From: Pomacea canaliculata
Taxonomy: Eukaryota > Mollusca > Gastropoda > Architaenioglossa > Ampullariidae
Reading direction: 5' to 3'
DNA length: 64,000 bases
Assembly: GCF_003073045.1 (NCBI RefSeq)
Contig: NC_037598.1
Coordinates: 13,368,486-13,432,485, forward strand
Part shown: positions 1-64,000 of the stretch, piece by piece
Position numbering within the stretch: the first letter of the stretch is position 1
Layout: every line of letters begins with the position of its first letter
Program-made: the position numbers and the translations under genes
The notes under the pieces: model-generated
Databases searched by the model: none
What the model saw: only the letters and a program-made list of their open reading frames with translations
What the model was told of the DNA's origin: nothing

Positions 1-331
1 ACACAGGAGTCGTCTTACTGACGCACACTTGCAGTCCAATCTGAGAATCTCTACAACACAGAAATTTACCCCATTCATAAATGAACTTGTTGCCAAGAAA
101 AGATGTCAAACGTCCACTTCTGACAAAGTAAATTAAGTACAAAAACTGCTAAGCCTTGGTTTGTTATTACTTTAACTTTGTTTTTAATGTATGATTTTGT
201 TTAAATCAAATTAATAACAAAAAGTTTAATTTTCTAATGTTAGTTATCGGACTTAAATAATAACGTTCGGCCTGCAACCTTGTGTATGATGTGAGATTTG
301 GCCCCCTGTGTGATTGAGTTTGACACCCCTG
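1..331 (+). mobile_element. 3' end of a hAT-superfamily DNA transposon
   Basis: The terminal motif GAGTTTGACACCCCTG at 316-331 is the reverse complement of a CAGGGGTGTCAAACTC-type hAT terminal inverted repeat. It follows the end of a transposase reading frame (2-136) and an AT-rich 3' region. The 8 bases after it (TAATAAAG, 332-339) would be one side of a target-site duplication, but the other side lies off the window. Only the 3' end is present here. Confidence 0.7.
2..136 (+). CDS. C-terminal fragment of hAT (ZBED/GTF2IRD2-like) transposase
   Basis: An open frame of 44 residues enters from the left edge and stops at TAA 134-136. It contains the segments LTDAHLQSNLRIST and FTPFINELVAKKR, which match the C-terminal end of hAT transposases and their domesticated relatives (LTDEHL..., then a basic ending). 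Only the last part of the dimerisation region is visible, so completeness cannot be judged. The adjoining hAT-type terminal repeat at 316-331 supports the call. The host gene downstream is unrelated. Confidence 0.65.
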   Translation, partial: HRSRLTDAHLQSNLRISTTQKFTPFINELVAKKRCQTSTSDKVN

Positions 332-1605
332 TAATAAAGAGTGTAAAGTCGGACTAGTCAACTACGACCGAAGTAGAATTTGATACAAAACATCGTTAAT
401 AATCCCTCCCAATAATTACCACTTATCTGCATGTTAATACAGCAGATCACGTAGTCACTTAGCGCAGCGCCGAAAGTAGTAAATAGTTTTAATCTCGGAA
501 CCTGTAATATCAATCAGTTCACAAGACTAGGTAAAAACACAAATCCACTGATATACTATTTACAAAATACCTAAAATTGTACTGGTGCTTGTAGAGGTAA
601 CTCTTTTTATTTATTTTAGTAAACTTAATTAACATAAACAGTGTTCTTTCTAAATGTTGACGTAGTTTGAAGCAGTGACTGCCTTAGAAGGCATAGGATG
701 AAAATGTTTACGTCTTTTGTTTTAAAAATCTATTTAATTACAAACTTTTATTGAGCACACGGCTTAGGCTGCTCTGCCTAATACTTGATTTTCGAAAGAA
801 ATGAAATATTTTAGCACCGTGTCTGATGTCCTGCTGGCTGAATAAGTGCATTCTTGTTTGTTTGCTGGAATAAAAAGTCACGTCGGAATTTAACAAGTAC
901 ATGAAAAAGATCAAAAGGAACAATAAAATTGTTTGTAAAAATAATTATGACCTAATCAAAGAGCACCTTAAGTTTGTCAGAAACTGAATACAAAACATTT
1001 CTGATGTCTTAAGATTTCCTTAGATGCAAATCCTACCATCATCCATCAATCAATCCTCCATCATCAATCATCATCATCATCATTAATTATTATTCTGTCA
1101 GCCCTCTATCTGGTCTTGCTAATACAGCTTTAATTAGGACAAAATAGTTTTGAGTTTATTGGTTAACACAGAACACCACTTACTAATGTCATGAGAAGGT
1201 TCAAGCAATATGAAAACAGTAATGACGATTAACGGAGAGCATTATTTTAAATGAAATATTTTAAATTTTTACTTTATACGTATTAATAAACACTCTACCT
1301 ATTTTCACTTGTTCGCCTTTGGCGGTTCCAAGAATCACTGAGTCGTTAAAATGACATGAGACGTCTTCTTTCCCCATAAGATGATACATTACTTCTCTTG
1401 CACACTTTGTCTTTCTTTCTTTGACTTCATTTGCGAGGCTATTGATTATATATATGTATATATCTATTCTTTTAAATTTAACTGCTTCTGTTAGCGCTTT
1501 CAGAAGAACAAAAATGCAATTTTGAAAGCACTCACTTCAGTCTTTGTAGTTTTCTCTCAGTACGTGCTGTCTCATAATATTTGGCCTTACATGTTTCGTG
1601 AACAG
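332..1605. other. Gene-free stretch upstream of first visible EGF exon
   Basis: AT-rich sequence with no convincing exon on either strand. It holds an imperfect ATC microsatellite at about 1038-1086. It is probably an intron of the membrane-protein gene, because the first visible exon begins in phase 1 and must have upstream partners. Confidence 0.4.
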
Positions 1606-4600
1606 TTTGCAATCCTGGAAAGTGGGGAGATGACTGCCTGAATGACTGTGGAGAGGGATGTAAGGACGGAGTGTGCAACAAGACTAATGGGCATTGTACT
1701 TGTACATCAACAGAACTGGTGCCGCCACTGTGTAGAGGTAAATATGAATGTTTTTAAAAGAAATTTGGCTGCCAGTGCATGGTTGAGCTGATAACACACA
1801 TACGCACCTTACCCCGCTCATCCTTCACACACACACTCATAGACACACACTCAAGCACACACTTGTTTCGTTTGAACTGACCCCTGCCGGATTGTATTTT
1901 TGATTCAACTATGCAAATTTACTGTAGAGTACGCACCTCGTTTCTTCTGTACTCCGGTGAAAGTACAATGTTTTATACTTCCCTACAGTTTAATAAATAT
2001 AATAATAATCACTTTTATATAGCATCTTTAACCAGTATTAGCTCGACATCAAATGCTTCTTAAACAAGCATACACAGAAACATGCACACACAATGCACAA
2101 CCAAACAGATCTTGTAGTCTATAACCTTTCCACTCTAACACACTCCGCCGTTTCTGGCACTAGTCCTGGATAGCTTTACCAGATCACTCCTATCTATACT
2201 CCCGCGCGATGTCTTTGCTCATCTTCGGCTTTTCTTCGAGTCCCACTAAGACGAAAGACGTATGGCAGAGGTATTTCTCGTGCCAAGCCCGATTACCTTG
2301 GAACAGATTACCTTTCAGCCCTTGTTATTCTGATTCTCTTACCACATTTAAGCCCAAACTTAAGACATTTTTGTTTCAGAGCAAAACATTTAACGCGACC
2401 CTGTGCTGACTGTGAGCGTGAATAACGTGTCTGTCTTGACCTTTGGTATGAGAAGCTGTGTTGGAGTCTATTATTTTGAAATGTCCTGCTTCTATTAGTG
2501 TTCTAACATAAATGACTGCAAATTTGAAAGCACTTACCCGTCAGTCTTTGTAGTTTTCTTCCAGTAAGTGCTGGCTCGTAATATTTGGCCTCACATGTTT
2601 CGTGAACAGATTGCAATCTTGGCAAGTGGGGAAAAAACTGCGAGAATGACTGTGGAGTTGGTTGTGAAGGAGAAACATGCAACAAGGCTGACGGGTCTTG
2701 TGAATGTCAACCAGGCTGGGGTGGTACAAAGTGTGACGGTAAGCATGTATGTGTTGAAAAAAACATTGGTCTGCCAGTAAACAGTGACTGAGCTGATAGT
2801 ACACGATTTTAACATAAAATGGCAAGTACACATGTGACACTCCCAGACACACCCAAGCACCTTACCCTGCTCCTCCTTGAAACATCACACACAGACTCAC
2901 ACAGACGAACACGTACACGATTTTCAGCTAGACCTCTGCCTTACTGAATTTTTGATTGAGATGGCAACATTTACTGTAAGCTGCACACTTGACGAAGATT
3001 TTGGAACAAATATCGAGAAGCTAATACAATTAATCGTCTGATGACCCTTCGGTATTCGGCTAGTTTCGAACAGTGACAAAGTGCGACTGCTGACATGTGA
3101 ATACAGTGATAATAGTAAATGATTCCATGTGTGTAGTAGTAATAATAACAACAACAACAACAATAACACAGTGCCATCATAATATAGCGCCATATCCCGG
3201 TTCTGTGGACAGGATTATGGCGGCTTAAAGAAAAACACTCACAGAGACACACACACATACAAAACCACCCAACATAATATAAAATGCATTATTATAATAA
3301 AAGTATGTAGACAGAAGCTGTTCCCGGAATGCATAAATCATTCGAAGAACTGCTTTCCACATCACTGGTCAAGAAATGCAGCCTTTGGCTGTATATAGTT
3401 TGATTATTTTAAGTCAAAGGAAATCAATTGTGTTTATTTAAATTGCAAAAATTAAATATGTGTAAGAATGTATATAATGATTATTGTGTTTTTTCAGTGC
3501 TTTCATTGAAGATAAAATATTATTGAAAATTGTTTTTCTTCCTCTACTCCAGTGAAGGTACTATAGTGCATGCGCCTTAGCAGAGAAATGGGAACTGGAA
3601 TGAGTTGCTGCTAAACTTTATAGCAGCGTTTAAAGAATATGATGCTTAAATGTTGCTACATTTTACAACTCATCTGTGAAAGTTGAAGTTATTTAATTTA
3701 ACAATTTCACATTCTTAGTAAATAGTCGCGGGGTTATTGTTGACTGACCGACGACAGATCTGGATCACCAAATTGTCAGAACCACCACACTGAGTTAAGA
3801 TAAACTTAAACACAGGTACTCTCACTCAACATAAAACAAGTATCTGCCAGTGTTCGTCCCACTAATGTATTAAAAATTACCCGAAGAAAGTTGCTTGCTT
3901 AGTTTCTCTTTCTATTTTCCTTTTTTTTAAATGCATCCCCGTGTCATACATTAGAGCAGTAAACATAGCCGTACACTTGATCTGACGGGTCTTGAAAATA
4001 CACATATTGAGAGGACCTCATCAGTAATCTTGGGTTGGAGAGCATTAAGCAGCTTCAAAGATGTATCACAATATCCTCTGGTTAATCTTCCCGTCATCAA
4101 ATCCGTGAATGATTGTAATCGTTGCGCCTGCGAAGCTGGCTGCCGCGGAAAACGGTGTTTGGAGTCAATCTTCTGTAGCACTAGCACGTAGTCTCATTGT
4201 CGTTGTCACATTTTTAGTACATTCCATAATTTGATTCTTGAAATCATATCAAATGTTCGATGAAAATAAAGAAAACAACATAAAGTTCTTTTTATGATTA
4301 AGTAGCTGCTTCTGAATCAAAGCCACAGGAACAAATGCTTGATCTATGGTCTTGCACCCTCTCGTAAGCCCTGTTTGTTCTTCCCCAATTATCTCATTGT
4401 CCTCCATCCAGTCTGTAAGTCTCTTTTTTCAAAAATAACAAAAAGTTTGCTACAGACATTTAGTAGGGAAATGCCTCGATAATTTTCTGGTTTACTAGAA
4501 TTCCCTTTTTTATGTAACGGTTGTATTACTGATTTAGTCCACTTGTCAGAAAGCAGACCATTATCAAAAAGGTAGTTAATTAAAGTATGTGGTAAGAAAA

Positions 4601-7105
4601 GGCAGAACATAATCCAAGGCATATTTCTAGAGTTCTCCTATTAAGCCATCTGGCCCAGAAGTCTTTTTGCTTAAGGATCTCACAACATTTACAACATTTA
4701 CTCTTTCCTGTTTTGAGATAACACTGTTTAGTGCCTCATCATTTTCCTTTGCATTACTATTGGTATCCTCTAATGAATTTAATGACCGGTTGGTTTACAC
4801 AATCAACACGAGCTTACCTCACTGTGGCCATTACATTTTATTGTAACTTCTGTCCACCTTTACCAAATACTACAACCCCACGTTCACGTTTTTCGTTTTC
4901 ACGAACTTAAAGAACAGTTAAAACTGTCGAAGAGATATTCTGTTTTACTTCTGGTAAACCCCAGCCGTGTTGCTGAAGCAGAAGACCTCATCATAAAGCT
5001 ATTCTTAGTAACACCAAAGATATTGAATACAAAATACTACTATTCTATTACTAATAGTATTTAGTATCTTTGGTAACACTTATTGTTGCTGCTTGCGCAG
5101 AAACCCATCCTTTGATCTCTGCTTTGCCGCTGTCTCTCCTTCTAACGTCTCTGCATTCTCCAGTATATAAAACACTCATTTCTGCGAGATAGATTGGAGT
5201 TATACAATAACAAGCTTGTAGGCCTCACACCAGAGACCTGCCGAGCGCACTAACCTATAAAATACGGACACACCCCGACAACACAACAACAATGGTAATG
5301 ACGAAGTAATATTAATAGTAATTGTATTACCATCATCTTGTAATTTTTAATCTTCATTTTTCTTAAAGTATAAAACTAATTCTTCAGGTTTTTGGGGGTT
5401 TCAGGTCGACCATGCGAATGTGGAGAAGAATGCACAACAAGTAGAAAATACATTTTCGCTGATATCCCCCGTAAAGGTAAATTCGAGTCGTTAACGGCGT
5501 GGTTTTGGTATTCTTGAGGTGAAATTCAGTAAAATTATCTTATTTCTCACACGATCTTTATTGTTTTGTGTGTTTCATAATCTGTGAACAAAGAAGAATA
5601 TTTATGAACAGGCGATATTTTACCAATGATGTTTTGCTTGCACTCTAACTCACTTGTATTTTTATAAACGTAATATCGATGAACATAGATTTTAGAGATA
5701 TGTCAGCATCTATTTTTTTCTCGGTTGCAGTAAACGTCGCAATAGGTAAACCATCAAAGGCAAGTACAATTAAAAAAATAGACAATGATGATTCATGCCT
5801 TGCCAATGATGGCTACTTATCAACATCAGAACTCACCACATGTATGTCTACTGCTGAAGGCGATCCTGCTCCTTTCTGGGAAGTCGACCTGGGTGGAAAC
5901 TATGAAATTGCTGGAATCAACATCGACTTTGACGATGACAAAAGTGAGCAATGTCGTTTCTGGCGTTAATACATTCTTTTTTTTTCTCTCTCTCTCACTC
6001 TCTCACTCTCTTACTCAAGACTCTAGTCTTCTGTTTAACGTGCTCGACTCCAAATCGACTCGTGGGCCGTAAGTGTCTCCTGACAGGTGATAACAGTCCT
6101 CAGCCTTCAGCGAACACGATGATAGAATTTACCTACCGGGATGTCTACCTCGGCGTCTTTTTCACTTGCGGAGAGCCACTTTCATCAGTTTGTTGCCCAA
6201 ACAGTAATCTCTCTTGTTGTGCCTCTGACATACATTATGTAGAAAAGAACTTAAATGTAATTGTGGTTGATAGGATTGTTTTTGCAGGCTGCTGGCTTTC
6301 AAACTGTCGAATCGACATAAGACTCCAAACCCTTTTTTTTGATTCTGTGTCTTTATTTGATTGCTTCATTAAGTGAGCTCTTGTCTGATGCAACTTTATT
6401 ATTAGGGATTTGATTTGCAAGAAACAGGCAAACAGTTTTAAATACCAGCTAATGACACAAGAAATCGTAGTTTGTCACTTTAACAAAGCAAAGTCAACGT
6501 GCACAGAAGACTTTTTTGGTCTTTGTACTAAAACCACATAGCAAAGTGTTTTTATGCACGTTATCCAATAATATAATTAGTGTTATATACGTACGTTATA
6601 GAAGATGATATCAAAAATGTACATTTGTACAGCACTTTACCACAATAAAGGCCCTAATCTCAGTACTAATCCGTTTACACAACAAATAGCATTATCAGTA
6701 GAAGCTACACAATAAATAAAACAGTGAAAAGTATACATGAAATATGACAGTAACTTACGGCTTTCATGAAAGCTAAAGCGCACGATTTGTTTTCTTTTAT
6801 GATCGAGTTTATTTCATTTAAAAATAATATTCCCCAACATGTGAATACATAATAATGCCTAATTTGCAAAATAAATGCATTAAAACATCGGCATTCTCAT
6901 CTGCTCCCAGTAAAGTAGAACTCAGAGGTAAAGTACCGGCTACACAGGAATGCAACTGTTTTAGTGATCAGTAGATATAAACAAGCATGGCCTATTTAAT
7001 GTGCTTATAATTCAAGTACCTTACCGAATAAAACATAACTGCAAACAATAGTATACATCTACATATAACATTTTTTGTGGTGTATTGCGCTGGGGATAAA
7101 TGCGT

Positions 7106-7141
<36 letters not shown>

Positions 7142-10100
7142 CCTATTTTTACAGTGAACTTGAAGTCAGGAATCAGCATTTTATTGGATGGTAAAGAGAT
7201 TTTTGTTACCAATGATGAAACAACTGATCCAGCTTATATTCCCAACAATAGGAACAGAAATTGGACTGGACAAGTTTTGAAGCTGCAGAGAAAAGGTCCT
7301 CGTGTAGATCCACTAATGATATGCGAAGTCGAAGTGTTCAGTAAGTAAAATGTCTCCATTAAGCAAAATTAAATTATGATCAGTACGTGTGAAGTAGGAA
7401 AGAGAGTGAAAAAAAGAGCGGAGAGCTTCTACCCCAAGGAAATAAAAAAATATTTTGTAGTAGTGATTACCTTGTCCACACCAGCGCCATCTTAAAACCA
7501 GAACGAGGCCTCATAGACCTTTTCAAAGCAAAACAAGCCTCTCATCAGCTCAACACATACGTAAAAAACTTGTGTTTTCATCTCCCCAGTCTTTAGGTTC
7601 AAAGCTTGCTTTTTTTTTTTTTTTGGTGCTCCTTGCAAATGAAAGGAAGTAGAGTCTATCAGCTGGAATGCTAGATCATATCTGTCATCATTTGTACAGA
7701 ACACACAAGAAAGCCAGTGTTATTGGACGTTGTGAAGCTCTCAGACATTCTTCCTCGTAACCATCAGGCCTCGTTTTGGAAAACCGGAAGTGCCGCTCGT
7801 AAATAAGTTCCATTGCGGGCCACACTGCACTCGGGTTTGCTCAGCTCTTCAAGTGGACGCCATGCCGCGCTGACCATCTTGTCATCCGCTTAGGGTCAAC
7901 CTACAGTTAGCAAATCTTTACCTCTTTCAGTTTGCACAGATCTCTCAGATTGAAGCCGAGCGAGCGTGGAAAAAATCATAATATAAGATTCATTAACAAA
8001 TCTTTATAGAGAGTGAACACATACAGTGCAAATTAACAGTCCCAAGAAGCAGCATGCTAAAGTTTACATTTGAAAGGCCAATTCTGCCGACTAACTGTTT
8101 TCCATTGTAAACTTTCTCGGCTCCACCGCTCGCCTCTCGTCACAATCCGTTCTATAAGCTTTTATAAAATCCTACAATTTTTCAAGTTTTAACTTTGGAT
8201 TAGTTAGAGATGTTATGTGGTGGCAGCTTTCACCACTTTTGCATCACCTGGGGCAGAAACCTGTCGATATAGACATCCCCTTGCCAGCGTTACCATTGTT
8301 TTCTTGTATCGCAGCCCTAACCAAGCCCTGCAATCTTGCAAAAGACAAAGGCGAAAGAACTAAAGGAACATCAAACTATTTCGCTCACAAAGCATCTTTT
8401 TATATCAGTGAAAACCTTCATAACTATTATCGTGCATCATTATATGATTTTAAGTTAATTTTCTTGCATTCGCTTAAATCAGAGCGAAACAACAAGAAGA
8501 CTAAATAATGTATAAATAAAACTCGTTTGCATAAAATATTGAAAGATTCGTTTCTGTTGATTATTAAAAAAACTGTTTGAATGTAAACCAGATTGTCTTG
8601 AGTGTGGTAATTCTTTGTTCTTTTGTCACCCATATTTTTCATATTGTTTAATACACATAAGTGTTTCTTGCCTTTCTGATAATGATAGATTGCCTGCCAG
8701 GATTTTTTGGCTATGAATGCGAAGGAATCTGCGAGAAACCAGTTTGCGACAATGCGAGATTTTGCAGCCGTATAGATGGGTCATGCCCTAAGACGGGTAA
8801 GAACTTACGTAACACGTCAATTTGATTGGCTGTCACCGTGTGATTGTACCATGTCGTGTACTATTATCAGTATAAATGAAATTGTTTCCATGCCACTGTA
8901 GAGCCTGGATTTTGTAAATTACGTAATAAATAAGGAGTATGGGAAATGTAATCAAACTACACAACTGTCAGCTTAATCAGCCTGCCAGGCAAAATCAAGC
9001 TTCATAATGGCATTGAACACACTGCCCAAGAAATGCTAGCTGAAGACTAGCAAACAAACTTCAGAGCATCTAGAGGTTCATTTGAGCATTCTAACGGTAG
9101 TATTGTGAAAGACATCTACAGCACCAGAGGGATCTCTACCACAACCTCACCTTCACAAAGGCGCTTGATAATGTCCGAGAAGTTGCGCCATGTGAAGTCA
9201 AAAATCGTCTAAGAGGGGCTTGGTCAAGTTATGGAAGGGCTGGAAGAATTTAAATAGTGCAGTTTTATGACGACAAAGGGAACTGTCGTGAACTCCGGGT
9301 AATGAGCATGCGAAGATGGTCAGAGGTCGCGATTGCCGCTGCCTCGGACTGATTACACTCTCGACATCTCTATCAAATCACGCCGACATTTACGTGCGTA
9401 CACTTACACGAAATTTCTAATTACTCTTTAATTAACTCGTGAGTCCCCAGTACCTCTAACCCTAATAAACAACACAAGGCAATTTATTTTAATGAGAAAA
9501 GTTATTAATCATCGAGAGTATTTTCAAACAATTACACAATGAAGCAATCCCAACTATGGTTGTTTTTTCTAGGAGTCCCTTTATTTTACCATCCCTAGTT
9601 CAGATAACGTGCTGTGTTTTAGGTGTACCGCGGACTTCTATAATTAACGGGTGTAATCAGACCGTTGCTCTGTCCTTCTGTGAGAGATCCCCTGCAGCGA
9701 CGACTACGGTCTCGCACTCCAGCCTGACTCTGCGTCATGTCCGTTGTGACGTAAGCGGTCCGCGATCATAGTCCTACTGATTGCAGGGGATATAAACGGT
9801 GGTGAGACTTCTTGGACCTTTGTCCACCCGACGGTCCAGTGCCGCCAAAGGCCGACTACTCTGTCCTCGACATAACTCACCGCTAACACATCCCCACAGT
9901 TACCAGTTTCACCTTCTGACAGTCTGCTTACCAGCGCGTCCGCCTGTCACCTAGAGAGAGTAGAAGTGCGACACGAACACTATTGCCCTAAACTAGTTAT
10001 CACCTTACAGGAACCTTCTTTCACATATGTGAGGATGTGGTCAACCGTTACTCCTGTCACCTGCACTGTTCCTTATGAACATCGTGCGAGAAGCCCACCA

Positions 10101-13089
10101 TGACCACCACATTTTATTTTCATCGGTTAGGCTAATATGTATGTAAACCACGCTTTTCAAAGAACATAAATCTGATGACGGCGAACTACAAGACCAGCAG
10201 ACGACAGCGGGCGATGGTTAACAATTCTCTCTGTTGCCTGCGCTGTTCAACACCCCCCAGGAAAACATCATGTTAGAAAGTGTTTACAACGACCGCTGCG
10301 TAAACCCGTGAGAAGCCATCATGAAACTTTCTCTTTAGCAGAAGACATTGACCTAATCAGCAGACAGCAACAGCGAATCACGAGATCTCACAAAGAGCGC
10401 AAATGCAAAGAGATGGAGGCAAGAGCTAAGTCGCGGTTAACATCAACGGGTACGGCAAAGACGGACCTACAGTAACAAATGTCATGAATAAATAGCGAGG
10501 TCAGCAGATTAAAGTCTTGTAAGCTTCCTTTTCCAATTAAAGTAGCTGCGCGGCAAAAATTCGCATCAGGATCGCAACAGGATTTGACACAAAAACAGCA
10601 TCAGGTTGATCCCAAAATACAAGTTGCACAAACCCTTCGTAGTAGAGGCGGCTTTGGGGGTGGCGACTTGGGCAACCGCGCCTGAGGGTTGCCCTACGAT
10701 AGGAGATTCTTCTGTCGTCGTCGACTCATCTCACAAAAATTTCGGGCCTCACAGATGAAATCGCCAAGGGCTTCGTATACTGCTAATGCTGCCTCTGTTC
10801 GCAATCTCCATTCTGCTTGTTGACTTCAAAAGACAAATCTAGGCATTGGACATCAAGGGCTTCGGAAAATCTCTCCGTAATCTCCAACATGGAACACAAG
10901 ATAAATGAGTTTGAACGGACTGCAGTCGTCACTTATGCGGGGTGCCAGGAACCCCTTCTTGCAACAGTGAAATGATAAACGACCAAAGTGAGAATCCCAA
11001 TTGAAAATGTTAGCTCGTGATATTGGCTGATTTACCCCGAAAGCCTAAAACTAAGCTCAGAAGAATATTTGGTGAAAACGTTAAGGTTTACACAATCTAA
11101 GCTTATTAGACACGTTTTCGATCTCGTTGACCGTCTTTAAAAAAACAGGTGATAGCAGAAAACTTATCCGTTATTAAAATATTTTCATAAAAAGTCAAAT
11201 TTGATTGAAGCATGAAAAAAACTTACAAGAAAGTATAGTCTTCCTGTTCATTCAATACTTTAATGTGATAATTATTTGTTTCTAGATGAAGTTAAAGAGA
11301 CCAGTGACTGTTCTCCGTTGATCCTTGTAGCGGGTTATGTCGTTGGCTTTCTCATCATCTCACTCTTCATCTTTGCTGCAAAGTAAGTGTTATTTTACCA
11401 TAATGTGCCGTGATATGCGCAAGTCACATATAAAATAGTCGAATCTCGTATCAAATGCCCGAGACACGAATGTAAAGCAGCGAGCGTTGTCCCGTTTTAT
11501 CAGACATGTACGATGACTTGTTATGATTGAAAATAACGATACGTTAAATTCTAACTGCTAACATCACTGAATGTCACAGCCAACGAAAAGCCTTTAAGCA
11601 TATATTATGAATGACATTTTAGCGTATGTTTGCTGCTAAAGATGGCACTGACACAGCTGGCACTGACACAGCTGGCACTGACACTGTCGCACCACATGAC
11701 ACACTGAAGTGAAACGGCAGCAACACTTAGGAGGATGGCGATTTCGCAACGAAGCATGAACGATTATCGTAGTGTACGGAAAAAAAAACCAATTTCCTGT
11801 GAGAAAAGTACAGTCCACATTCAAATACTTATTCACAAATTCAAACTGTCAAGCTTGGTATTAATCCTTAAATACTCCTAAAACATTTTTGATATTCAAA
11901 TGTTATTCACCTGTAGTGGGAATATTGGAATTTTTCCAAAGTGGGTTCGACTTTGCTCGCTGTGCTCAGTTATTCAGAGTTAAAATTAAATACAAGAAAG
12001 CATATAATGGAAACGTTGAAATAACTGTGCAGGGTTAACATACCTTATCTATTTTTTCAGGGTTATTCCGTACAAAAAGAAGTCTAAACCTAAAGCTGGT
12101 AAGTACTGCGGCTACGTTATTACAGATGTTATGTTTGCCCATTTGAAAGTAAACATCAATATATAAATATACAAATCCAGCGACTACTGTATGCATGTGG
12201 TGGAGCACAGCTCACTTCGTCTTGTGAGTCTAGCATGCGGGGATAGGTACCTGACTCCAAACAGCGGTGGGGATAATAGGGCATCGAGGGAGAGGACGTT
12301 GAGGCGCATCACACAAAAGTCTTGTCAGCAGTGCAAACTTACATGGCAAAAATGATGGAAAAAGTGTATTAAACTCGAGGGTTTGACTTTCAAAGGGAAA
12401 CCATATAGTTTATATTTGGAATTGAAATAAATTGCTTGTACCACCAGTCCCGTTACTTTTCAGACACATGTGTGTGTGTGTGTCCTTTTTCCATTGGTGA
12501 TAATTGCTTGTCAGTGTCTTCCTTTAATCGGTGCATGGGTCATCTCAGTTTTGTATCCCAATCCACATCTATGATAATATTTAGAGATAATAATGAGCAA
12601 GACTATTAACTGAACATTTATCTGTGAAGAAGAGAATCCCAATAATCAAAGTTTGACCATGCAATGAAGCGCGTTAACGAGATGCACGTGACTGTGTGCG
12701 ACAAAGACCGCGTATGAGGACTTGTGTGTAGGGGCATTGAAATGTGAATGCAGCAGCTTATCACATACATTAGCATCAGGGCTTTGGTAAATTTCCTCAG
12801 GTTCAAAGTACTTTTGGTAAATCATCACTCCTTTGTTCACACGTATTCGGTATTTTGTCAAAACATTATCTGGCACTTGTGTTTTGTGAAAAGTTGTGGA
12901 GCTAACGTTTCAGATGTTTTATGTCAACATTTTGTCCTTTTCGTATAAACAGTGAAGAAGGAAGCTGAAGGTGATAAAGAAGAGGAAAAAACTGAAGGGG
13001 AAGGATCTGGATCTGGATCTGGAGGTGATAAAGTGGAATCGCAAAGTGAAAGCGGAAGTGGAACTGATGAGAAAGAATCTCAGATGTAA
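1606..13089 (+). CDS. EGF-like/F-type lectin-domain transmembrane protein (5'-partial, nine exons)
   Basis: Exons: 1606-1737, 2610-2738, 5405-5476, 5731-5943, 7155-7340, 8689-8796, 11286-11382, 12061-12098 and 12953-13089 (stop). All have AG/GT borders and the phases agree throughout. Exons 1 and 2 each encode a Cys-rich EGF/laminin-EGF module (CNLGKWGKNCENDCG, then CECQPGWGGTKC). Exons 4-5 form a lectin-like fold of the F-type lectin/F5-8C class: VNVAIGKPSKAS, FWEVDLGGNYEIAGINI, and the end LMICEVEVF. Exon 6 is another EGF-like module (CLPGFFGYECEGIC). Exon 7 carries a transmembrane helix (LILVAGYVVGFLIISLFIF), followed by a Lys-rich stop-transfer stretch in exon 8. Exon 9 is an acidic Glu/Ser/Gly tail ending KESQM. 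A glycan-binding or recognition role at the cell surface is inferred from the domain order. The signal peptide and any earlier EGF repeats lie beyond the left edge. Confidence 0.85.
2180..2410 (+). mobile_element. LINE ORF2 C-terminal fragment
   Basis: A short open frame (2209-2409) contains RLPWNRLPFSPCYSDSLTTF followed by KPKLKTFLF. This is the usual extreme C-terminus of CR1/L2/Jockey-like non-LTR reverse transcriptases (WNSLP..LR...S..SFK..LKTHLF). It lies in an intron of the EGF/lectin gene and is 5'-truncated. Confidence 0.5.
2739..5404. other. Intron 2 of the EGF/lectin gene
   Basis: No host exon is seen. It contains CA-rich patches around 1840-2900 and 3240-3260, short CAA/AAT runs near 3150, a minus-strand LINE fragment (4270-4790), and an imperfect palindrome around 5012-5085 (ACCAAAGATA and its complement about 65 bp apart). 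Confidence 0.5.
4270..4790 (-). pseudogene. Degenerate LINE reverse-transcriptase fragment
   Basis: Read on the minus strand, pieces of the N-terminal reverse-transcriptase region are recognisable: SGPDGLIGE near 4620-4660, then SDKWTKSVIQPLHKKG and ENYRGISLLNVCSKLF at about 4410-4560. These are the conserved GPDG...W..S.V.P..KKG....NYRGISLL blocks of non-LTR elements. Stops and frame changes interrupt it, so it is dead. Confidence 0.7.
5944..7154. other. Intron splitting the F-type lectin-like domain
   Basis: A phase-1 intron of about 1.2 kb that splits the lectin-like domain into two exons. It carries a CT-rich tract at 5975-6016 and a (GT)n microsatellite ending 15 bp before the downstream exon. 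No other exon is seen. Confidence 0.5.
7107..7139. repeat. (GT)n microsatellite next to a splice acceptor
   Basis: About 16 GT repeats followed by a T-rich tract and the AG acceptor of the exon at 7155. Length variation here could affect recognition of the second lectin-domain exon; this is an inference. Confidence 0.9.
7341..8688. other. Intron between lectin and third EGF-like exon
   Basis: No recognisable exon. A poly-T run sits near 7611-7624. The 7490-8500 stretch contains short open frames with no family signal. Confidence 0.4.
8957..9340 (+). pseudogene. Degenerate RTE-like LINE reverse-transcriptase fragment
   Basis: Translated pieces match the central RT region in shifting frames: ISLPGKIKLHNGIEHT, then CAGAGGGATCTCTACCACAA giving a QRDLYHN-like block followed by TKALDNV (the normal (F/L)IDF.KAFD.V block), then QVMEEF...VQFYDDKGN. 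Frame changes and substitutions show that it is dead. It sits in an intron of the EGF/lectin gene. Confidence 0.5.
9341..11285. other. Intron upstream of the transmembrane exon
   Basis: No host exon found. Between about 9560 and 10950 the base composition is more GC-rich than the flanks, which suggests an old inserted element, but no protein motif was recognised. Confidence 0.35.
11383..12952. other. Introns around the juxtamembrane exon
   Basis: Two introns flanking the 38-bp exon at 12061-12098. There is a short run of 12-bp GCTGGCACTGAC-like repeats near 11642-11690, and a GT run near 12470. Nothing else is recognised. Confidence 0.4.
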
Positions 13090-14412
13090 GGGGGATGACA
13101 AAAACGTGTTACCTCTGATGTGAGGACGTTTTGCTTTTTACAATTGATGTTGTACTTAAAAATGTTGCACATTTTTTTATGAAACATAAAATAGTGCCCG
13201 CGGGATCTGGAAACTAAATGCCGTTTCTCGAACATCTTACTCTCGCTTCATGACTACGGCCCCTGTAGGCTAGTAACATACAGAAAACAATAGGGTGCAA
13301 GGTTTCATATCGTTTGTTGTTATTCGGCTTAGTATTAACATTTCATGTTTACATGGTTAGAGTCAATTATATCAAACATTATTAAATGCTAGCATCGTTA
13401 AAGGTTATTGTTTTATATAGTTATTATTGCAACTGTGTTTCTGTTGCCTCTAGCTTATTATAACTAACACACACACAGAAAGAGCGAGGGAGAAAGAGAG
13501 GAGGGGAGGAAAATGATCCCTCTATGATTAATTTACCACAGATCTTTTATACGCGAAAAATAAACGTGTGTAACACCATGAATCATAACAATATATATCT
13601 GCCTAAGTAAAATAATCTGCCCAAGGCAAAGATAGCTCAATAATAGTCAACTTGAAGTGTTCAGTTATGTATGATGATGTTTAAAGAGGTGAAATTAAAA
13701 CTGTTGATTGTCTAATTAGTTATCAATAGTTATATATTATATGCTTCAAATGATTATATATTATTGTCAAAATAATTAACTTCGGCTTTATTTCTGGTCA
13801 CTGAGAGTTCCTCAGATTTTCTAAACAAAAGTGTAGATGGTGTCCAGATTTGACCATATTGTCACAAAACATTATTTCCCCATACCATAGGAACAATAGT
13901 TTGATGTTGTATGAACAACAGTTGAAAGGCAGCTATTTCTACATAATACAGTTATGACGATTTGCTTATGCAGTTGCAAGGCAGTGAAATCTAAGTTACT
14001 ATAGCCTATAAAGTGTGGAAAGTGCAGGATTTAACATAATGGGAATCTTTTTTTTTACATTCTTTGTATATAACATGCGGGGGCGCAAATAACCAGGACC
14101 ACACTTTTTTAGAGTGTAAACCATTCCGGTAAATTGGTAATCATTTCTAGATCGGTTTTTTTGCCCTTGTTCGTCCGCATATATTTTTTTCTTTTCTGGG
14201 AGCGAAAATGATAGCAAGTTGCAATCAAGTAACTAAAGTACGTATACCTATAACGTGGAAAGTATGCTTAGCTCGATATATTGTTTACAAAATGTTAGAA
14301 ATGCTCCCAAACATATTAATTTACATCACTTAAAGTTCTGAGAGAAAGAAGAAATGCTGAGAGAAGACCCTGAAAAAGGAAATTCAGAAGCAAACACATA
14401 GACATGCACACT
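13090..14412. other. 3' UTR and downstream sequence of the EGF/lectin gene
   Basis: AT-rich non-coding sequence. A polyadenylation signal AATAAA at 13559-13564 is a plausible end for the transcript that uses the exon at 12953-13089. No other gene is seen before the assembly gap. Confidence 0.45.
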
Positions 14413-14512
14413 NNNNNNNNNNNNNNNNNNNNNNNNNNNNNNNNNNNNNNNNNNNNNNNNNNNNNNNNNNNNNNNNNNNNNNNNNNNNNNNNNNNNNNNN
14501 NNNNNNNNNNNN
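14413..14512. other. Assembly gap of 100 Ns
   Basis: Exactly 100 N bases, the usual placeholder for a scaffold join of unknown size. Order and orientation of everything to the right relative to the left therefore rest on scaffolding alone. Confidence 0.99.
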
Positions 14513-16368
14513 ACAGTATATGAGGACAACTTAGAGCCAAAATCGTTCGCTCCCAGTATAGCAGTCACTAAGCGTGGTAACTTGTTGCACCAATATCAGA
14601 TGCGAGCACAATGGGAGAACGAGCAGTGTGAAGAATACAGCAAAAGTTTCAGTCACACCTGGCCAAACAATATAACAAATCGTGAACCTCAGTTCTACCC
14701 ATACACCAGCTTCATGTATATTTGTAGTAACTGTAGTTTCACTGAAGCTTTACACCGCATGTATTAAGTTCTGCTTTACTGTCTGCTGCTGGGGTTCATT
14801 CGAACTGAATTGTAACTCTCGTTGCACGAAAGTTTTGAAACTATGGCCAATGCCAATAGGAAAAGGCAGAGGGTGGCCGTGAGGGTAGATATCTACAGAT
14901 GGACGGATGTTACACCCATGCCCAGTAACGCGTGTCCGTGCTGACAGAACGCATGACAGCCTGTAACGCATGATGACGATGAGGACGCGCAGGATAGGAG
15001 ACTAGGTTCGCCGGACGCACGTTGGGGCGGGAGGCTTAGTCATGTTATAGGGGGGGGACCGGACAGATCGTGACGTGAGCCGGGCAAACGAAGGACGAGG
15101 AGTGAGAGATATCGCGCCTAACATGTGGCCGGGTGGCCGGAAAGGGCCTGACGATCATGAGAAGGCACAAAATTGTTCAGTACTTCGTTGCAGATTTTGT
15201 GTTCTGGCGTCGTGTATTGTGCTCTGTCTAATGTTTTAGGTCGAGAATAGTTCAGTACAAACTATTCGCTACTTAAATCTGCGAAATGATACGATTCAAT
15301 AATAACTATGATAAAATGATTATGTGTCATGAGGAATGATTGAGAGTAGAGTAATAATAATTGATGATAATGATCTTCAAAGGGAGAAAACTGGTGGATA
15401 CGCACCAAAAAATAGGGGCATAGAGTAGAACGCTACGTAATCTGAACGACCAATCTGCGGTGGATATCCTCCACGTTGAGTTCGATACGGCTGAATGGTG
15501 GCCAGAGAGACTCACACGGCGGTATGCTACCGCATTCGACGAACTTCGGTTATAGAACGACTTATGATAGCGAGGGTGCCGTATCAGAGCTTTGTATTAC
15601 TCGCGCAAACAATATATGAGATTTGAGGGACGTGATGGCTAAGATATCAGAATCTATCGTGAATGGACACTGGGCGAGTCCCGACTGACGTGTTGAAAGA
15701 TATCGTCGATTGGTAAATAACAAGTGTTTGAACACATAAAACCTTTCAAAACGCAAGCTTTTAGTAGCATCATTCCCATACATGTACTCGGAATTGTTCT
15801 ACATTTAAGATTTTTAGCTTATTATATATAAACACCAAGATGAATTAGATAGAACGCTGAGTAAGAGTGTCATAGAAGAAGAGTCTTGCAAGTGAAGACT
15901 TATGGAGAAGCAGGGATGAAGGCAGACAACAGGTTAAAGCTGGTTCTCTAGTGCGAACAAACTATATGTAGAAGCAGAGAAAGAGTTCTAAGATAAAATT
16001 GCACAAAAGTGAAGTTGGTGTTGTTCTATCGCTGGTGCAATGTCGACCTGTTAGATCTGCAGAATGTTGTTTATGAGGACTGACTGCGGAGCGTTTATTC
16101 AGGGAGGAGATGGTGCTTCTTAACATATGAATCCTAGCAAACAAGATAGCTGAAACAGCACTCGGGAATAAAGATATTTGCTTATTAAGACCGGAAACCA
16201 CCTTTGTCTACAAGTTTTGTTTGCCTCAGACTCGTTGAGCTTGTATTTTCTGTAAAAAGATCGTTTTAAGATTTTAAATAGAGAGATGTCTGCGTGTATA
16301 AGTAATGGAATGCTGTCTCTAAACGTGTGTGACCACAAATTGTTGCTTTTATACTGTTTGCTAACTAG
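14513..16368. other. Gene-free stretch after the gap
   Basis: Short open frames without family signal. A GC-richer patch with a G-run lies at about 14870-15160. No exon was supported. Confidence 0.35.
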
Positions 16369-17551
16369 TGACGGTAAAATCTGATAAAATGCAGATATGC
16401 ACGCAAGTTTTTTATTTCAACGACTGGGGTCCCGAATAGAACAAGAAGAGCAAAAAAAAAGACAACAAACTTATTACGTAAAGAGCGCACGCCCACCAAA
16501 GTGTAAAGCAGGTAAGTTGTGTCCTGGTCTACTGATGTCAGAGAGAAATGCCACACAAATCAAAACAAACATATAGTCCACCACAGGACGTTTAGGAATG
16601 GTCATTCAAGGCAACATTTGGTGCATATCCTAGGGAGTCTTTTCTTAAGGCTAGTCACACCGGTCGAAAAAAAGTTTTTTGTTTCACAGGATAGCTTCTC
16701 GAGTGGTCTTTTTTTTAATTTTCTATTTACCACCTTTTTATCATCTATTTAACGCCTTGAATCTAGCTTTCATAAAACTTGTTTTACTGCAGGAAAAAAT
16801 ACGCTAGAATGATCTTTCTCCTCAGTTAACTTAAACAGACCACAGCTAAAATGAGTGGTTTGGTTTGTCTTCAACAGCAATGTGAAGTCATATCTGACAA
16901 TGTATCATTTGACATACATGTATCTTTCTGTCTCCAACTGCAGTCCCTGCCGTGATGGATCAACGTGTCAAGGGTAGACAGTTTATTATACTTTATCATC
17001 TTAGGACACTTCTAGACATTCTAATTACACAACAGAAAAAAAGGTTGTTAAATGTTGAAAGGTCGAATTGCATAACAGCGGTAGGTTACATTACTACAAA
17101 TTGTAATACCTGATCGAAAGTAAAGTTGACTTTGTAGAAGAAATGAGAAATGACATTTCATTTTGAGCTTAACGCCTGTAGATATCTTTGTATGTGTGTG
17201 TTTTTCGTCGCGTGTCCTTATAATGAAAGAACATTTGATGCCATTTCCTCTTTCGCTCGATAGTGATAAAAATTTTGCGTAAAGGATTTTAAAAAATTCT
17301 AACTTTGAACTCTATGTCTTATTGTGTGTTTCTATCGGTGTGATGTGATTATAGTATAATTATATGTTGTTCAAAGGATGGAGAGAAGTAACGTGGCTTG
17401 GAGCAGATGTCCTGAGGTCAACTTACAGTACTGTAAACTAAAATTTCTTTTCGCCGTCTAAACTTCAAGGCATCCAAACCCAAATCCCCCTTGCTGACAA
17501 CGCTCTGTTCACTTCCATTTGTAGCAAACTTGCTGGCAATGTCATAATAAA
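16369..17551 (+). pseudogene. Decayed inverted copy of the PLAT gene 3' end
   Basis: On the plus strand this matches the reverse complement of the two PLAT blocks. There is a CTAACTAG acceptor, then an exon at about 16369-16511 with the equivalent of the F-N-W-V-P stretch and the same end (GCAG|GTAAGT). The intron shares CAGAGAGAAATGCCACACAA. The last exon starts near 16945 with TGATGGATCAACGTG, and the conserved poly(A) signal AATAAA is at 17546-17551. The exon has an in-frame TAG after WGPE in one frame and an apparent extra base at TGGGG, so the domain is broken. The first PLAT exon was not found upstream. Confidence 0.65.
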
Positions 17552-17941
17552 GAACGTGCTGTTCAGGATGAATTTTCTTTACGATATTTCAGTGAGTGTG
17601 AAAACAAAATTTACTGGCATATCTGTAAAAACGATCTAGACAAGTTAGAAAAGCAAAAACAGCCACGGTAAAAAAAATTAACAAAAAAAATATAAAAAAC
17701 AACAACAAAACTAAAAGAAATTAAAAGAACAAAGAAAGCAAACAAAAGAATTTTTAAAAACCCTTGTGCCTCACTAGACACCGGGCGAAACCGTTTTTGA
17801 TGTGTGAACATTCTGTCCCTGGTGCGTGATTCTTGTTACCTACGGGCTATGTGCGAATGTCGAATTCCAATAAACAATCAAAGTTTTTTAGTGCTAGAGG
17901 CTATTTTATGTAATAAAAAGTTGACCTTCGGTTTCCTACAG

Positions 17942-18477
17942 CAAAAAAGAAAGGCGATTTTGAATGTCAGTCCAAGGAGATGTGAGTGTCTGAATCTGCA
18001 GCAAACTAATCGAGACCTTACCGACATTGTGCATAATAACATCAACATGAGCAGGAACTTCATTATACTAAGTAGTAACATATTCAGTTGAATCAATATC
18101 TTCTGTGAACAATTAGTTAGATGGAACTCTTTTTTCACGCACATCTAGTTTTAAAACATTCAGCGTTTGTTCACATGCTGTTTTATAAGTTAAACAGCTA
18201 GGACAGAAATATTTTATCTTATGTGATATTCAAGTAAAGAAGCGTAGGACGTTGCCACCACACTTAGTCGTATCAGTTTCTCTACCCAACAAGTGGGATT
18301 TAAATGTGCGGCCACTCAATTGTTGTTTGTGTGGTTTATGTTTACAGAAATACAGCACCAGACTACAATGTAGATGATCCAGTACAGTTAGGGTTGTCCC
18401 ACATAGCAGACAGTAGTCAGACCGAGACAAGAAAGTACATTAAGGTTCCAGACGTGTCCGGTTCTAACACAGTCTAA
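17942..18477 (+). CDS. Alternative or orphan C-terminal tail exons of a membrane receptor
   Basis: Two phase-linked exons: 17942-17981 (acceptor TTTCCTACAG, donor GTGAGT) and 18348-18477 (acceptor TTTATGTTTACAG, stop TAA 18475-18477). They encode KKKGDFECQSKE joined to a 42-residue tail containing YNVDDPVQLGLSHIADSS and ending VPDVSGSNTV. The entry phase (1) is exactly what the EGF/lectin gene's exon at 12061-12098 (ending KPKA, phase 1) needs. The two could therefore be an alternative cytoplasmic tail of that gene, with the exon at 12953 skipped. Equally they could belong to a paralogue whose other exons are missing in the assembly gap. The terminal NTV resembles a class I PDZ ligand; this is an inference. 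Confidence 0.55.
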
Positions 18478-20400
18478 GATACAATATAGTGACATCAGCA
18501 GCTACTTACAATGGTTAATTTAGTATTCATGGCAGACAAGCTTCTTACTCCGCCTTTGTAACTTCAGCAAGTCTATAATTTACCCTACAAAGTCTTTTGA
18601 TATTGTGACGGTAACGGGGTGGATTGAAGCGGGGTGGAGTAGACAAACACCAGAGGTCGTTGACGACTGGAGAGCAGGAACAAATGTCAATCTTCACAAC
18701 TCTACTGCTGTGGTGCAGGGAGCGAGGAGAGTGGAAGGACTGGTCGTGAGAAAGTTCAGGTGAGAGACTGACTAGAGCGAGCAGTGCCAGGTGACTGGCA
18801 CCATCGTCACCAACGTAGAGGAACAGTAAGACTTCCTACTCCTTAAAGAAGAATTACTCAGGTAAGAGCAAAATGTTGAACTGTATTAAGAAACTGAAGA
18901 AGAATCTTTGAGAAACGAACTGGTAGAGTGGGATATTAGTATTAAGTAGCGATGCTGGCACCCCGGAGTATTGTAGGTGCTAGCGTGGTTTGATGTGCAC
19001 CCTGGAGTATTCCAACCACTTTGACTGTGTGTTTTTTTTTGCTGCTGTGTCAAATTAGTTGATTTGAGTTTACATGCATAGATTTTCCATGCCTATCAGG
19101 AGGTTACTGTAGTTATGATTCATGCCCCTGATGACTAGGAGGAGGTATAAGTGTGATAACTTGTTGCCTGTAAAACTCGGACTGGTAGCAGACAACATGT
19201 ATCTGAGAAAGAACCATTACTAGTGTTTCAGGTTATAAAGAATATAAACAAATGATTTATCTGGTTCTTTAGACTAGTTACTTAAGAAGGATAGAAGTTA
19301 ACTCGAATTTTATTCCACCTGTTGATACGTGAATTCGGTACATCTAATATTATAATATTGTTGTTGACTTTGAGATGGGAACGGTACATCCACCTAAAAG
19401 TGATTGCGCGATTGTAGGTGATTGAGAGCTGGAGGAATATTGAGTTAGGTATAGGCGTCGGAGACGGAAGGTGTGGAAAAGATAACTGGTCTCTGACCAC
19501 CTCAGGTTTACTTTGTGGTGATTGTTACAGTCTCGCTTACTGAGTTTGGCTCGCCGATCTTTTTCCGTTGTGGATCCTTGCGCCATCGTGATATCACTAA
19601 TAGAGACCTCATATTCTATACTAACATCTTAAATAGACAAAATCGTTCATGAATGCGTTCTAAACTAAATAAGTCTGTCGAATTAATGGTACAAAATCCA
19701 AGCGGTTTTTTCTAATGGGTGGACGTTTTAGATGGGGGAAGAAGGAAAGGGGAAAGGAGGAGTGCGCGTATAGAAAAAAAGTTAAGGTAACGTAAACCAT
19801 ATTGTTTCGTTCCGCCAGTGATTGGCAAATGTTCAGTCGTGCGAATCAAAATTGGACAAACTGCAAACAAACTGTCGCCACAGAGAAAACTTTGTGGTTA
19901 GTCGTTTGCTTTATAATCGAAAGAGCAGCTGATTTCTTCAAGTGTGGTATTGATTGTTATCTTGGAAGGGGGCCTACTCTGTTGCTTGACGCCCGCTCAC
20001 AATCAATCTCTCTATTTTTTTGACGTTTTGAATTCTACGGGATTTACGCTTACTCAAGCTTGTGCCACGAATGGTTATATGTTACCATCATAGTTGATGG
20101 AGGAGCACTCGCCTAGAGACAGCCCGCTAAGTGTCCCTGTACGGAGAACTATCTACTTTCTACAACGCCAAATACCGCGCTCCCATTATGTGACCCGTTG
20201 GTTAATCTATTAGATAAAGTCCAAACCGCAACTGAAACGGACTCAGCGTGGGCCAATCGGGACTATCTTGCTCCGGAGATAAACACATCCCTTCAGTTGA
20301 CTGGTATGGTCCCTACCTTAGGTAGATCTTTACACCGCAATACCTAGTGAATCGGCGATATGATCCCATGATTCGTGCCTATGAGGCAGTGTAGTGTAGT
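18478..20400. other. Gene-free stretch with possible LTR remnant
   Basis: No exon is supported. The segment from 18607 (GTGACGGTAACGGGGTGG) resembles the start of the solo LTR at 37278 only in its first dozen bases, which is too little to call. A minus-strand open frame at 19350-19586 has no recognisable family. Confidence 0.3.
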
Positions 20401-22600
20401 CCTGTGCGGTGTTGTGCCTGTATCGGGAGACTTCACACTTCGATGTGTTAGACCTGGCGCTGTCTCATGCTCGATTCTACAAGTCGGGGACCTTCTGCTA
20501 TCGCTGCGGGCAGAAGCCACCGCAGCCCCTCTTTGATTTCAATGACATCCGACACAGGGCGGGCAAGTAGAAAAAAGAAACTGAGAGGATCTAGAGGAGG
20601 AGTACCAGACACAGACGTGAAGAGGAGAGTGATGGCCCGGACAATCCCTGCAGCCATCACCCTGTCGGAATGTGCGACTCGTCTCCGACACAGCAAAACA
20701 GGATGACTCTTCTGCGCTCAGTTAAATTACGATGATACTACTGACGCTGTGACTCTTTTTGTTCACTGAAGACATGAGCTAACAGAGAGGAGACTTCGAC
20801 TTGTAGGATACACAAGATTCGATTGACAGGAATGCACAACGACGACCAAACAAGCATTAGGGGGAAGGCTTGTATGCTGTGCCAATATGAGAAATGGCCC
20901 ACGCAAGCTACACATACGAGAACAGCAACTAGTAACCCCCGCCATCTAGCAGATACGACAGTGTCTCTTGCAGGCGCATTATTTACGTCGTGAATTCGGC
21001 CAAAACAATGTGGTCCCGTGCTAGTGTGCCCGGGCCAGACTCAACCTTGAGCTCGACAACATTGCAGACACATATAATCGAGCGACAAAACAAGATCATG
21101 ATCAGGCCTGTGTTTTTTGCTCGTGACTTCAAACCGCCTGTGAGTTCTGTAAGCTGCCCGGATTGTCCCATACATATACGCTACTGTTCAACCGCTGCGA
21201 CGAAAGCTAGACAGGGTGTTTCGGTAATTGTGACCGGGCCCGCTTATGTTGCTACAGATGCCGAGCGCCGCCTGGGCAGATCGAACCACGAACATTGTCA
21301 TGCTGCTACTCACAATACAGACAACCTCCTTAGAGTGAAAAGCCCGAACACTGATGTATTAGGACTGGACAAATTGGAAGCTAACGAGCTGCTCGAGAGA
21401 CTGCTAGAGGTCACTGACTGGATCTGTTCTTCACTTACCTGAAGATCGACTCTTGGACTGTCTGGCAGACACAATCACCTCTACATCACCTTCTGTGAAA
21501 TCGTCATCCATACAAGCAGAATCTGCTAGCTAATCCCGACCAAATAACAAACCATGGCTATGGTAAAAAGAGGACTGAAGCGACCTGATCTCAATGACAC
21601 CGGAAGAAGCGCATACTTTTATGCCATGGCAGACGAAACAAGAAAGTAATAGAAAATCGAAGAACGGAAGTTCAGGTGGCAAAGGCCAATAGAACAACGG
21701 CTAGGGATGACAGTGACAGAAAGAAGGTGAGAAAAGCAATGTAAATAGCGGCAACGCAAGAGGACTGCTTGCGAAGGGCGTGGACCCCATGATGGGCTAG
21801 AGCAAACGCAGACACAAAGTAGTAAAAGTGCTGAGACCCAGTGTCAATTTGATTAATTGAGGACTCAAGATCACCGTGATTTCTACGCGGCGGTTCTGAT
21901 GTGACAGACTTCAGCAATGAACAGAAAAATCTCGTTCTTCACAGTGCGTTCGGGCAGCCACTCGTCACATCTTGTGAGGGAAGATGTTGAGCTCGTAGAA
22001 TTCGCTCTCCATGTGAAGCCACGCGTAACAGCCCCCTGACCCTGAACCACCGTGAGAGGTCAAAATACTCAAGAAAGAGGTAGTGCTAAGGTCCAGCTGA
22101 GTGGTGGTTTTGTAACAAACTTCTTTCCAGCCTCCCTTGACCGCTCCATAGTTGGTCCCCGCGCGTAGTGGAACATACCACCATAAACCAGGGCGAAAGC
22201 AGCCACATGCTACGCAGCGAAACTTGAAAAGATCATTCGACTTGGACTCTCCACGCTCTGAGTGCATGCTGGCGCAAATGTTTGAGAGAGGTTGTGGGAA
22301 GAATTGTTCAAATCCCCACCATGGTCTGATCGAGCTGATCCTTTGCTTCTGCCTACAAGCCACGAAGCAGAGGGTTGTCTAATGCAACTCTCACAGGATG
22401 ATAGGCTTCTTAAATACTTCTACAACACTTGGACACTTCCTGGCACCTATATCGGGTCCTGTTATGATGACTTTTTCGCCAGCGCCTTCAAACACGCGTC
22501 CACCACACTTCTGTACAACGCGCGCTATAGAAACTGGATGTCAACACTGGCCAGATATCTATATCAGATCATATACCTGAAGGACCGACCACAGAGGGTG
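20400..22600. other. GC-richer degenerate block, probably old retroelement sequence
   Basis: Base composition is clearly more GC-rich than the surrounding sequence, and both strands have scattered 60-150 codon open frames that stop abruptly. No motif is secure. Its position directly before reverse-transcriptase remnants suggests decayed retroelement gag/EN regions, but this is an inference only. Confidence 0.3.
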
Positions 22601-23560
22601 GGTTCATGAGTTCCCACCGACAGGTACTATACGGGGTCAGCCAGCTCGTCTGACGAGTTCATTTGTCGATGCTGGAATGGATTCTGTCAGAGTGAGGCAG
22701 AGTCCTCACCCACGGGTACCCTCAGGGATGTGTGCTTTCCCCCATCCTGTTGCTCTGTATATACAAATGGGATTAGTATTAACAGTGCTATTCTCAACTT
22801 GTTAAATATGCAGATGATGACATGGCCCTTGTGGCTGCCTGAAACGACGAGCAGTCCCCTGTCAAGTAACAGTACGGCCTGTTTGGGGAGCAGTTGAGCA
22901 TTGGTTTTGACCGACGCAGTATTCAATGACCGGACCATCTGAACGTTGGACAAAACGGGAGGAGATCGGACGCTTACTGAGAGAGCCTAAAACGTAATGG
23001 AAGAGATGGCACACCCCCTCTCTTCTCACCACCACGCAAACTCAAGGACCGCAGTGTGCAAGAGGCTCGCTGTGTTTAGGTACCGATTGGTACAACATGT
23101 GATCGACGGAAAGCTCTCATTTAGTGACACGTGAACCTAGTGTATCAAAAAGGACCCAGCAACGGCTGTATTCTTCTGAGGAGACTTCGCAGCTCGACGT
23201 CAGCTCTGGGGTGCTGGAGACTGTGTAACAGGTCTCTCTGTTGAGAGCATCTCTCTTAATTCACATCTGCTGCTTATGGGTCATCTACTAGTCAAAGACA
23301 AGGCAAGGCTGGCCAGAAATCATCCACCAGGCAAATAAAATTTTGGTCAAGCACAGCTGCCACTTTCTGACTTGTACCTTCATGCAGTCAGAAGATGGCA
23401 CATAACATCATTTTCGGACCTGCACACCCTCTCCACACTAAGCCTTCCAGCTGTTGCCCTCAGGCAGTTGCGCTATAGAGTAGCACGCATAAGGAAAGCT
23501 GCCTACCAGAGGTCCTATCGTGCCAGCAGCCATCACCATCATCTAAAATAAAGGCACAAG
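22600..23560 (+). pseudogene. Degenerate LINE reverse transcriptase, C-terminal half
   Basis: Recognisable blocks in order: GTLRDVCFPPSCCSVY/GCVLSPILL-type sequence at 22715-22765, KYADDMALVA (the YADD polymerase active-site box) at 22800-22840, and near the end LRQLRYRVARIRKAAYQRSY at 23460-23530. The last of these corresponds to the LPSGRRYRV...R..NSF ending of many LINE ORF2 proteins. Frameshifts and stops separate the blocks, so it is non-functional. Confidence 0.6.
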
Positions 23561-24026
23561 GACTCAGAGGAATCAAACAGAGACTGAAGAAGAGTGAGTG
23601 CTGACAATCTATTGTCAGCCATCACCTCGTGTGTCATTCTTGTCAATGACATTCTTCTGGACGCAGCCGCGGTAAAGTTGAAGAAAAATGAACAATTAGC
23701 AAAATAACAACTGATCAATGCGTGTGTTCATCTACGGTGTCACCGATCACCGCAACTAAAAAAATATATCCATGGTATTCATATTGCCAGGCATAGCGTC
23801 GCACGAAACTGTTTCATACCTACACTTTGTGGAGTTTGTTGCCTGTCTCGCGAGTAAGTCGCTGCGATCTGCGCGGTTCGGACACGATAGGGACTCATTT
23901 CTGGTACTGGTCATCTGACACCACAGACACTGTTACTTCTGGCACCACAGGCATGTGTCACAAAGAGTTCTGTGGTGATGGTTTGGAAGAGTAGCATACC
24001 ACCCTGGCGTTCCTCTTCACTGTCGT

Positions 24027-24266
24027 TCATCCTGAAAGTATGGCGCCTCCCGCAGTTGAATGTCCTTTATCTTGGAGTATACCAAATGATCGTCTAGGTA
24101 CACAAGAAGGACTGAAATTAAACAGTTCGGCATGGTTGGTCTGCATTAACCTCTGGAAAGTGGCTGGTGTGGACGTCAGACCCATTGGCATCCTGGAACG
24201 GGCGTGTTGCCAGCGGCCTAGCCAGTCCTTTTGTTGACAATGTCTTCTCAAGATGACTTCATGCAC
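24027..24266 (-). pseudogene. Ty3/gypsy reverse-transcriptase fragment
   Basis: On the minus strand the segment RMPMGLTSTPATFQRLM is the strongly conserved MPFGL.NAP.TFQRLM box of Ty3/gypsy reverse transcriptases. A block like GILQDKGHSTAGGAILSG nearby resembles the later hinge to the RNase H region. The YLDD box expected between them is missing or scrambled, so this is a degraded, internally deleted copy. Flanking sequence to about 24.9 kb has similar composition but no clear motif. Confidence 0.6.
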
Positions 24267-25029
24267 GGCTGCCTGTACTGCTGCGCCACATCTTCGGTAG
24301 AGTCCATTATCTGATCAAGGACGTTTCTTCCTAGTAGAAGCGACACGCGCCTCCTGCGCTCACTTGTGACCACATCGACGCAGGTCCTTGACCACCAGGA
24401 TAGGAACGTCCTCAGACGCTGGCCGTAAACATGTCCACACCGACCGCCACTCCTGAGTTTGTTTTAGCTGTAAGTCCTGATATGTGCCCTCGTGCCCACT
24501 TCGTCATGACCGTTACGTTACCTCACTGCGGTGTCGAGCAACGCCATCACACAACTGCCATAAATGACAACCTCCGCCGTCGGAACTTTCCAGTCAGGCC
24601 AGCTACACTTTATTTCCTGTCATCCTGTTACGGACGACGGGGGCAGTCCTTTCCCTGACGGTCGGGCTGCAGTCCTCCGAGATGGTGTCAATCGCCGCCA
24701 CTTCGAGCTCTGCGCCGCCTTCCTACCTCGCCTGCTTAAAATTCTGGAGCTTCGCGGCTTATTCGTCGACACACTCATTCACGTTGCTGTGGCACTGATT
24801 CTTTCCGTTCGCCGTACGCCTCCACTAGGACACCAAGATCTTTCTCGCGTATCTCTTGCGTCATGCGGAAGCATCAACACTCGACGTCTGGCAGGTCCCT
24901 CCAGCGAGCTCAAGATGTAACCACGAGCCGCATTCTGACACATCGGGTTTATGGCGAGAGCTAACTCGACCTCTGTTCAATCTCGTCGACACTCGTTGGT
25001 CCACCGGCAAACTACTGAAAGCGGACTAA

Positions 25030-25218
25030 CTAGTATGCTCGTAGAGCCTCTGCCACCCAACGGATAGCATCATGGTCCTCTCTATGTACTAATCTTCTGT
25101 CGTGGCTTCTGCCCGTGATGAACAAATGTTTCTTTTTGTTCAGCAGTGCTTTTAGGCCCTTGGTCACCCAAGGTTTGTTGTTAGGATAAACATACACTGC
25201 CTTGATGGACTGGTGCAA
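25030..25218 (-). pseudogene. LINE fragment, pre-reverse-transcriptase linker
   Basis: The minus-strand frame KAVYVYPNNKPWVTKGLKAL followed by LNKKKHLFITG matches the (F/Y)PNNKPW.T..LK.LLN.KK.AF..GD block that lies between endonuclease and reverse transcriptase in many animal LINEs. Only about 60 codons survive. Confidence 0.6.
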
Positions 25219-25375
25219 TCAACACTATTTTACTCCTCACTTTTACTCCTAACTGTTTGTTAAATGTCTGTATGATTCATGTGAGCAAAGACAAATTTCT
25301 GTCCTCCTGGGCAGACAATAAAGTCTGTTTTGATTTTGATTTTTGATTTTGATTTTGATTTGATTTTTAATTTCA
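25219..25375 (+). mobile_element. 3' tail of a non-LTR retrotransposon with TTTTGAT repeats
   Basis: Plus-strand sequence ending ACAATAAAGTCTGTTTTGAT, followed by several imperfect TTTTGAT repeats, is typical of a LINE 3' end with a short tandem tail. It is on the opposite strand to the neighbouring 25030-25218 fragment, so the two come from different insertions. Confidence 0.5.
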
Positions 25376-26553
25376 TATTGCACAAAGGGTAAACAGGACC
25401 ACACACACTAGTCACATACAGCAGGACCACGAACCTCCATTACTAAACTGGTCGAAGATGAGTGTTTCCAGTTAACTACAAAAACGAGGCTCGTGTACAC
25501 AAAGCTTAATTTATTAAAATATTAACTGTTTGAAAATATTCAAGTATTACCGACTATATTTTTCAGATAGTTTCGACGATTGCGCTCTCAGCAACCACCT
25601 GATACAGTCCGGCCACTTTTCAGCTCTTGATGACATCCGAAATAAGTAATTGTATTATTGGTTCAGCTTACTTCAAATTGCATTTTTGAAAAAGTATTTA
25701 AATATTGCTTTGATAATTATGAATTAGATGTATAACCTTTTTAGTTTTCATTTGTTATTTTTATTTTGTTGTTGTTGGTTTTTTTTTGTTTTTTTTTTTT
25801 TTTTTTTTGCTGTGGTTGTTTGTGCTTTTCTAGTTGTCTGATTGTTTTAAGATTGTAGTAAATTCTTGTTTTCGAATTCCCCTGAAAAACTCGTAAGAAA
25901 AAAAAAATCATGCTTGAAGAAACGTTCTTTATTATGACATGCCAGCAAGTTTCTACAAATAAAAGCAATTTCAGCAACTATTGGAGTCCTGGATCCCTTC
26001 AAAGTTTAACGGTGAAAACAAAATTCAGTTTGCAGTACTGTAAGTTGACCTCAGGAAATCCGCTCCAAAGCCAAGTTACTTCTCTTCATCCTTTGAACAC
26101 AATATAATTATATATAATCACATCACACCCAAAACAAACAGACAATACAGACATAGAGTTTCAAAAAAGCTATTTTTAAAAAATCTTTTAGCATCATTTT
26201 TATCACACCGCACGAAAGACGGAAAATGACATCAATGTCTCCTTGAAGGTAAGGACACAAACGAACGAACACTCACACACACACACACACATATATATCT
26301 ACAGGTGTTCAGGTCAAATTGAAATGCCATTTCTCATTTCTTCTACAAAGTCAACTTTACTTTCGATCAGATATTACAGTTTGTAGTACTCTAACCGCTA
26401 AAGCTTCTCATGCAATTCGACTTTCAAACATTTAGAATAATCTTGCTCCACAGCTCTTTGTGTAATTAGAATGTCTAGAGGTGTCCTAGATGATAAAGTA
26501 ATGATTGGAAGTGTACCTTGTCATCCGATGTCTACCCTTGCCACGTTGATCCA

Positions 26554-29500
26554 TCATTCCAGGGGACCTGTAGTAGGAGACAAAAGATACATGTATGTCA
26601 AGTGATACATTGTCAGATATGACTTCACATGCTGTTGAACACAAACCAAACCACTCATCTTACATAGGGTCTGTTTAGAAATGACTGATTGAAATACTCC
26701 CTAGTGCATTTTTCCTTTAAGAAAAAGACCTCCAGGATATGCACGAAATGTTCCAATGGTCACTCCTAAGTCCCTATGGTGGACTATATGTATGTGTGTT
26801 GATTTGCGTGGCATTTCTCTGACAATCAGTAGACAGGACACACTTACCTGCGCTACACGGTGGCGTGCGCTGTACTTCATAGTATGATTCCATCTCTTCT
26901 TGTTTTGTTGGGACCCAGCTTTTGACATTGAATACGCGATCGTTTATCATTTCAGCAGTTTTCATCCACACCTAGTTAGACAAGAATATAAAAAAAACCA
27001 ATTTTGGTCAGCAAGTTAAGAAAGCATATTACTTACAGCAGCCACTAATTTAAAACATCTAAACTGATACAGTATGTTTACCTATCTAATCCCATCGCTA
27101 TTGGTAAATTGCAATGGTAAATAACAAGTAATGGAGAATGAGCGAGAAAGTCAGCGAGAAAAGAGAGATCACTCTAGCGAAAAATATAGAAGGAGCAGAC
27201 GACAATAGCGGACATGACAGTGGAAGGATGTTGTGTGAGTGTTAATGTGAGTGTAGATGACAGAAAAAATTCCTTTTTTTTCTCTCTATACGGGTAATTG
27301 TGTTAGAGCCCTTGTTATCGAGGATTACATCTAGACAAATCGCCTTCAGTGTCACACAGCTGTGTGTGGACGGTGTACCGTGGGCTTTATGTCGCCAAGA
27401 AACTGTAAGTGAAGCACTCAACGACTGCTGGTCCGACTATTTTTTGCATGTGTGTTTTTCAATCTGTAAGTCCTGAGCCATTCCAGCAACTTATTAACAT
27501 CATGTGGACAGCCTCAGCCAATCGTTGTTTTGCGTTGAAAGAACGCGTACGGACGTCGTGTGTGTGTGTTGCTCGTGAGAGAGCCGGCGACTGTAACACG
27601 GTCCAGATGCTCAACCTCAGATGAAGTGTCAGTGGTGTGTGTCTGTGATGTTGTAGGTGCGCACATGATCATTCTTACTGTAGTTTGTTGTTTGCTGTAT
27701 ATTTTATACAATTAAACACAAAGCTCCACGAGCTCTGTACAACAAACTTGTAGACAACGGTGGGTTTCCGTCAATGGAAGTCCTTTTCCCCCGTGCTGTT
27801 TAGCATCTTATCGTAGAATATACTTTGAGAAACATCTCCTCCCTGTAAATCGCTCGAGAGGTTCAAACACAATCTGCAGCTTGCAGACGACATTGCACAA
27901 AGGAAAAACAACACAAGCTTGCACTTTCTTGCCATCGATGAAGATAGGGTTTGTTTATTTGTTGGTGTTTTATGCCGTGCCAGCAACTCGGGCTATATCA
28001 CGGCAATAAAACTAATTTGAAATTGAAAGGTTTTGGGGTAAATCTTCTCAAGTCATGTATCTTTGAAAACAAACCAACATGATATGTGAACAAGGTGTAA
28101 AAGAAAAAATGAAGTGTAAAAAGATGTGGTGAAGCCCAAAAAGGCCACCAACACACCAGAAATCAAGAGACAACTATCAGAATATAAAAAAGAAACTTAA
28201 ATTTCATGAGTCCTATCCTTTTTAAAAAGGTAAAGACTGCTGCCAATGGGACGGACCTAAATAAGAGAAATAAAGAATTTTCTGCTACAAACGGTCGACG
28301 GATAGTCGGAGCTCTGGACAGATAATCAAAATGTCTAACACATGAAAATTCCCCTTACACCAGGGGCAGCCTGGAGGTGGTTCACCTCGCAAGTTGTATC
28401 CTTGAGGGGCATAGGTGTGTCCTATCTTTAGTCTTGTAAGAACCACCTCCTCCCGCCTTGTAGTGTGGCACACAGGTGGGCGGTCGGAAAGACAGGGAAG
28501 AGTGGCGAATAATTTTTTTTTGACTTAAAAGTGTTCCAGTGGCTTTGCTATAAGGTCAGAATGTAGATTGAGAATAAAAGGTTTGCATTCCGATGAGATA
28601 AGTGACTGTATTTTACCAGGGGACTGACATGTAGCCTTGGCAGCCTGGTCTGCTTGAACATTGCCTGGAATACCAGAATGGCCAGGAGACTAAATAAAAA
28701 CAATGTCCTTATTTGGTTGAATATGTGCTGCATGAATTTGATGAATCTGAACCACAAAGGGGGTGGTCAGAATAATTTGAAATGAGAGCTTGGAATTCAG
28801 AAAGGGAGCCTGAAATTATTAAAAAGTTGTGCTCCGAAGATTAGTGAGCATGCTGCAAGGCAAGCAAGATGGCATGAAGTTCCGCAATGAAAATAGAACA
28901 TTCGTCCCTAAGTCGGACTGAAACAGCCCGTTGTGGTTGGCAGGACGGAACTGCTGCTGCAGCGACTGGGCCACCACTGGGGATTTTGGAGCCATCTGTA
29001 AAAACGTAGCAGAATTTAGAATAGGCACAAATAAGTTCATGAAAGTGTTGGAGGTAGATGGGGTCACTAATGTCCTCTTTTTTGAAAGCTGTAAGATCAA
29101 AACGGATCTCTGGAACAGGAAGGGTCCAAGGAGGAGTTGTTTGCAGAGATAAAGGTTCTACCTGATTAATATCTACTCCGGCAGCTTGTAGGTGAGATGC
29201 TACTCGGAGTGATAGAAGCTTTTGCTCCTTGGTACGAATGGCATACAGGGCAGCACGCTGAGGTCTGAAGACAGCACGGTACGCAGGGTTCCCACGATGA
29301 GCTTTTAAGCAACAGACATAGGATAGCATGAGTTTCAAACGACGGAGAGAAAGTGGAGGCTCACCAGCTTCTTTGTACAGGAGTGATGCGGAAGGCACCC
29401 AAACATGAACAAGATAGGGAGGAGTTGACAGTTTCTGTGTCTATTTAGCTGTTTTCTCCCAACGATCAGTATACTGTTCTTGAACTGGTACTAGTCAAGG

Positions 29501-30471
29501 GAGGATTTGTTTATCTTGAACTCTTCTTGCCTTCTGATAGTTTGCACTAGGGAACAGTTTAGCTGTTGTTTTATCTCTTATCCATAATCTTTACTTTCAA
29601 GACGTTTTTATGACATCTACAGGCTTCTTTAAGCCAGGGATGCCCAACCTACGGCCCGCGGGCCATATCCGGCCCGCGATGCGGTCCCATCCGGACCGCG
29701 AAACTTCTGCCCTGAGTGCAGGAAATCGGCATGTTAGTAATAACAAAAAACCTAAAAAAAAAAAAACGAAAAAAGGGAAGAAGAAGGATTTATCCCTACG
29801 TAGGGGCGTCTCTCAAACTTTTTTTCGATGGACGAACATTTCGATTCAGTGCTCCGACTTGGTGTCTCTACGATGCAGCCGGACATTCAGAAGTTGGTTT
29901 CAGGTAAACAACTTCAAATATCCCACTAATTATTACATAATTAATGGCAAGTACAACTTGTTTCTAAAAAAAATGGTATCTGCTCTATTTTTTTCCTTTT
30001 TTGTATATTTGCGGCCGTGCCACGCATGTCGGAAATGTGTATGGCCCGCAGGCCGCAAAAGGTTGGGCATCACTGCTTTAAGCCATTCGTGAACATTCAT
30101 TTCTGGATGTTTTATAAATGAAGTGGAATCTTAAACGAGAACAATTCAGTACATATGAGACTATTGATTACCTGAAAGCTGCATAAGGGTTTAGTGTCAA
30201 AAATGTTTATTTACCTTTTCGAGAAACCAGTCAGGGGAAGAGCCACTGTTATCACGATAAATTCTGATAGCACATACGTCCTTGAGGTTAACCTGGTCGT
30301 ATACGCTGAATTGGTCTACAGAATTTTGCTGAAAATCGTTGCGTAATATATTGTCCAAGAATAAAGGCGGGGATTCTCCTCCATCAGGGTCAATCAAAAT
30401 GATGTGCACATCGGCGTTAGTACCGGCGTGCTCTTTATTCGATGTTTTTGTCCATATCCTCCAAGCTCTTC
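26554..30471 (-). CDS. PLAT/LH2-domain protein, copy 1 (5'-partial)
   Basis: Minus-strand exons: 30471-30215 (phase 1 in, phase 0 out), 26971-26848 and 26567-26554 (stop TGA). Exon 1 carries most of a PLAT (polycystin-1/lipoxygenase/alpha-toxin) beta-sandwich: HAGTNADVHIILIDPDGGES, then LRNDFQQNSVDQFSVYDQVN, then IRIYRDNSGSSPDWFLEK. Exon 2 finishes the domain with the usual F...W block (DRVFNVKSWVPT) and a variable end; the protein stops at PPCSAGPLE. PLAT domains bind lipids or protein partners, often at membranes. The 3' UTR runs to about 25.91 kb, where a poly(A) signal (minus-strand AATAAA, 25928-25933) is conserved in all three copies. A LINE and a hAT element lie in the intron. Upstream exons, including any signal peptide, were not identified. 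Confidence 0.8.
27950..29410 (-). mobile_element. 5'-truncated I/Nimb-like LINE insertion
   Basis: A 1461-bp insertion is flanked by the 9-bp duplication AAGATAGGG (27941-27949 and 29411-29419). The matching place in copy 2 (near 39752) has a single AAGATAGGG, so the empty site is visible. On the minus strand it encodes an RNase H domain (YVFTDGSKIPSG, then ECSIFIAELHAILLAL) at 29398-28841, and a C-terminal zinc-knuckle region (CPWCKGNFHVLDILIICPEL) near 28473-28285. Between them the frame is broken. The 3' end, at 27950, has a tail of AACAAATAAACAAAC character. Confidence 0.85.
28841..29398 (-). CDS. LINE ORF2 RNase H domain fragment
   Basis: A 185-codon open frame inside the inserted LINE. 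It contains the RNase H first-strand motif FTDGSK (catalytic Asp) and the Glu-bearing helix motif IAELHAILLAL, preceded by the thumb/connection region (LRRLKLMLSYVCCLKAHRGN). Reverse transcriptase and endonuclease are absent because of 5' truncation, so it cannot support its own movement. Confidence 0.75.
   Translation of the reverse strand: MPSASLLYKEAGEPPLSLRRLKLMLSYVCCLKAHRGNPAYRAVFRPQRAALYAIRTKEQKLLSLRVASHLQAAGVDINQVEPLSLQTTPPWTLPVPEIRFDLTAFKKEDISDPIYLQHFHELICAYSKFCYVFTDGSKIPSGGPVAAAAVPSCQPQRAVSVRLRDECSIFIAELHAILLALQHAH
29635..30075. mobile_element. Non-autonomous hAT element, copy 1
   Basis: A 441-bp element with terminal inverted repeats CAGGGATGCCCAACCT and AGGTTGGGCATCACTG (slightly imperfect), flanked by the exact 8-bp duplication CTTTAAGC (29627-29634 and 30076-30083). 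The subterminal GC-rich GGCCCGCGGGCC repeat is typical of Charlie/hAT elements. There is no transposase frame. The same insertion with the same duplication is in copy 2, so it predates the block duplication. Confidence 0.92.
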
Positions 30472-30517
30472 CTAGAAGACATCATCCATCATTCATAATC
30501 AGTCATCCATCACCCAC

Positions 30518-30518
<1 letters not shown>

Positions 30519-30584
<66 letters not shown>
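30519..30584. repeat. (ATC)n microsatellite, copy 1
   Basis: About 22 ATC repeats, located 48 bp upstream of the PLAT exon on the minus strand. The equivalent tract in copy 2 is the left boundary of the giant transposon. Confidence 0.95.
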
Positions 30585-30588
<4 letters not shown>

Positions 30589-32467
30589 TCAAATCATCAA
30601 TCATCATCATCATCCACATCATATCATCATCATCATTATTATTATTAATCGATCATTCTGCTGCTTTTAAGTATGCCAAATTTTGCTTTCTTATTCGTAG
30701 GCGTAGTTGTCAAAGATTTCGTCTCAACAGAGTTACAAATTCTCTTTGGAAAGAAACACAGCAGCAAGACAGTTAAAGCACAACTTAATCATGGCAGTGT
30801 AAAAGCTTCAGTGAAAACAACAGTATACTACAAATATACATGAAGCTGGGTGTAGGGGCAGACACATGCTTTCACGATTTTTTGTTTGTTTGTTTTATTT
30901 GGTTACTTCTTTTTTTTTTTTTTTTTTTTTTTTGCAGAGTGTGATTTCGAAATATTTCCTAAATTTACCTCGCTAAAGACTTTCTCGCGGGCATCATGTG
31001 ATACTTTGTCAACAAGCCACCCTAGACACTAATTGGGGCGATTGTTACTTCCCATTTAAGTTACCACATGACAGTGAGCTAAAAAGGGTGATTTTGAAAT
31101 AAAGCAAGAAAAACATTAATAGAAAGAGATCTTAAAAATACTGGGTCTGAAATCTAGTATTTTGTCAAGCGACAACTGTGTCGAACTAGTGTAATGATCT
31201 CGACCAGTATTCAAGTGGATGTAGCAATGTGGTTTAGGAGATGCCTGAAGCTGACAAAGAAAGCATGGACATGTGAGAAACGCGTGTGTCCTAGAATCCT
31301 GTATATTAAGCTTGGTCTTGACCGAATTCCTTTTGACAATATTGATAGTGGTACACAGACTAGGTAAACAAATGGCAAGAAGTAATGAAGATGAAACAAA
31401 GGTGAAACTTAAGCCGATTTTTGTTAGCTTCTTATCGCACATGTTTCTGAAATGGGTGTCGGCAACAGGAGAATGCAAATGAACAGGTTCCAGAATACTA
31501 GTTAGTGAACAGTTAATAAAACAATATTATTTCTTGCTTCCCCACTCTTGTGATCTTCATGTCTTCTGTGAGGTGTGGTCAAGAAATAGTAAAGTAATTG
31601 CAAACTTAAGAGTAAGTATTAAATAAAAAAAGATCGAGTTCTTGAAAATTTACTACATTCATCAACTTCCTCCTGTTTGCAATCATTAAGAAATTTTAAT
31701 TTTCACAATGTATGACATATGCGGCCATGTGCTGATACATTTATATGTATTCTTACAGTTCTTTTCAATTGATAACGGATCAAAACCTTATTAAGCCTGA
31801 AGAAGAAGCACCTGACTTCAGTAAAACTCCTTTATTTCCTCTTTTATAAACTTATGAAGAGTTCGTGGGCTGACCGAATGTCAAAACATGTATAGGTCCC
31901 ACAGGCGTGTTAACAGTTCCTTCACAGCAGATGTATATGTCGTTGTCCACACTAAGTGTCAGACCAGCTTAGCCCGTCTGCTACAGACGACTTCTTTTAA
32001 ACAAGGAGGATACCTGCTACATATATTTTATGTGGCTAGCGTTTAAATCTTTGGATTACAGCGCCTTAAAAGTAGAATACACCATACTATATGCATTTCG
32101 CTTCTTTTTTTTTTTAATAATTGATTATTTTATTTACCGTCTGGCACGATCCGACCGTAAGCATCATCGACACCAAAACCTACAAGAAGCCAGAACACAG
32201 ATGCAATTCGCCACATGGTAACGGATTGAATCAAGAAGCTCCAACTGAAGCGAATGTGTTTACATTTATCTAACACAGACGACGTTCAAACATCTGTGAC
32301 GACAGTTTCAAGCTTTCGCAGTCACGCGATACCATCGATTCAAATCTCAGATGCGCGTGGAAACACACGCAGACACACAAACACATCCACCGTTAGGACC
32401 AGGCTTGTCACTGTTCTTTGCTGTCATCTCTTATGGTCCTGTCATTTTTGCGAGCAACAACAACAAC

Positions 32468-32547
<80 letters not shown>

Positions 32548-32569
32548 GAAGAAGAAGAAGAAGAAGAAC
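32468..32569. repeat. (AAT)n followed by (AAG)n microsatellite
   Basis: About 26 AAT units pass directly into about 8 AAG units, with AAC units on both edges. Confidence 0.95.
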
Positions 32570-33666
32570 AACAACAAATGCGGATGTTGTAAAGCGCATA
32601 CTAACACTTCTAAGGAGCGTTCTCTTTGCGCTTAAGAACAAGAAAGAAACAGAAAACATACGGGCAACAGGAAAACAAACAACACATGCGCCATAAACGA
32701 AGAAACAACAGTACTAACAAAGAAAAAAACAAAATACAAAAAAATGTAAAGGGGATTTAAGTAGCAAAAGCAGAAACTGAGAGTACTTTGATGTTGTAAA
32801 AGGAAGACGATCAAGAAAGTGTGTGAAAAAGCAGTCGTATGATATGAAAGGTAGTCAGGAGTAATGTTTACGGAAGATGTGGCGAACTCTGGTTGAGGTC
32901 TTATGTGCAACCTGATGCACGAAGAGGAATAGATAGATAGATGATGTGAGAGGTAGTCAGGAGTAATGTTTACGGAAGAGGTGTGTTTTCAGTTCACGTT
33001 TAAAGGATTCAACAGCGGGTAGGTGGCGGACATGGAAAGGGAGACAGTTCCTTTGTTTTTCCGCACAATAACTAAAAATCCTGTATCTTATGGTTTAAGT
33101 GACAAGAAGAGTAATGACATGATAATCAGACGAGCAGAGGATTTCCAGCTGGGATCTTCGTAACGATGCTTTCTACATCTTAAAAATTAAAGTCTTTTCC
33201 GACTCCGGTAGCCTCTGTGTTTATTTTCTGTCTGTGAGTATTTTTACTGTTAATGTTATTTGCGTCGCTATGATATACTTTAATGTGAAATCTGCATGAA
33301 AGACCCGTATAGTCATTGAAACACTAAACAGCGCTCCGCCTATGAAATATTTCTCCATGTGCAAGAGAGACATAAACTGAACCTGCAATGCCAACAACAA
33401 TGCTGAAATCATTAAATTCCACACACTCTGCTATATCAACATCATTAAATGCCACAGAGTTTTCCATGCAGCAAAGAAAGCTTTGTGACTCCTTTTAAAA
33501 CAAAAATAAAATCACTCAATTAGAATTTGACAGAACGTAAATTCTTCTCCATAACGACAGATGTTACTGGTCTCGGCCATCTTACAGACAAAGAAACCCT
33601 TCATGTTTATAGTCACTTGGAAGGCAACAGGCGGTCAAAATGTGTTGCTGGTGCACGAAACGTACC

Positions 33667-33679
33667 CTCCTCCTCCTCC

Positions 33680-33713
<34 letters not shown>
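33667..33713. repeat. (CTC)n(ATC)n microsatellite
   Basis: About five CTC units followed by about 11 ATC units. Confidence 0.95.
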
Positions 33714-33871
33714 TGTCGCGTGTCAGCGATTGTGCTGTCATCCTTGCATGCCTCCCATACTGAGCTGGCCCATCGTTAGGTGTTGTCTTCACGCTTTTGT
33801 CCCCTCTTTGTCTTACGTCTTGCGCGCGCGTGCACAGCTTCCTTGATGCGTCAATTTTCTTTTTCCTTGTT

Positions 33872-33879
33872 TGACGTCA
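33872..33879. promoter_or_regulatory. Palindromic CRE-like site TGACGTCA
   Basis: A perfect 8-bp consensus for CREB/ATF binding in a locally GC-richer region upstream of a possible first exon. It is a sequence match only; one such site is expected by chance in roughly 65 kb. Confidence 0.25.
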
Positions 33880-35159
33880 TGGGTAGTCGTCATCAAGTAA
33901 CAGACGGTGCTGGACCGTGGCCATGACAGTCAGAGTTTTTCATTTGTGTCGACCGATCTGCCACAAGCCGTTTTGGGTGAGTAGAGATCCATTCTGTCGG
34001 GTTCCACTCCATTCTAGTCTGTAAGGGCCTTTGGGTGGCGGTGGAAGTGCAAGTGAAAGAATCTGTTTATGTTCAAAGCCATAGTCCGATGTTTAATTGC
34101 AAGATTTGTACTTTGTTAGGTTAACGTTCGTGATTGCCGGGTCGCGACGCTTGTAGCGCGTACTCGTTTCCCGTTGTATGGATTTGTGTAAGATCAACAT
34201 TAGATTTTTGACGAATCTTATGACTAGTCCGATGGTCAGATATATGTGTCAGTGTGAAAATATTGTTTTAGAAATTGAGCAGTTTCGGGACACGTCTGTT
34301 GATTGTAAGAATTCTTTTATCTACAGGCTTATTTTTCGTTCTTCTTCACTCTTCCTCCTGTTGTTGTTTTTCGCTCTTCCTTCGTGTCACCGTGTCTTCA
34401 CATCCTTTGTTCGCATTGCTGTCCGTCATCGTGTCGAGCGTCCACCCTGCACCATCATCATCATCTCGGCGGCGCGTGAACTCGCGACCCTGCTGCACCA
34501 GTGTGCGGAAAGGCTTTCGACTGAACACCTAGAGCAGGAATCTTCGAGCAGAAGCTCACGTGGCCAGTTGCCGGCCTACATCATCGCATCTGGACGGGAA
34601 GACAGAGAAGGGTGGGGATACGTCTTTAGAGCGGTAAGCAAGGCCAGAGGGCGGGCTGCCGTCTGTGGACATCTTCAACGGACTTCTAAACTGTCACCCC
34701 GCAGTGCATGCAGGTGATATATTGTATATTCGGTGACTGAGATTAGCCTGTGCACAGGGCAGCTGATTTGTCTTATTTTAATTTATCTATTTTTTTGTTT
34801 GTCGGATTGCTCGCGCTGATCTATATTTGTTCATGTGAGAGTTTGGAATTTTTGATTTTTGATTCCTATTAGTATTATTTTTGTAGCTAATAAATTAGTT
34901 GTGAGTTGTTACGTGAATTTTGTCTTTGTGATTTCTGTGTATGGTCTGCGCTCAGCTGAAGTTCGACTGGCTTCATCGCGGTCACGCGACAATCATCATC
35001 ATGTAGAGGAGGTCACTTCTCGACTGTTCCTTCTCCCGACCCCATAAAGTTTACCGAGATAGACTTCGTAAGCAGGGTTCTGTCTGTATTACTTTCTTAT
35101 TTTTCTTGTTGTTGGCTTTCCGAACTCTTGCTCAAAATCCAGCTATCCCAAATGCATGC

Positions 35160-35430
35160 ACATACAAAATAGTATATGAACTTCATACAGTAGTACCTCA
35201 GTGTATACGTAAAACACAAGGTGTATACACATGCACAGCAGTACACTAGTGTGTATATATAATAGTGTATTAGTACCAATACATAATAATTAATACATGT
35301 ATAGTAGTACTTTAGTACACACATATAGCAGTACATTAGTACCCATACATAGTAATTAATAAATATATTATAGTACAGTCGTACACACATGGTAATGAAT
35401 CCATATACAGTAGTACATTAGGGCATATGC
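35160..35430. repeat. Degenerate minisatellite
   Basis: Repeated variants of the phrase AGTAGTACATTAGTACACAC at intervals of roughly 50-60 bp, about five imperfect units, leading towards the long (GT)n tract. Confidence 0.6.
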
Positions 35431-35546
35431 ATGGCAGTGCTGAGTTGTAGTACTTAAAGATGGAAGTATGTGTTGCACATGTATAGTCATAGTTGTAGTC
35501 CATACACGAATGCAGTGTATGTGGCACGTGCACACAATGGTTTGTG

Positions 35547-35548
<2 letters not shown>

Positions 35549-35639
<91 letters not shown>
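35549..35639. repeat. Long (GT)n microsatellite
   Basis: About 45 uninterrupted GT repeats. Confidence 0.98.
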
Positions 35640-35641
<2 letters not shown>

Positions 35642-35984
35642 TACAGATGTAATACGATATAAATGGAGTTTAATAAACATAAAAACAATAACGAAAGCAT
35701 TTAAACATAAGAACACTTGCCGTTTTGACGGCGTGGGTGGATGGAGGTGCGGTTAAGAAGGCGTGGAATTACTGTTTGGATTCCCCTTCCATGAGCACGT
35801 GACAATCAAATCCTATTGACTATCGCACAGTTAGAGAAAGACTTCTCTACAGACTTTTCTTTGGAGCCATGATTGAGGAATATCTGATTAAAATAAAGTA
35901 AAAAATTACTAAATAAGAAGGATGAGCACAGATAAGGAACGACTGATCGTGACTGTGTCTCGAGCGCGAATGATGACATGATGG

Positions 35985-36110
35985 TCGGTCACGCGTGGCT
36001 GTTCGTTATCCGAAATTTTGTTCGCTATCCGAGACAAATTTTTAACGAAAGTTTTGTTTATTATCCAAAATATTCGCTATCCGAGGCGTTCGCTAACCGA
36101 GGTTCCACTG
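35985..36110. mobile_element. Pogo/Tigger-like transposon end
   Basis: The reverse complement of the right edge reads CAGTGGAACCTCGGTTAGCG, followed by GGATAGCGAA repeats. This is the classic terminus of pogo/Tigger elements. The other end was not found. Homology to copy 1 of the tandem duplication begins exactly at its outer edge. Confidence 0.65.
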
Positions 36111-37004
36111 TGATTGTATGATTGGTACAGCTTACGTCTACTTGCATTTTTGACATAGTATTTAACTATTGCTTTGATAATTACGAATTTCTTTTCTTTT
36201 CTGTTGTTTTTTCGTTGTTTTTTGTTTTTTGTTGGGTGTTTTTTTGGCTGTTTGTGCTTTTCTAATTGTCTGATGGTTTTAAGATTCCAGTAAATTTTTG
36301 TTTCCACACTCCCCTGAAAAACTCGTAAGGCAAATTTCATGCATGAACAGACGTTCTTTATTATGACATGCCAGCAAGTTTCTACAAATAAAAGCAATTT
36401 CAGCAAGTATTTGAGTCCTGGATGCCTTCAAAGTTTAGACGGTGAAAACAAAATTTCAGTTTGCAGTACTGTAAGTTGACCTCAGGAAATCTGCTCCAAA
36501 GCCACGTTACTTCTCTTCATCCTTTGAACACAATATAATTATATATAATCACACCTAAAACGAAAAAACAATACAGACATAGAGTTCAAAAAGCTATTTT
36601 TTTCAAATCGTTTAGAAGTATTTAATAACATCGAACAAAAGACTGAAAATGCCATTTATGTCTAGTTCAAAGTAAGTACACGCACGAACGAACACAAACA
36701 CATTCTCCATCTCTCTTTCTCTCACTCACACACACGCACACACTCACATACACAGGCGTTCAGCTCAAAGTGAAATGCCATTTCTCATTTCTTCTACAAA
36801 CTAAACTTTACTTTCGATCAGATATTACAATTTGTAGTACTCTAACCGCTAACAGTTTTCATGCAATTCGACTTTCAAACATTTAGAACAATCTTGCTCC
36901 ACAGCTCTTTGTGTAATTAGAATGTCTAGAGGTGTCCTAGATGATAAAGTAATGATTGGAAGTGTACCTTGTCATCCGCTGTCTACCATTGCCACGTTGA
37001 TGCA

Positions 37005-40000
37005 TCACGGCAGGTGACCTGTAGTGGAAGACAAAAGATACATGTATGTGAAGTGATACATTGTCAGATATGACTTCACATGCTGTTGATGACAAACCAA
37101 ACCACTCATCTGATATGAGGTCTGTGTAGAAATAAGTGATAAAAGTACTCCCTAGTGCATTTTTTTCGTTTAAGAAAAAGACCTCCAGGATATGCACGAA
37201 ATGTTGCAATGGTCACTCCTAAGACCTGGGGATGCGTTTTGATTTGAGTGGCATTTCTCTGACAATCAGTAGACAGGTGTCACGGTAAGGGGGGGGGGGT
37301 AGAGGGAGAGCGGGGGGCGTAGCCAGCCCTGTGTGTCGCCCTCTGCCGTGTAACAGTCAACAGAGTAAAAGAGTGGGGTGGATGAAAGGAAGGTTGACAC
37401 GTTTGATTGTCCCGCTGTTCGTGGGCCATGAAATTAAGCGAATTCCACCTGCGGCTCGGGCAGTGCTCACACCTGGTCTAGTGTGACTGGGGTGGGTATT
37501 TAACCCCCACCGTATCGGCCAGTTGGATCGATCTTTTGAGCTACCGAGGGGCTATCGATTGAGCGGCTGCTGTTATTTTTGGATTTGTGGATTGGAGTGA
37601 TTTTATTTCACTGACTCGTTCTTGCTGCTTTTGGTGCGGAGCCGCTGCTGCTGTTTAGGAGATTGTTACCTCAGTAGAACTGCTGCTGTTGTGGTTAGCA
37701 GCTGACGTAAGTTTGCTGAAGGTTCCACGCCGATTCTGCCACTGGGAGTGGTGGATATCGCAGAGCTGACGAGAGGTTCTTGGTAAAGAACAACCAGAGC
37801 CGGCGATAAGGCGGAAAGCATCCCATCCGAGCCTCGGAGAGTGTTGAGCAAGTGGGCTCCATCCTCATACCTATCAGCGACGACAACTACAGACTGCGGG
37901 GAGGCCCGTCGCTGTCGTTTTTAAAATCCGTGCATTGAGGAGAGGAAAGACATGTCCGTGGAGTGTCGAGGACACCGAAGATTTCCCGCTGGTGTCGGCA
38001 TAAAGCAAAGTAAGATTTTTACTTTTTAAGTTCCACCAGTAGAGAGAGGGGGGGGGGAAAGGTTTCGTACCCCCATTGTTACTCTCCACCGTCATCGAGA
38101 GAGGGAGAGTAAGACTGTTGACTCGGACTTTGAGGACTTTTGTGTGTTGCTGAATATTTATGAACACGTGGACTTTTCTTGTGACTTAGAAAAGTGCTCT
38201 ACGAGACTAATCATCAGGAATGCCTTGACATTGACATGTGTAGGTAGTCTTTGTGAATTTGTGAAGACCAGCCTGCGTGCGGTCTTAGTATGTGCGTTTA
38301 ATAATATTTGGTGTCTGCTATTGTAACGCTGATATCGTTGTGTACGAGGGGAAGTGTATGGTTTAAACTGCTTTATTTGGAAGTTTCATGTATTGATATC
38401 TATTTTTGAAGTTTTCGTGTATAATAACTACTTGGACGAACTAACCTGAAGTGATCTCGTGTTTTGTTATTGGAAAGAATGCGAATGTTGGTCGTGACAA
38501 CAGGACACACTTACCTGCGCTACACGGTGGCGAGCGCTGTACTTCATAGTGTGATGCCCTCTCTTCTTGTTCTGTTGGGACCCAGCGGTTGATATTAAAT
38601 ACACGATCGTTTTTCATGTGAGCAGCTTTTATCCACACCTAGTTAGACAACAGTATAAAAACAATAATTTGGTCAGCACATTTAAAACATCTAAACTGAT
38701 ACAGTATCTTTACCTATCTAATCCCTTCGCTATTGGTAAATTGCAATGGTAAATAACATGTACTGGAGAATGAGCAAGAGTGTCAGCGAGAAAAGCGAGA
38801 TCACTCTAGCCAAAAAGGTACAAGCAGACGGCTATTGCGGACATGACAGTAGAAGGATGTTAATGTGAGCGTAGATGCCAGAAAAAATTCCTTGTCTAGT
38901 CATGTTTTTTTTCTCTCTCTATACGGGCAATTGTGTTAGAGCCCTTGTGATCGAGGATTACATCTAGACAAATCGCCTTCAGTGTGTGGACGGGTGTACA
39001 TTGAGCTTCATGTTGCCAAGAAACTGTAAGTGAAGCACTCAACGGCTGCTGGTGCGACTTTTTTTCAATCTTTCAGTTTTTCAGTCCTGAGCCATTCCAG
39101 CAACTTATTCACATCATGTGGACAGCCTCAGCCAATCGTTGTTTTGTATTGAAAGAACGCGTACGGACGTCGTGTGTGTGTGTTGCTCGTGAGAGAGCCG
39201 GCGACTGTAACACGGTCCAGATGCTCAACCTCAGATGAAGTGTCAGTGGTGTGTGTCTGTGATGTTGTAGGTGCGGGGGGGGGGGAAATTGGTGTTTTAC
39301 GCCGTGTCAGCAACTAAGGCTATATTACGGCAAGCAGCCAGCCCTGTAAACAGATGCCACGTGCATAGAAAGAAAAGCGTGCCCGAGACGAGAAATGAAC
39401 TCAGGGCAGCCAACCTTCACTGTATTGGTGACAGGCGCTAACCGTTGCGCCACCTATGTTGTAGGTGCGCACATGATTATTATTAATGTAGTTTGTTGTG
39501 TCTTGTATATTTTCTACAATAAAATACAAAGCTCCACGAGCTCTGTACAACAAACTTGTAGACAACGGTGGGTTTCCGTCAATGGCAATCCTTTTTTCCC
39601 GTGCTGTTTAGCATCTTGTCGTAGAATAAACTTCGAGAAACATCTCCTCCCTGTTAATCGCTCGACAGTCCCAAACACAATCTGCAGCTCGCAGACGACA
39701 TTGCACAGAGGAAGAACAACACAAACTTGCACTTTCTTGCCATCGATGAAGATAGGGAGGAGTTGACAGTTTCTGTGTCTATTTAGCTGTTTTCTACCAA
39801 CGATCAGTATACTGTTCTTGAACTGGTACTAGTCAAGGGAGGATTTGTTTATCTTGAACTCTTTCTGCATTCTGATAGTTTGCACTAGGGAACAGTTTAA
39901 CTGTTGTTTTATCTCTTATCCATAATCTTTACTTTCAAGACGTTTTTATGACATCTACAGCATTCTTTAAGCCAGGGATGCCCAACCTACGGCCCGCGGG

Positions 40001-40814
40001 CCATATCCGGCCAGCGATGCGGTCCCATCCGGACCGCGAAACTTCTGCCCTGAGTGCAGGAAATCGGCATGTTAGTAATAAAAAAAAAAAAAAAACTAAA
40101 AAAAAAAAAAAACGAAAAAAGGGAAGAAGAAGGATTTATCCCTACGTAGGGACGTCTCTCAAACTTTTTTTCGATGGACGAACATTTCGATTCAGTGCTC
40201 CGACTTGGTGTCTCTACGATGCAGCCGGACATTCAGAAGTTGGTTTCAGGTAAACAACTTCAAATATCCCACTAATTATTACATAATTAGTAAGTACAAC
40301 TTTTTTCTAAAAAAAATGGTATCTGCTCTATTTTTTTCCTTTTTTGTATATTTGCGGCCCGTGACACGCATGTCGGAAATGTGTATGGCCCGCAGGCCGA
40401 AAAAGGTTGGGCATCACTGCTTTAAGCCATTCGTGAACATTCATTTCTGGATGTTTATAAATGAAGTGGAATCTTAAACGAGAACAATTCAGTACATATG
40501 AGACTATTGATTACCTGAAAGCTGCATAAGGGTTTAGTGTCAAAAATGTTTATTTACCTTTTCGAGAAACCAGTCAGGGGAAGAGCCACTGTTATCACGA
40601 TAAATTCTGATAGCGCAGACGTCCTTGAGGTTAACCATGTCGTATACGCTGAATTGGTCTACAGAATTTTGCTGAAAATCGTTGCGTAATATATTGTCCA
40701 AGAATAAAGGCGGGGATTCTCCTCCATCAGGGTCAATCAAAATGATGTGCACATCGGCGTTAGTACCGGCGTGCTCTTTATTCGATGTTTTTGTCCATAT
40801 CCTCCAAGCTCTTC
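37005..40814 (-). CDS. PLAT/LH2-domain protein, copy 2 (5'-partial)
   Basis: Minus-strand exons 40814-40558, 38638-38515 and 37018-37005 (stop TGA), with the same phases as copy 1. Exon 1 differs from copy 1 at only about 4 of 257 bases (one residue pair, DQ to DM). Exon 2 differs at 12 of 41 codons in its protein (for example FNINRWVPTEQEERASHYEV). The product ends PPCSAGHLP. A poly(A) signal is conserved at 36357-36362 (minus). The intron between exons 1 and 2 contains a SINE and a hAT element; the intron between exons 2 and 3 contains a 1.2-kb solo LTR. The KDZ transposon begins 48 bp upstream of exon 1, so any 5' exons are displaced by more than 22 kb. Whether this copy still makes a product is unknown. 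Confidence 0.78.
37278..38499. mobile_element. Solo LTR, 1222 bp
   Basis: It starts TGTCACGGTAAG and ends TTGGTCGTGACA, giving the TG...CA termini and a TGTCAC/GTGACA inverted end. It is flanked by the 5-bp duplication ACAGG (37273-37277 and 38500-38504). Copy 1 has the uninterrupted sequence AGACAGGACACAC near 26831, which confirms the empty site. No internal coding region is present, so an LTR-LTR recombination product is likely. The superfamily cannot be set from the LTR alone. Confidence 0.9.
39276..39455 (-). mobile_element. tRNA-derived SINE insertion
   Basis: A 180-bp insertion flanked by the 14-bp duplication ATGTTGTAGGTGCG (39262-39275 and 39456-39469). The empty site is present once in copy 1 near 27649. 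On the minus strand its head reads GTGGCGCAACGGTTAGCGCC, a tRNA-like A-box region. Its 3' part reads GCCGTAATATAGCC, then a GACACGGCGTAAAACACC block, almost the same as the 3' end of the LINE at 27950. A G/C homopolymer ends the tail. Confidence 0.88.
39973..40419. mobile_element. Non-autonomous hAT element, copy 2
   Basis: A 447-bp copy of the element at 29635-30075, with the same termini and the same CTTTAAGC duplication (39965-39972 and 40420-40427). It was therefore carried along by the block duplication and not inserted independently. Confidence 0.92.
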
Positions 40815-40861
40815 CTAGAAGACATCATCCATCATTCATAATCAGTCATCCATCACCCACC

Positions 40862-40918
<57 letters not shown>

Positions 40919-42432
40919 CCCGATGCGACCCTGACTCAGTCCAAACAGTTTTCGTTCTCGCGACCTCGGCTGAGCCGAACTCCATTGCGCGCAATGGGCA
41001 ACGGATGCCGGCAACCCACCTACTCAGCCGCATCGTCTCACGAATGACTACAATATTTAGTCATTTAGAGTACGATGAAAAACGCCGAATTCAAGATAGA
41101 ACGACAGTAAATACGATTTTAAAATGCCTTTTATAAAGTTAACAGATGTAGTATGAAAGCAGAAGGAACAGGGAAGAAAATTAGGGAAACACGATCGATC
41201 GAATCGACCATACGTATATTTGCTTACTGTCGATTACCGAAGGGTCAACTCACAGCCTATAGCATTGAGAAAATCTTTTATTTTTGTCAATTATTTTTGT
41301 AAATAATGAAATAGGAAAATGTGCACACAAAGCTTTGTGGATTTGTTGGTATGGAAAGGTTGCTTCGGTGACGATGTACCGTATAGCGAATTAATGCCAG
41401 GGCGTCATTCCCTGTCGATTTGTTTTCCTTTTCGAAAACCCGACTAGTAAAGGTCGAATCAAGGATCGAACGACAGAATATTTGATTTTTAATTCTTTTT
41501 AAAAATGCAGCAGACGTTTTACAAAAGCAGAATTAATCAGCAAAAGGATTAAACACATCGGCAAACACGAAATTGACAGAATTCCTATACGTGCTTGCAT
41601 CGTGTAACGAAGGGTCAACAACACAGGCTATAGCACTGGGAGAAGTGCTTATATTTATAATAAAGAGAAAAAAAATGTCTAAAGAGCTTTGTGGAGTTTT
41701 TTAATATGTGAAAGTCTGTGTTGTTTTTATTTTGATGAGGAGTAGAGGTGGGGGGACGTCAGTCAGTGTCATTTGATTTCCTTTTCCAAAGAGTTCCAAA
41801 ACACGTCCAGAATGCTTTCTAAAAAGTATAGAGGCGGATCACAAAAGCAGAAAGAAACGTGGGGAAATTATATATTGTATGCACTATAATATTATATTGT
41901 TATCCTTAGTCTTTTAAGGTTCGATTTTCTTCTGGTACAAAGTTAGGAAGTATTTTTCTGTAAGGGAGGAGTCATTTCGATGTTCTCTCCTTAAAACAAA
42001 AGAAAAAGAAACAAAACCAAAAACTGGTTATTTAGAAAAGTAAAATTAAGAAATAAATCATACAAATAGATAAAACATGTATAATATCACCAAGAAGAAT
42101 TAATGTCAAAGCTAATGAAAACGAGAACCCCACTAATACGTGTCTCCCTGTTGGGAGCTCTTCCATTAGTCTCGGTGCGTCCACGTGTGTGTACTCGATT
42201 ATTAACTTCGTCATAAGCAGTTGCTTTCTTACTTTGTAGGTATTTTTTTTTTAATGCTTATGTATTGTCAGAGAGCAGTTTCGATTCCAGCAATGTTACA
42301 TCAGCTTGATGGAAATGCACTTCGTTCTTAGAACTGTTGTCATTAAGATTGTATATCTCCCACATGTACATAGAAGCGTTCATAACGTCTGTATTGAGTA
42401 TCGTACATGAAATAGGAATAGTAAGCGTTTAT
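40862..42432. repeat. Left terminal inverted repeat (~1.57 kb)
   Basis: It begins with about 18 ATC units, then CCACCCGATGCGACCCTGAC, and ends inside at GTAAGCGTTTAT. It is the reverse complement of 61553-63132, with scattered single-base and small indel differences. It contains about three degenerate tandem sub-units (near 41040, 41400 and 41765). The first two sub-units carry AACGAAGGGTCAAC-type and GGCTATAGCA motifs; the third shares mainly the TTTCCTTTTC and AAAAGCAGAA stretches. Confidence 0.92.
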
Positions 42433-42617
42433 AAAGAGTTGATAGCTATACATTATAACTGAAATTAATGTGGTGGTCATGCTACAATACATTTCATAAA
42501 TAAGCAAATGTGATTTGTATTAGGCCGTGTCTTGCCACTCAAATTGTTTACTTTGTGGTATTGATCTCGTTTTTCTCTCTTTTACTATTTTATGAAGACG
42601 CTTGCAGTGAATCAACT

Positions 42618-45600
42618 ATGCCACGGCCAAGAAAGTGGTATCCAGGTGGATATATTTCCTATATGGATAAACGCGGGCATGTTCGTCAGCGTAGGGTACG
42701 ATTTTCCTCGCAGGCTGTTAGGGCTTGTACGGAGGAAAATAGAACTCTTCAACAGGGGCAAAGTGGACGTTTAAGCACCCATCAACGGGAGGAATGTGCC
42801 ACCTTCCAGGATATTCTTCTAGATAGCAGTATGTATTGGAAAATTCTATCCAATTCTTACAAGACCTTTTGACATGACTACAGAAAATGTGAAATTAGTT
42901 TTCAACTGGACACAGTGTAAATATATGCATTTCATGTTTGAAAAGTATGATGATGTATGTTTTTATTTATACCCCTTCGTTTTTTTGTGTGTTAAAATAT
43001 AAAGACATATGTATTTATATATAGAAAGAGAGATGCTGGATAACCTACATGAACGTTTCTGTAAAAATACATGCTTTTTAATATAGAAAAGGAGATTAAA
43101 GTGCATGGAACATTAGAATGATAAACTTTGTTATCAGATGTAGTTAACTATCTTAGTTTCTAATATTGATTGAAAGTCAGACTCTTAAGCATTACATGTA
43201 CCATGGATAGATTCATCAGATGTAGCTGGAGTCAGCAATCACAAGAAGAAAAAAGTGTCTGAGGCTGAGGGCTGGAAAGATCTGCGAGCAGGTCTTGTTC
43301 GTGTCCACATTGAAGGATTCAGTCCTGCCACAAAAAAGTGCAGCTTCTGTGGCTGTACACAGGTCCCAGAGATTATCTGGTGTCCTGACTGTGGACCTAG
43401 AAGCCTTTATTGCAAGGCTTGTGATGAGAAGATCCATTGTTTGGTGCTGTATCATCAGACATACAGTTGGAAAGAAGTAAGTACAGTTCACAACATTTGT
43501 GGATAGATATTTTTTATAATGTTTTAGATTGTTATGTAAATGTAAATATACACCATGGGACTGGCAATTTGAAAATATATTCTCTCTCAATATATATTCT
43601 CTATTTATATAAGCACGTGGTTCAGAAAATCAACTGAAAGGAATCTGAAATGTGGTAAGACTTAGTTAATGTAATAACTGATACACCATTATGCATTACA
43701 GTCTCATGGAATGCACTTTTGATGAGGTTTGAAACTGAAATGAATTCCATAATTTGATTATGGCATATTTATAGACTTAAATGCTGCAAGCTTACATTAA
43801 AATTTGCTATTGTATTGTCAGGATGCATCATTGTTTGCACCTGTGTTAAGAGAAACAACCATTTTGTCTGAGCACCAGTGTGACAAGCTCTACTACCGTC
43901 AGATTACAGTTTTTGATGCACAAGGTACATATGCAAGATTATTATGTTTTCTAGAAAAACAGAGTTTACCCATGCATTTCTCTTAAATTTTTTTCACATT
44001 TTATTGTCATGCATTCAAAATATCACATTATGGACGAACCTTGCTTCACCAAAACAAACAAGATTGTGAATAAATGTTACTTAATAGATGTTAAATGTGA
44101 ATAAATGTTCACACTTCAACACTGTCACCAGTGACGGCTAGCTGCCCTGGGTTTTGCTTTCATCTTGAGCATGCAATTCTTTTTCTTCGCATGTGACATC
44201 TGCTTACAGGGCTGTCTGCTTTGCCAGACTTTATATTATTATGTATAACCTATTGTCACTTTTTGGTGTAAAGATTTATAAATTTTTTTTTCCTATGTTT
44301 ACTTTTATTTTTATTTTATAAATGAAAGCTCTAACCAGCTTTAACTTACAATTCTGAAAGGTAAGAATATTTACTTTACTGAATTACCTTATGCTGTAGT
44401 TTAACATGTAGTGAGGACATAAAAGAAGTAGGCAGTATTTTTGAACAATGAGAATATGTTGCATAATATTTCTGTAAGGGTAGAACAGTATCAAATACGA
44501 AAAGCACTTTTTTATGTTTTTCCCTTTATTATTATAGGCAGAGATCACACAATCAAAATGCAGTTTTGTGAGTGTGAGCCGGAAGCTGTAACGTTAGTTA
44601 GAAATGGGTTATGGCCATCAACTCCGAAGAAGCCAGAGACAGCATTCTGCATGAAACTAATGGAGCTATGCAGAATGCTACAACTAGAAGGGCAAATGTC
44701 TCTGCAGAAATTTTGTAATGCATTGCAGCGGAGGACAACATTTCTGCACAGTCACAGCAGGGACTACAGAAACCTGTATAAGGCACTGGGTAAACATGCT
44801 ATCATATTTTGTCACAGCATGACAACAGCAACATGTACAAGACTTGGTAAACACATCATCATATGTTGTCACAGCAGGGATTACAGAAACATGCACAAGA
44901 CATTTGGTAAACATATCATCATACGTTGTCCAACAAGTCTAACTTGCAAGAAACTACTCATGGCATATTGCTTACTGACTCCATAGAGAACTGTATCAGT
45001 GCCACTAGACCTGTAGTCAAGAAGTGCGACAGTTTCATTTTATGGATGTAAATATAGTTTAATTATAAGAGTTATAAGCCAATAATTTCAGTTTACATTA
45101 TTTGGAAAGTATGGACAGAATAAGTGGATTGTGAAAATGATATTTTATATGTTTGTTTAATGGTTTATTGCAGGTAACACAATTATAGAATTTCACCATC
45201 ATCAGGTGTTGTGCCTTGAAACAGCTCATGCCCACGAATTACTGGGCAAGAAGTGCCCAATATGTAGCCTGGTATGTTGTAAGGGTTAATGATTTGGCAT
45301 TTTAAGAAATATTTAAACACAGTTGCTGTATTCTGCAAACAAAAACACCCACAAAAGTATATTTACACTTTATTTGTACATAATATTTTCACATGGTGGC
45401 AATTTAAGCTGTTTAAGATATGCCTAATCTATGCACATCAGTTTCTTGATGTTTTGATATAAAGAAAATTTATTAACATTGTCTAATGCCTACTGATAAT
45501 GAGAAGATTTTTCAAAAACATATCTTCTATTTCATGATGCAAATACACTTTTGTTTACATCATTAAAAAACGTGTAAAATGTGGTACACATGTGTAATAC

Positions 45601-48600
45601 TAACAGTAACAATAAGATTATGGTCTGTTTTTTCACAGAAGCCAGAGAGACGTGTTATCTCGATGGACGCTAATTTTGGGCTTGTGCACAAGATGAATTC
45701 TGGATTTGGACCTGGACTTGAACATGCTAGATTTAGTGTGTTTTGTCCAGATGATGATGTCAGAAACTTTGTCAACACTCATCATGAGGCAACATCGAAA
45801 TCAAGTAGCAAATCTTCGGTGTGCACTATAATCTTATATTCTTTGTATTTCTTAAATTACTCTTTAGTGCAATATATTTGTATATGTGCTTTTATGCAAA
45901 TGGAAGTTATTGACTATGAGTGACTACTTTCATTGCAGGAATGTTCAAATTTTCAAGCAGGTGATCTTGTCAGGTCAAAAAACAAAAATGCAAAACTGGA
46001 CATCAGAGGAGTGTTTGGTGCTGTGTGTCAACATGGTTTCCCTCTGCATTTTGTGAATATGCAGCATGGAGAGAGGTAATAAACTTAATAAATAAATTTA
46101 GTAGATATCATAGTCTGATTAGTCTCCGAATGTGGAGTTGCTACTAAATGTGAGACAAGAAATCAATTTGATGAAAAGTGTTTTTTTTTTAATCATTCCA
46201 GATTTGGGTATCCTGTATATATTTTACAACAAATTGCTGCAGAGCAGCTTTGCACAGCTAGTACAAAGCAAATTGTGATGTATGATGTTGCCTGCTCACT
46301 GCAGGCTCATATAACAGTAAGTGATCCACCTGTATGATGTGAGACTGCACTAAATGTCTAATTTTTGCATGCATTCTAATGTAAACAGGCTACTTATTGT
46401 GTGAAATAATCTAGGTACTACAGTAGCTGGGTGGCTCCTATAAGTACTAGAGTGAAGGTTATCCAATAATTAAGCGACAAAACATTGTGCCATATGTAAG
46501 TTAAGAGTACATACATTGTTCTTTTCTTTTTATGTTCATGTAGCTGTGGTTGTGCAGTGGATAGGTGTGATGGGCTTATATTTTTTTGGCAAAAGTTTTA
46601 TTGTCAACTGTCAAAACAAGGATTACATTAGATGAGTGCCTATGAGTCTAGACAATTGAAGAATGACATACTCTGCATTAATCTCTGAGTGAAATTTCAA
46701 TCAGTACTTTATTGGATATGCCGTATTTCTTTATAGTTAAAAGAGTATGATTGTGACAGTGGAATCAGTCTGATTTGTGACTCTACATAAAACTAACTCT
46801 CAAAGGTAATTTTCTCTGTTTCATTTGTCTTCAACAGAAGCATTCTCAACTATTTGGACAGCTGTCTGAAAAATTTAGATTTGTTGTTCCTGTGTTTCAC
46901 AGCTTTGCACATATAACACAGTGTCAGGTAAGCCTTATGAAGTTAACATTATCAAGCTGTGTTAGACTCTTCCTTTTCACGTTAAGACAAGGCTTGTGCA
47001 TAATCTTGTCTTGCTTTAAAGTAACTACATTGCAAGTTTCTTTCCAGACGAAAAGACTGAAGACTTTTTTTGGTTAATCTTATATATTTTTTTAGAATAT
47101 TACTGATACATGTAGCTTGCAGTATCACTTGCAGTGCTTTGTATGATGAATGTCATATGTTTCTTGCTGTTGTAGATGACAAAAGGACAGCGCTTTTGCG
47201 AGGGCACAGGATTAATAGATGGTGAAGCTATGGAACGCTTATGGTCTTTCCTCCGCAGATTTGCGTGGAGTAAAGAAATGACTTTGCCCAACAGGCAAGA
47301 TCTACTAAGCAGTGCTCTGCTACACTATGCCAGGAGGATTTTTGTGTCATTAGGTAATTCTGTATAACTGCTAAGTATCTCAAAAGAAACTAATGCGAAA
47401 ACTTGAAGTACAGAAAATAAGCGCATGCAATAAATTTTCCTTTTGCTAGATCTCCTTTTAATTTTTTGAATCGTATATATTTACCATGTATTTTGAGTGC
47501 TTTTGGGGAAGTTTTTGACATGTTGTCCAAATTACCGTAATGAGAACCTTTTTACTTTTGTGTCTTCTGTAGCTGACACACTGTCTGTAAGACTCAAAAA
47601 GGCAAGGGACACGCAGGCAAAAGCCAAAGAGATTATCCATGAGGTTGAAAGCAAGTGTAAGGGTGTAGTTTATATTTCTAGTTCCACAAAGCATCAAAGA
47701 GAATATGCAAAACCCTCTCCATGTCTATATGCCTGTGCTGTTTTATTCATTTCATGTTGGTTCCAAGCCCACTTCTTGTAAAGATGAGTTTGTTGGATAT
47801 AATCTCTGGACAAAGTTAATCAACACTCAGAAGTAATATTTGTAGTAGTCTTTCCAAGAGTGGTGGTAATGCATCAGACATTTGTTTTCAGATAGAGGAA
47901 CTGCTGCAGAATGGCTGCACAAGCTGAAGGATACTATATCAACAACCAGTGGTCATAGAGGTATTATATCACCACTCACTGTGAAGAAACTTTAAAAAAA
48001 GTATAATACTGTGTTATGTTGCACGGTAAATCTTAGCAAAATGAGCCTATATGTTCATGTGCAACACAGTCATAGTATGGAAAGGTGTTACAGGCAGCTA
48101 ATGCATTGTTGACTTATAATAGATGAATGTTTTTAGTAGTTTAAAAATATATAAAGCTTGTCTTCATATAATTAAAGGTGGGTGCTTTTGTCGTAAGGTT
48201 TGTAAATAGATGGATGCACCTGTTGATTTGTAGTTAGAGCCTACCATGTGCAGTGCTGAAGTTTTATTAGCAAGATTATAACCAGCATTCCTACGAGTAT
48301 TGTACAATAACACTTCTTAGTTGTTTTTGTGTTAAGTAAAATATGATAAGTTAAAAGCTGAATATAAGTCGACATTATTTGTCATTTTTGCAGAAAGCTC
48401 TACCTCTGATTCTCTGCTTGAGAAAGCGAGGAAGCTGTCAGCTGAGCGGCAGCAACTGCTGGGACTAAAGAGACGCTATGCTGGTGTGTAATTTATTCCT
48501 TTCCTTGAAATGGTTACTGTGTTGGGTTAGTATTTTGGGAAAAGACAGTCCCATGGTACAGTGCTTGCCTTCACTTTGAGAGGATTAGGTATGAGAGGTT

Positions 48601-49448
48601 AATATCTCATGTCTGACTGATGCCTGTCCTCTGTGTATGCCACTTTTCACTGGATTACTATGAAAAGGCATTTGTTTCATCTCTAACATTATCAAAATCC
48701 CAAGTGAATATTAGGTTGGAATACAAGTGTCATTTTGCAAAATACTTTTCTGCTTTTCAAGCAGTGCCTGTGGATTCACAATTTGGTTCCATTAATATTT
48801 AATGGTAATTGTCACATTTGAAATTAAAAATCCAATATCTTTCATGTTACAGATGGACAAAAAATTGCCCAGAAAATTGCGAAGAAGCTGCGGACAACAA
48901 ACACTCAGCTGCAGTCTGTCATTGGGTCTTTAAAAAATGCATTTCCAAACATTTCACCAGCTGAATTTAGAGACCCAGAGTCAGCTCTGTACACTCATAT
49001 AGCACCAGAACTGAACTCAGAGCAAGTGAGGGCAGCCAATTGTGCAGCAGACTACGATCGTGGGAAAGAAGAGGAACAGCGAATAATTTATGACATTTGC
49101 CTTTTACAGCAGTGGCTGCTGGAGCAAAATGTGTTATTATGTCAGCCATCAGACTTAGTCAGTCGATATGAATGTGCCCTAAACCATGTTAAGTCTGTAA
49201 GTAAACATAAAGTGGAATGCCAGCTAAGGGATCTGCATGCGAAATTTAACGAGCAGCCAGGATTTTCGAAAGTCAGCATTGACTACTCAGTCTCCAACCG
49301 ACTGTCATCTTCAGCCTTCACTTGCCAGCCAGATTCTGATGACAACGAGGAATTAATAGATGTGATTAGGGAATTTAACTCAGATATCGAATCAGAATCT
49401 GATGAAGACGAGGAGGAGGAGGAGGAGGAAGAACACTTTTTGCCATAA
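42618..49448 (+). CDS. KDZ-family (Kyakuja-Dileera-Zisupton) transposase, 822 aa, 14 exons
   Basis: Exons: 42618-42828, 43211-43476, 43822-43924, 44538-44789, 45174-45271, 45639-45818, 45939-46075, 46202-46316, 46838-46927, 47176-47353, 47573-47656, 47892-47960, 48394-48483 and 48853-49448. All have AG/GT borders and every phase agrees, giving 822 codons plus stop with no internal stop. Domains: a basic N-terminus; a Cys/His cluster at 114-152 (C114, C117, C119, C128, C131, C138, C141, H146); the CxC motif CEC at 204-206; then the KDZ core. The core has SMDANFGLVHK (D320), GVFGAVCQHG (C400), HGER (414-416), YDVACSLQAH (D444), VPVFHSFAHITQC and GLIDGEAMERLW (E501). D320, D444 and E501 are candidate catalytic acids. 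The C-terminus has a Glu/Asp-rich run. ATG 42618 is the first start after a likely 5' acceptor (CTTGCAG, 42601-42607). The enzyme would cut and insert the element in the nucleus. Confidence 0.93.
44753..44929. repeat. Three tandem ~59-bp units across a splice donor
   Basis: Units 44753-44812 (60 bp), 44813-44869 (57 bp) and 44870-44929 (60 bp) each begin CACAGCA and contain a TTGGTAAACA/TGGGTAAACA donor-like site. The first unit spans the true end of transposase exon 4; the others lie in the intron and repeat the exon end plus donor. Confidence 0.85.
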
Positions 49449-51842
49449 GTGTTTGACCTTTTACTTAGTGTACTAAAGTGGACAATTGATATATTTATTG
49501 ATAGCATAGAGGTATTTAAGGGATGATACCATGTTTATTTTGTTTCAAAGCATTGCTACAACCAACCTCCATGATGTCTTTATGAATTCATTGCTACATT
49601 TTTGAACCAATAATGGTGTAATGTAATTCTTTTTTTAGCAATGTACTCTTTTTTTTTGTAGCATACATACAAGCCACATTCACACCTTGCATCCAGTTAC
49701 TTTAACCCACAGAAGCAAGCCAGTTAATATATTTTAATTACTTGGCAGTTAGCATGTCCCTTTTCATCTCACCTGTGCTTAAACTTTTTTGCCTGCATGA
49801 TTTGAGCTGTGATCATCACTCATTATGTTGATGCTTGTTTTACTGGTAACATGTGCCTTTCTTTTTTATGATGAATTTACTGAAATAGTGTTTGGTTCAC
49901 TTTTTGAATTTTAAGCTATTCAGTGAGCCACTCACTGCAGTGATGACAAGTGAGTGTTTTAACCACCACACTACCGGGTAGTCGAGTGGTCATCTTAATA
50001 TTGTCTACATTCTTATTATTAAGTGTTCCAAAAGTTCATTGGCCAGCCTGCTCTACAGATCTGAATCCCATTGAGCAAATTGAGTATCTATTGTTGAAAT
50101 GAATATTTTCTCCATTGGATTTGGTTTTGTTTGGATAAATCAGGGTGTTGAAAATGTAAATATTTTTATTACATTTGACAGAAAGATTAATTGTGTGTAG
50201 GTGGCAGGCTTGAAATAGCCATATTAACAGTGGTGATTCTCCTTTTACCATGCATACGACATGTTGAAATGTGTTACAACTTATCAACGAATTTAGCAGT
50301 CATTTTCAGAGTATTATGGCAAAAGTGAGAATGGCGTTTCAAGCATTAATTTTTTTTTTTTTTACATAAACAAAATGAAATTTTACACTCTGTCAAATTT
50401 ATAAAAATTTAGTATATTGATTGCTTCAGCAGACAAAAGTACCATAATGATTTGTCATTATGTATCTTTCTGCATCTAAATTTAGAAAGTCTTGCTATAG
50501 AATGATTTCAAGATTGGATAATTATGCATGGTCAATGCATAATTACTTTTCCTTGTCAGCTAGTTTAAAATGTTATTTACTGTGTGTAATATTAATTATT
50601 TTATCATGGTTTGTTCTCTCCTCATCAATCAGAGAATGGCCCTGAAATAAATCGTTCATACTTTCTTTTCCTCCGATATCACGTTTTTGATTTTTGAAAA
50701 TGTGGGTTATATCTGCCTAAGCAAAAATTCTTTTTAAAATGATTTGTTTCTAATAAATTGGACAATTAAATATTTCATTCAATGAATAAGGAATTGACTT
50801 GATTAAATGTTATTGTCTCTGTGCTTATTGGCATGAAATAGTGGTTGACTATACTAAACCATAGAAGAATCAGAGAAATTATACTTCTTGCAACAGTGCA
50901 GTCCACCATCAGTTGGTGCAACTTACCTTCTAGTGTTGTGGTGGCTTGCGCATCTTGTCGATCAACAGAGCGATGCCGGCAGGAGCCTTGTACTCCTGGC
51001 AGGTCTAACCAAGCCAAACAGGTCTGTCAGGGAAGAGGCCAGACTAAAATGTTGCACCCTGGCCCTCCAGGTTGAGGGGTTTGATTTTGGCTAATAACCT
51101 ACTCATGTAAAAAAAAAAAATAAATAAATAAAAAAAGCAGAGGAAGCAAAGAAGATTGGTTCAAAAGTCAACAGAAAAGGAAGGAGGGGGTAAGAAAAAT
51201 TGAAAGGTAGTGGGAATTAGAGAAGTAAAAAGTTATGTGAGCACACACACACTGTTTAGTAAAGACAGAGAATACACAAAAGTTATCACAATCAAGATAT
51301 TTACTTCCATTGATGAATCAGGACAGTGAATGGCATCTATGCATTGCAATTTTATTTATCCACAAGGGCAATAGCTGTCCTACAGTTATTGACTATACAC
51401 TAGGCCTAGGGGGTTAAGTGGTTTGTTCCTTGTTACTCCTCGAGGAGCATAGGGCAGCAAAACGAACGGGGTAGAAGGGGAAGGGAGAATGTTTTAAGCT
51501 GAATGTATCCCTGATTAGTTAGCGACAGTGACTTTCAATTCTGCGCCCTCTGTACCAAAAGTACAATCCACCGGGCCTTCTGCCTGCACGACAGGGTGCC
51601 TTGACAAGTATTCCATCATCGGTCTCAAGGTGATCTCTATGTCTGTCTGGGTCCCAACCCTGTGCCGCCCCTTTGGGTTCCAGCCCAGAGCTTGTCTTGT
51701 TAAATTGTCGGCCGGCTTTTACAAATAGTTAGGATGTAAAGACTCGTCTAGGGGAGTCCCAATGCTATCGTACTTCCACTATTCCAGTGCTGTTACCTCT
51801 ATCTCTGTCATTCGCGCTCACATGCACATCAACTAAGCTCTG
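49449..51842. other. 3' flank of the transposase gene inside the element
   Basis: AT-rich sequence with no exon. Candidate poly(A) signals AATAAA occur near 50648 and later. From about 51350 the composition becomes GC-richer, marking the start of nested inserted sequence that continues to about 53.4 kb. Confidence 0.45.
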
Positions 51843-52262
51843 ATGTTAAAGCTGTTCTTGCTATTGTGGGTTCACAAGGATGGTTGGATGGAGACCAATG
51901 CTTCAGCCGACAGTCATGGCACTCTTATGACTTTCCCTCGAAGTGTTGCTTCCGCCTGTCCGTCGTCCTTTCTGTCCGATCTGCCAACCTCGTCAGAGAG
52001 CGACGAAAGCTCTCCCGGTGACACAGAGTCGAGCCTGTCCCTGTCCAGGGAGATACACGTGGTGTCTTCGACAACTGCAATGCGACTTACAGTCGCTGAA
52101 CAAACACCATCTCCAAAGTCGCCAAAGTCCAAGTTTTCCGACTCCATAGAGTGTGGCGAACCCAGCAGACGTTCTCCTCCCTTGAGAACGACGTTTTCTG
52201 GCCTTGGCCTCGAACGTCTACCTCTCACAGGTAGTGCAAGCCCTGGTCACGTAGCCTTTTGA
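51843..52262 (+). CDS. Ser/Pro-rich open exon of unknown origin
   Basis: A 139-codon open frame on the plus strand whose composition looks like a disordered phosphoprotein: SSFLSDLPTSSESDESSPGD, then TPSPKSPKSKFSDS, then TFSGLGLERLPLTG. The last is followed by a GT donor context (CTCACAG|GTAGTG, at 52230). Upstream, GGTTCACAAG|GATGG could be an acceptor near 51880. I do not recognise the family. The reverse strand is also open over 51914-52228, so a coincidental frame cannot be excluded. It abuts a minus-strand LINE fragment, which may have carried it in. Confidence 0.35.
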   Translation: MLKLFLLLWVHKDGWMETNASADSHGTLMTFPRSVASACPSSFLSDLPTSSESDESSPGDTESSLSLSREIHVVSSTTAMRLTVAEQTPSPKSPKSKFSDSIECGEPSRRSPPLRTTFSGLGLERLPLTGSASPGHVAF

Positions 52263-53350
52263 TTTCCACGGCGACAGCAGGCAGTCCTGACAGTTCTTCG
52301 TCACTAAATTCGCCCCGTTGCTCAAGGTTCTCTAACTCAAGCGTCCTTCCTCCCGAGTCTTGCCCTCTTGACATGACCCGGTCTCGTGATACAAGTGAAG
52401 TCGGCCTTAGATATGCTGAAGTCGCTTCGATCGCAGCTTCTTCTGAGATCCGAGTGAGCTTTGTCTGTGCGTGTTGTTGCTTGTGGGACAACACGCTCAT
52501 ATCATCCGCAAAGTCTAGATCCTCAAAATGCCTGGCGAAGGTCCTCTGAACGCCCGTGTTGCTGTTAGAGGTTCTTCTCATGACCCTGTCTATGACGATC
52601 AGACAGATTGTCGGCGAGAACGTACAACCTTGCCTCACCAGTCCTCACTTCGAAGGGGTTGTCAGCTGTCCGTTGTGGATCACCTGGCATGTCGAGTTAT
52701 CATACAACTGCTGAATGACGGCAATGAACTTTGGAGGAAATCCGTAGTGCTGCGTCAACTTCCAGATTGTTTCCCTGTCTAAAGCGTTCTCAAAATCCAC
52801 AAATGTCATGCATAGTGGCGACTGCCATTCAATAATAAGTCGCAGCCTGTGCATGATTTACCATGGCGAAAACCTGCCCGTCCTTGCCCAATCTCTTGTC
52901 TAGGGCATTCTCCAGTCTCTCCAGGATGATTCTGGTTAGCACCTTAGTAGGAATGGACAATAGCGTGATCCTAGGTCAAATGGTGCACTGGGTCAGGTCG
53001 ACTATTTTTGGGTAGCTTTACTAGGTTGCCAAGCTTCCAGCCTGCTGGAACTTGCTCCTGTTCCACATTTTCTGCAGCAGAGTGTGTAGCATCTCCGCTG
53101 CGGCTGTTGGGTCTGCCTTGGGTGCTTCTGCAGGAATGCCATCTGGGCCTGCCACCTAGCCGGAATTAAAAGACATGATGGCTTTAATGATTTCTGCCTT
53201 GTTTGGTGGGTTGGTGTTTATTTGGAGCTGTTTGGCCGCTGGGGCAATGTCCAAAGTGGTTGTTGGTGGGGGTTGGTTAGGTATTTCATCAAAATGTTCC
53301 ACCCAGCGAAATCTTTGTTCTGCATTCGTGGTGATGACGCTGCCATTCTT
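52263..53350 (-). pseudogene. Nested RTE-like LINE reverse-transcriptase fragment
   Basis: Minus-strand blocks in order of translation: GPDGIPAEAPKADP near 53150-53090; LIIEWQSPLCMTFVDFENAL and FIAVIQQLYDNSTCQVIHNG at 52854-52645; then MRQGCTFSPTICLIVIDRVM and LDFADDMSVLSHKQQH at 52638-52450. These are the GPDG, FVDFE.AFD, QLYD, RQGC..SP and FADD blocks of RT. The FADD active site survives, but several frame changes break the gene. It lies wholly inside the KDZ element and is thus a nested insertion. Confidence 0.8.
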
Positions 53351-55513
53351 ATTCGTTATTGGTATTTTCCTTCCTTACAGAATTCTTGTAAATTCGTATA
53401 GTCTATTTGTGTTATTTCGCCCAGCTGCTTGTCATCCCCTTCTGCCATTCTGTATGCGAAATGTTCTTGTCACCTCTTGCACTCTTCTTCACTTCTTGGT
53501 TTATCTCCCAGTTCTTCTCTCTGAGCTCCCTTTTTCCTACTGGCCTGTCACAGACCAGTCCGTGCCTCCAGTGTTTTTCAGACTATTTAACCCTATTGCG
53601 ACTCAAGGACTAAAAATGTATTTTGAATGTATGGCTGAGTGAATGAAAACATTAGATAGGAAAGGGTTAACTTTGACAATAAGTGTTTCGTGAACACAGC
53701 TCACCAGTAGATTTTGCCGGGAACGAGTTGTGAAAAATTACTCAGGCCTGGGATACCGGAAGAAGAAGATGTGCCCGAGTCACGAGTTGTAAATCTCCCG
53801 CGTTGAGATTTGTGTACAGTAGACTAGGGTACAGTGTCGATCCACGCAAGATGCGGCGCGGCACTGGCCCGTTTTTGGATTAACCTCGCCTAGACGAGGT
53901 ATGACATCTTTTTTCTGTTATTGCTTATGACATTGTATTGCTGTTTCAAAGTTGTAAAGAAGAACACGAGAGAAAGATGTGTGATTTGGAGAATTGGGGA
54001 GCCTCCGGCAATCGTTTTGTTGTGTTTTGAAAGAACGCGCATTTGTCTGGCGTGAGTTAAGCCACCCGAGCCGTGACATGGTCTTGACATTGTTTGATCT
54101 TTTGCTAAGCTGTTTCCTTTACTCTATCTTTTGTCAGCTCCATTAAGTCAGCCATTGCTTAATTTTGCCGTTTCTCTTTCTTTCGCACAAACCCATTAGT
54201 TAATCATGTCTTGTCACCTTAATATCATTTGAATGGGAAAAGAGATGAGGGTCTAGCTTTGTAAATGGTTGTGCTGTTCTCTAGTGTTCAGTGTTATGGT
54301 ACATATGCTGTCCCATGTTGAATGTGCGTAGTATCTTAACTACTCTGCTATTATTTTACCAATCAACGTCAGAACAGGACTATTGCAAAACTTTGTGAAA
54401 ATAGTCACAATTCATTCCACAACAAATATCTACTCATTGCAAAAATGGTCCACTTTGAAGGCGTCTTTATCCAGATATGTTATTTTAGCTCTTCTGCAGC
54501 CTTTCCACACAAAAAATTTCCTTGTGAAAATGTTTACTTATTATTACATGACTCCACTGTCACTTGCTCATGGATCTGCATATATAAAGACCACAGGTCA
54601 ATTATAATCAAAGAAATGAGCAGTTTGTGAACTGATTTTATTTTAAAAAGACAGCAAAAAAAAAAAAAAAAAAAATTCAAAATTAAAACACTCCTCTGTG
54701 TCGATTCTGAATCCTGAAAGAGAGAAAAAAGACACACCATGATTTGCCAGCATCAAGGAGCAGCTAGGGATGTCGGTATGTGTAATGATTTCATGACATT
54801 TTTGCTTGCATTTTTGCATTGTTTACAAGGTAATGTACAGGCGACTGAAGGAGAGAGGATGTTTCCTTCCATATGTTATGTGTCTATACATAAATGCCTT
54901 TGAGACCAGCAAAAAGGGTGTTACTGTTATAATCAACTAAACTGTACAAATAATGTGCAAGTCAGACCCAAACTTAACATGTTTTATGATGTTCTCATTG
55001 AGCAGGGAAAATTGAGATATCCAATGTCAGATTTAAATTATTTGACATTTTCAGATTCACTATCCTAATCAATTCTGCTTTCAAACTCCAGTAGCTGGTT
55101 AAGCAGTTTACACACATTTTTATCACATATGTGATAGTAACAACTGATAAACTAATAGAATGTATGTCCACAATATGATTATTAAATAAAACTGAATAAA
55201 AAGTGAAATCTCTAACATTTCACTTCTTAATGACATAACAATTCTTCTTTTTCTTGTTCCTATTTGCCCATGGATGTTTTACCTTAATTGACTTTGGATG
55301 TGTTCTCTTTTCTGAAATAAGAAGCAAATAAAAAGCAAGAATTAATATTACCAAATGCATTTCAAAAATATGAAGCCGAAAAATTAAGACACTAGGAAAA
55401 TATGTCCTTCACTTTCAGAACAGAAATTTGCCAGCTAATCTTCTTTGGTTCTGATTACACATGGAAGCATGCAAGTAAAAGAAAAAAGTGTATTTTCTAA
55501 ATCTGTGTAGCAC
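53351..55513. other. Gene-free stretch between nested LINE and passenger gene
   Basis: No exon is recognised. An A-run lies at 54656-54675. The sequence from 53400 to 53640 is open in two frames but has no family signal. The 3' UTR of the convergent minus-strand gene probably lies at about 55.0-55.5 kb. Confidence 0.4.
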
Positions 55514-58500
55514 CTATAACAGGTGAGATTGTTCTGGTTCTATAATGTCTTGCACTTGCCTTCTTCTTATCAAGTAATTCTGGACAGCAGCCGGAGTCCT
55601 TTGGAAATTTGAATTCCTTAGAAAGCTCTTTATGTCCTGCATTCGGACCGCCCTCCTTCCATTCAGTTCATCTGCAAACTGCTTCTGAATGGTTTCTACT
55701 TCTGCAGACGACCAGCAGCTTTTCTCTGTTCCTGCACAAGAAATCAACTAGCATCATATTCTATAGCCAACCAAGTCAAAATGTCTCAATCTACTAAGGA
55801 CACACAGATCGTTACCTAGTACGTAACTGAATACGTCAAAGCATTTTCACTAAACCTATGTGTGATTAAAGATCCTAACTAAAAGATAACCAATTAGCAT
55901 AAGATCAGACCAAGCAAATCGTTTCTTAAAATGTCCATTACCCTTCCGAGCTTTTTTTAAGACAGGTGCTTCAGAAGTCCATCCAGTGGTGGTCTTTCCT
56001 CTGACTCTTGGATGACTTTAAAGAAACAGAGAAAACCAAACTAAGAAATCCATTAAATAATTTAAATAATATATCCCTTGCAAATCTGCAGAAGGATTTT
56101 ATGCTCCATGAAGGATCACAATTAGTGAAATTATGAGATCTTATTCTAATGCATTCTTGCACAGAATGTCAAATGCACAATTCTTTTCAAATATTTACTT
56201 GCATACAAGAGAAATCTCTGTATATTGACCAGGGTTATCAGCACACCAGATGCCTCTTCATTTAGCTGATTGATATATAACATTACTCCATCATCACTCA
56301 GACTAAAGGCGCTTTCTATAAAGGCATGCAAGCCAATGGATTTGGGACAGGTATCACTTTTCATTTATTGGCTGTAAGCCTAGGGGAATTTTTGCCCATA
56401 ACATCATATCAAAACAATCACCCAATAACAAACTAACATGTGCAACAGATGGTGACAGTATGGCAAAATATATATGAGTACATAAGACAAAACAATATAT
56501 CTATATAATTTACTTCAACTGTGGTAATGCAATTTGAATCAATTTGCATAAATTTATATGTATTTGGTTTGATGTAATATTCATCACCCGATTACATTTT
56601 AATTCATTTGGATGATGCACAAAATCAACATGAACCAGCACTGTCTGTGACAAAGTTAACAATGGGTGAGCATAATAATAAGCATAAGTTAACACAACAA
56701 GAGCACATTAAGAAAATGCCAAAAGCCTGTTCACAAGAAATGACACAGGAAATACTAATCTTACTTTGGGCATTTATGAATTCTGTTAATGGGAATTCCA
56801 CAGGAGTAGTATTAGTCCCATCTGTAACAGATTAAAACACTGCTTTTATAAGAACAGCCAAGGCAACAAACTGATGAATTTAGTATTGTAAAGTCTGAAA
56901 CCTAGTGAAATATACTCTCAATTATTATACCCAAGTTCACAATAATTTTACACTAACTCTTACACATTGATTGTATGACACAGAAAGAAGAGGATGAGTG
57001 GATGTAAATAAAAAAAAATCATGCCATGATCAGCGAGTTTAAAGGTATGAAAAACAGCAAACATCTCGATATTGTATGGCAGGGTTACAGCTAGTAATCT
57101 ATTATGTGAATGTTATGCATTTCATGTTTTCATCAGTTTTGGCTGTGATTTGGAATCAGCATAGTAGTGGTACAGGGAAAACAACAATCTCAAGCTTTTG
57201 TAAAATATAATAAGGTACTTCCATTATTGATTTATATAACTAATCAATGGCACTGACTCGGGCCTACACATTACAATGAGCATGTATTTTATTATCCAGC
57301 AGCGCCTTTATAGGAAAAGGTCGTTAGCTCTGCCCTAAGGACCACAGTTCTTGCTTTAACCCTTTGAGGTACCCAGCATTGGTAGCCCTCACCAGCACAA
57401 TTCCATAACACAGGTAAGCTACATAAAATGGTGTCAACCATAGGGGTAGAATAAACATATGAACTACTGGCCACTGCTCTTATACTATACTTGCATACTG
57501 TAATACTTCATGCATTTGGTTCAACATTTTGGTCAATTGACACCAACAATAACTGTTAAACATACCATCTGGCTGATGTTCTATGTTTGTGATAAGCTGG
57601 CTGTCTGAGATAAGCTGGCTGTAAAAAAAACAAAACCCAACACATTAACATTTTTACAATCAGCAAAAATGGAAAATGACTCACAAAGAGCACATGACAC
57701 ATCCACAAATACATTCACTTTGATGTATTTGGCATACACCAGCCCCCACTTGCACCCAATCAATTTTCACATGCAGTCATACGGTACGATGCAAAACTTT
57801 GATTAAAGAAAATATCTTTCATAAGGAATCAGTCAAATGGTGAGACATTTGTAACAAGAGAAATTGTTCATGTAACCAGAAAAATCCCAAATAGGTTTTA
57901 ATGATTACCTCTGGAACTGCCCCTCTGTGGCATGACCTGGGGTTCTCCCATCACACATTTCTGGAGTGTTGATGAGATGTGACATTTGGTTTATGTCTAA
58001 TGTGATGTTTGTATGTGTTGATGTGTTATTTAGAGGTTGTGTTTGTATTTCATGTAATATGCTTCCTGTTGCTTCATTATTTTGCATATGTTGATGATTC
58101 ATGTATAAGTTGTGTTTGTTGTAATGTGTTCTCTGGTGCTTCATTTTCTGCATTTGCTATTCGAGTTCCATGTGAATGTACTGGTGCTGGTAATGATGGT
58201 GCTCTGCAAGAAAAAACAAAAATTGTAGTACAGCCAGTTATAATGGGTTTTATGTCCACAAAGGGCAACATGGCTATTCTCAAAACAAATAAAAATGTAA
58301 TTAACTGTAGAAAGAACCAGATGAGCAGAAAAATGCTTCACTATTCTAAGTAGGTTGTCTTTTATATTACATGTATCCTTTATTTATCATTCAATATATT
58401 TCTTGCAAATTTATGGCACATGCACACTATATATGTACATAGAGTGAACAGAAATTTCTAACCCAGACACAAAGGTTACTGATAAAGGAAAAGTTAACGG

Positions 58501-60756
58501 ATAATACAATACCCATTAAAGCTATCATTTCATAATAATAACATATCATTACAATCAAGCAAGCAGTACGCCTCCACAAAGTTTAAAGCGCATGTAGAAC
58601 AGATTCAATTCAACAAAGCATTGTCAGCAGAACTTCATTAATTAGAAGAAAATATGTACAGTGAGGTACAGATGAGTTCTTGAATCTAGTTTAACCCGTA
58701 GACCATGCCCAAGTTGTTGAGTACCTGGTGACAGTGACTTCACAGTCAAGGATTTTTTGAAGCTCCTTTGTGGCCAGCTTTCCAGGTGGCTGCAAGGGCA
58801 TTAAGGAAGGGGAATTCCATGGATGATGATTTCCCCTTTCTGGCCCTTTCATAAGGGAATAGGCTCAGACCAAGTTGTGCTTCTGTTAATATAAAATCCT
58901 TGTCAATATAGTCATACAATATTTCGATTACCTGTAAAATCACAATATCTGGCTAAAAAAACCCAACACAAAACGAATATGTTACAGCTACTGAGATAGA
59001 ATCATAGATAGCTTGTGATAATAAACATTACCTAGATCCAATTACTTTACTGTTTGTATTAGCTTTCCACCATTACATAATGTGCAAAACTTATACTAAG
59101 TTTGTGATTGTTTTCAGCATTCAAAGAGGTCAAATATGTACTAGAAACCACAGCTCATGCTGTTCTTCAAACAAGATATTTCACATACTTGCAATTTTGG
59201 ACATTTTAGCCATTACTTTTTCTCTCAAATCCTGGATGCTTCCCCGCTTCACTGCAAGACAAGTATGTTGTAAAAGCTCTAAACACAGCAATCACATGAC
59301 GACTAGTACTTCAACGCACACATTTTTGTTCAACACCTTAAAAGATCTGACACTTAAAATAAAGAGACAATATCAGTACTCTCATATTTAGTAAGCAAAG
59401 CATGAAACTCAGCCTTGCTGCATTAATGTCCTTTTTAAGGATTTTGATTATGCAACATTCTTTAAAAAAAAGCAAAACAAGAAAAAAACAAAACAAGTGT
59501 AAGTTTCAACATTTGACATTACACAGATCTTTTATGTAAAATGCAAAACAGTAATGGGAGAACATGTAAGATGATGTTTGACAAGTACCAAGTCCCAGAT
59601 TTTCCATATTTGAATATGCCGTAATGAGGTTGCATATTTGTGGGGTCTGGCTGAGACCCTTCATATTTCCAAATTCAGTAAAATGAATATTACAGTTCTT
59701 TGACGTTATAAGGCAGAGGCCCTCTACTCCACTTTTTTTTACTTCTTCTTCATTTTCCTTCAACAGTAAAAACTGTAAAACGAAATGTTACTATAATATT
59801 CACCACAACCAATATAATCACTAATATTTCTCATACATGGTTAATGGGGCACTGTACAAATGAGATAGTCAGCATTAAATTTTAGTTTTCATAGCAAAAG
59901 AGTTTTTTTCTCAAATAAGCTATACTCAAACAAAATATCTTCCACAGGATAAGCAGTGGTTAAATAATCCCAGTTAGGATAGTTATCAGCTTTAGTAGAC
60001 TATTTCCAAATGAATAACATATTTAAATTGAATAATCCAAATAAAATGTAATAAAGTTTGCAAGAAAATAAAATGCATCTAAATTTTTATTTTTCCATTG
60101 TCATATAAAAAACAACTAATATTCTATGTAGACTTAAGCAAAATACAGCACACAAGTGTAATAATATTGATTACTTACCATGGAATGGATGTTTTTGATG
60201 ATTGCTTTTATATCAATCTTTTTATTCCTTGCAGCCAGCGCTTTACCTGCATACTCGTTTTTTGGAGGCATCTGTAAGTTGCCTCCACTGATTGCCCCAT
60301 TCAACAGCTTGAAAGCCCCCTTGTGGGTTGGCTGGGAACACCAAAAACACATACACACTCTACTGTAAGGACATTGTCAAACAGACGATATGCACTCAAA
60401 TACAGTTCTGAAATTAAACAGTGTTACATAGAATGTCGGCTGCCAGAACAAATGGATTCATAATTAGTTAAATACTGCTTAAGTCAAGCAGACCAAAAGT
60501 ATAGAAAAATATTCAACCAGGAATGTGCACTGAGACCTTAGTAGAATTTATACATTTACGAAATTTTGTCTAGCAAATTAAAAGCCTTCATTATCATGCA
60601 ATACACCCAGGCATCACCTGACTCGGGAATAATTTGAGATTATTGTATCAATCCCCAAAGCTTCTCATAACACTTAACTAACATCTTTCTAATTCTTTCA
60701 TGCCTACTTTCGCAGCTTGTACTTCTATTTCTTCAATCGATGATAATGCATTCTTT
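55514..60756 (-). CDS. Passenger gene with C-terminal SANT/Myb-like domain (multi-exon, model incomplete)
   Basis: Candidate minus-strand exons: 60756-60708, 60331-60179, 59772-59589, 59251-59189, 58952-58725, 58203-57909, 57618-57566, 56356-56199, 56015-55942 and 55731-55514 (stop TAG). Phases agree for exons 1-4, 5-6, 6-7 (after a one-base shift) and 9-10. The last exon, KSCWSSAEVETIQKQF...IKSFL...RTPAAVQNYLIRRR, has the W..EV..I...F......RT...VQ.Y layout of SANT/Myb-like DNA-binding tails of transposon-associated proteins. Exon 2 (GAFKLLNGAISGGNLQMPPK, then NKKIDIKAIIKNI) looks like a compact helical domain I cannot name. The middle is Ser/Thr/Gln-rich. Problems: the exon 4-5 phase clashes, exon 5 seems to change frame near 58810, and exon 6 needs a one-base shift near 58090. 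It may be a decayed gene, contain sequencing errors, or have missing exons. Confidence 0.55.
57240..57545. other. Unassigned insert-like segment in the passenger gene
   Basis: A GC-richer stretch between passenger exons 7 and 8, open on the minus strand at 57474-57292 but with no family signal or splice context. It may be a small inserted repeat. Confidence 0.3.
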
Positions 60757-61552
60757 CTATAAACAATATATATATATAGATATTAATATATAATTATGTC
60801 ATTAATACACTAAAAACATTTGAGACTATGATGTATGATAAGTAAAATAGAACAGTGCTTCAATGCATGCAATTATTGTAGTATAATAGCTGCTGAGCAT
60901 ACTTGAGATAAAATAAACCTACCCTTCAGCTTTTCACTGCAGAACACATTGAAAGACGTAGTTCTTCTGACAACTGGTTCCATTGTCTACACAAAAAAGC
61001 AATATTTGTCTGAAATTTATAGCTCTGTATATCTCAATGTTACAAGGTATAGTTGTTTTTGTTTTATTGCAATGTATTGTAGCATGACCTCCACATTCAT
61101 TACAGTTATAATGTATAGCACTCTTTATAAGTGCAAGCTATCAACAAGGTTTCAACTGTTCCACAGTTAACAATAAATCACAGATTTTGGTTTTGTGTTT
61201 GGACTGGGGATGTGGCTATCAACTTTCTATGTCTATTCAGTTTTCTTTAATTCAATATACTACATATATAAGCACTTCTTTGCTAAAAAAAAAACAAAAC
61301 AAAACTAAAATCAAAAACAAACAAACAAACAAATAAACCATTTCAGTATACATGGTAATTTCAGCAGAAGAATCCTTTCGATAAAGGCCACATGAATGGC
61401 TTTTTTATAGTACAGTATTTTACTGGTATTCTTTTAGTAACCAGAACTGCGATCGCATTTAATCCTCTTAAATAAGAAAAATAGGTCGGGAGACCGAGCG
61501 GAGTACATGTATATAATTACTTTGAAGCCTATAAGCCGTGACCTAAATTTAA

Positions 61553-63081
61553 ATAAACGCTTACTATTCCTATTCATGTACGATACTCAATACAGACGTT
61601 ATGAACGCTTCTATGTACATGTGGGAGATATACAATCTTAATGACAACAGTTCTAAGAACGAACTGCATTTCCATCAAGCTGATGTAACATTGCTGGAAT
61701 CGAAACTGCTCTCTGACAATACATAAGCATTAAAAAAAAAATACCTACAAAGTAAGAAAGCAACTGCTTATGACGAAGTTAATAATCGAGTACACACACG
61801 TGGACGCACCGAGACTAATGGAAGAGCTCCCAACAGGGAGACACGTATTAGTGGGGTTCTCGTTTTCATTAGCTTTGACATTAATTCTTCTTGGTGATAT
61901 TATACATGTTTTATCTATTTGTATGATTTTATTTCTTAATTTTACTTTTCTAAATAACCAGTTTTTGGTTTTGTTTCTTTTTCTTTTGTTTTAAGGAGAG
62001 AACATCGAAATGACTCCTCCCTTACAGAAAAATACTTCCTAACTTTGTACCAGAAGAAAAATCGAACCTTAAAAGACTAAGGCTAACAATATAATATTAT
62101 AGTGCATACAATATATAATTTCCCCACGTTTCCTTCTGCTTTTGTGATCCGCCTCTATACTTTTTAGAAAGCATTCTGGACGTGTTTTGGAACTCTTTGG
62201 AAAAGGAAATCAAATGACACTGACTGACGTCCCCCCACCTCTACTCCTCATCAAAATAAAAAACAACACAGACTTTCACATATTAAAAAACTCCACAAAG
62301 CTCTTTAGACATTTTTTTCTCTTTATTATAAATATAAGCACTTCTCCCAGTGCTATAGCCTGTGTTGTGACCCTTCGTTACACGATGCAAGCACGTATAG
62401 GAATTCTGTCAATTTCGTGTTTGCCGATGTGTTTAATCTTTTTGCTGATTAAATTCTGCTTTTGTAAACGTCTGCTGCATTTTTAAAAAGAATTTAAAAA
62501 TCAAATATTCTGTCGTTCGAGTCCTTGATTCGACCTTTACTAGTCGGGTTTTCGAAAAGGAAAACAAATCGACAGGGAATGACGCCCTGGCATTATTCGC
62601 TATATACGGTACATCGTCACCGAAGCAACCTTTTCCATACACAAATCCACAAGCTTTGTGTGCACATTTTCCTATTTCATTATTTACAAAAAAATCATTG
62701 ACAAAAATAAAAGATTTTTCTCAATGCTATAGGCTGTGAGTTGACCCTTCGGTAATCGACAGTAGCAAAATATACATATCGGTCGATTCGATCAATCGTG
62801 TTTCCCTAATTTTCTTCCCTGTTCCTTCTGCTTTCATGCTACATCTGTTAATTTATAAAGGCAATTTTAAAAATCGTATTTACTGTCGTTCTATCTTGAA
62901 TTCGGCGTTTTTCATCGTACTCTAAATGACTAAATATTGTAGTCATTCGTGAGACGATTGCGGCTGAGTAGGTAGGGTGTTGCCGGCATCCGTTGCCCAT
63001 TGCGCGCAATGGACATCGCTCAGCCGAGTAGCGAGAACGAAAACTTTTTGGACTGAGTCAGGGTCGCATCGGGTGGATGAC

Positions 63082-63132
<51 letters not shown>
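61553..63132. repeat. Right terminal inverted repeat (~1.58 kb)
   Basis: It starts ATAAACGCTTAC and ends GTCAGGGTCGCATCGGGTGG, then ATGAC and about 18 GAT units. It is the reverse complement of 40862-42432 apart from scattered differences (for example one GTC within the GAT tract). Both repeats preserve a 54-codon open frame (plus strand here, 61770 onward; MTKLIIEYTHVDAP...), which may simply reflect recent common origin. Confidence 0.92.
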
Positions 63133-63134
<2 letters not shown>

Positions 63135-64000
63135 GACAGGGACAGAAGGACCAATTGGTCCATCACCTCCAAGCAAAAATCTATACTCATCTTCATCATC
63201 GCTGACTGAAGAGCCTACAAACGTCATCGACTAGTTTCCCGACTGACCACACCCAATTCCACACAGACCTGCAGACCTCTCTGCATCCTTAATTCTTCGC
63301 CGCTCTTTCCTCGCCGGGTTCCAGCGCTTGCTCCCACAGGTATGTGTTCACAGGTATTCCTCCTGTTGTATGTTCAACGCAAATTTGTCGCTCGCCCTCT
63401 CCGACCTGTCAAGGTGCCCCTCCTTTACCCGCCACACGCAAACAATCAAAGCCGCCGACATCCCCCTACACCACCACCACCACCACCACTGGTGTCCGGT
63501 GTCAAGAAGTTAGGAAGGAGGTTAACAGATGTGTCGACATCCTGGCCTGTGCCAGCAGTCCTCCACCCTGTCCTCAGAAACTCCACGATTTCTCGCGAGT
63601 CTCTCAGAGCAACGAAAGCACGTCAGCGAAATGTTGCAAAATGTCTTTGGGTTATTCCTGTTAATATAAAACAGACAACAACCGCTTGTAGTTTCAGAAC
63701 CCAGAAAAGTAGAGCAGAGGAGCATCACTGCAGCTTTCTGTAAGCTTCTCTGTATATGAGACTTTGTCCCCAGTGTGTCCTCCCGCTATTCCCATGTTTG
63801 CTGCACGAAAACAGTCCTTCACGATGACGTGGACTAGAGGACGAGGAGCCGGAGAAACTGCATTTCTCTGAAGTTTGCCAGGGTTGGGCTGACACTCCTG
63901 AGGGGAGGGACGACGGCAAAGATTGCCTGGAACTTGCCAGACCCACCAACATTACTGTACCTTACAACCAGCCACATATGACTATAATTTATATAATTTT
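63133..64000. other. Right flank of the KDZ element
   Basis: Directly after the GAT tract, a plus-strand frame stays open to a TAG at 63234 (ETGTEGPIGPSPPSKN, then SSSSSLTEEPTNVID), continuous with an Asp run from the repeat; it may be coding-like by chance. A CCA-rich microsatellite lies at 63468-63490. A longer open frame at 63342-63743 has no family signal. This sequence does not match the right flank of PLAT copy 1. Confidence 0.35.

Follow-up and report, generated by a model that had tools for sequence, protein, structure and literature searches.

A giant KDZ transposon in the snail Pomacea canaliculata and the association of its ends with CAT microsatellites

The stretch of DNA analysed here (the window, 64,000 nucleotides on contig C9 of Pomacea canaliculata) holds a well-preserved giant KDZ transposon. 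We consider it likely that this is a recently mobile cut-and-paste element whose lineage prefers to enter pre-existing (CAT)n/(ATG)n microsatellites of the snail genome. The reading brings together a KDZ gene, long inverted repeats, multiple copies, a phased tie between element ends and microsatellites, paralogues of the insertion sites that are empty of the element, and a recurrent partnership with a second gene, all of which are observed. Insertion in CAT microsatellites is the most unusual feature of the element and was missed in the initial annotation of this DNA, which had pointed to size, introns, and an extra gene as unusual, features that all have KDZ precedents.

Boundaries, inverted arms, and transposase

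The genome searched comprises 440.16 Mb in 24 contigs; the published assembly is given as 440.07 Mb, built with PacBio reads averaging 10.1 kb (PMC6129957). An element of about 22 kb with long inverted repeats had been proposed between 40862 and 63132. The element is indeed there, with a length of 22,159 bp, but at either edge of that interval 55-60 bp belong to host microsatellite: the element edges, CACCCGATGCGACC, fall at 40917 and 63075, where the sequence common to copies elsewhere gives way to the microsatellite. The features of the element and its transposase gene, in window positions, are as follows.

40917-63075, forward strand: KDZ element with A-type ends, 22,159 bp, 5'-CACCC...GGGTG-3', delimited by the limits of sequence shared among copies and by the C7 copy
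40917-42432, forward strand: left terminal inverted repeat, 1,516 bp
61553-63075, reverse strand: right terminal inverted repeat, 1,523 bp (identity with the left repeat, 97.07%)
42618-49448, forward strand: KDZ transposase gene, 14 exons, 822 aa, equal to LOC112572667
42618-42828, 43211-43476, 43822-43924, 44538-44789, 45174-45271, forward strand: exons 1-5 of the transposase gene
45639-45818, 45939-46075, 46202-46316, 46838-46927, 47176-47353, forward strand: exons 6-10
47573-47656, 47892-47960, 48394-48483, 48853-49448, forward strand: exons 11-14

With the outer microsatellite included (40862-42432 against 61553-63130), the arms are 97.1% identical over 1,591 columns, with 13 mismatches and 30 gap openings, well above the 80% that the initial annotation had named as a threshold; without it, there are 12 mismatches and again 30 gap openings. 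There are at least 48 genomic matches to the left arm, with identities of 75-100% and fragments included; many of them can be paired as inverted ends spaced 13-28 kb apart, and this rules out chance as the origin of the inverted arms in the window. The interior of the window element is free of N gaps.

The transposase gene bears out what had been predicted from the letters alone: its 14 exons, separated by GT-AG introns, yield a single 822-aa frame whose product is 100% the same as the public P. canaliculata protein P0001 (LOC112572667), and the KDZ core and CxC clusters recognized earlier all score above their Pfam cut-offs (KDZ, PF18758, E 2.9e-39 and 135.5 bits against a cut-off of 26.6; CxC2, E 4.3e-15; CxC1, E 3.2e-13; CxC3, E 1e-6). 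Among 18 aligned relatives, E504 and H402 are kept in all, D499 and E501 in 17 (the remaining one has a gap), D320 in 16 (the other two have gaps), and D444 in 16 (one gap and one F). We take the conserved acidic positions and H402 to be catalytic. Relatives of the transposase at 34-38% identity come from bivalves, a limpet, Hydractinia, and a tunicate, and those at 20-23% from fungi. A profile of these relatives searched against the PDB found no KDZ relative with a known structure; the four matches returned were weak and were to coiled-coil or filament proteins.

Other copies and the convergent gene

Further copies lie elsewhere in the assembly, among them one on C7 and one on C14. The C7 copy aligns to 40878-61425 of the window (20.6 kb, 99.2% identity) and is interrupted at the right arm by a 100-N gap. 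Over about 20.2 kb, the two copies are separated by only 13 substitutions (three stretches with 7, 2, and 4), and the remaining differences are indels, mainly of one base, and so few substitutions indicate that the element moved recently, as had been supposed. The C14 copy is 98.0% identical over 8.9 kb and, beyond another 100-N gap, continues as a noisy match at 86.8%. A 14.2-kb relative on C2 was considered as a shorter autonomous copy and rejected, because long open frames of the two genes are missing from its middle. Two further features lie downstream of the transposase gene.

52225-52644, reverse strand: nested LINE-like reverse transcriptase fragment (RVT_1, E 1.7e-5, 25.1 bits, under the 29.6 cut-off)
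55514-60983 (approximate), reverse strand: second, convergent gene (gene 2), several exons, exon set provisional, no Pfam domain above cut-off

The reverse transcriptase fragment sits between the transposase gene and gene 2, in sequence common to the window and C7 copies, and therefore moved along with the element.

Gene 2 is broken in the window by one-base shifts. At the two shifts compared, near 60258 and 58083, the extra base is missing from the near-identical C7 copy, and the 5.7-kb gene 2 stretch differs between these copies by 4 substitutions and 44 one-base indels. Because the C7 copy does not have the extra bases and indels far outnumber substitutions, the breaks look like consensus errors, with decay of one copy as the alternative. 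Used as a genome query, a gene 2 paralogue (P0020) gave 43 matches. The genome search for KDZ gave 17 matches, at 15 loci, and at eight of these a gene 2 match lies tail to tail with the KDZ match, on the opposite strand and 7.9-18.6 kb away (C21, C7:14.5, C7:17.8, the window locus, C3:22.4, C8:23.7, C14:19.0, and C3:19.6; C21 and C7:14.5 have the same KDZ scores and so are perhaps not independent). Among the matches listed, the other seven KDZ loci have no gene 2, and a gap interrupts one of them (C14:18.6). Conversely, some of the gene 2 matches are without a listed KDZ match, for example, those at C4:24.8, C4:32.3, and C7:18.6. Its recurrence in convergent orientation beside KDZ genes marks gene 2 as a genuine component of the element and supports the second convergent gene noted in the initial annotation.

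The search for relatives of gene 2 gave two proteins, C0Q70_10896 and LOC112561826, both from P. canaliculata; searches of Pfam found no domain above cut-off, and those of NCBIfam no useful match. An HMG box that seems plausible by eye was rejected, since neither the window reading (E 0.33) nor a composite reading (E 0.025) passes the cut-off. Our guess is that gene 2 probably helps transposition, through DNA binding or through target choice.

Element ends and CAT microsatellites

Both junctions of the window element lie in trinucleotide runs, and the flanks on the two sides have paralogues that are empty of the element.

40862-40916, forward strand: left-junction host microsatellite, (CAT)n, which paralogues at 30521-30590 and C9:13337700-13338500 carry without interruption
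63076-63134, forward strand: right-junction host microsatellite, (GAT)n, which a paralogue near C9:25449975 carries without interruption
29411-30572, forward strand: paralogue of the left flank (39749-40916) without the element, 97.2% identical

In the paralogue at 29411-30572 and in that at C9:13337700-13338500 (99.0% over 606 bp), the CAT run continues into other sequence with no element; a remoter left-flank paralogue, at C9:13461600-13462400 (82%), is also empty, and the right-flank paralogue at C9:25449105-25449975 (95%) has an unbroken GAT run. Since the run is present for both flanks in paralogues that lack the element, the runs predate the insertion, and the microsatellite can be ruled out as part of the window element.

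The same association holds across the genome. Searching with the terminal 23-25 bases and allowing at most two mismatches, we found 22 A-type, 17 B-type, and 11 C-type ends, 50 in total from three related subfamilies, while reversed controls gave 0 matches for each type. All have CA..TG termini, CACCC..GGGTG in the A and C types and CACCT.. in the B type. Under a strict rule of at least five CAT-family triplets on one strand within 30 bases outside the end, 40 of the 50 ends (17/22 A, 15/17 B, and 8/11 C) lie in CAT/ATG runs, against 280 of 41,597 window positions outside the element (0.7%). The binomial P for this excess is 1e-77, a value that is overstated because the ends are not independent (the copies are related and near-identical, and two of the runs enter the count from either side) and a single window supplies the background. 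Of the ten ends that miss the strict rule, three of the C type are in compound runs of ATG/GTG and two (L063 and L027) in degenerate runs; L057 and L058 fall within a C-type terminus, and the remaining three (L069, L070, and L074) in ordinary sequence. The tract is wholly absent at five of the 50 ends, two of these in another element's terminus.

The tie extends to the phase of the junction. At 28 of the 32 A and B tract ends, as counted by hand, the run meets the element with ATC, or with ATG or GTG, as its last triplet (P 3e-10; the exceptions are L032, L033, L076, and L077); the eight strict C ends divide into three with ATC, three with GTG, and two with other phases. Such a pattern would follow from our preferred reading, in which the KDZ protein would cut the element out at the CA..TG termini and paste it at a staggered cut inside a CAT run, with 7 bp duplicated (CATCATC on one strand and GATGATG on the other): a 7-bp duplication inside a CAT run makes each end meet the run in ATC or ATG. 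More generally, a pair of ends of which one meets the run in ATC and the other in ATG implies that 1, 4, 7, or 10 bp are duplicated. The choice of 7 comes from a single copy, C6:26918283-26932771, taken together with the tract phase: this A-type copy has the 7-bp direct repeat ATCAAGA on both sides, and the bases beyond differ. A genome search allowing up to three mismatches did not find the uninterrupted site of this copy, and its surroundings, considered as a small non-autonomous element, are actually the terminus of the C subfamily. A duplication of 8 bp is incompatible both with the phase at the two ends and with the ATCAAGA repeat.

Concentration in one type of microsatellite, together with empty sites that carry the run, is the pattern expected of a microsatellite-targeting transposon. 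Ordinary insertion by a giant KDZ element without target specificity, with the CAT tie left by survival in neutral repeats or by assembly bias, seems to us very improbable. It would accommodate the five ends without a tract, and other KDZ elements do enter genes, for example, the FRR1 reporter (PMC12810828), but selection would not prefer CAT over other neutral sequence so strongly as 40/50 against 0.7%, and it would not fix the junction phase.

The orientation of the runs fits less well. One insertion into one run should be seen as CAT from one end and as ATG from the other, and opposite orientation is found in six of ten like-ended pairs (C2:38.09, C11:23.40, C14:18.58, C7:1.52, C5:14.22, and C7:26.00) and not in the other four (the window copy, C3:39.26, C3:7.07, and C21), a count that leaves out C9:1.54 and the nested C6:26.9. 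Both unlike-ended pairs, C6:8.36-8.38 and C6:1.06-1.09, are also without the predicted orientation. Six of ten is compatible with chance and counts against a simple picture of single insertions. This misfit would be explained if the microsatellites belonged to the element or were made by it, whether because its ends carry or prime the runs or through recombination into them of circular intermediates that contain filler repeats, as has been speculated for plant SaTar elements (PMC5907723); the runs at the ends are moreover long, and one run can serve two elements, which share it end to end (L011/L056 and L024/L052). We nevertheless regard such an origin as improbable, given that element-free paralogues have the run at both window flanks, that L069, L070, and L074 lie in ordinary sequence, and that the junction phase is mostly fixed.

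The paralogues bear on the window copy in another way. Those of the left and right flanks have different far sides, and the two flanks of the window copy thus derive from different microsatellite loci, which makes this copy a chimera and not the one bounded unit that had been described. Misassembly is the most likely source and the simpler reading, as PacBio reads of about 10 kb span less than half of the element; an assembly artefact had been among the refuting outcomes named in the initial annotation. Recombination between copies is less likely. A real ectopic exchange between two microsatellite-embedded copies, by which giant elements would join distant loci in vivo, is possible but on balance unlikely: it would account for the differing far sides, it agrees with the absence of any N gap within the window element, and hybrid elements with unlike ends exist, at C6:8359919-8381778 (a C end and an A end) and C6:1057134-1085447 (an A end and a B end). 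Against it stand the mean read length of 10.1 kb (PMC6129957), the 100-N gaps that cut the C7 and C14 copies, and the one-base indels relative to C7 (44 against 4 substitutions in gene 2), which point to consensus noise. Neither the continuation of the left site nor the far side of the right site was found beside an element end among the loci retrieved. The flank arrangement of the window in the present assembly is not to be trusted without longer reads.

A bolder version, which we hold to be rather unlikely, combines these observations into a giant two-gene KDZ lineage with site-specific CAT integration, in which gene 2 would be the targeting factor and elements would stack and repeatedly join distant loci; a repeat target and near-identical copies of 13-23 kb would then lead to end-to-end stacking and exchange of flanks. 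Target choice by KDZ transposases has been little studied, and a clear repeat target with a recurring gene 2 offers a concrete test system: the snail family lets one ask whether the transposase or the partner protein picks the site, and whether trinucleotide runs are safe havens for very large animal elements. It also carries a warning, that long near-identical elements in microsatellites may receive the wrong flanks in assemblies from 10-kb reads.

Comparison with known systems

The initial annotation had called the element Zisupton-like, a label that the termini do not favor. Zisupton elements of fish, fungi, and nematodes make 8-bp target duplications (PMC12730594), and in Pristionchus their genes are made up of 18 and 31 exons (PMC9297572). 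The snail element shares with them the KDZ domain, many exons, and terminal inverted repeats, but its tract phase allows duplications of 1, 4, 7, or 10 bp and one copy has 7. The Kyakuja elements of fungi are described as having 7-bp target duplications and 5'-CA..TG-3' termini without terminal inverted repeats (PMC12730594). The snail element resembles them in its KDZ transposase and its CA..TG ends, and its one 7-bp direct repeat would match their duplications; it differs in having inverted repeats of 1.5 kb; in contrast to Kyakuja, no TET/JBP gene was seen in the snail element as far as we looked. By termini and the 7-bp repeat, the snail element is closer to Kyakuja than to Zisupton, the lineages being compared here by their published descriptions.

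Other KDZ elements provide the precedents for the size and the introns, as well as for nested insertions and the presence of an additional gene. In Ectocarpus their length goes up to 30.3 kb and in Chlamydomonas up to 31.7 kb, with nested insertions and extra genes (PMC12477816); they are like the snail element in size, in nested elements fixed among copies, and in additional genes, whereas a microsatellite preference goes unmentioned in the available parts of that paper. KDZ1-3 of Cryptococcus combine KDZ with CxC1 in elements of 9-11 kb with inverted repeats of 139-241 bp and duplications of 4-8 bp; KDZ1 itself is an 11-kb element whose repeats measure 241 bp and whose duplications measure 8 bp (PMC12810828). 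They share the KDZ and CxC1 domains and the inverted repeats with the snail element, but their repeats are shorter and they inserted in the FRR1 gene.

For KDZ elements that target microsatellites, we found no report in searches of an open-access library. The nearest parallels in target come from other transposons. Plant Mutator-like elements, namely SaTar/AgS-MULE (PMC5907723) and MuTAnT (PMC4486113), target microsatellites and stack end to end. As those sources describe them, they resemble the snail element as DNA transposons in microsatellites that stack and whose target duplications are seen at non-microsatellite sites, and they differ in belonging to the Mutator superfamily, in being from plants, and in that their targets are mainly TA or mixed repeats. 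Among animals, a precedent of a different kind is a helitron-like element of Lepidoptera in (GAAA)n, cited in PMC4486113. What is new in comparison with these systems is insertion in CAT microsatellites as a testable property of a snail KDZ lineage.

Sequence within and around the element

The inverted repeat of the giant KDZ transposon itself contains a short direct repeat, in which window 41399-41437 matches window 41752-41790 at 82%. To the left of the element, the flanking sequence is one of a group of duplications clustered in this region (window 25646-30572 and 36110-40916), with several copies in both direct and inverted orientation and more copies on the same contig, C9, at about 13.29-13.52 Mb. 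A scaffold gap of 100 N (window 14413-14512) lies outside the element.

Gene 2 with and without a listed KDZ match

An element with ends of the C-type subfamily, 23.3 kb long and with both of its ends present, occupies positions 20569-43895 of C21, an unplaced contig of 63.9 kb, and holds both a KDZ match and a match to gene 2, the second gene of the giant element. Matches to gene 2 at C4:24.83, C4:32.31, C7:18.57, and other sites have no KDZ nearby among the matches listed.

Unlike and adjacent ends

Some ends are paired with an end of another subfamily: C with A at C6:8359919-8381778 (spacing about 22 kb) and A with B at C6:1057134-1085447 (about 28 kb), possibly reflecting hybrid elements or assembly joins. 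An A-type and a B-type end stand back to back, separated by a single CAT run, at the paired end loci L011/L056 (C6:8.3818 Mb) and L024/L052 (C3:7.0847 Mb), which indicates two elements within one microsatellite.
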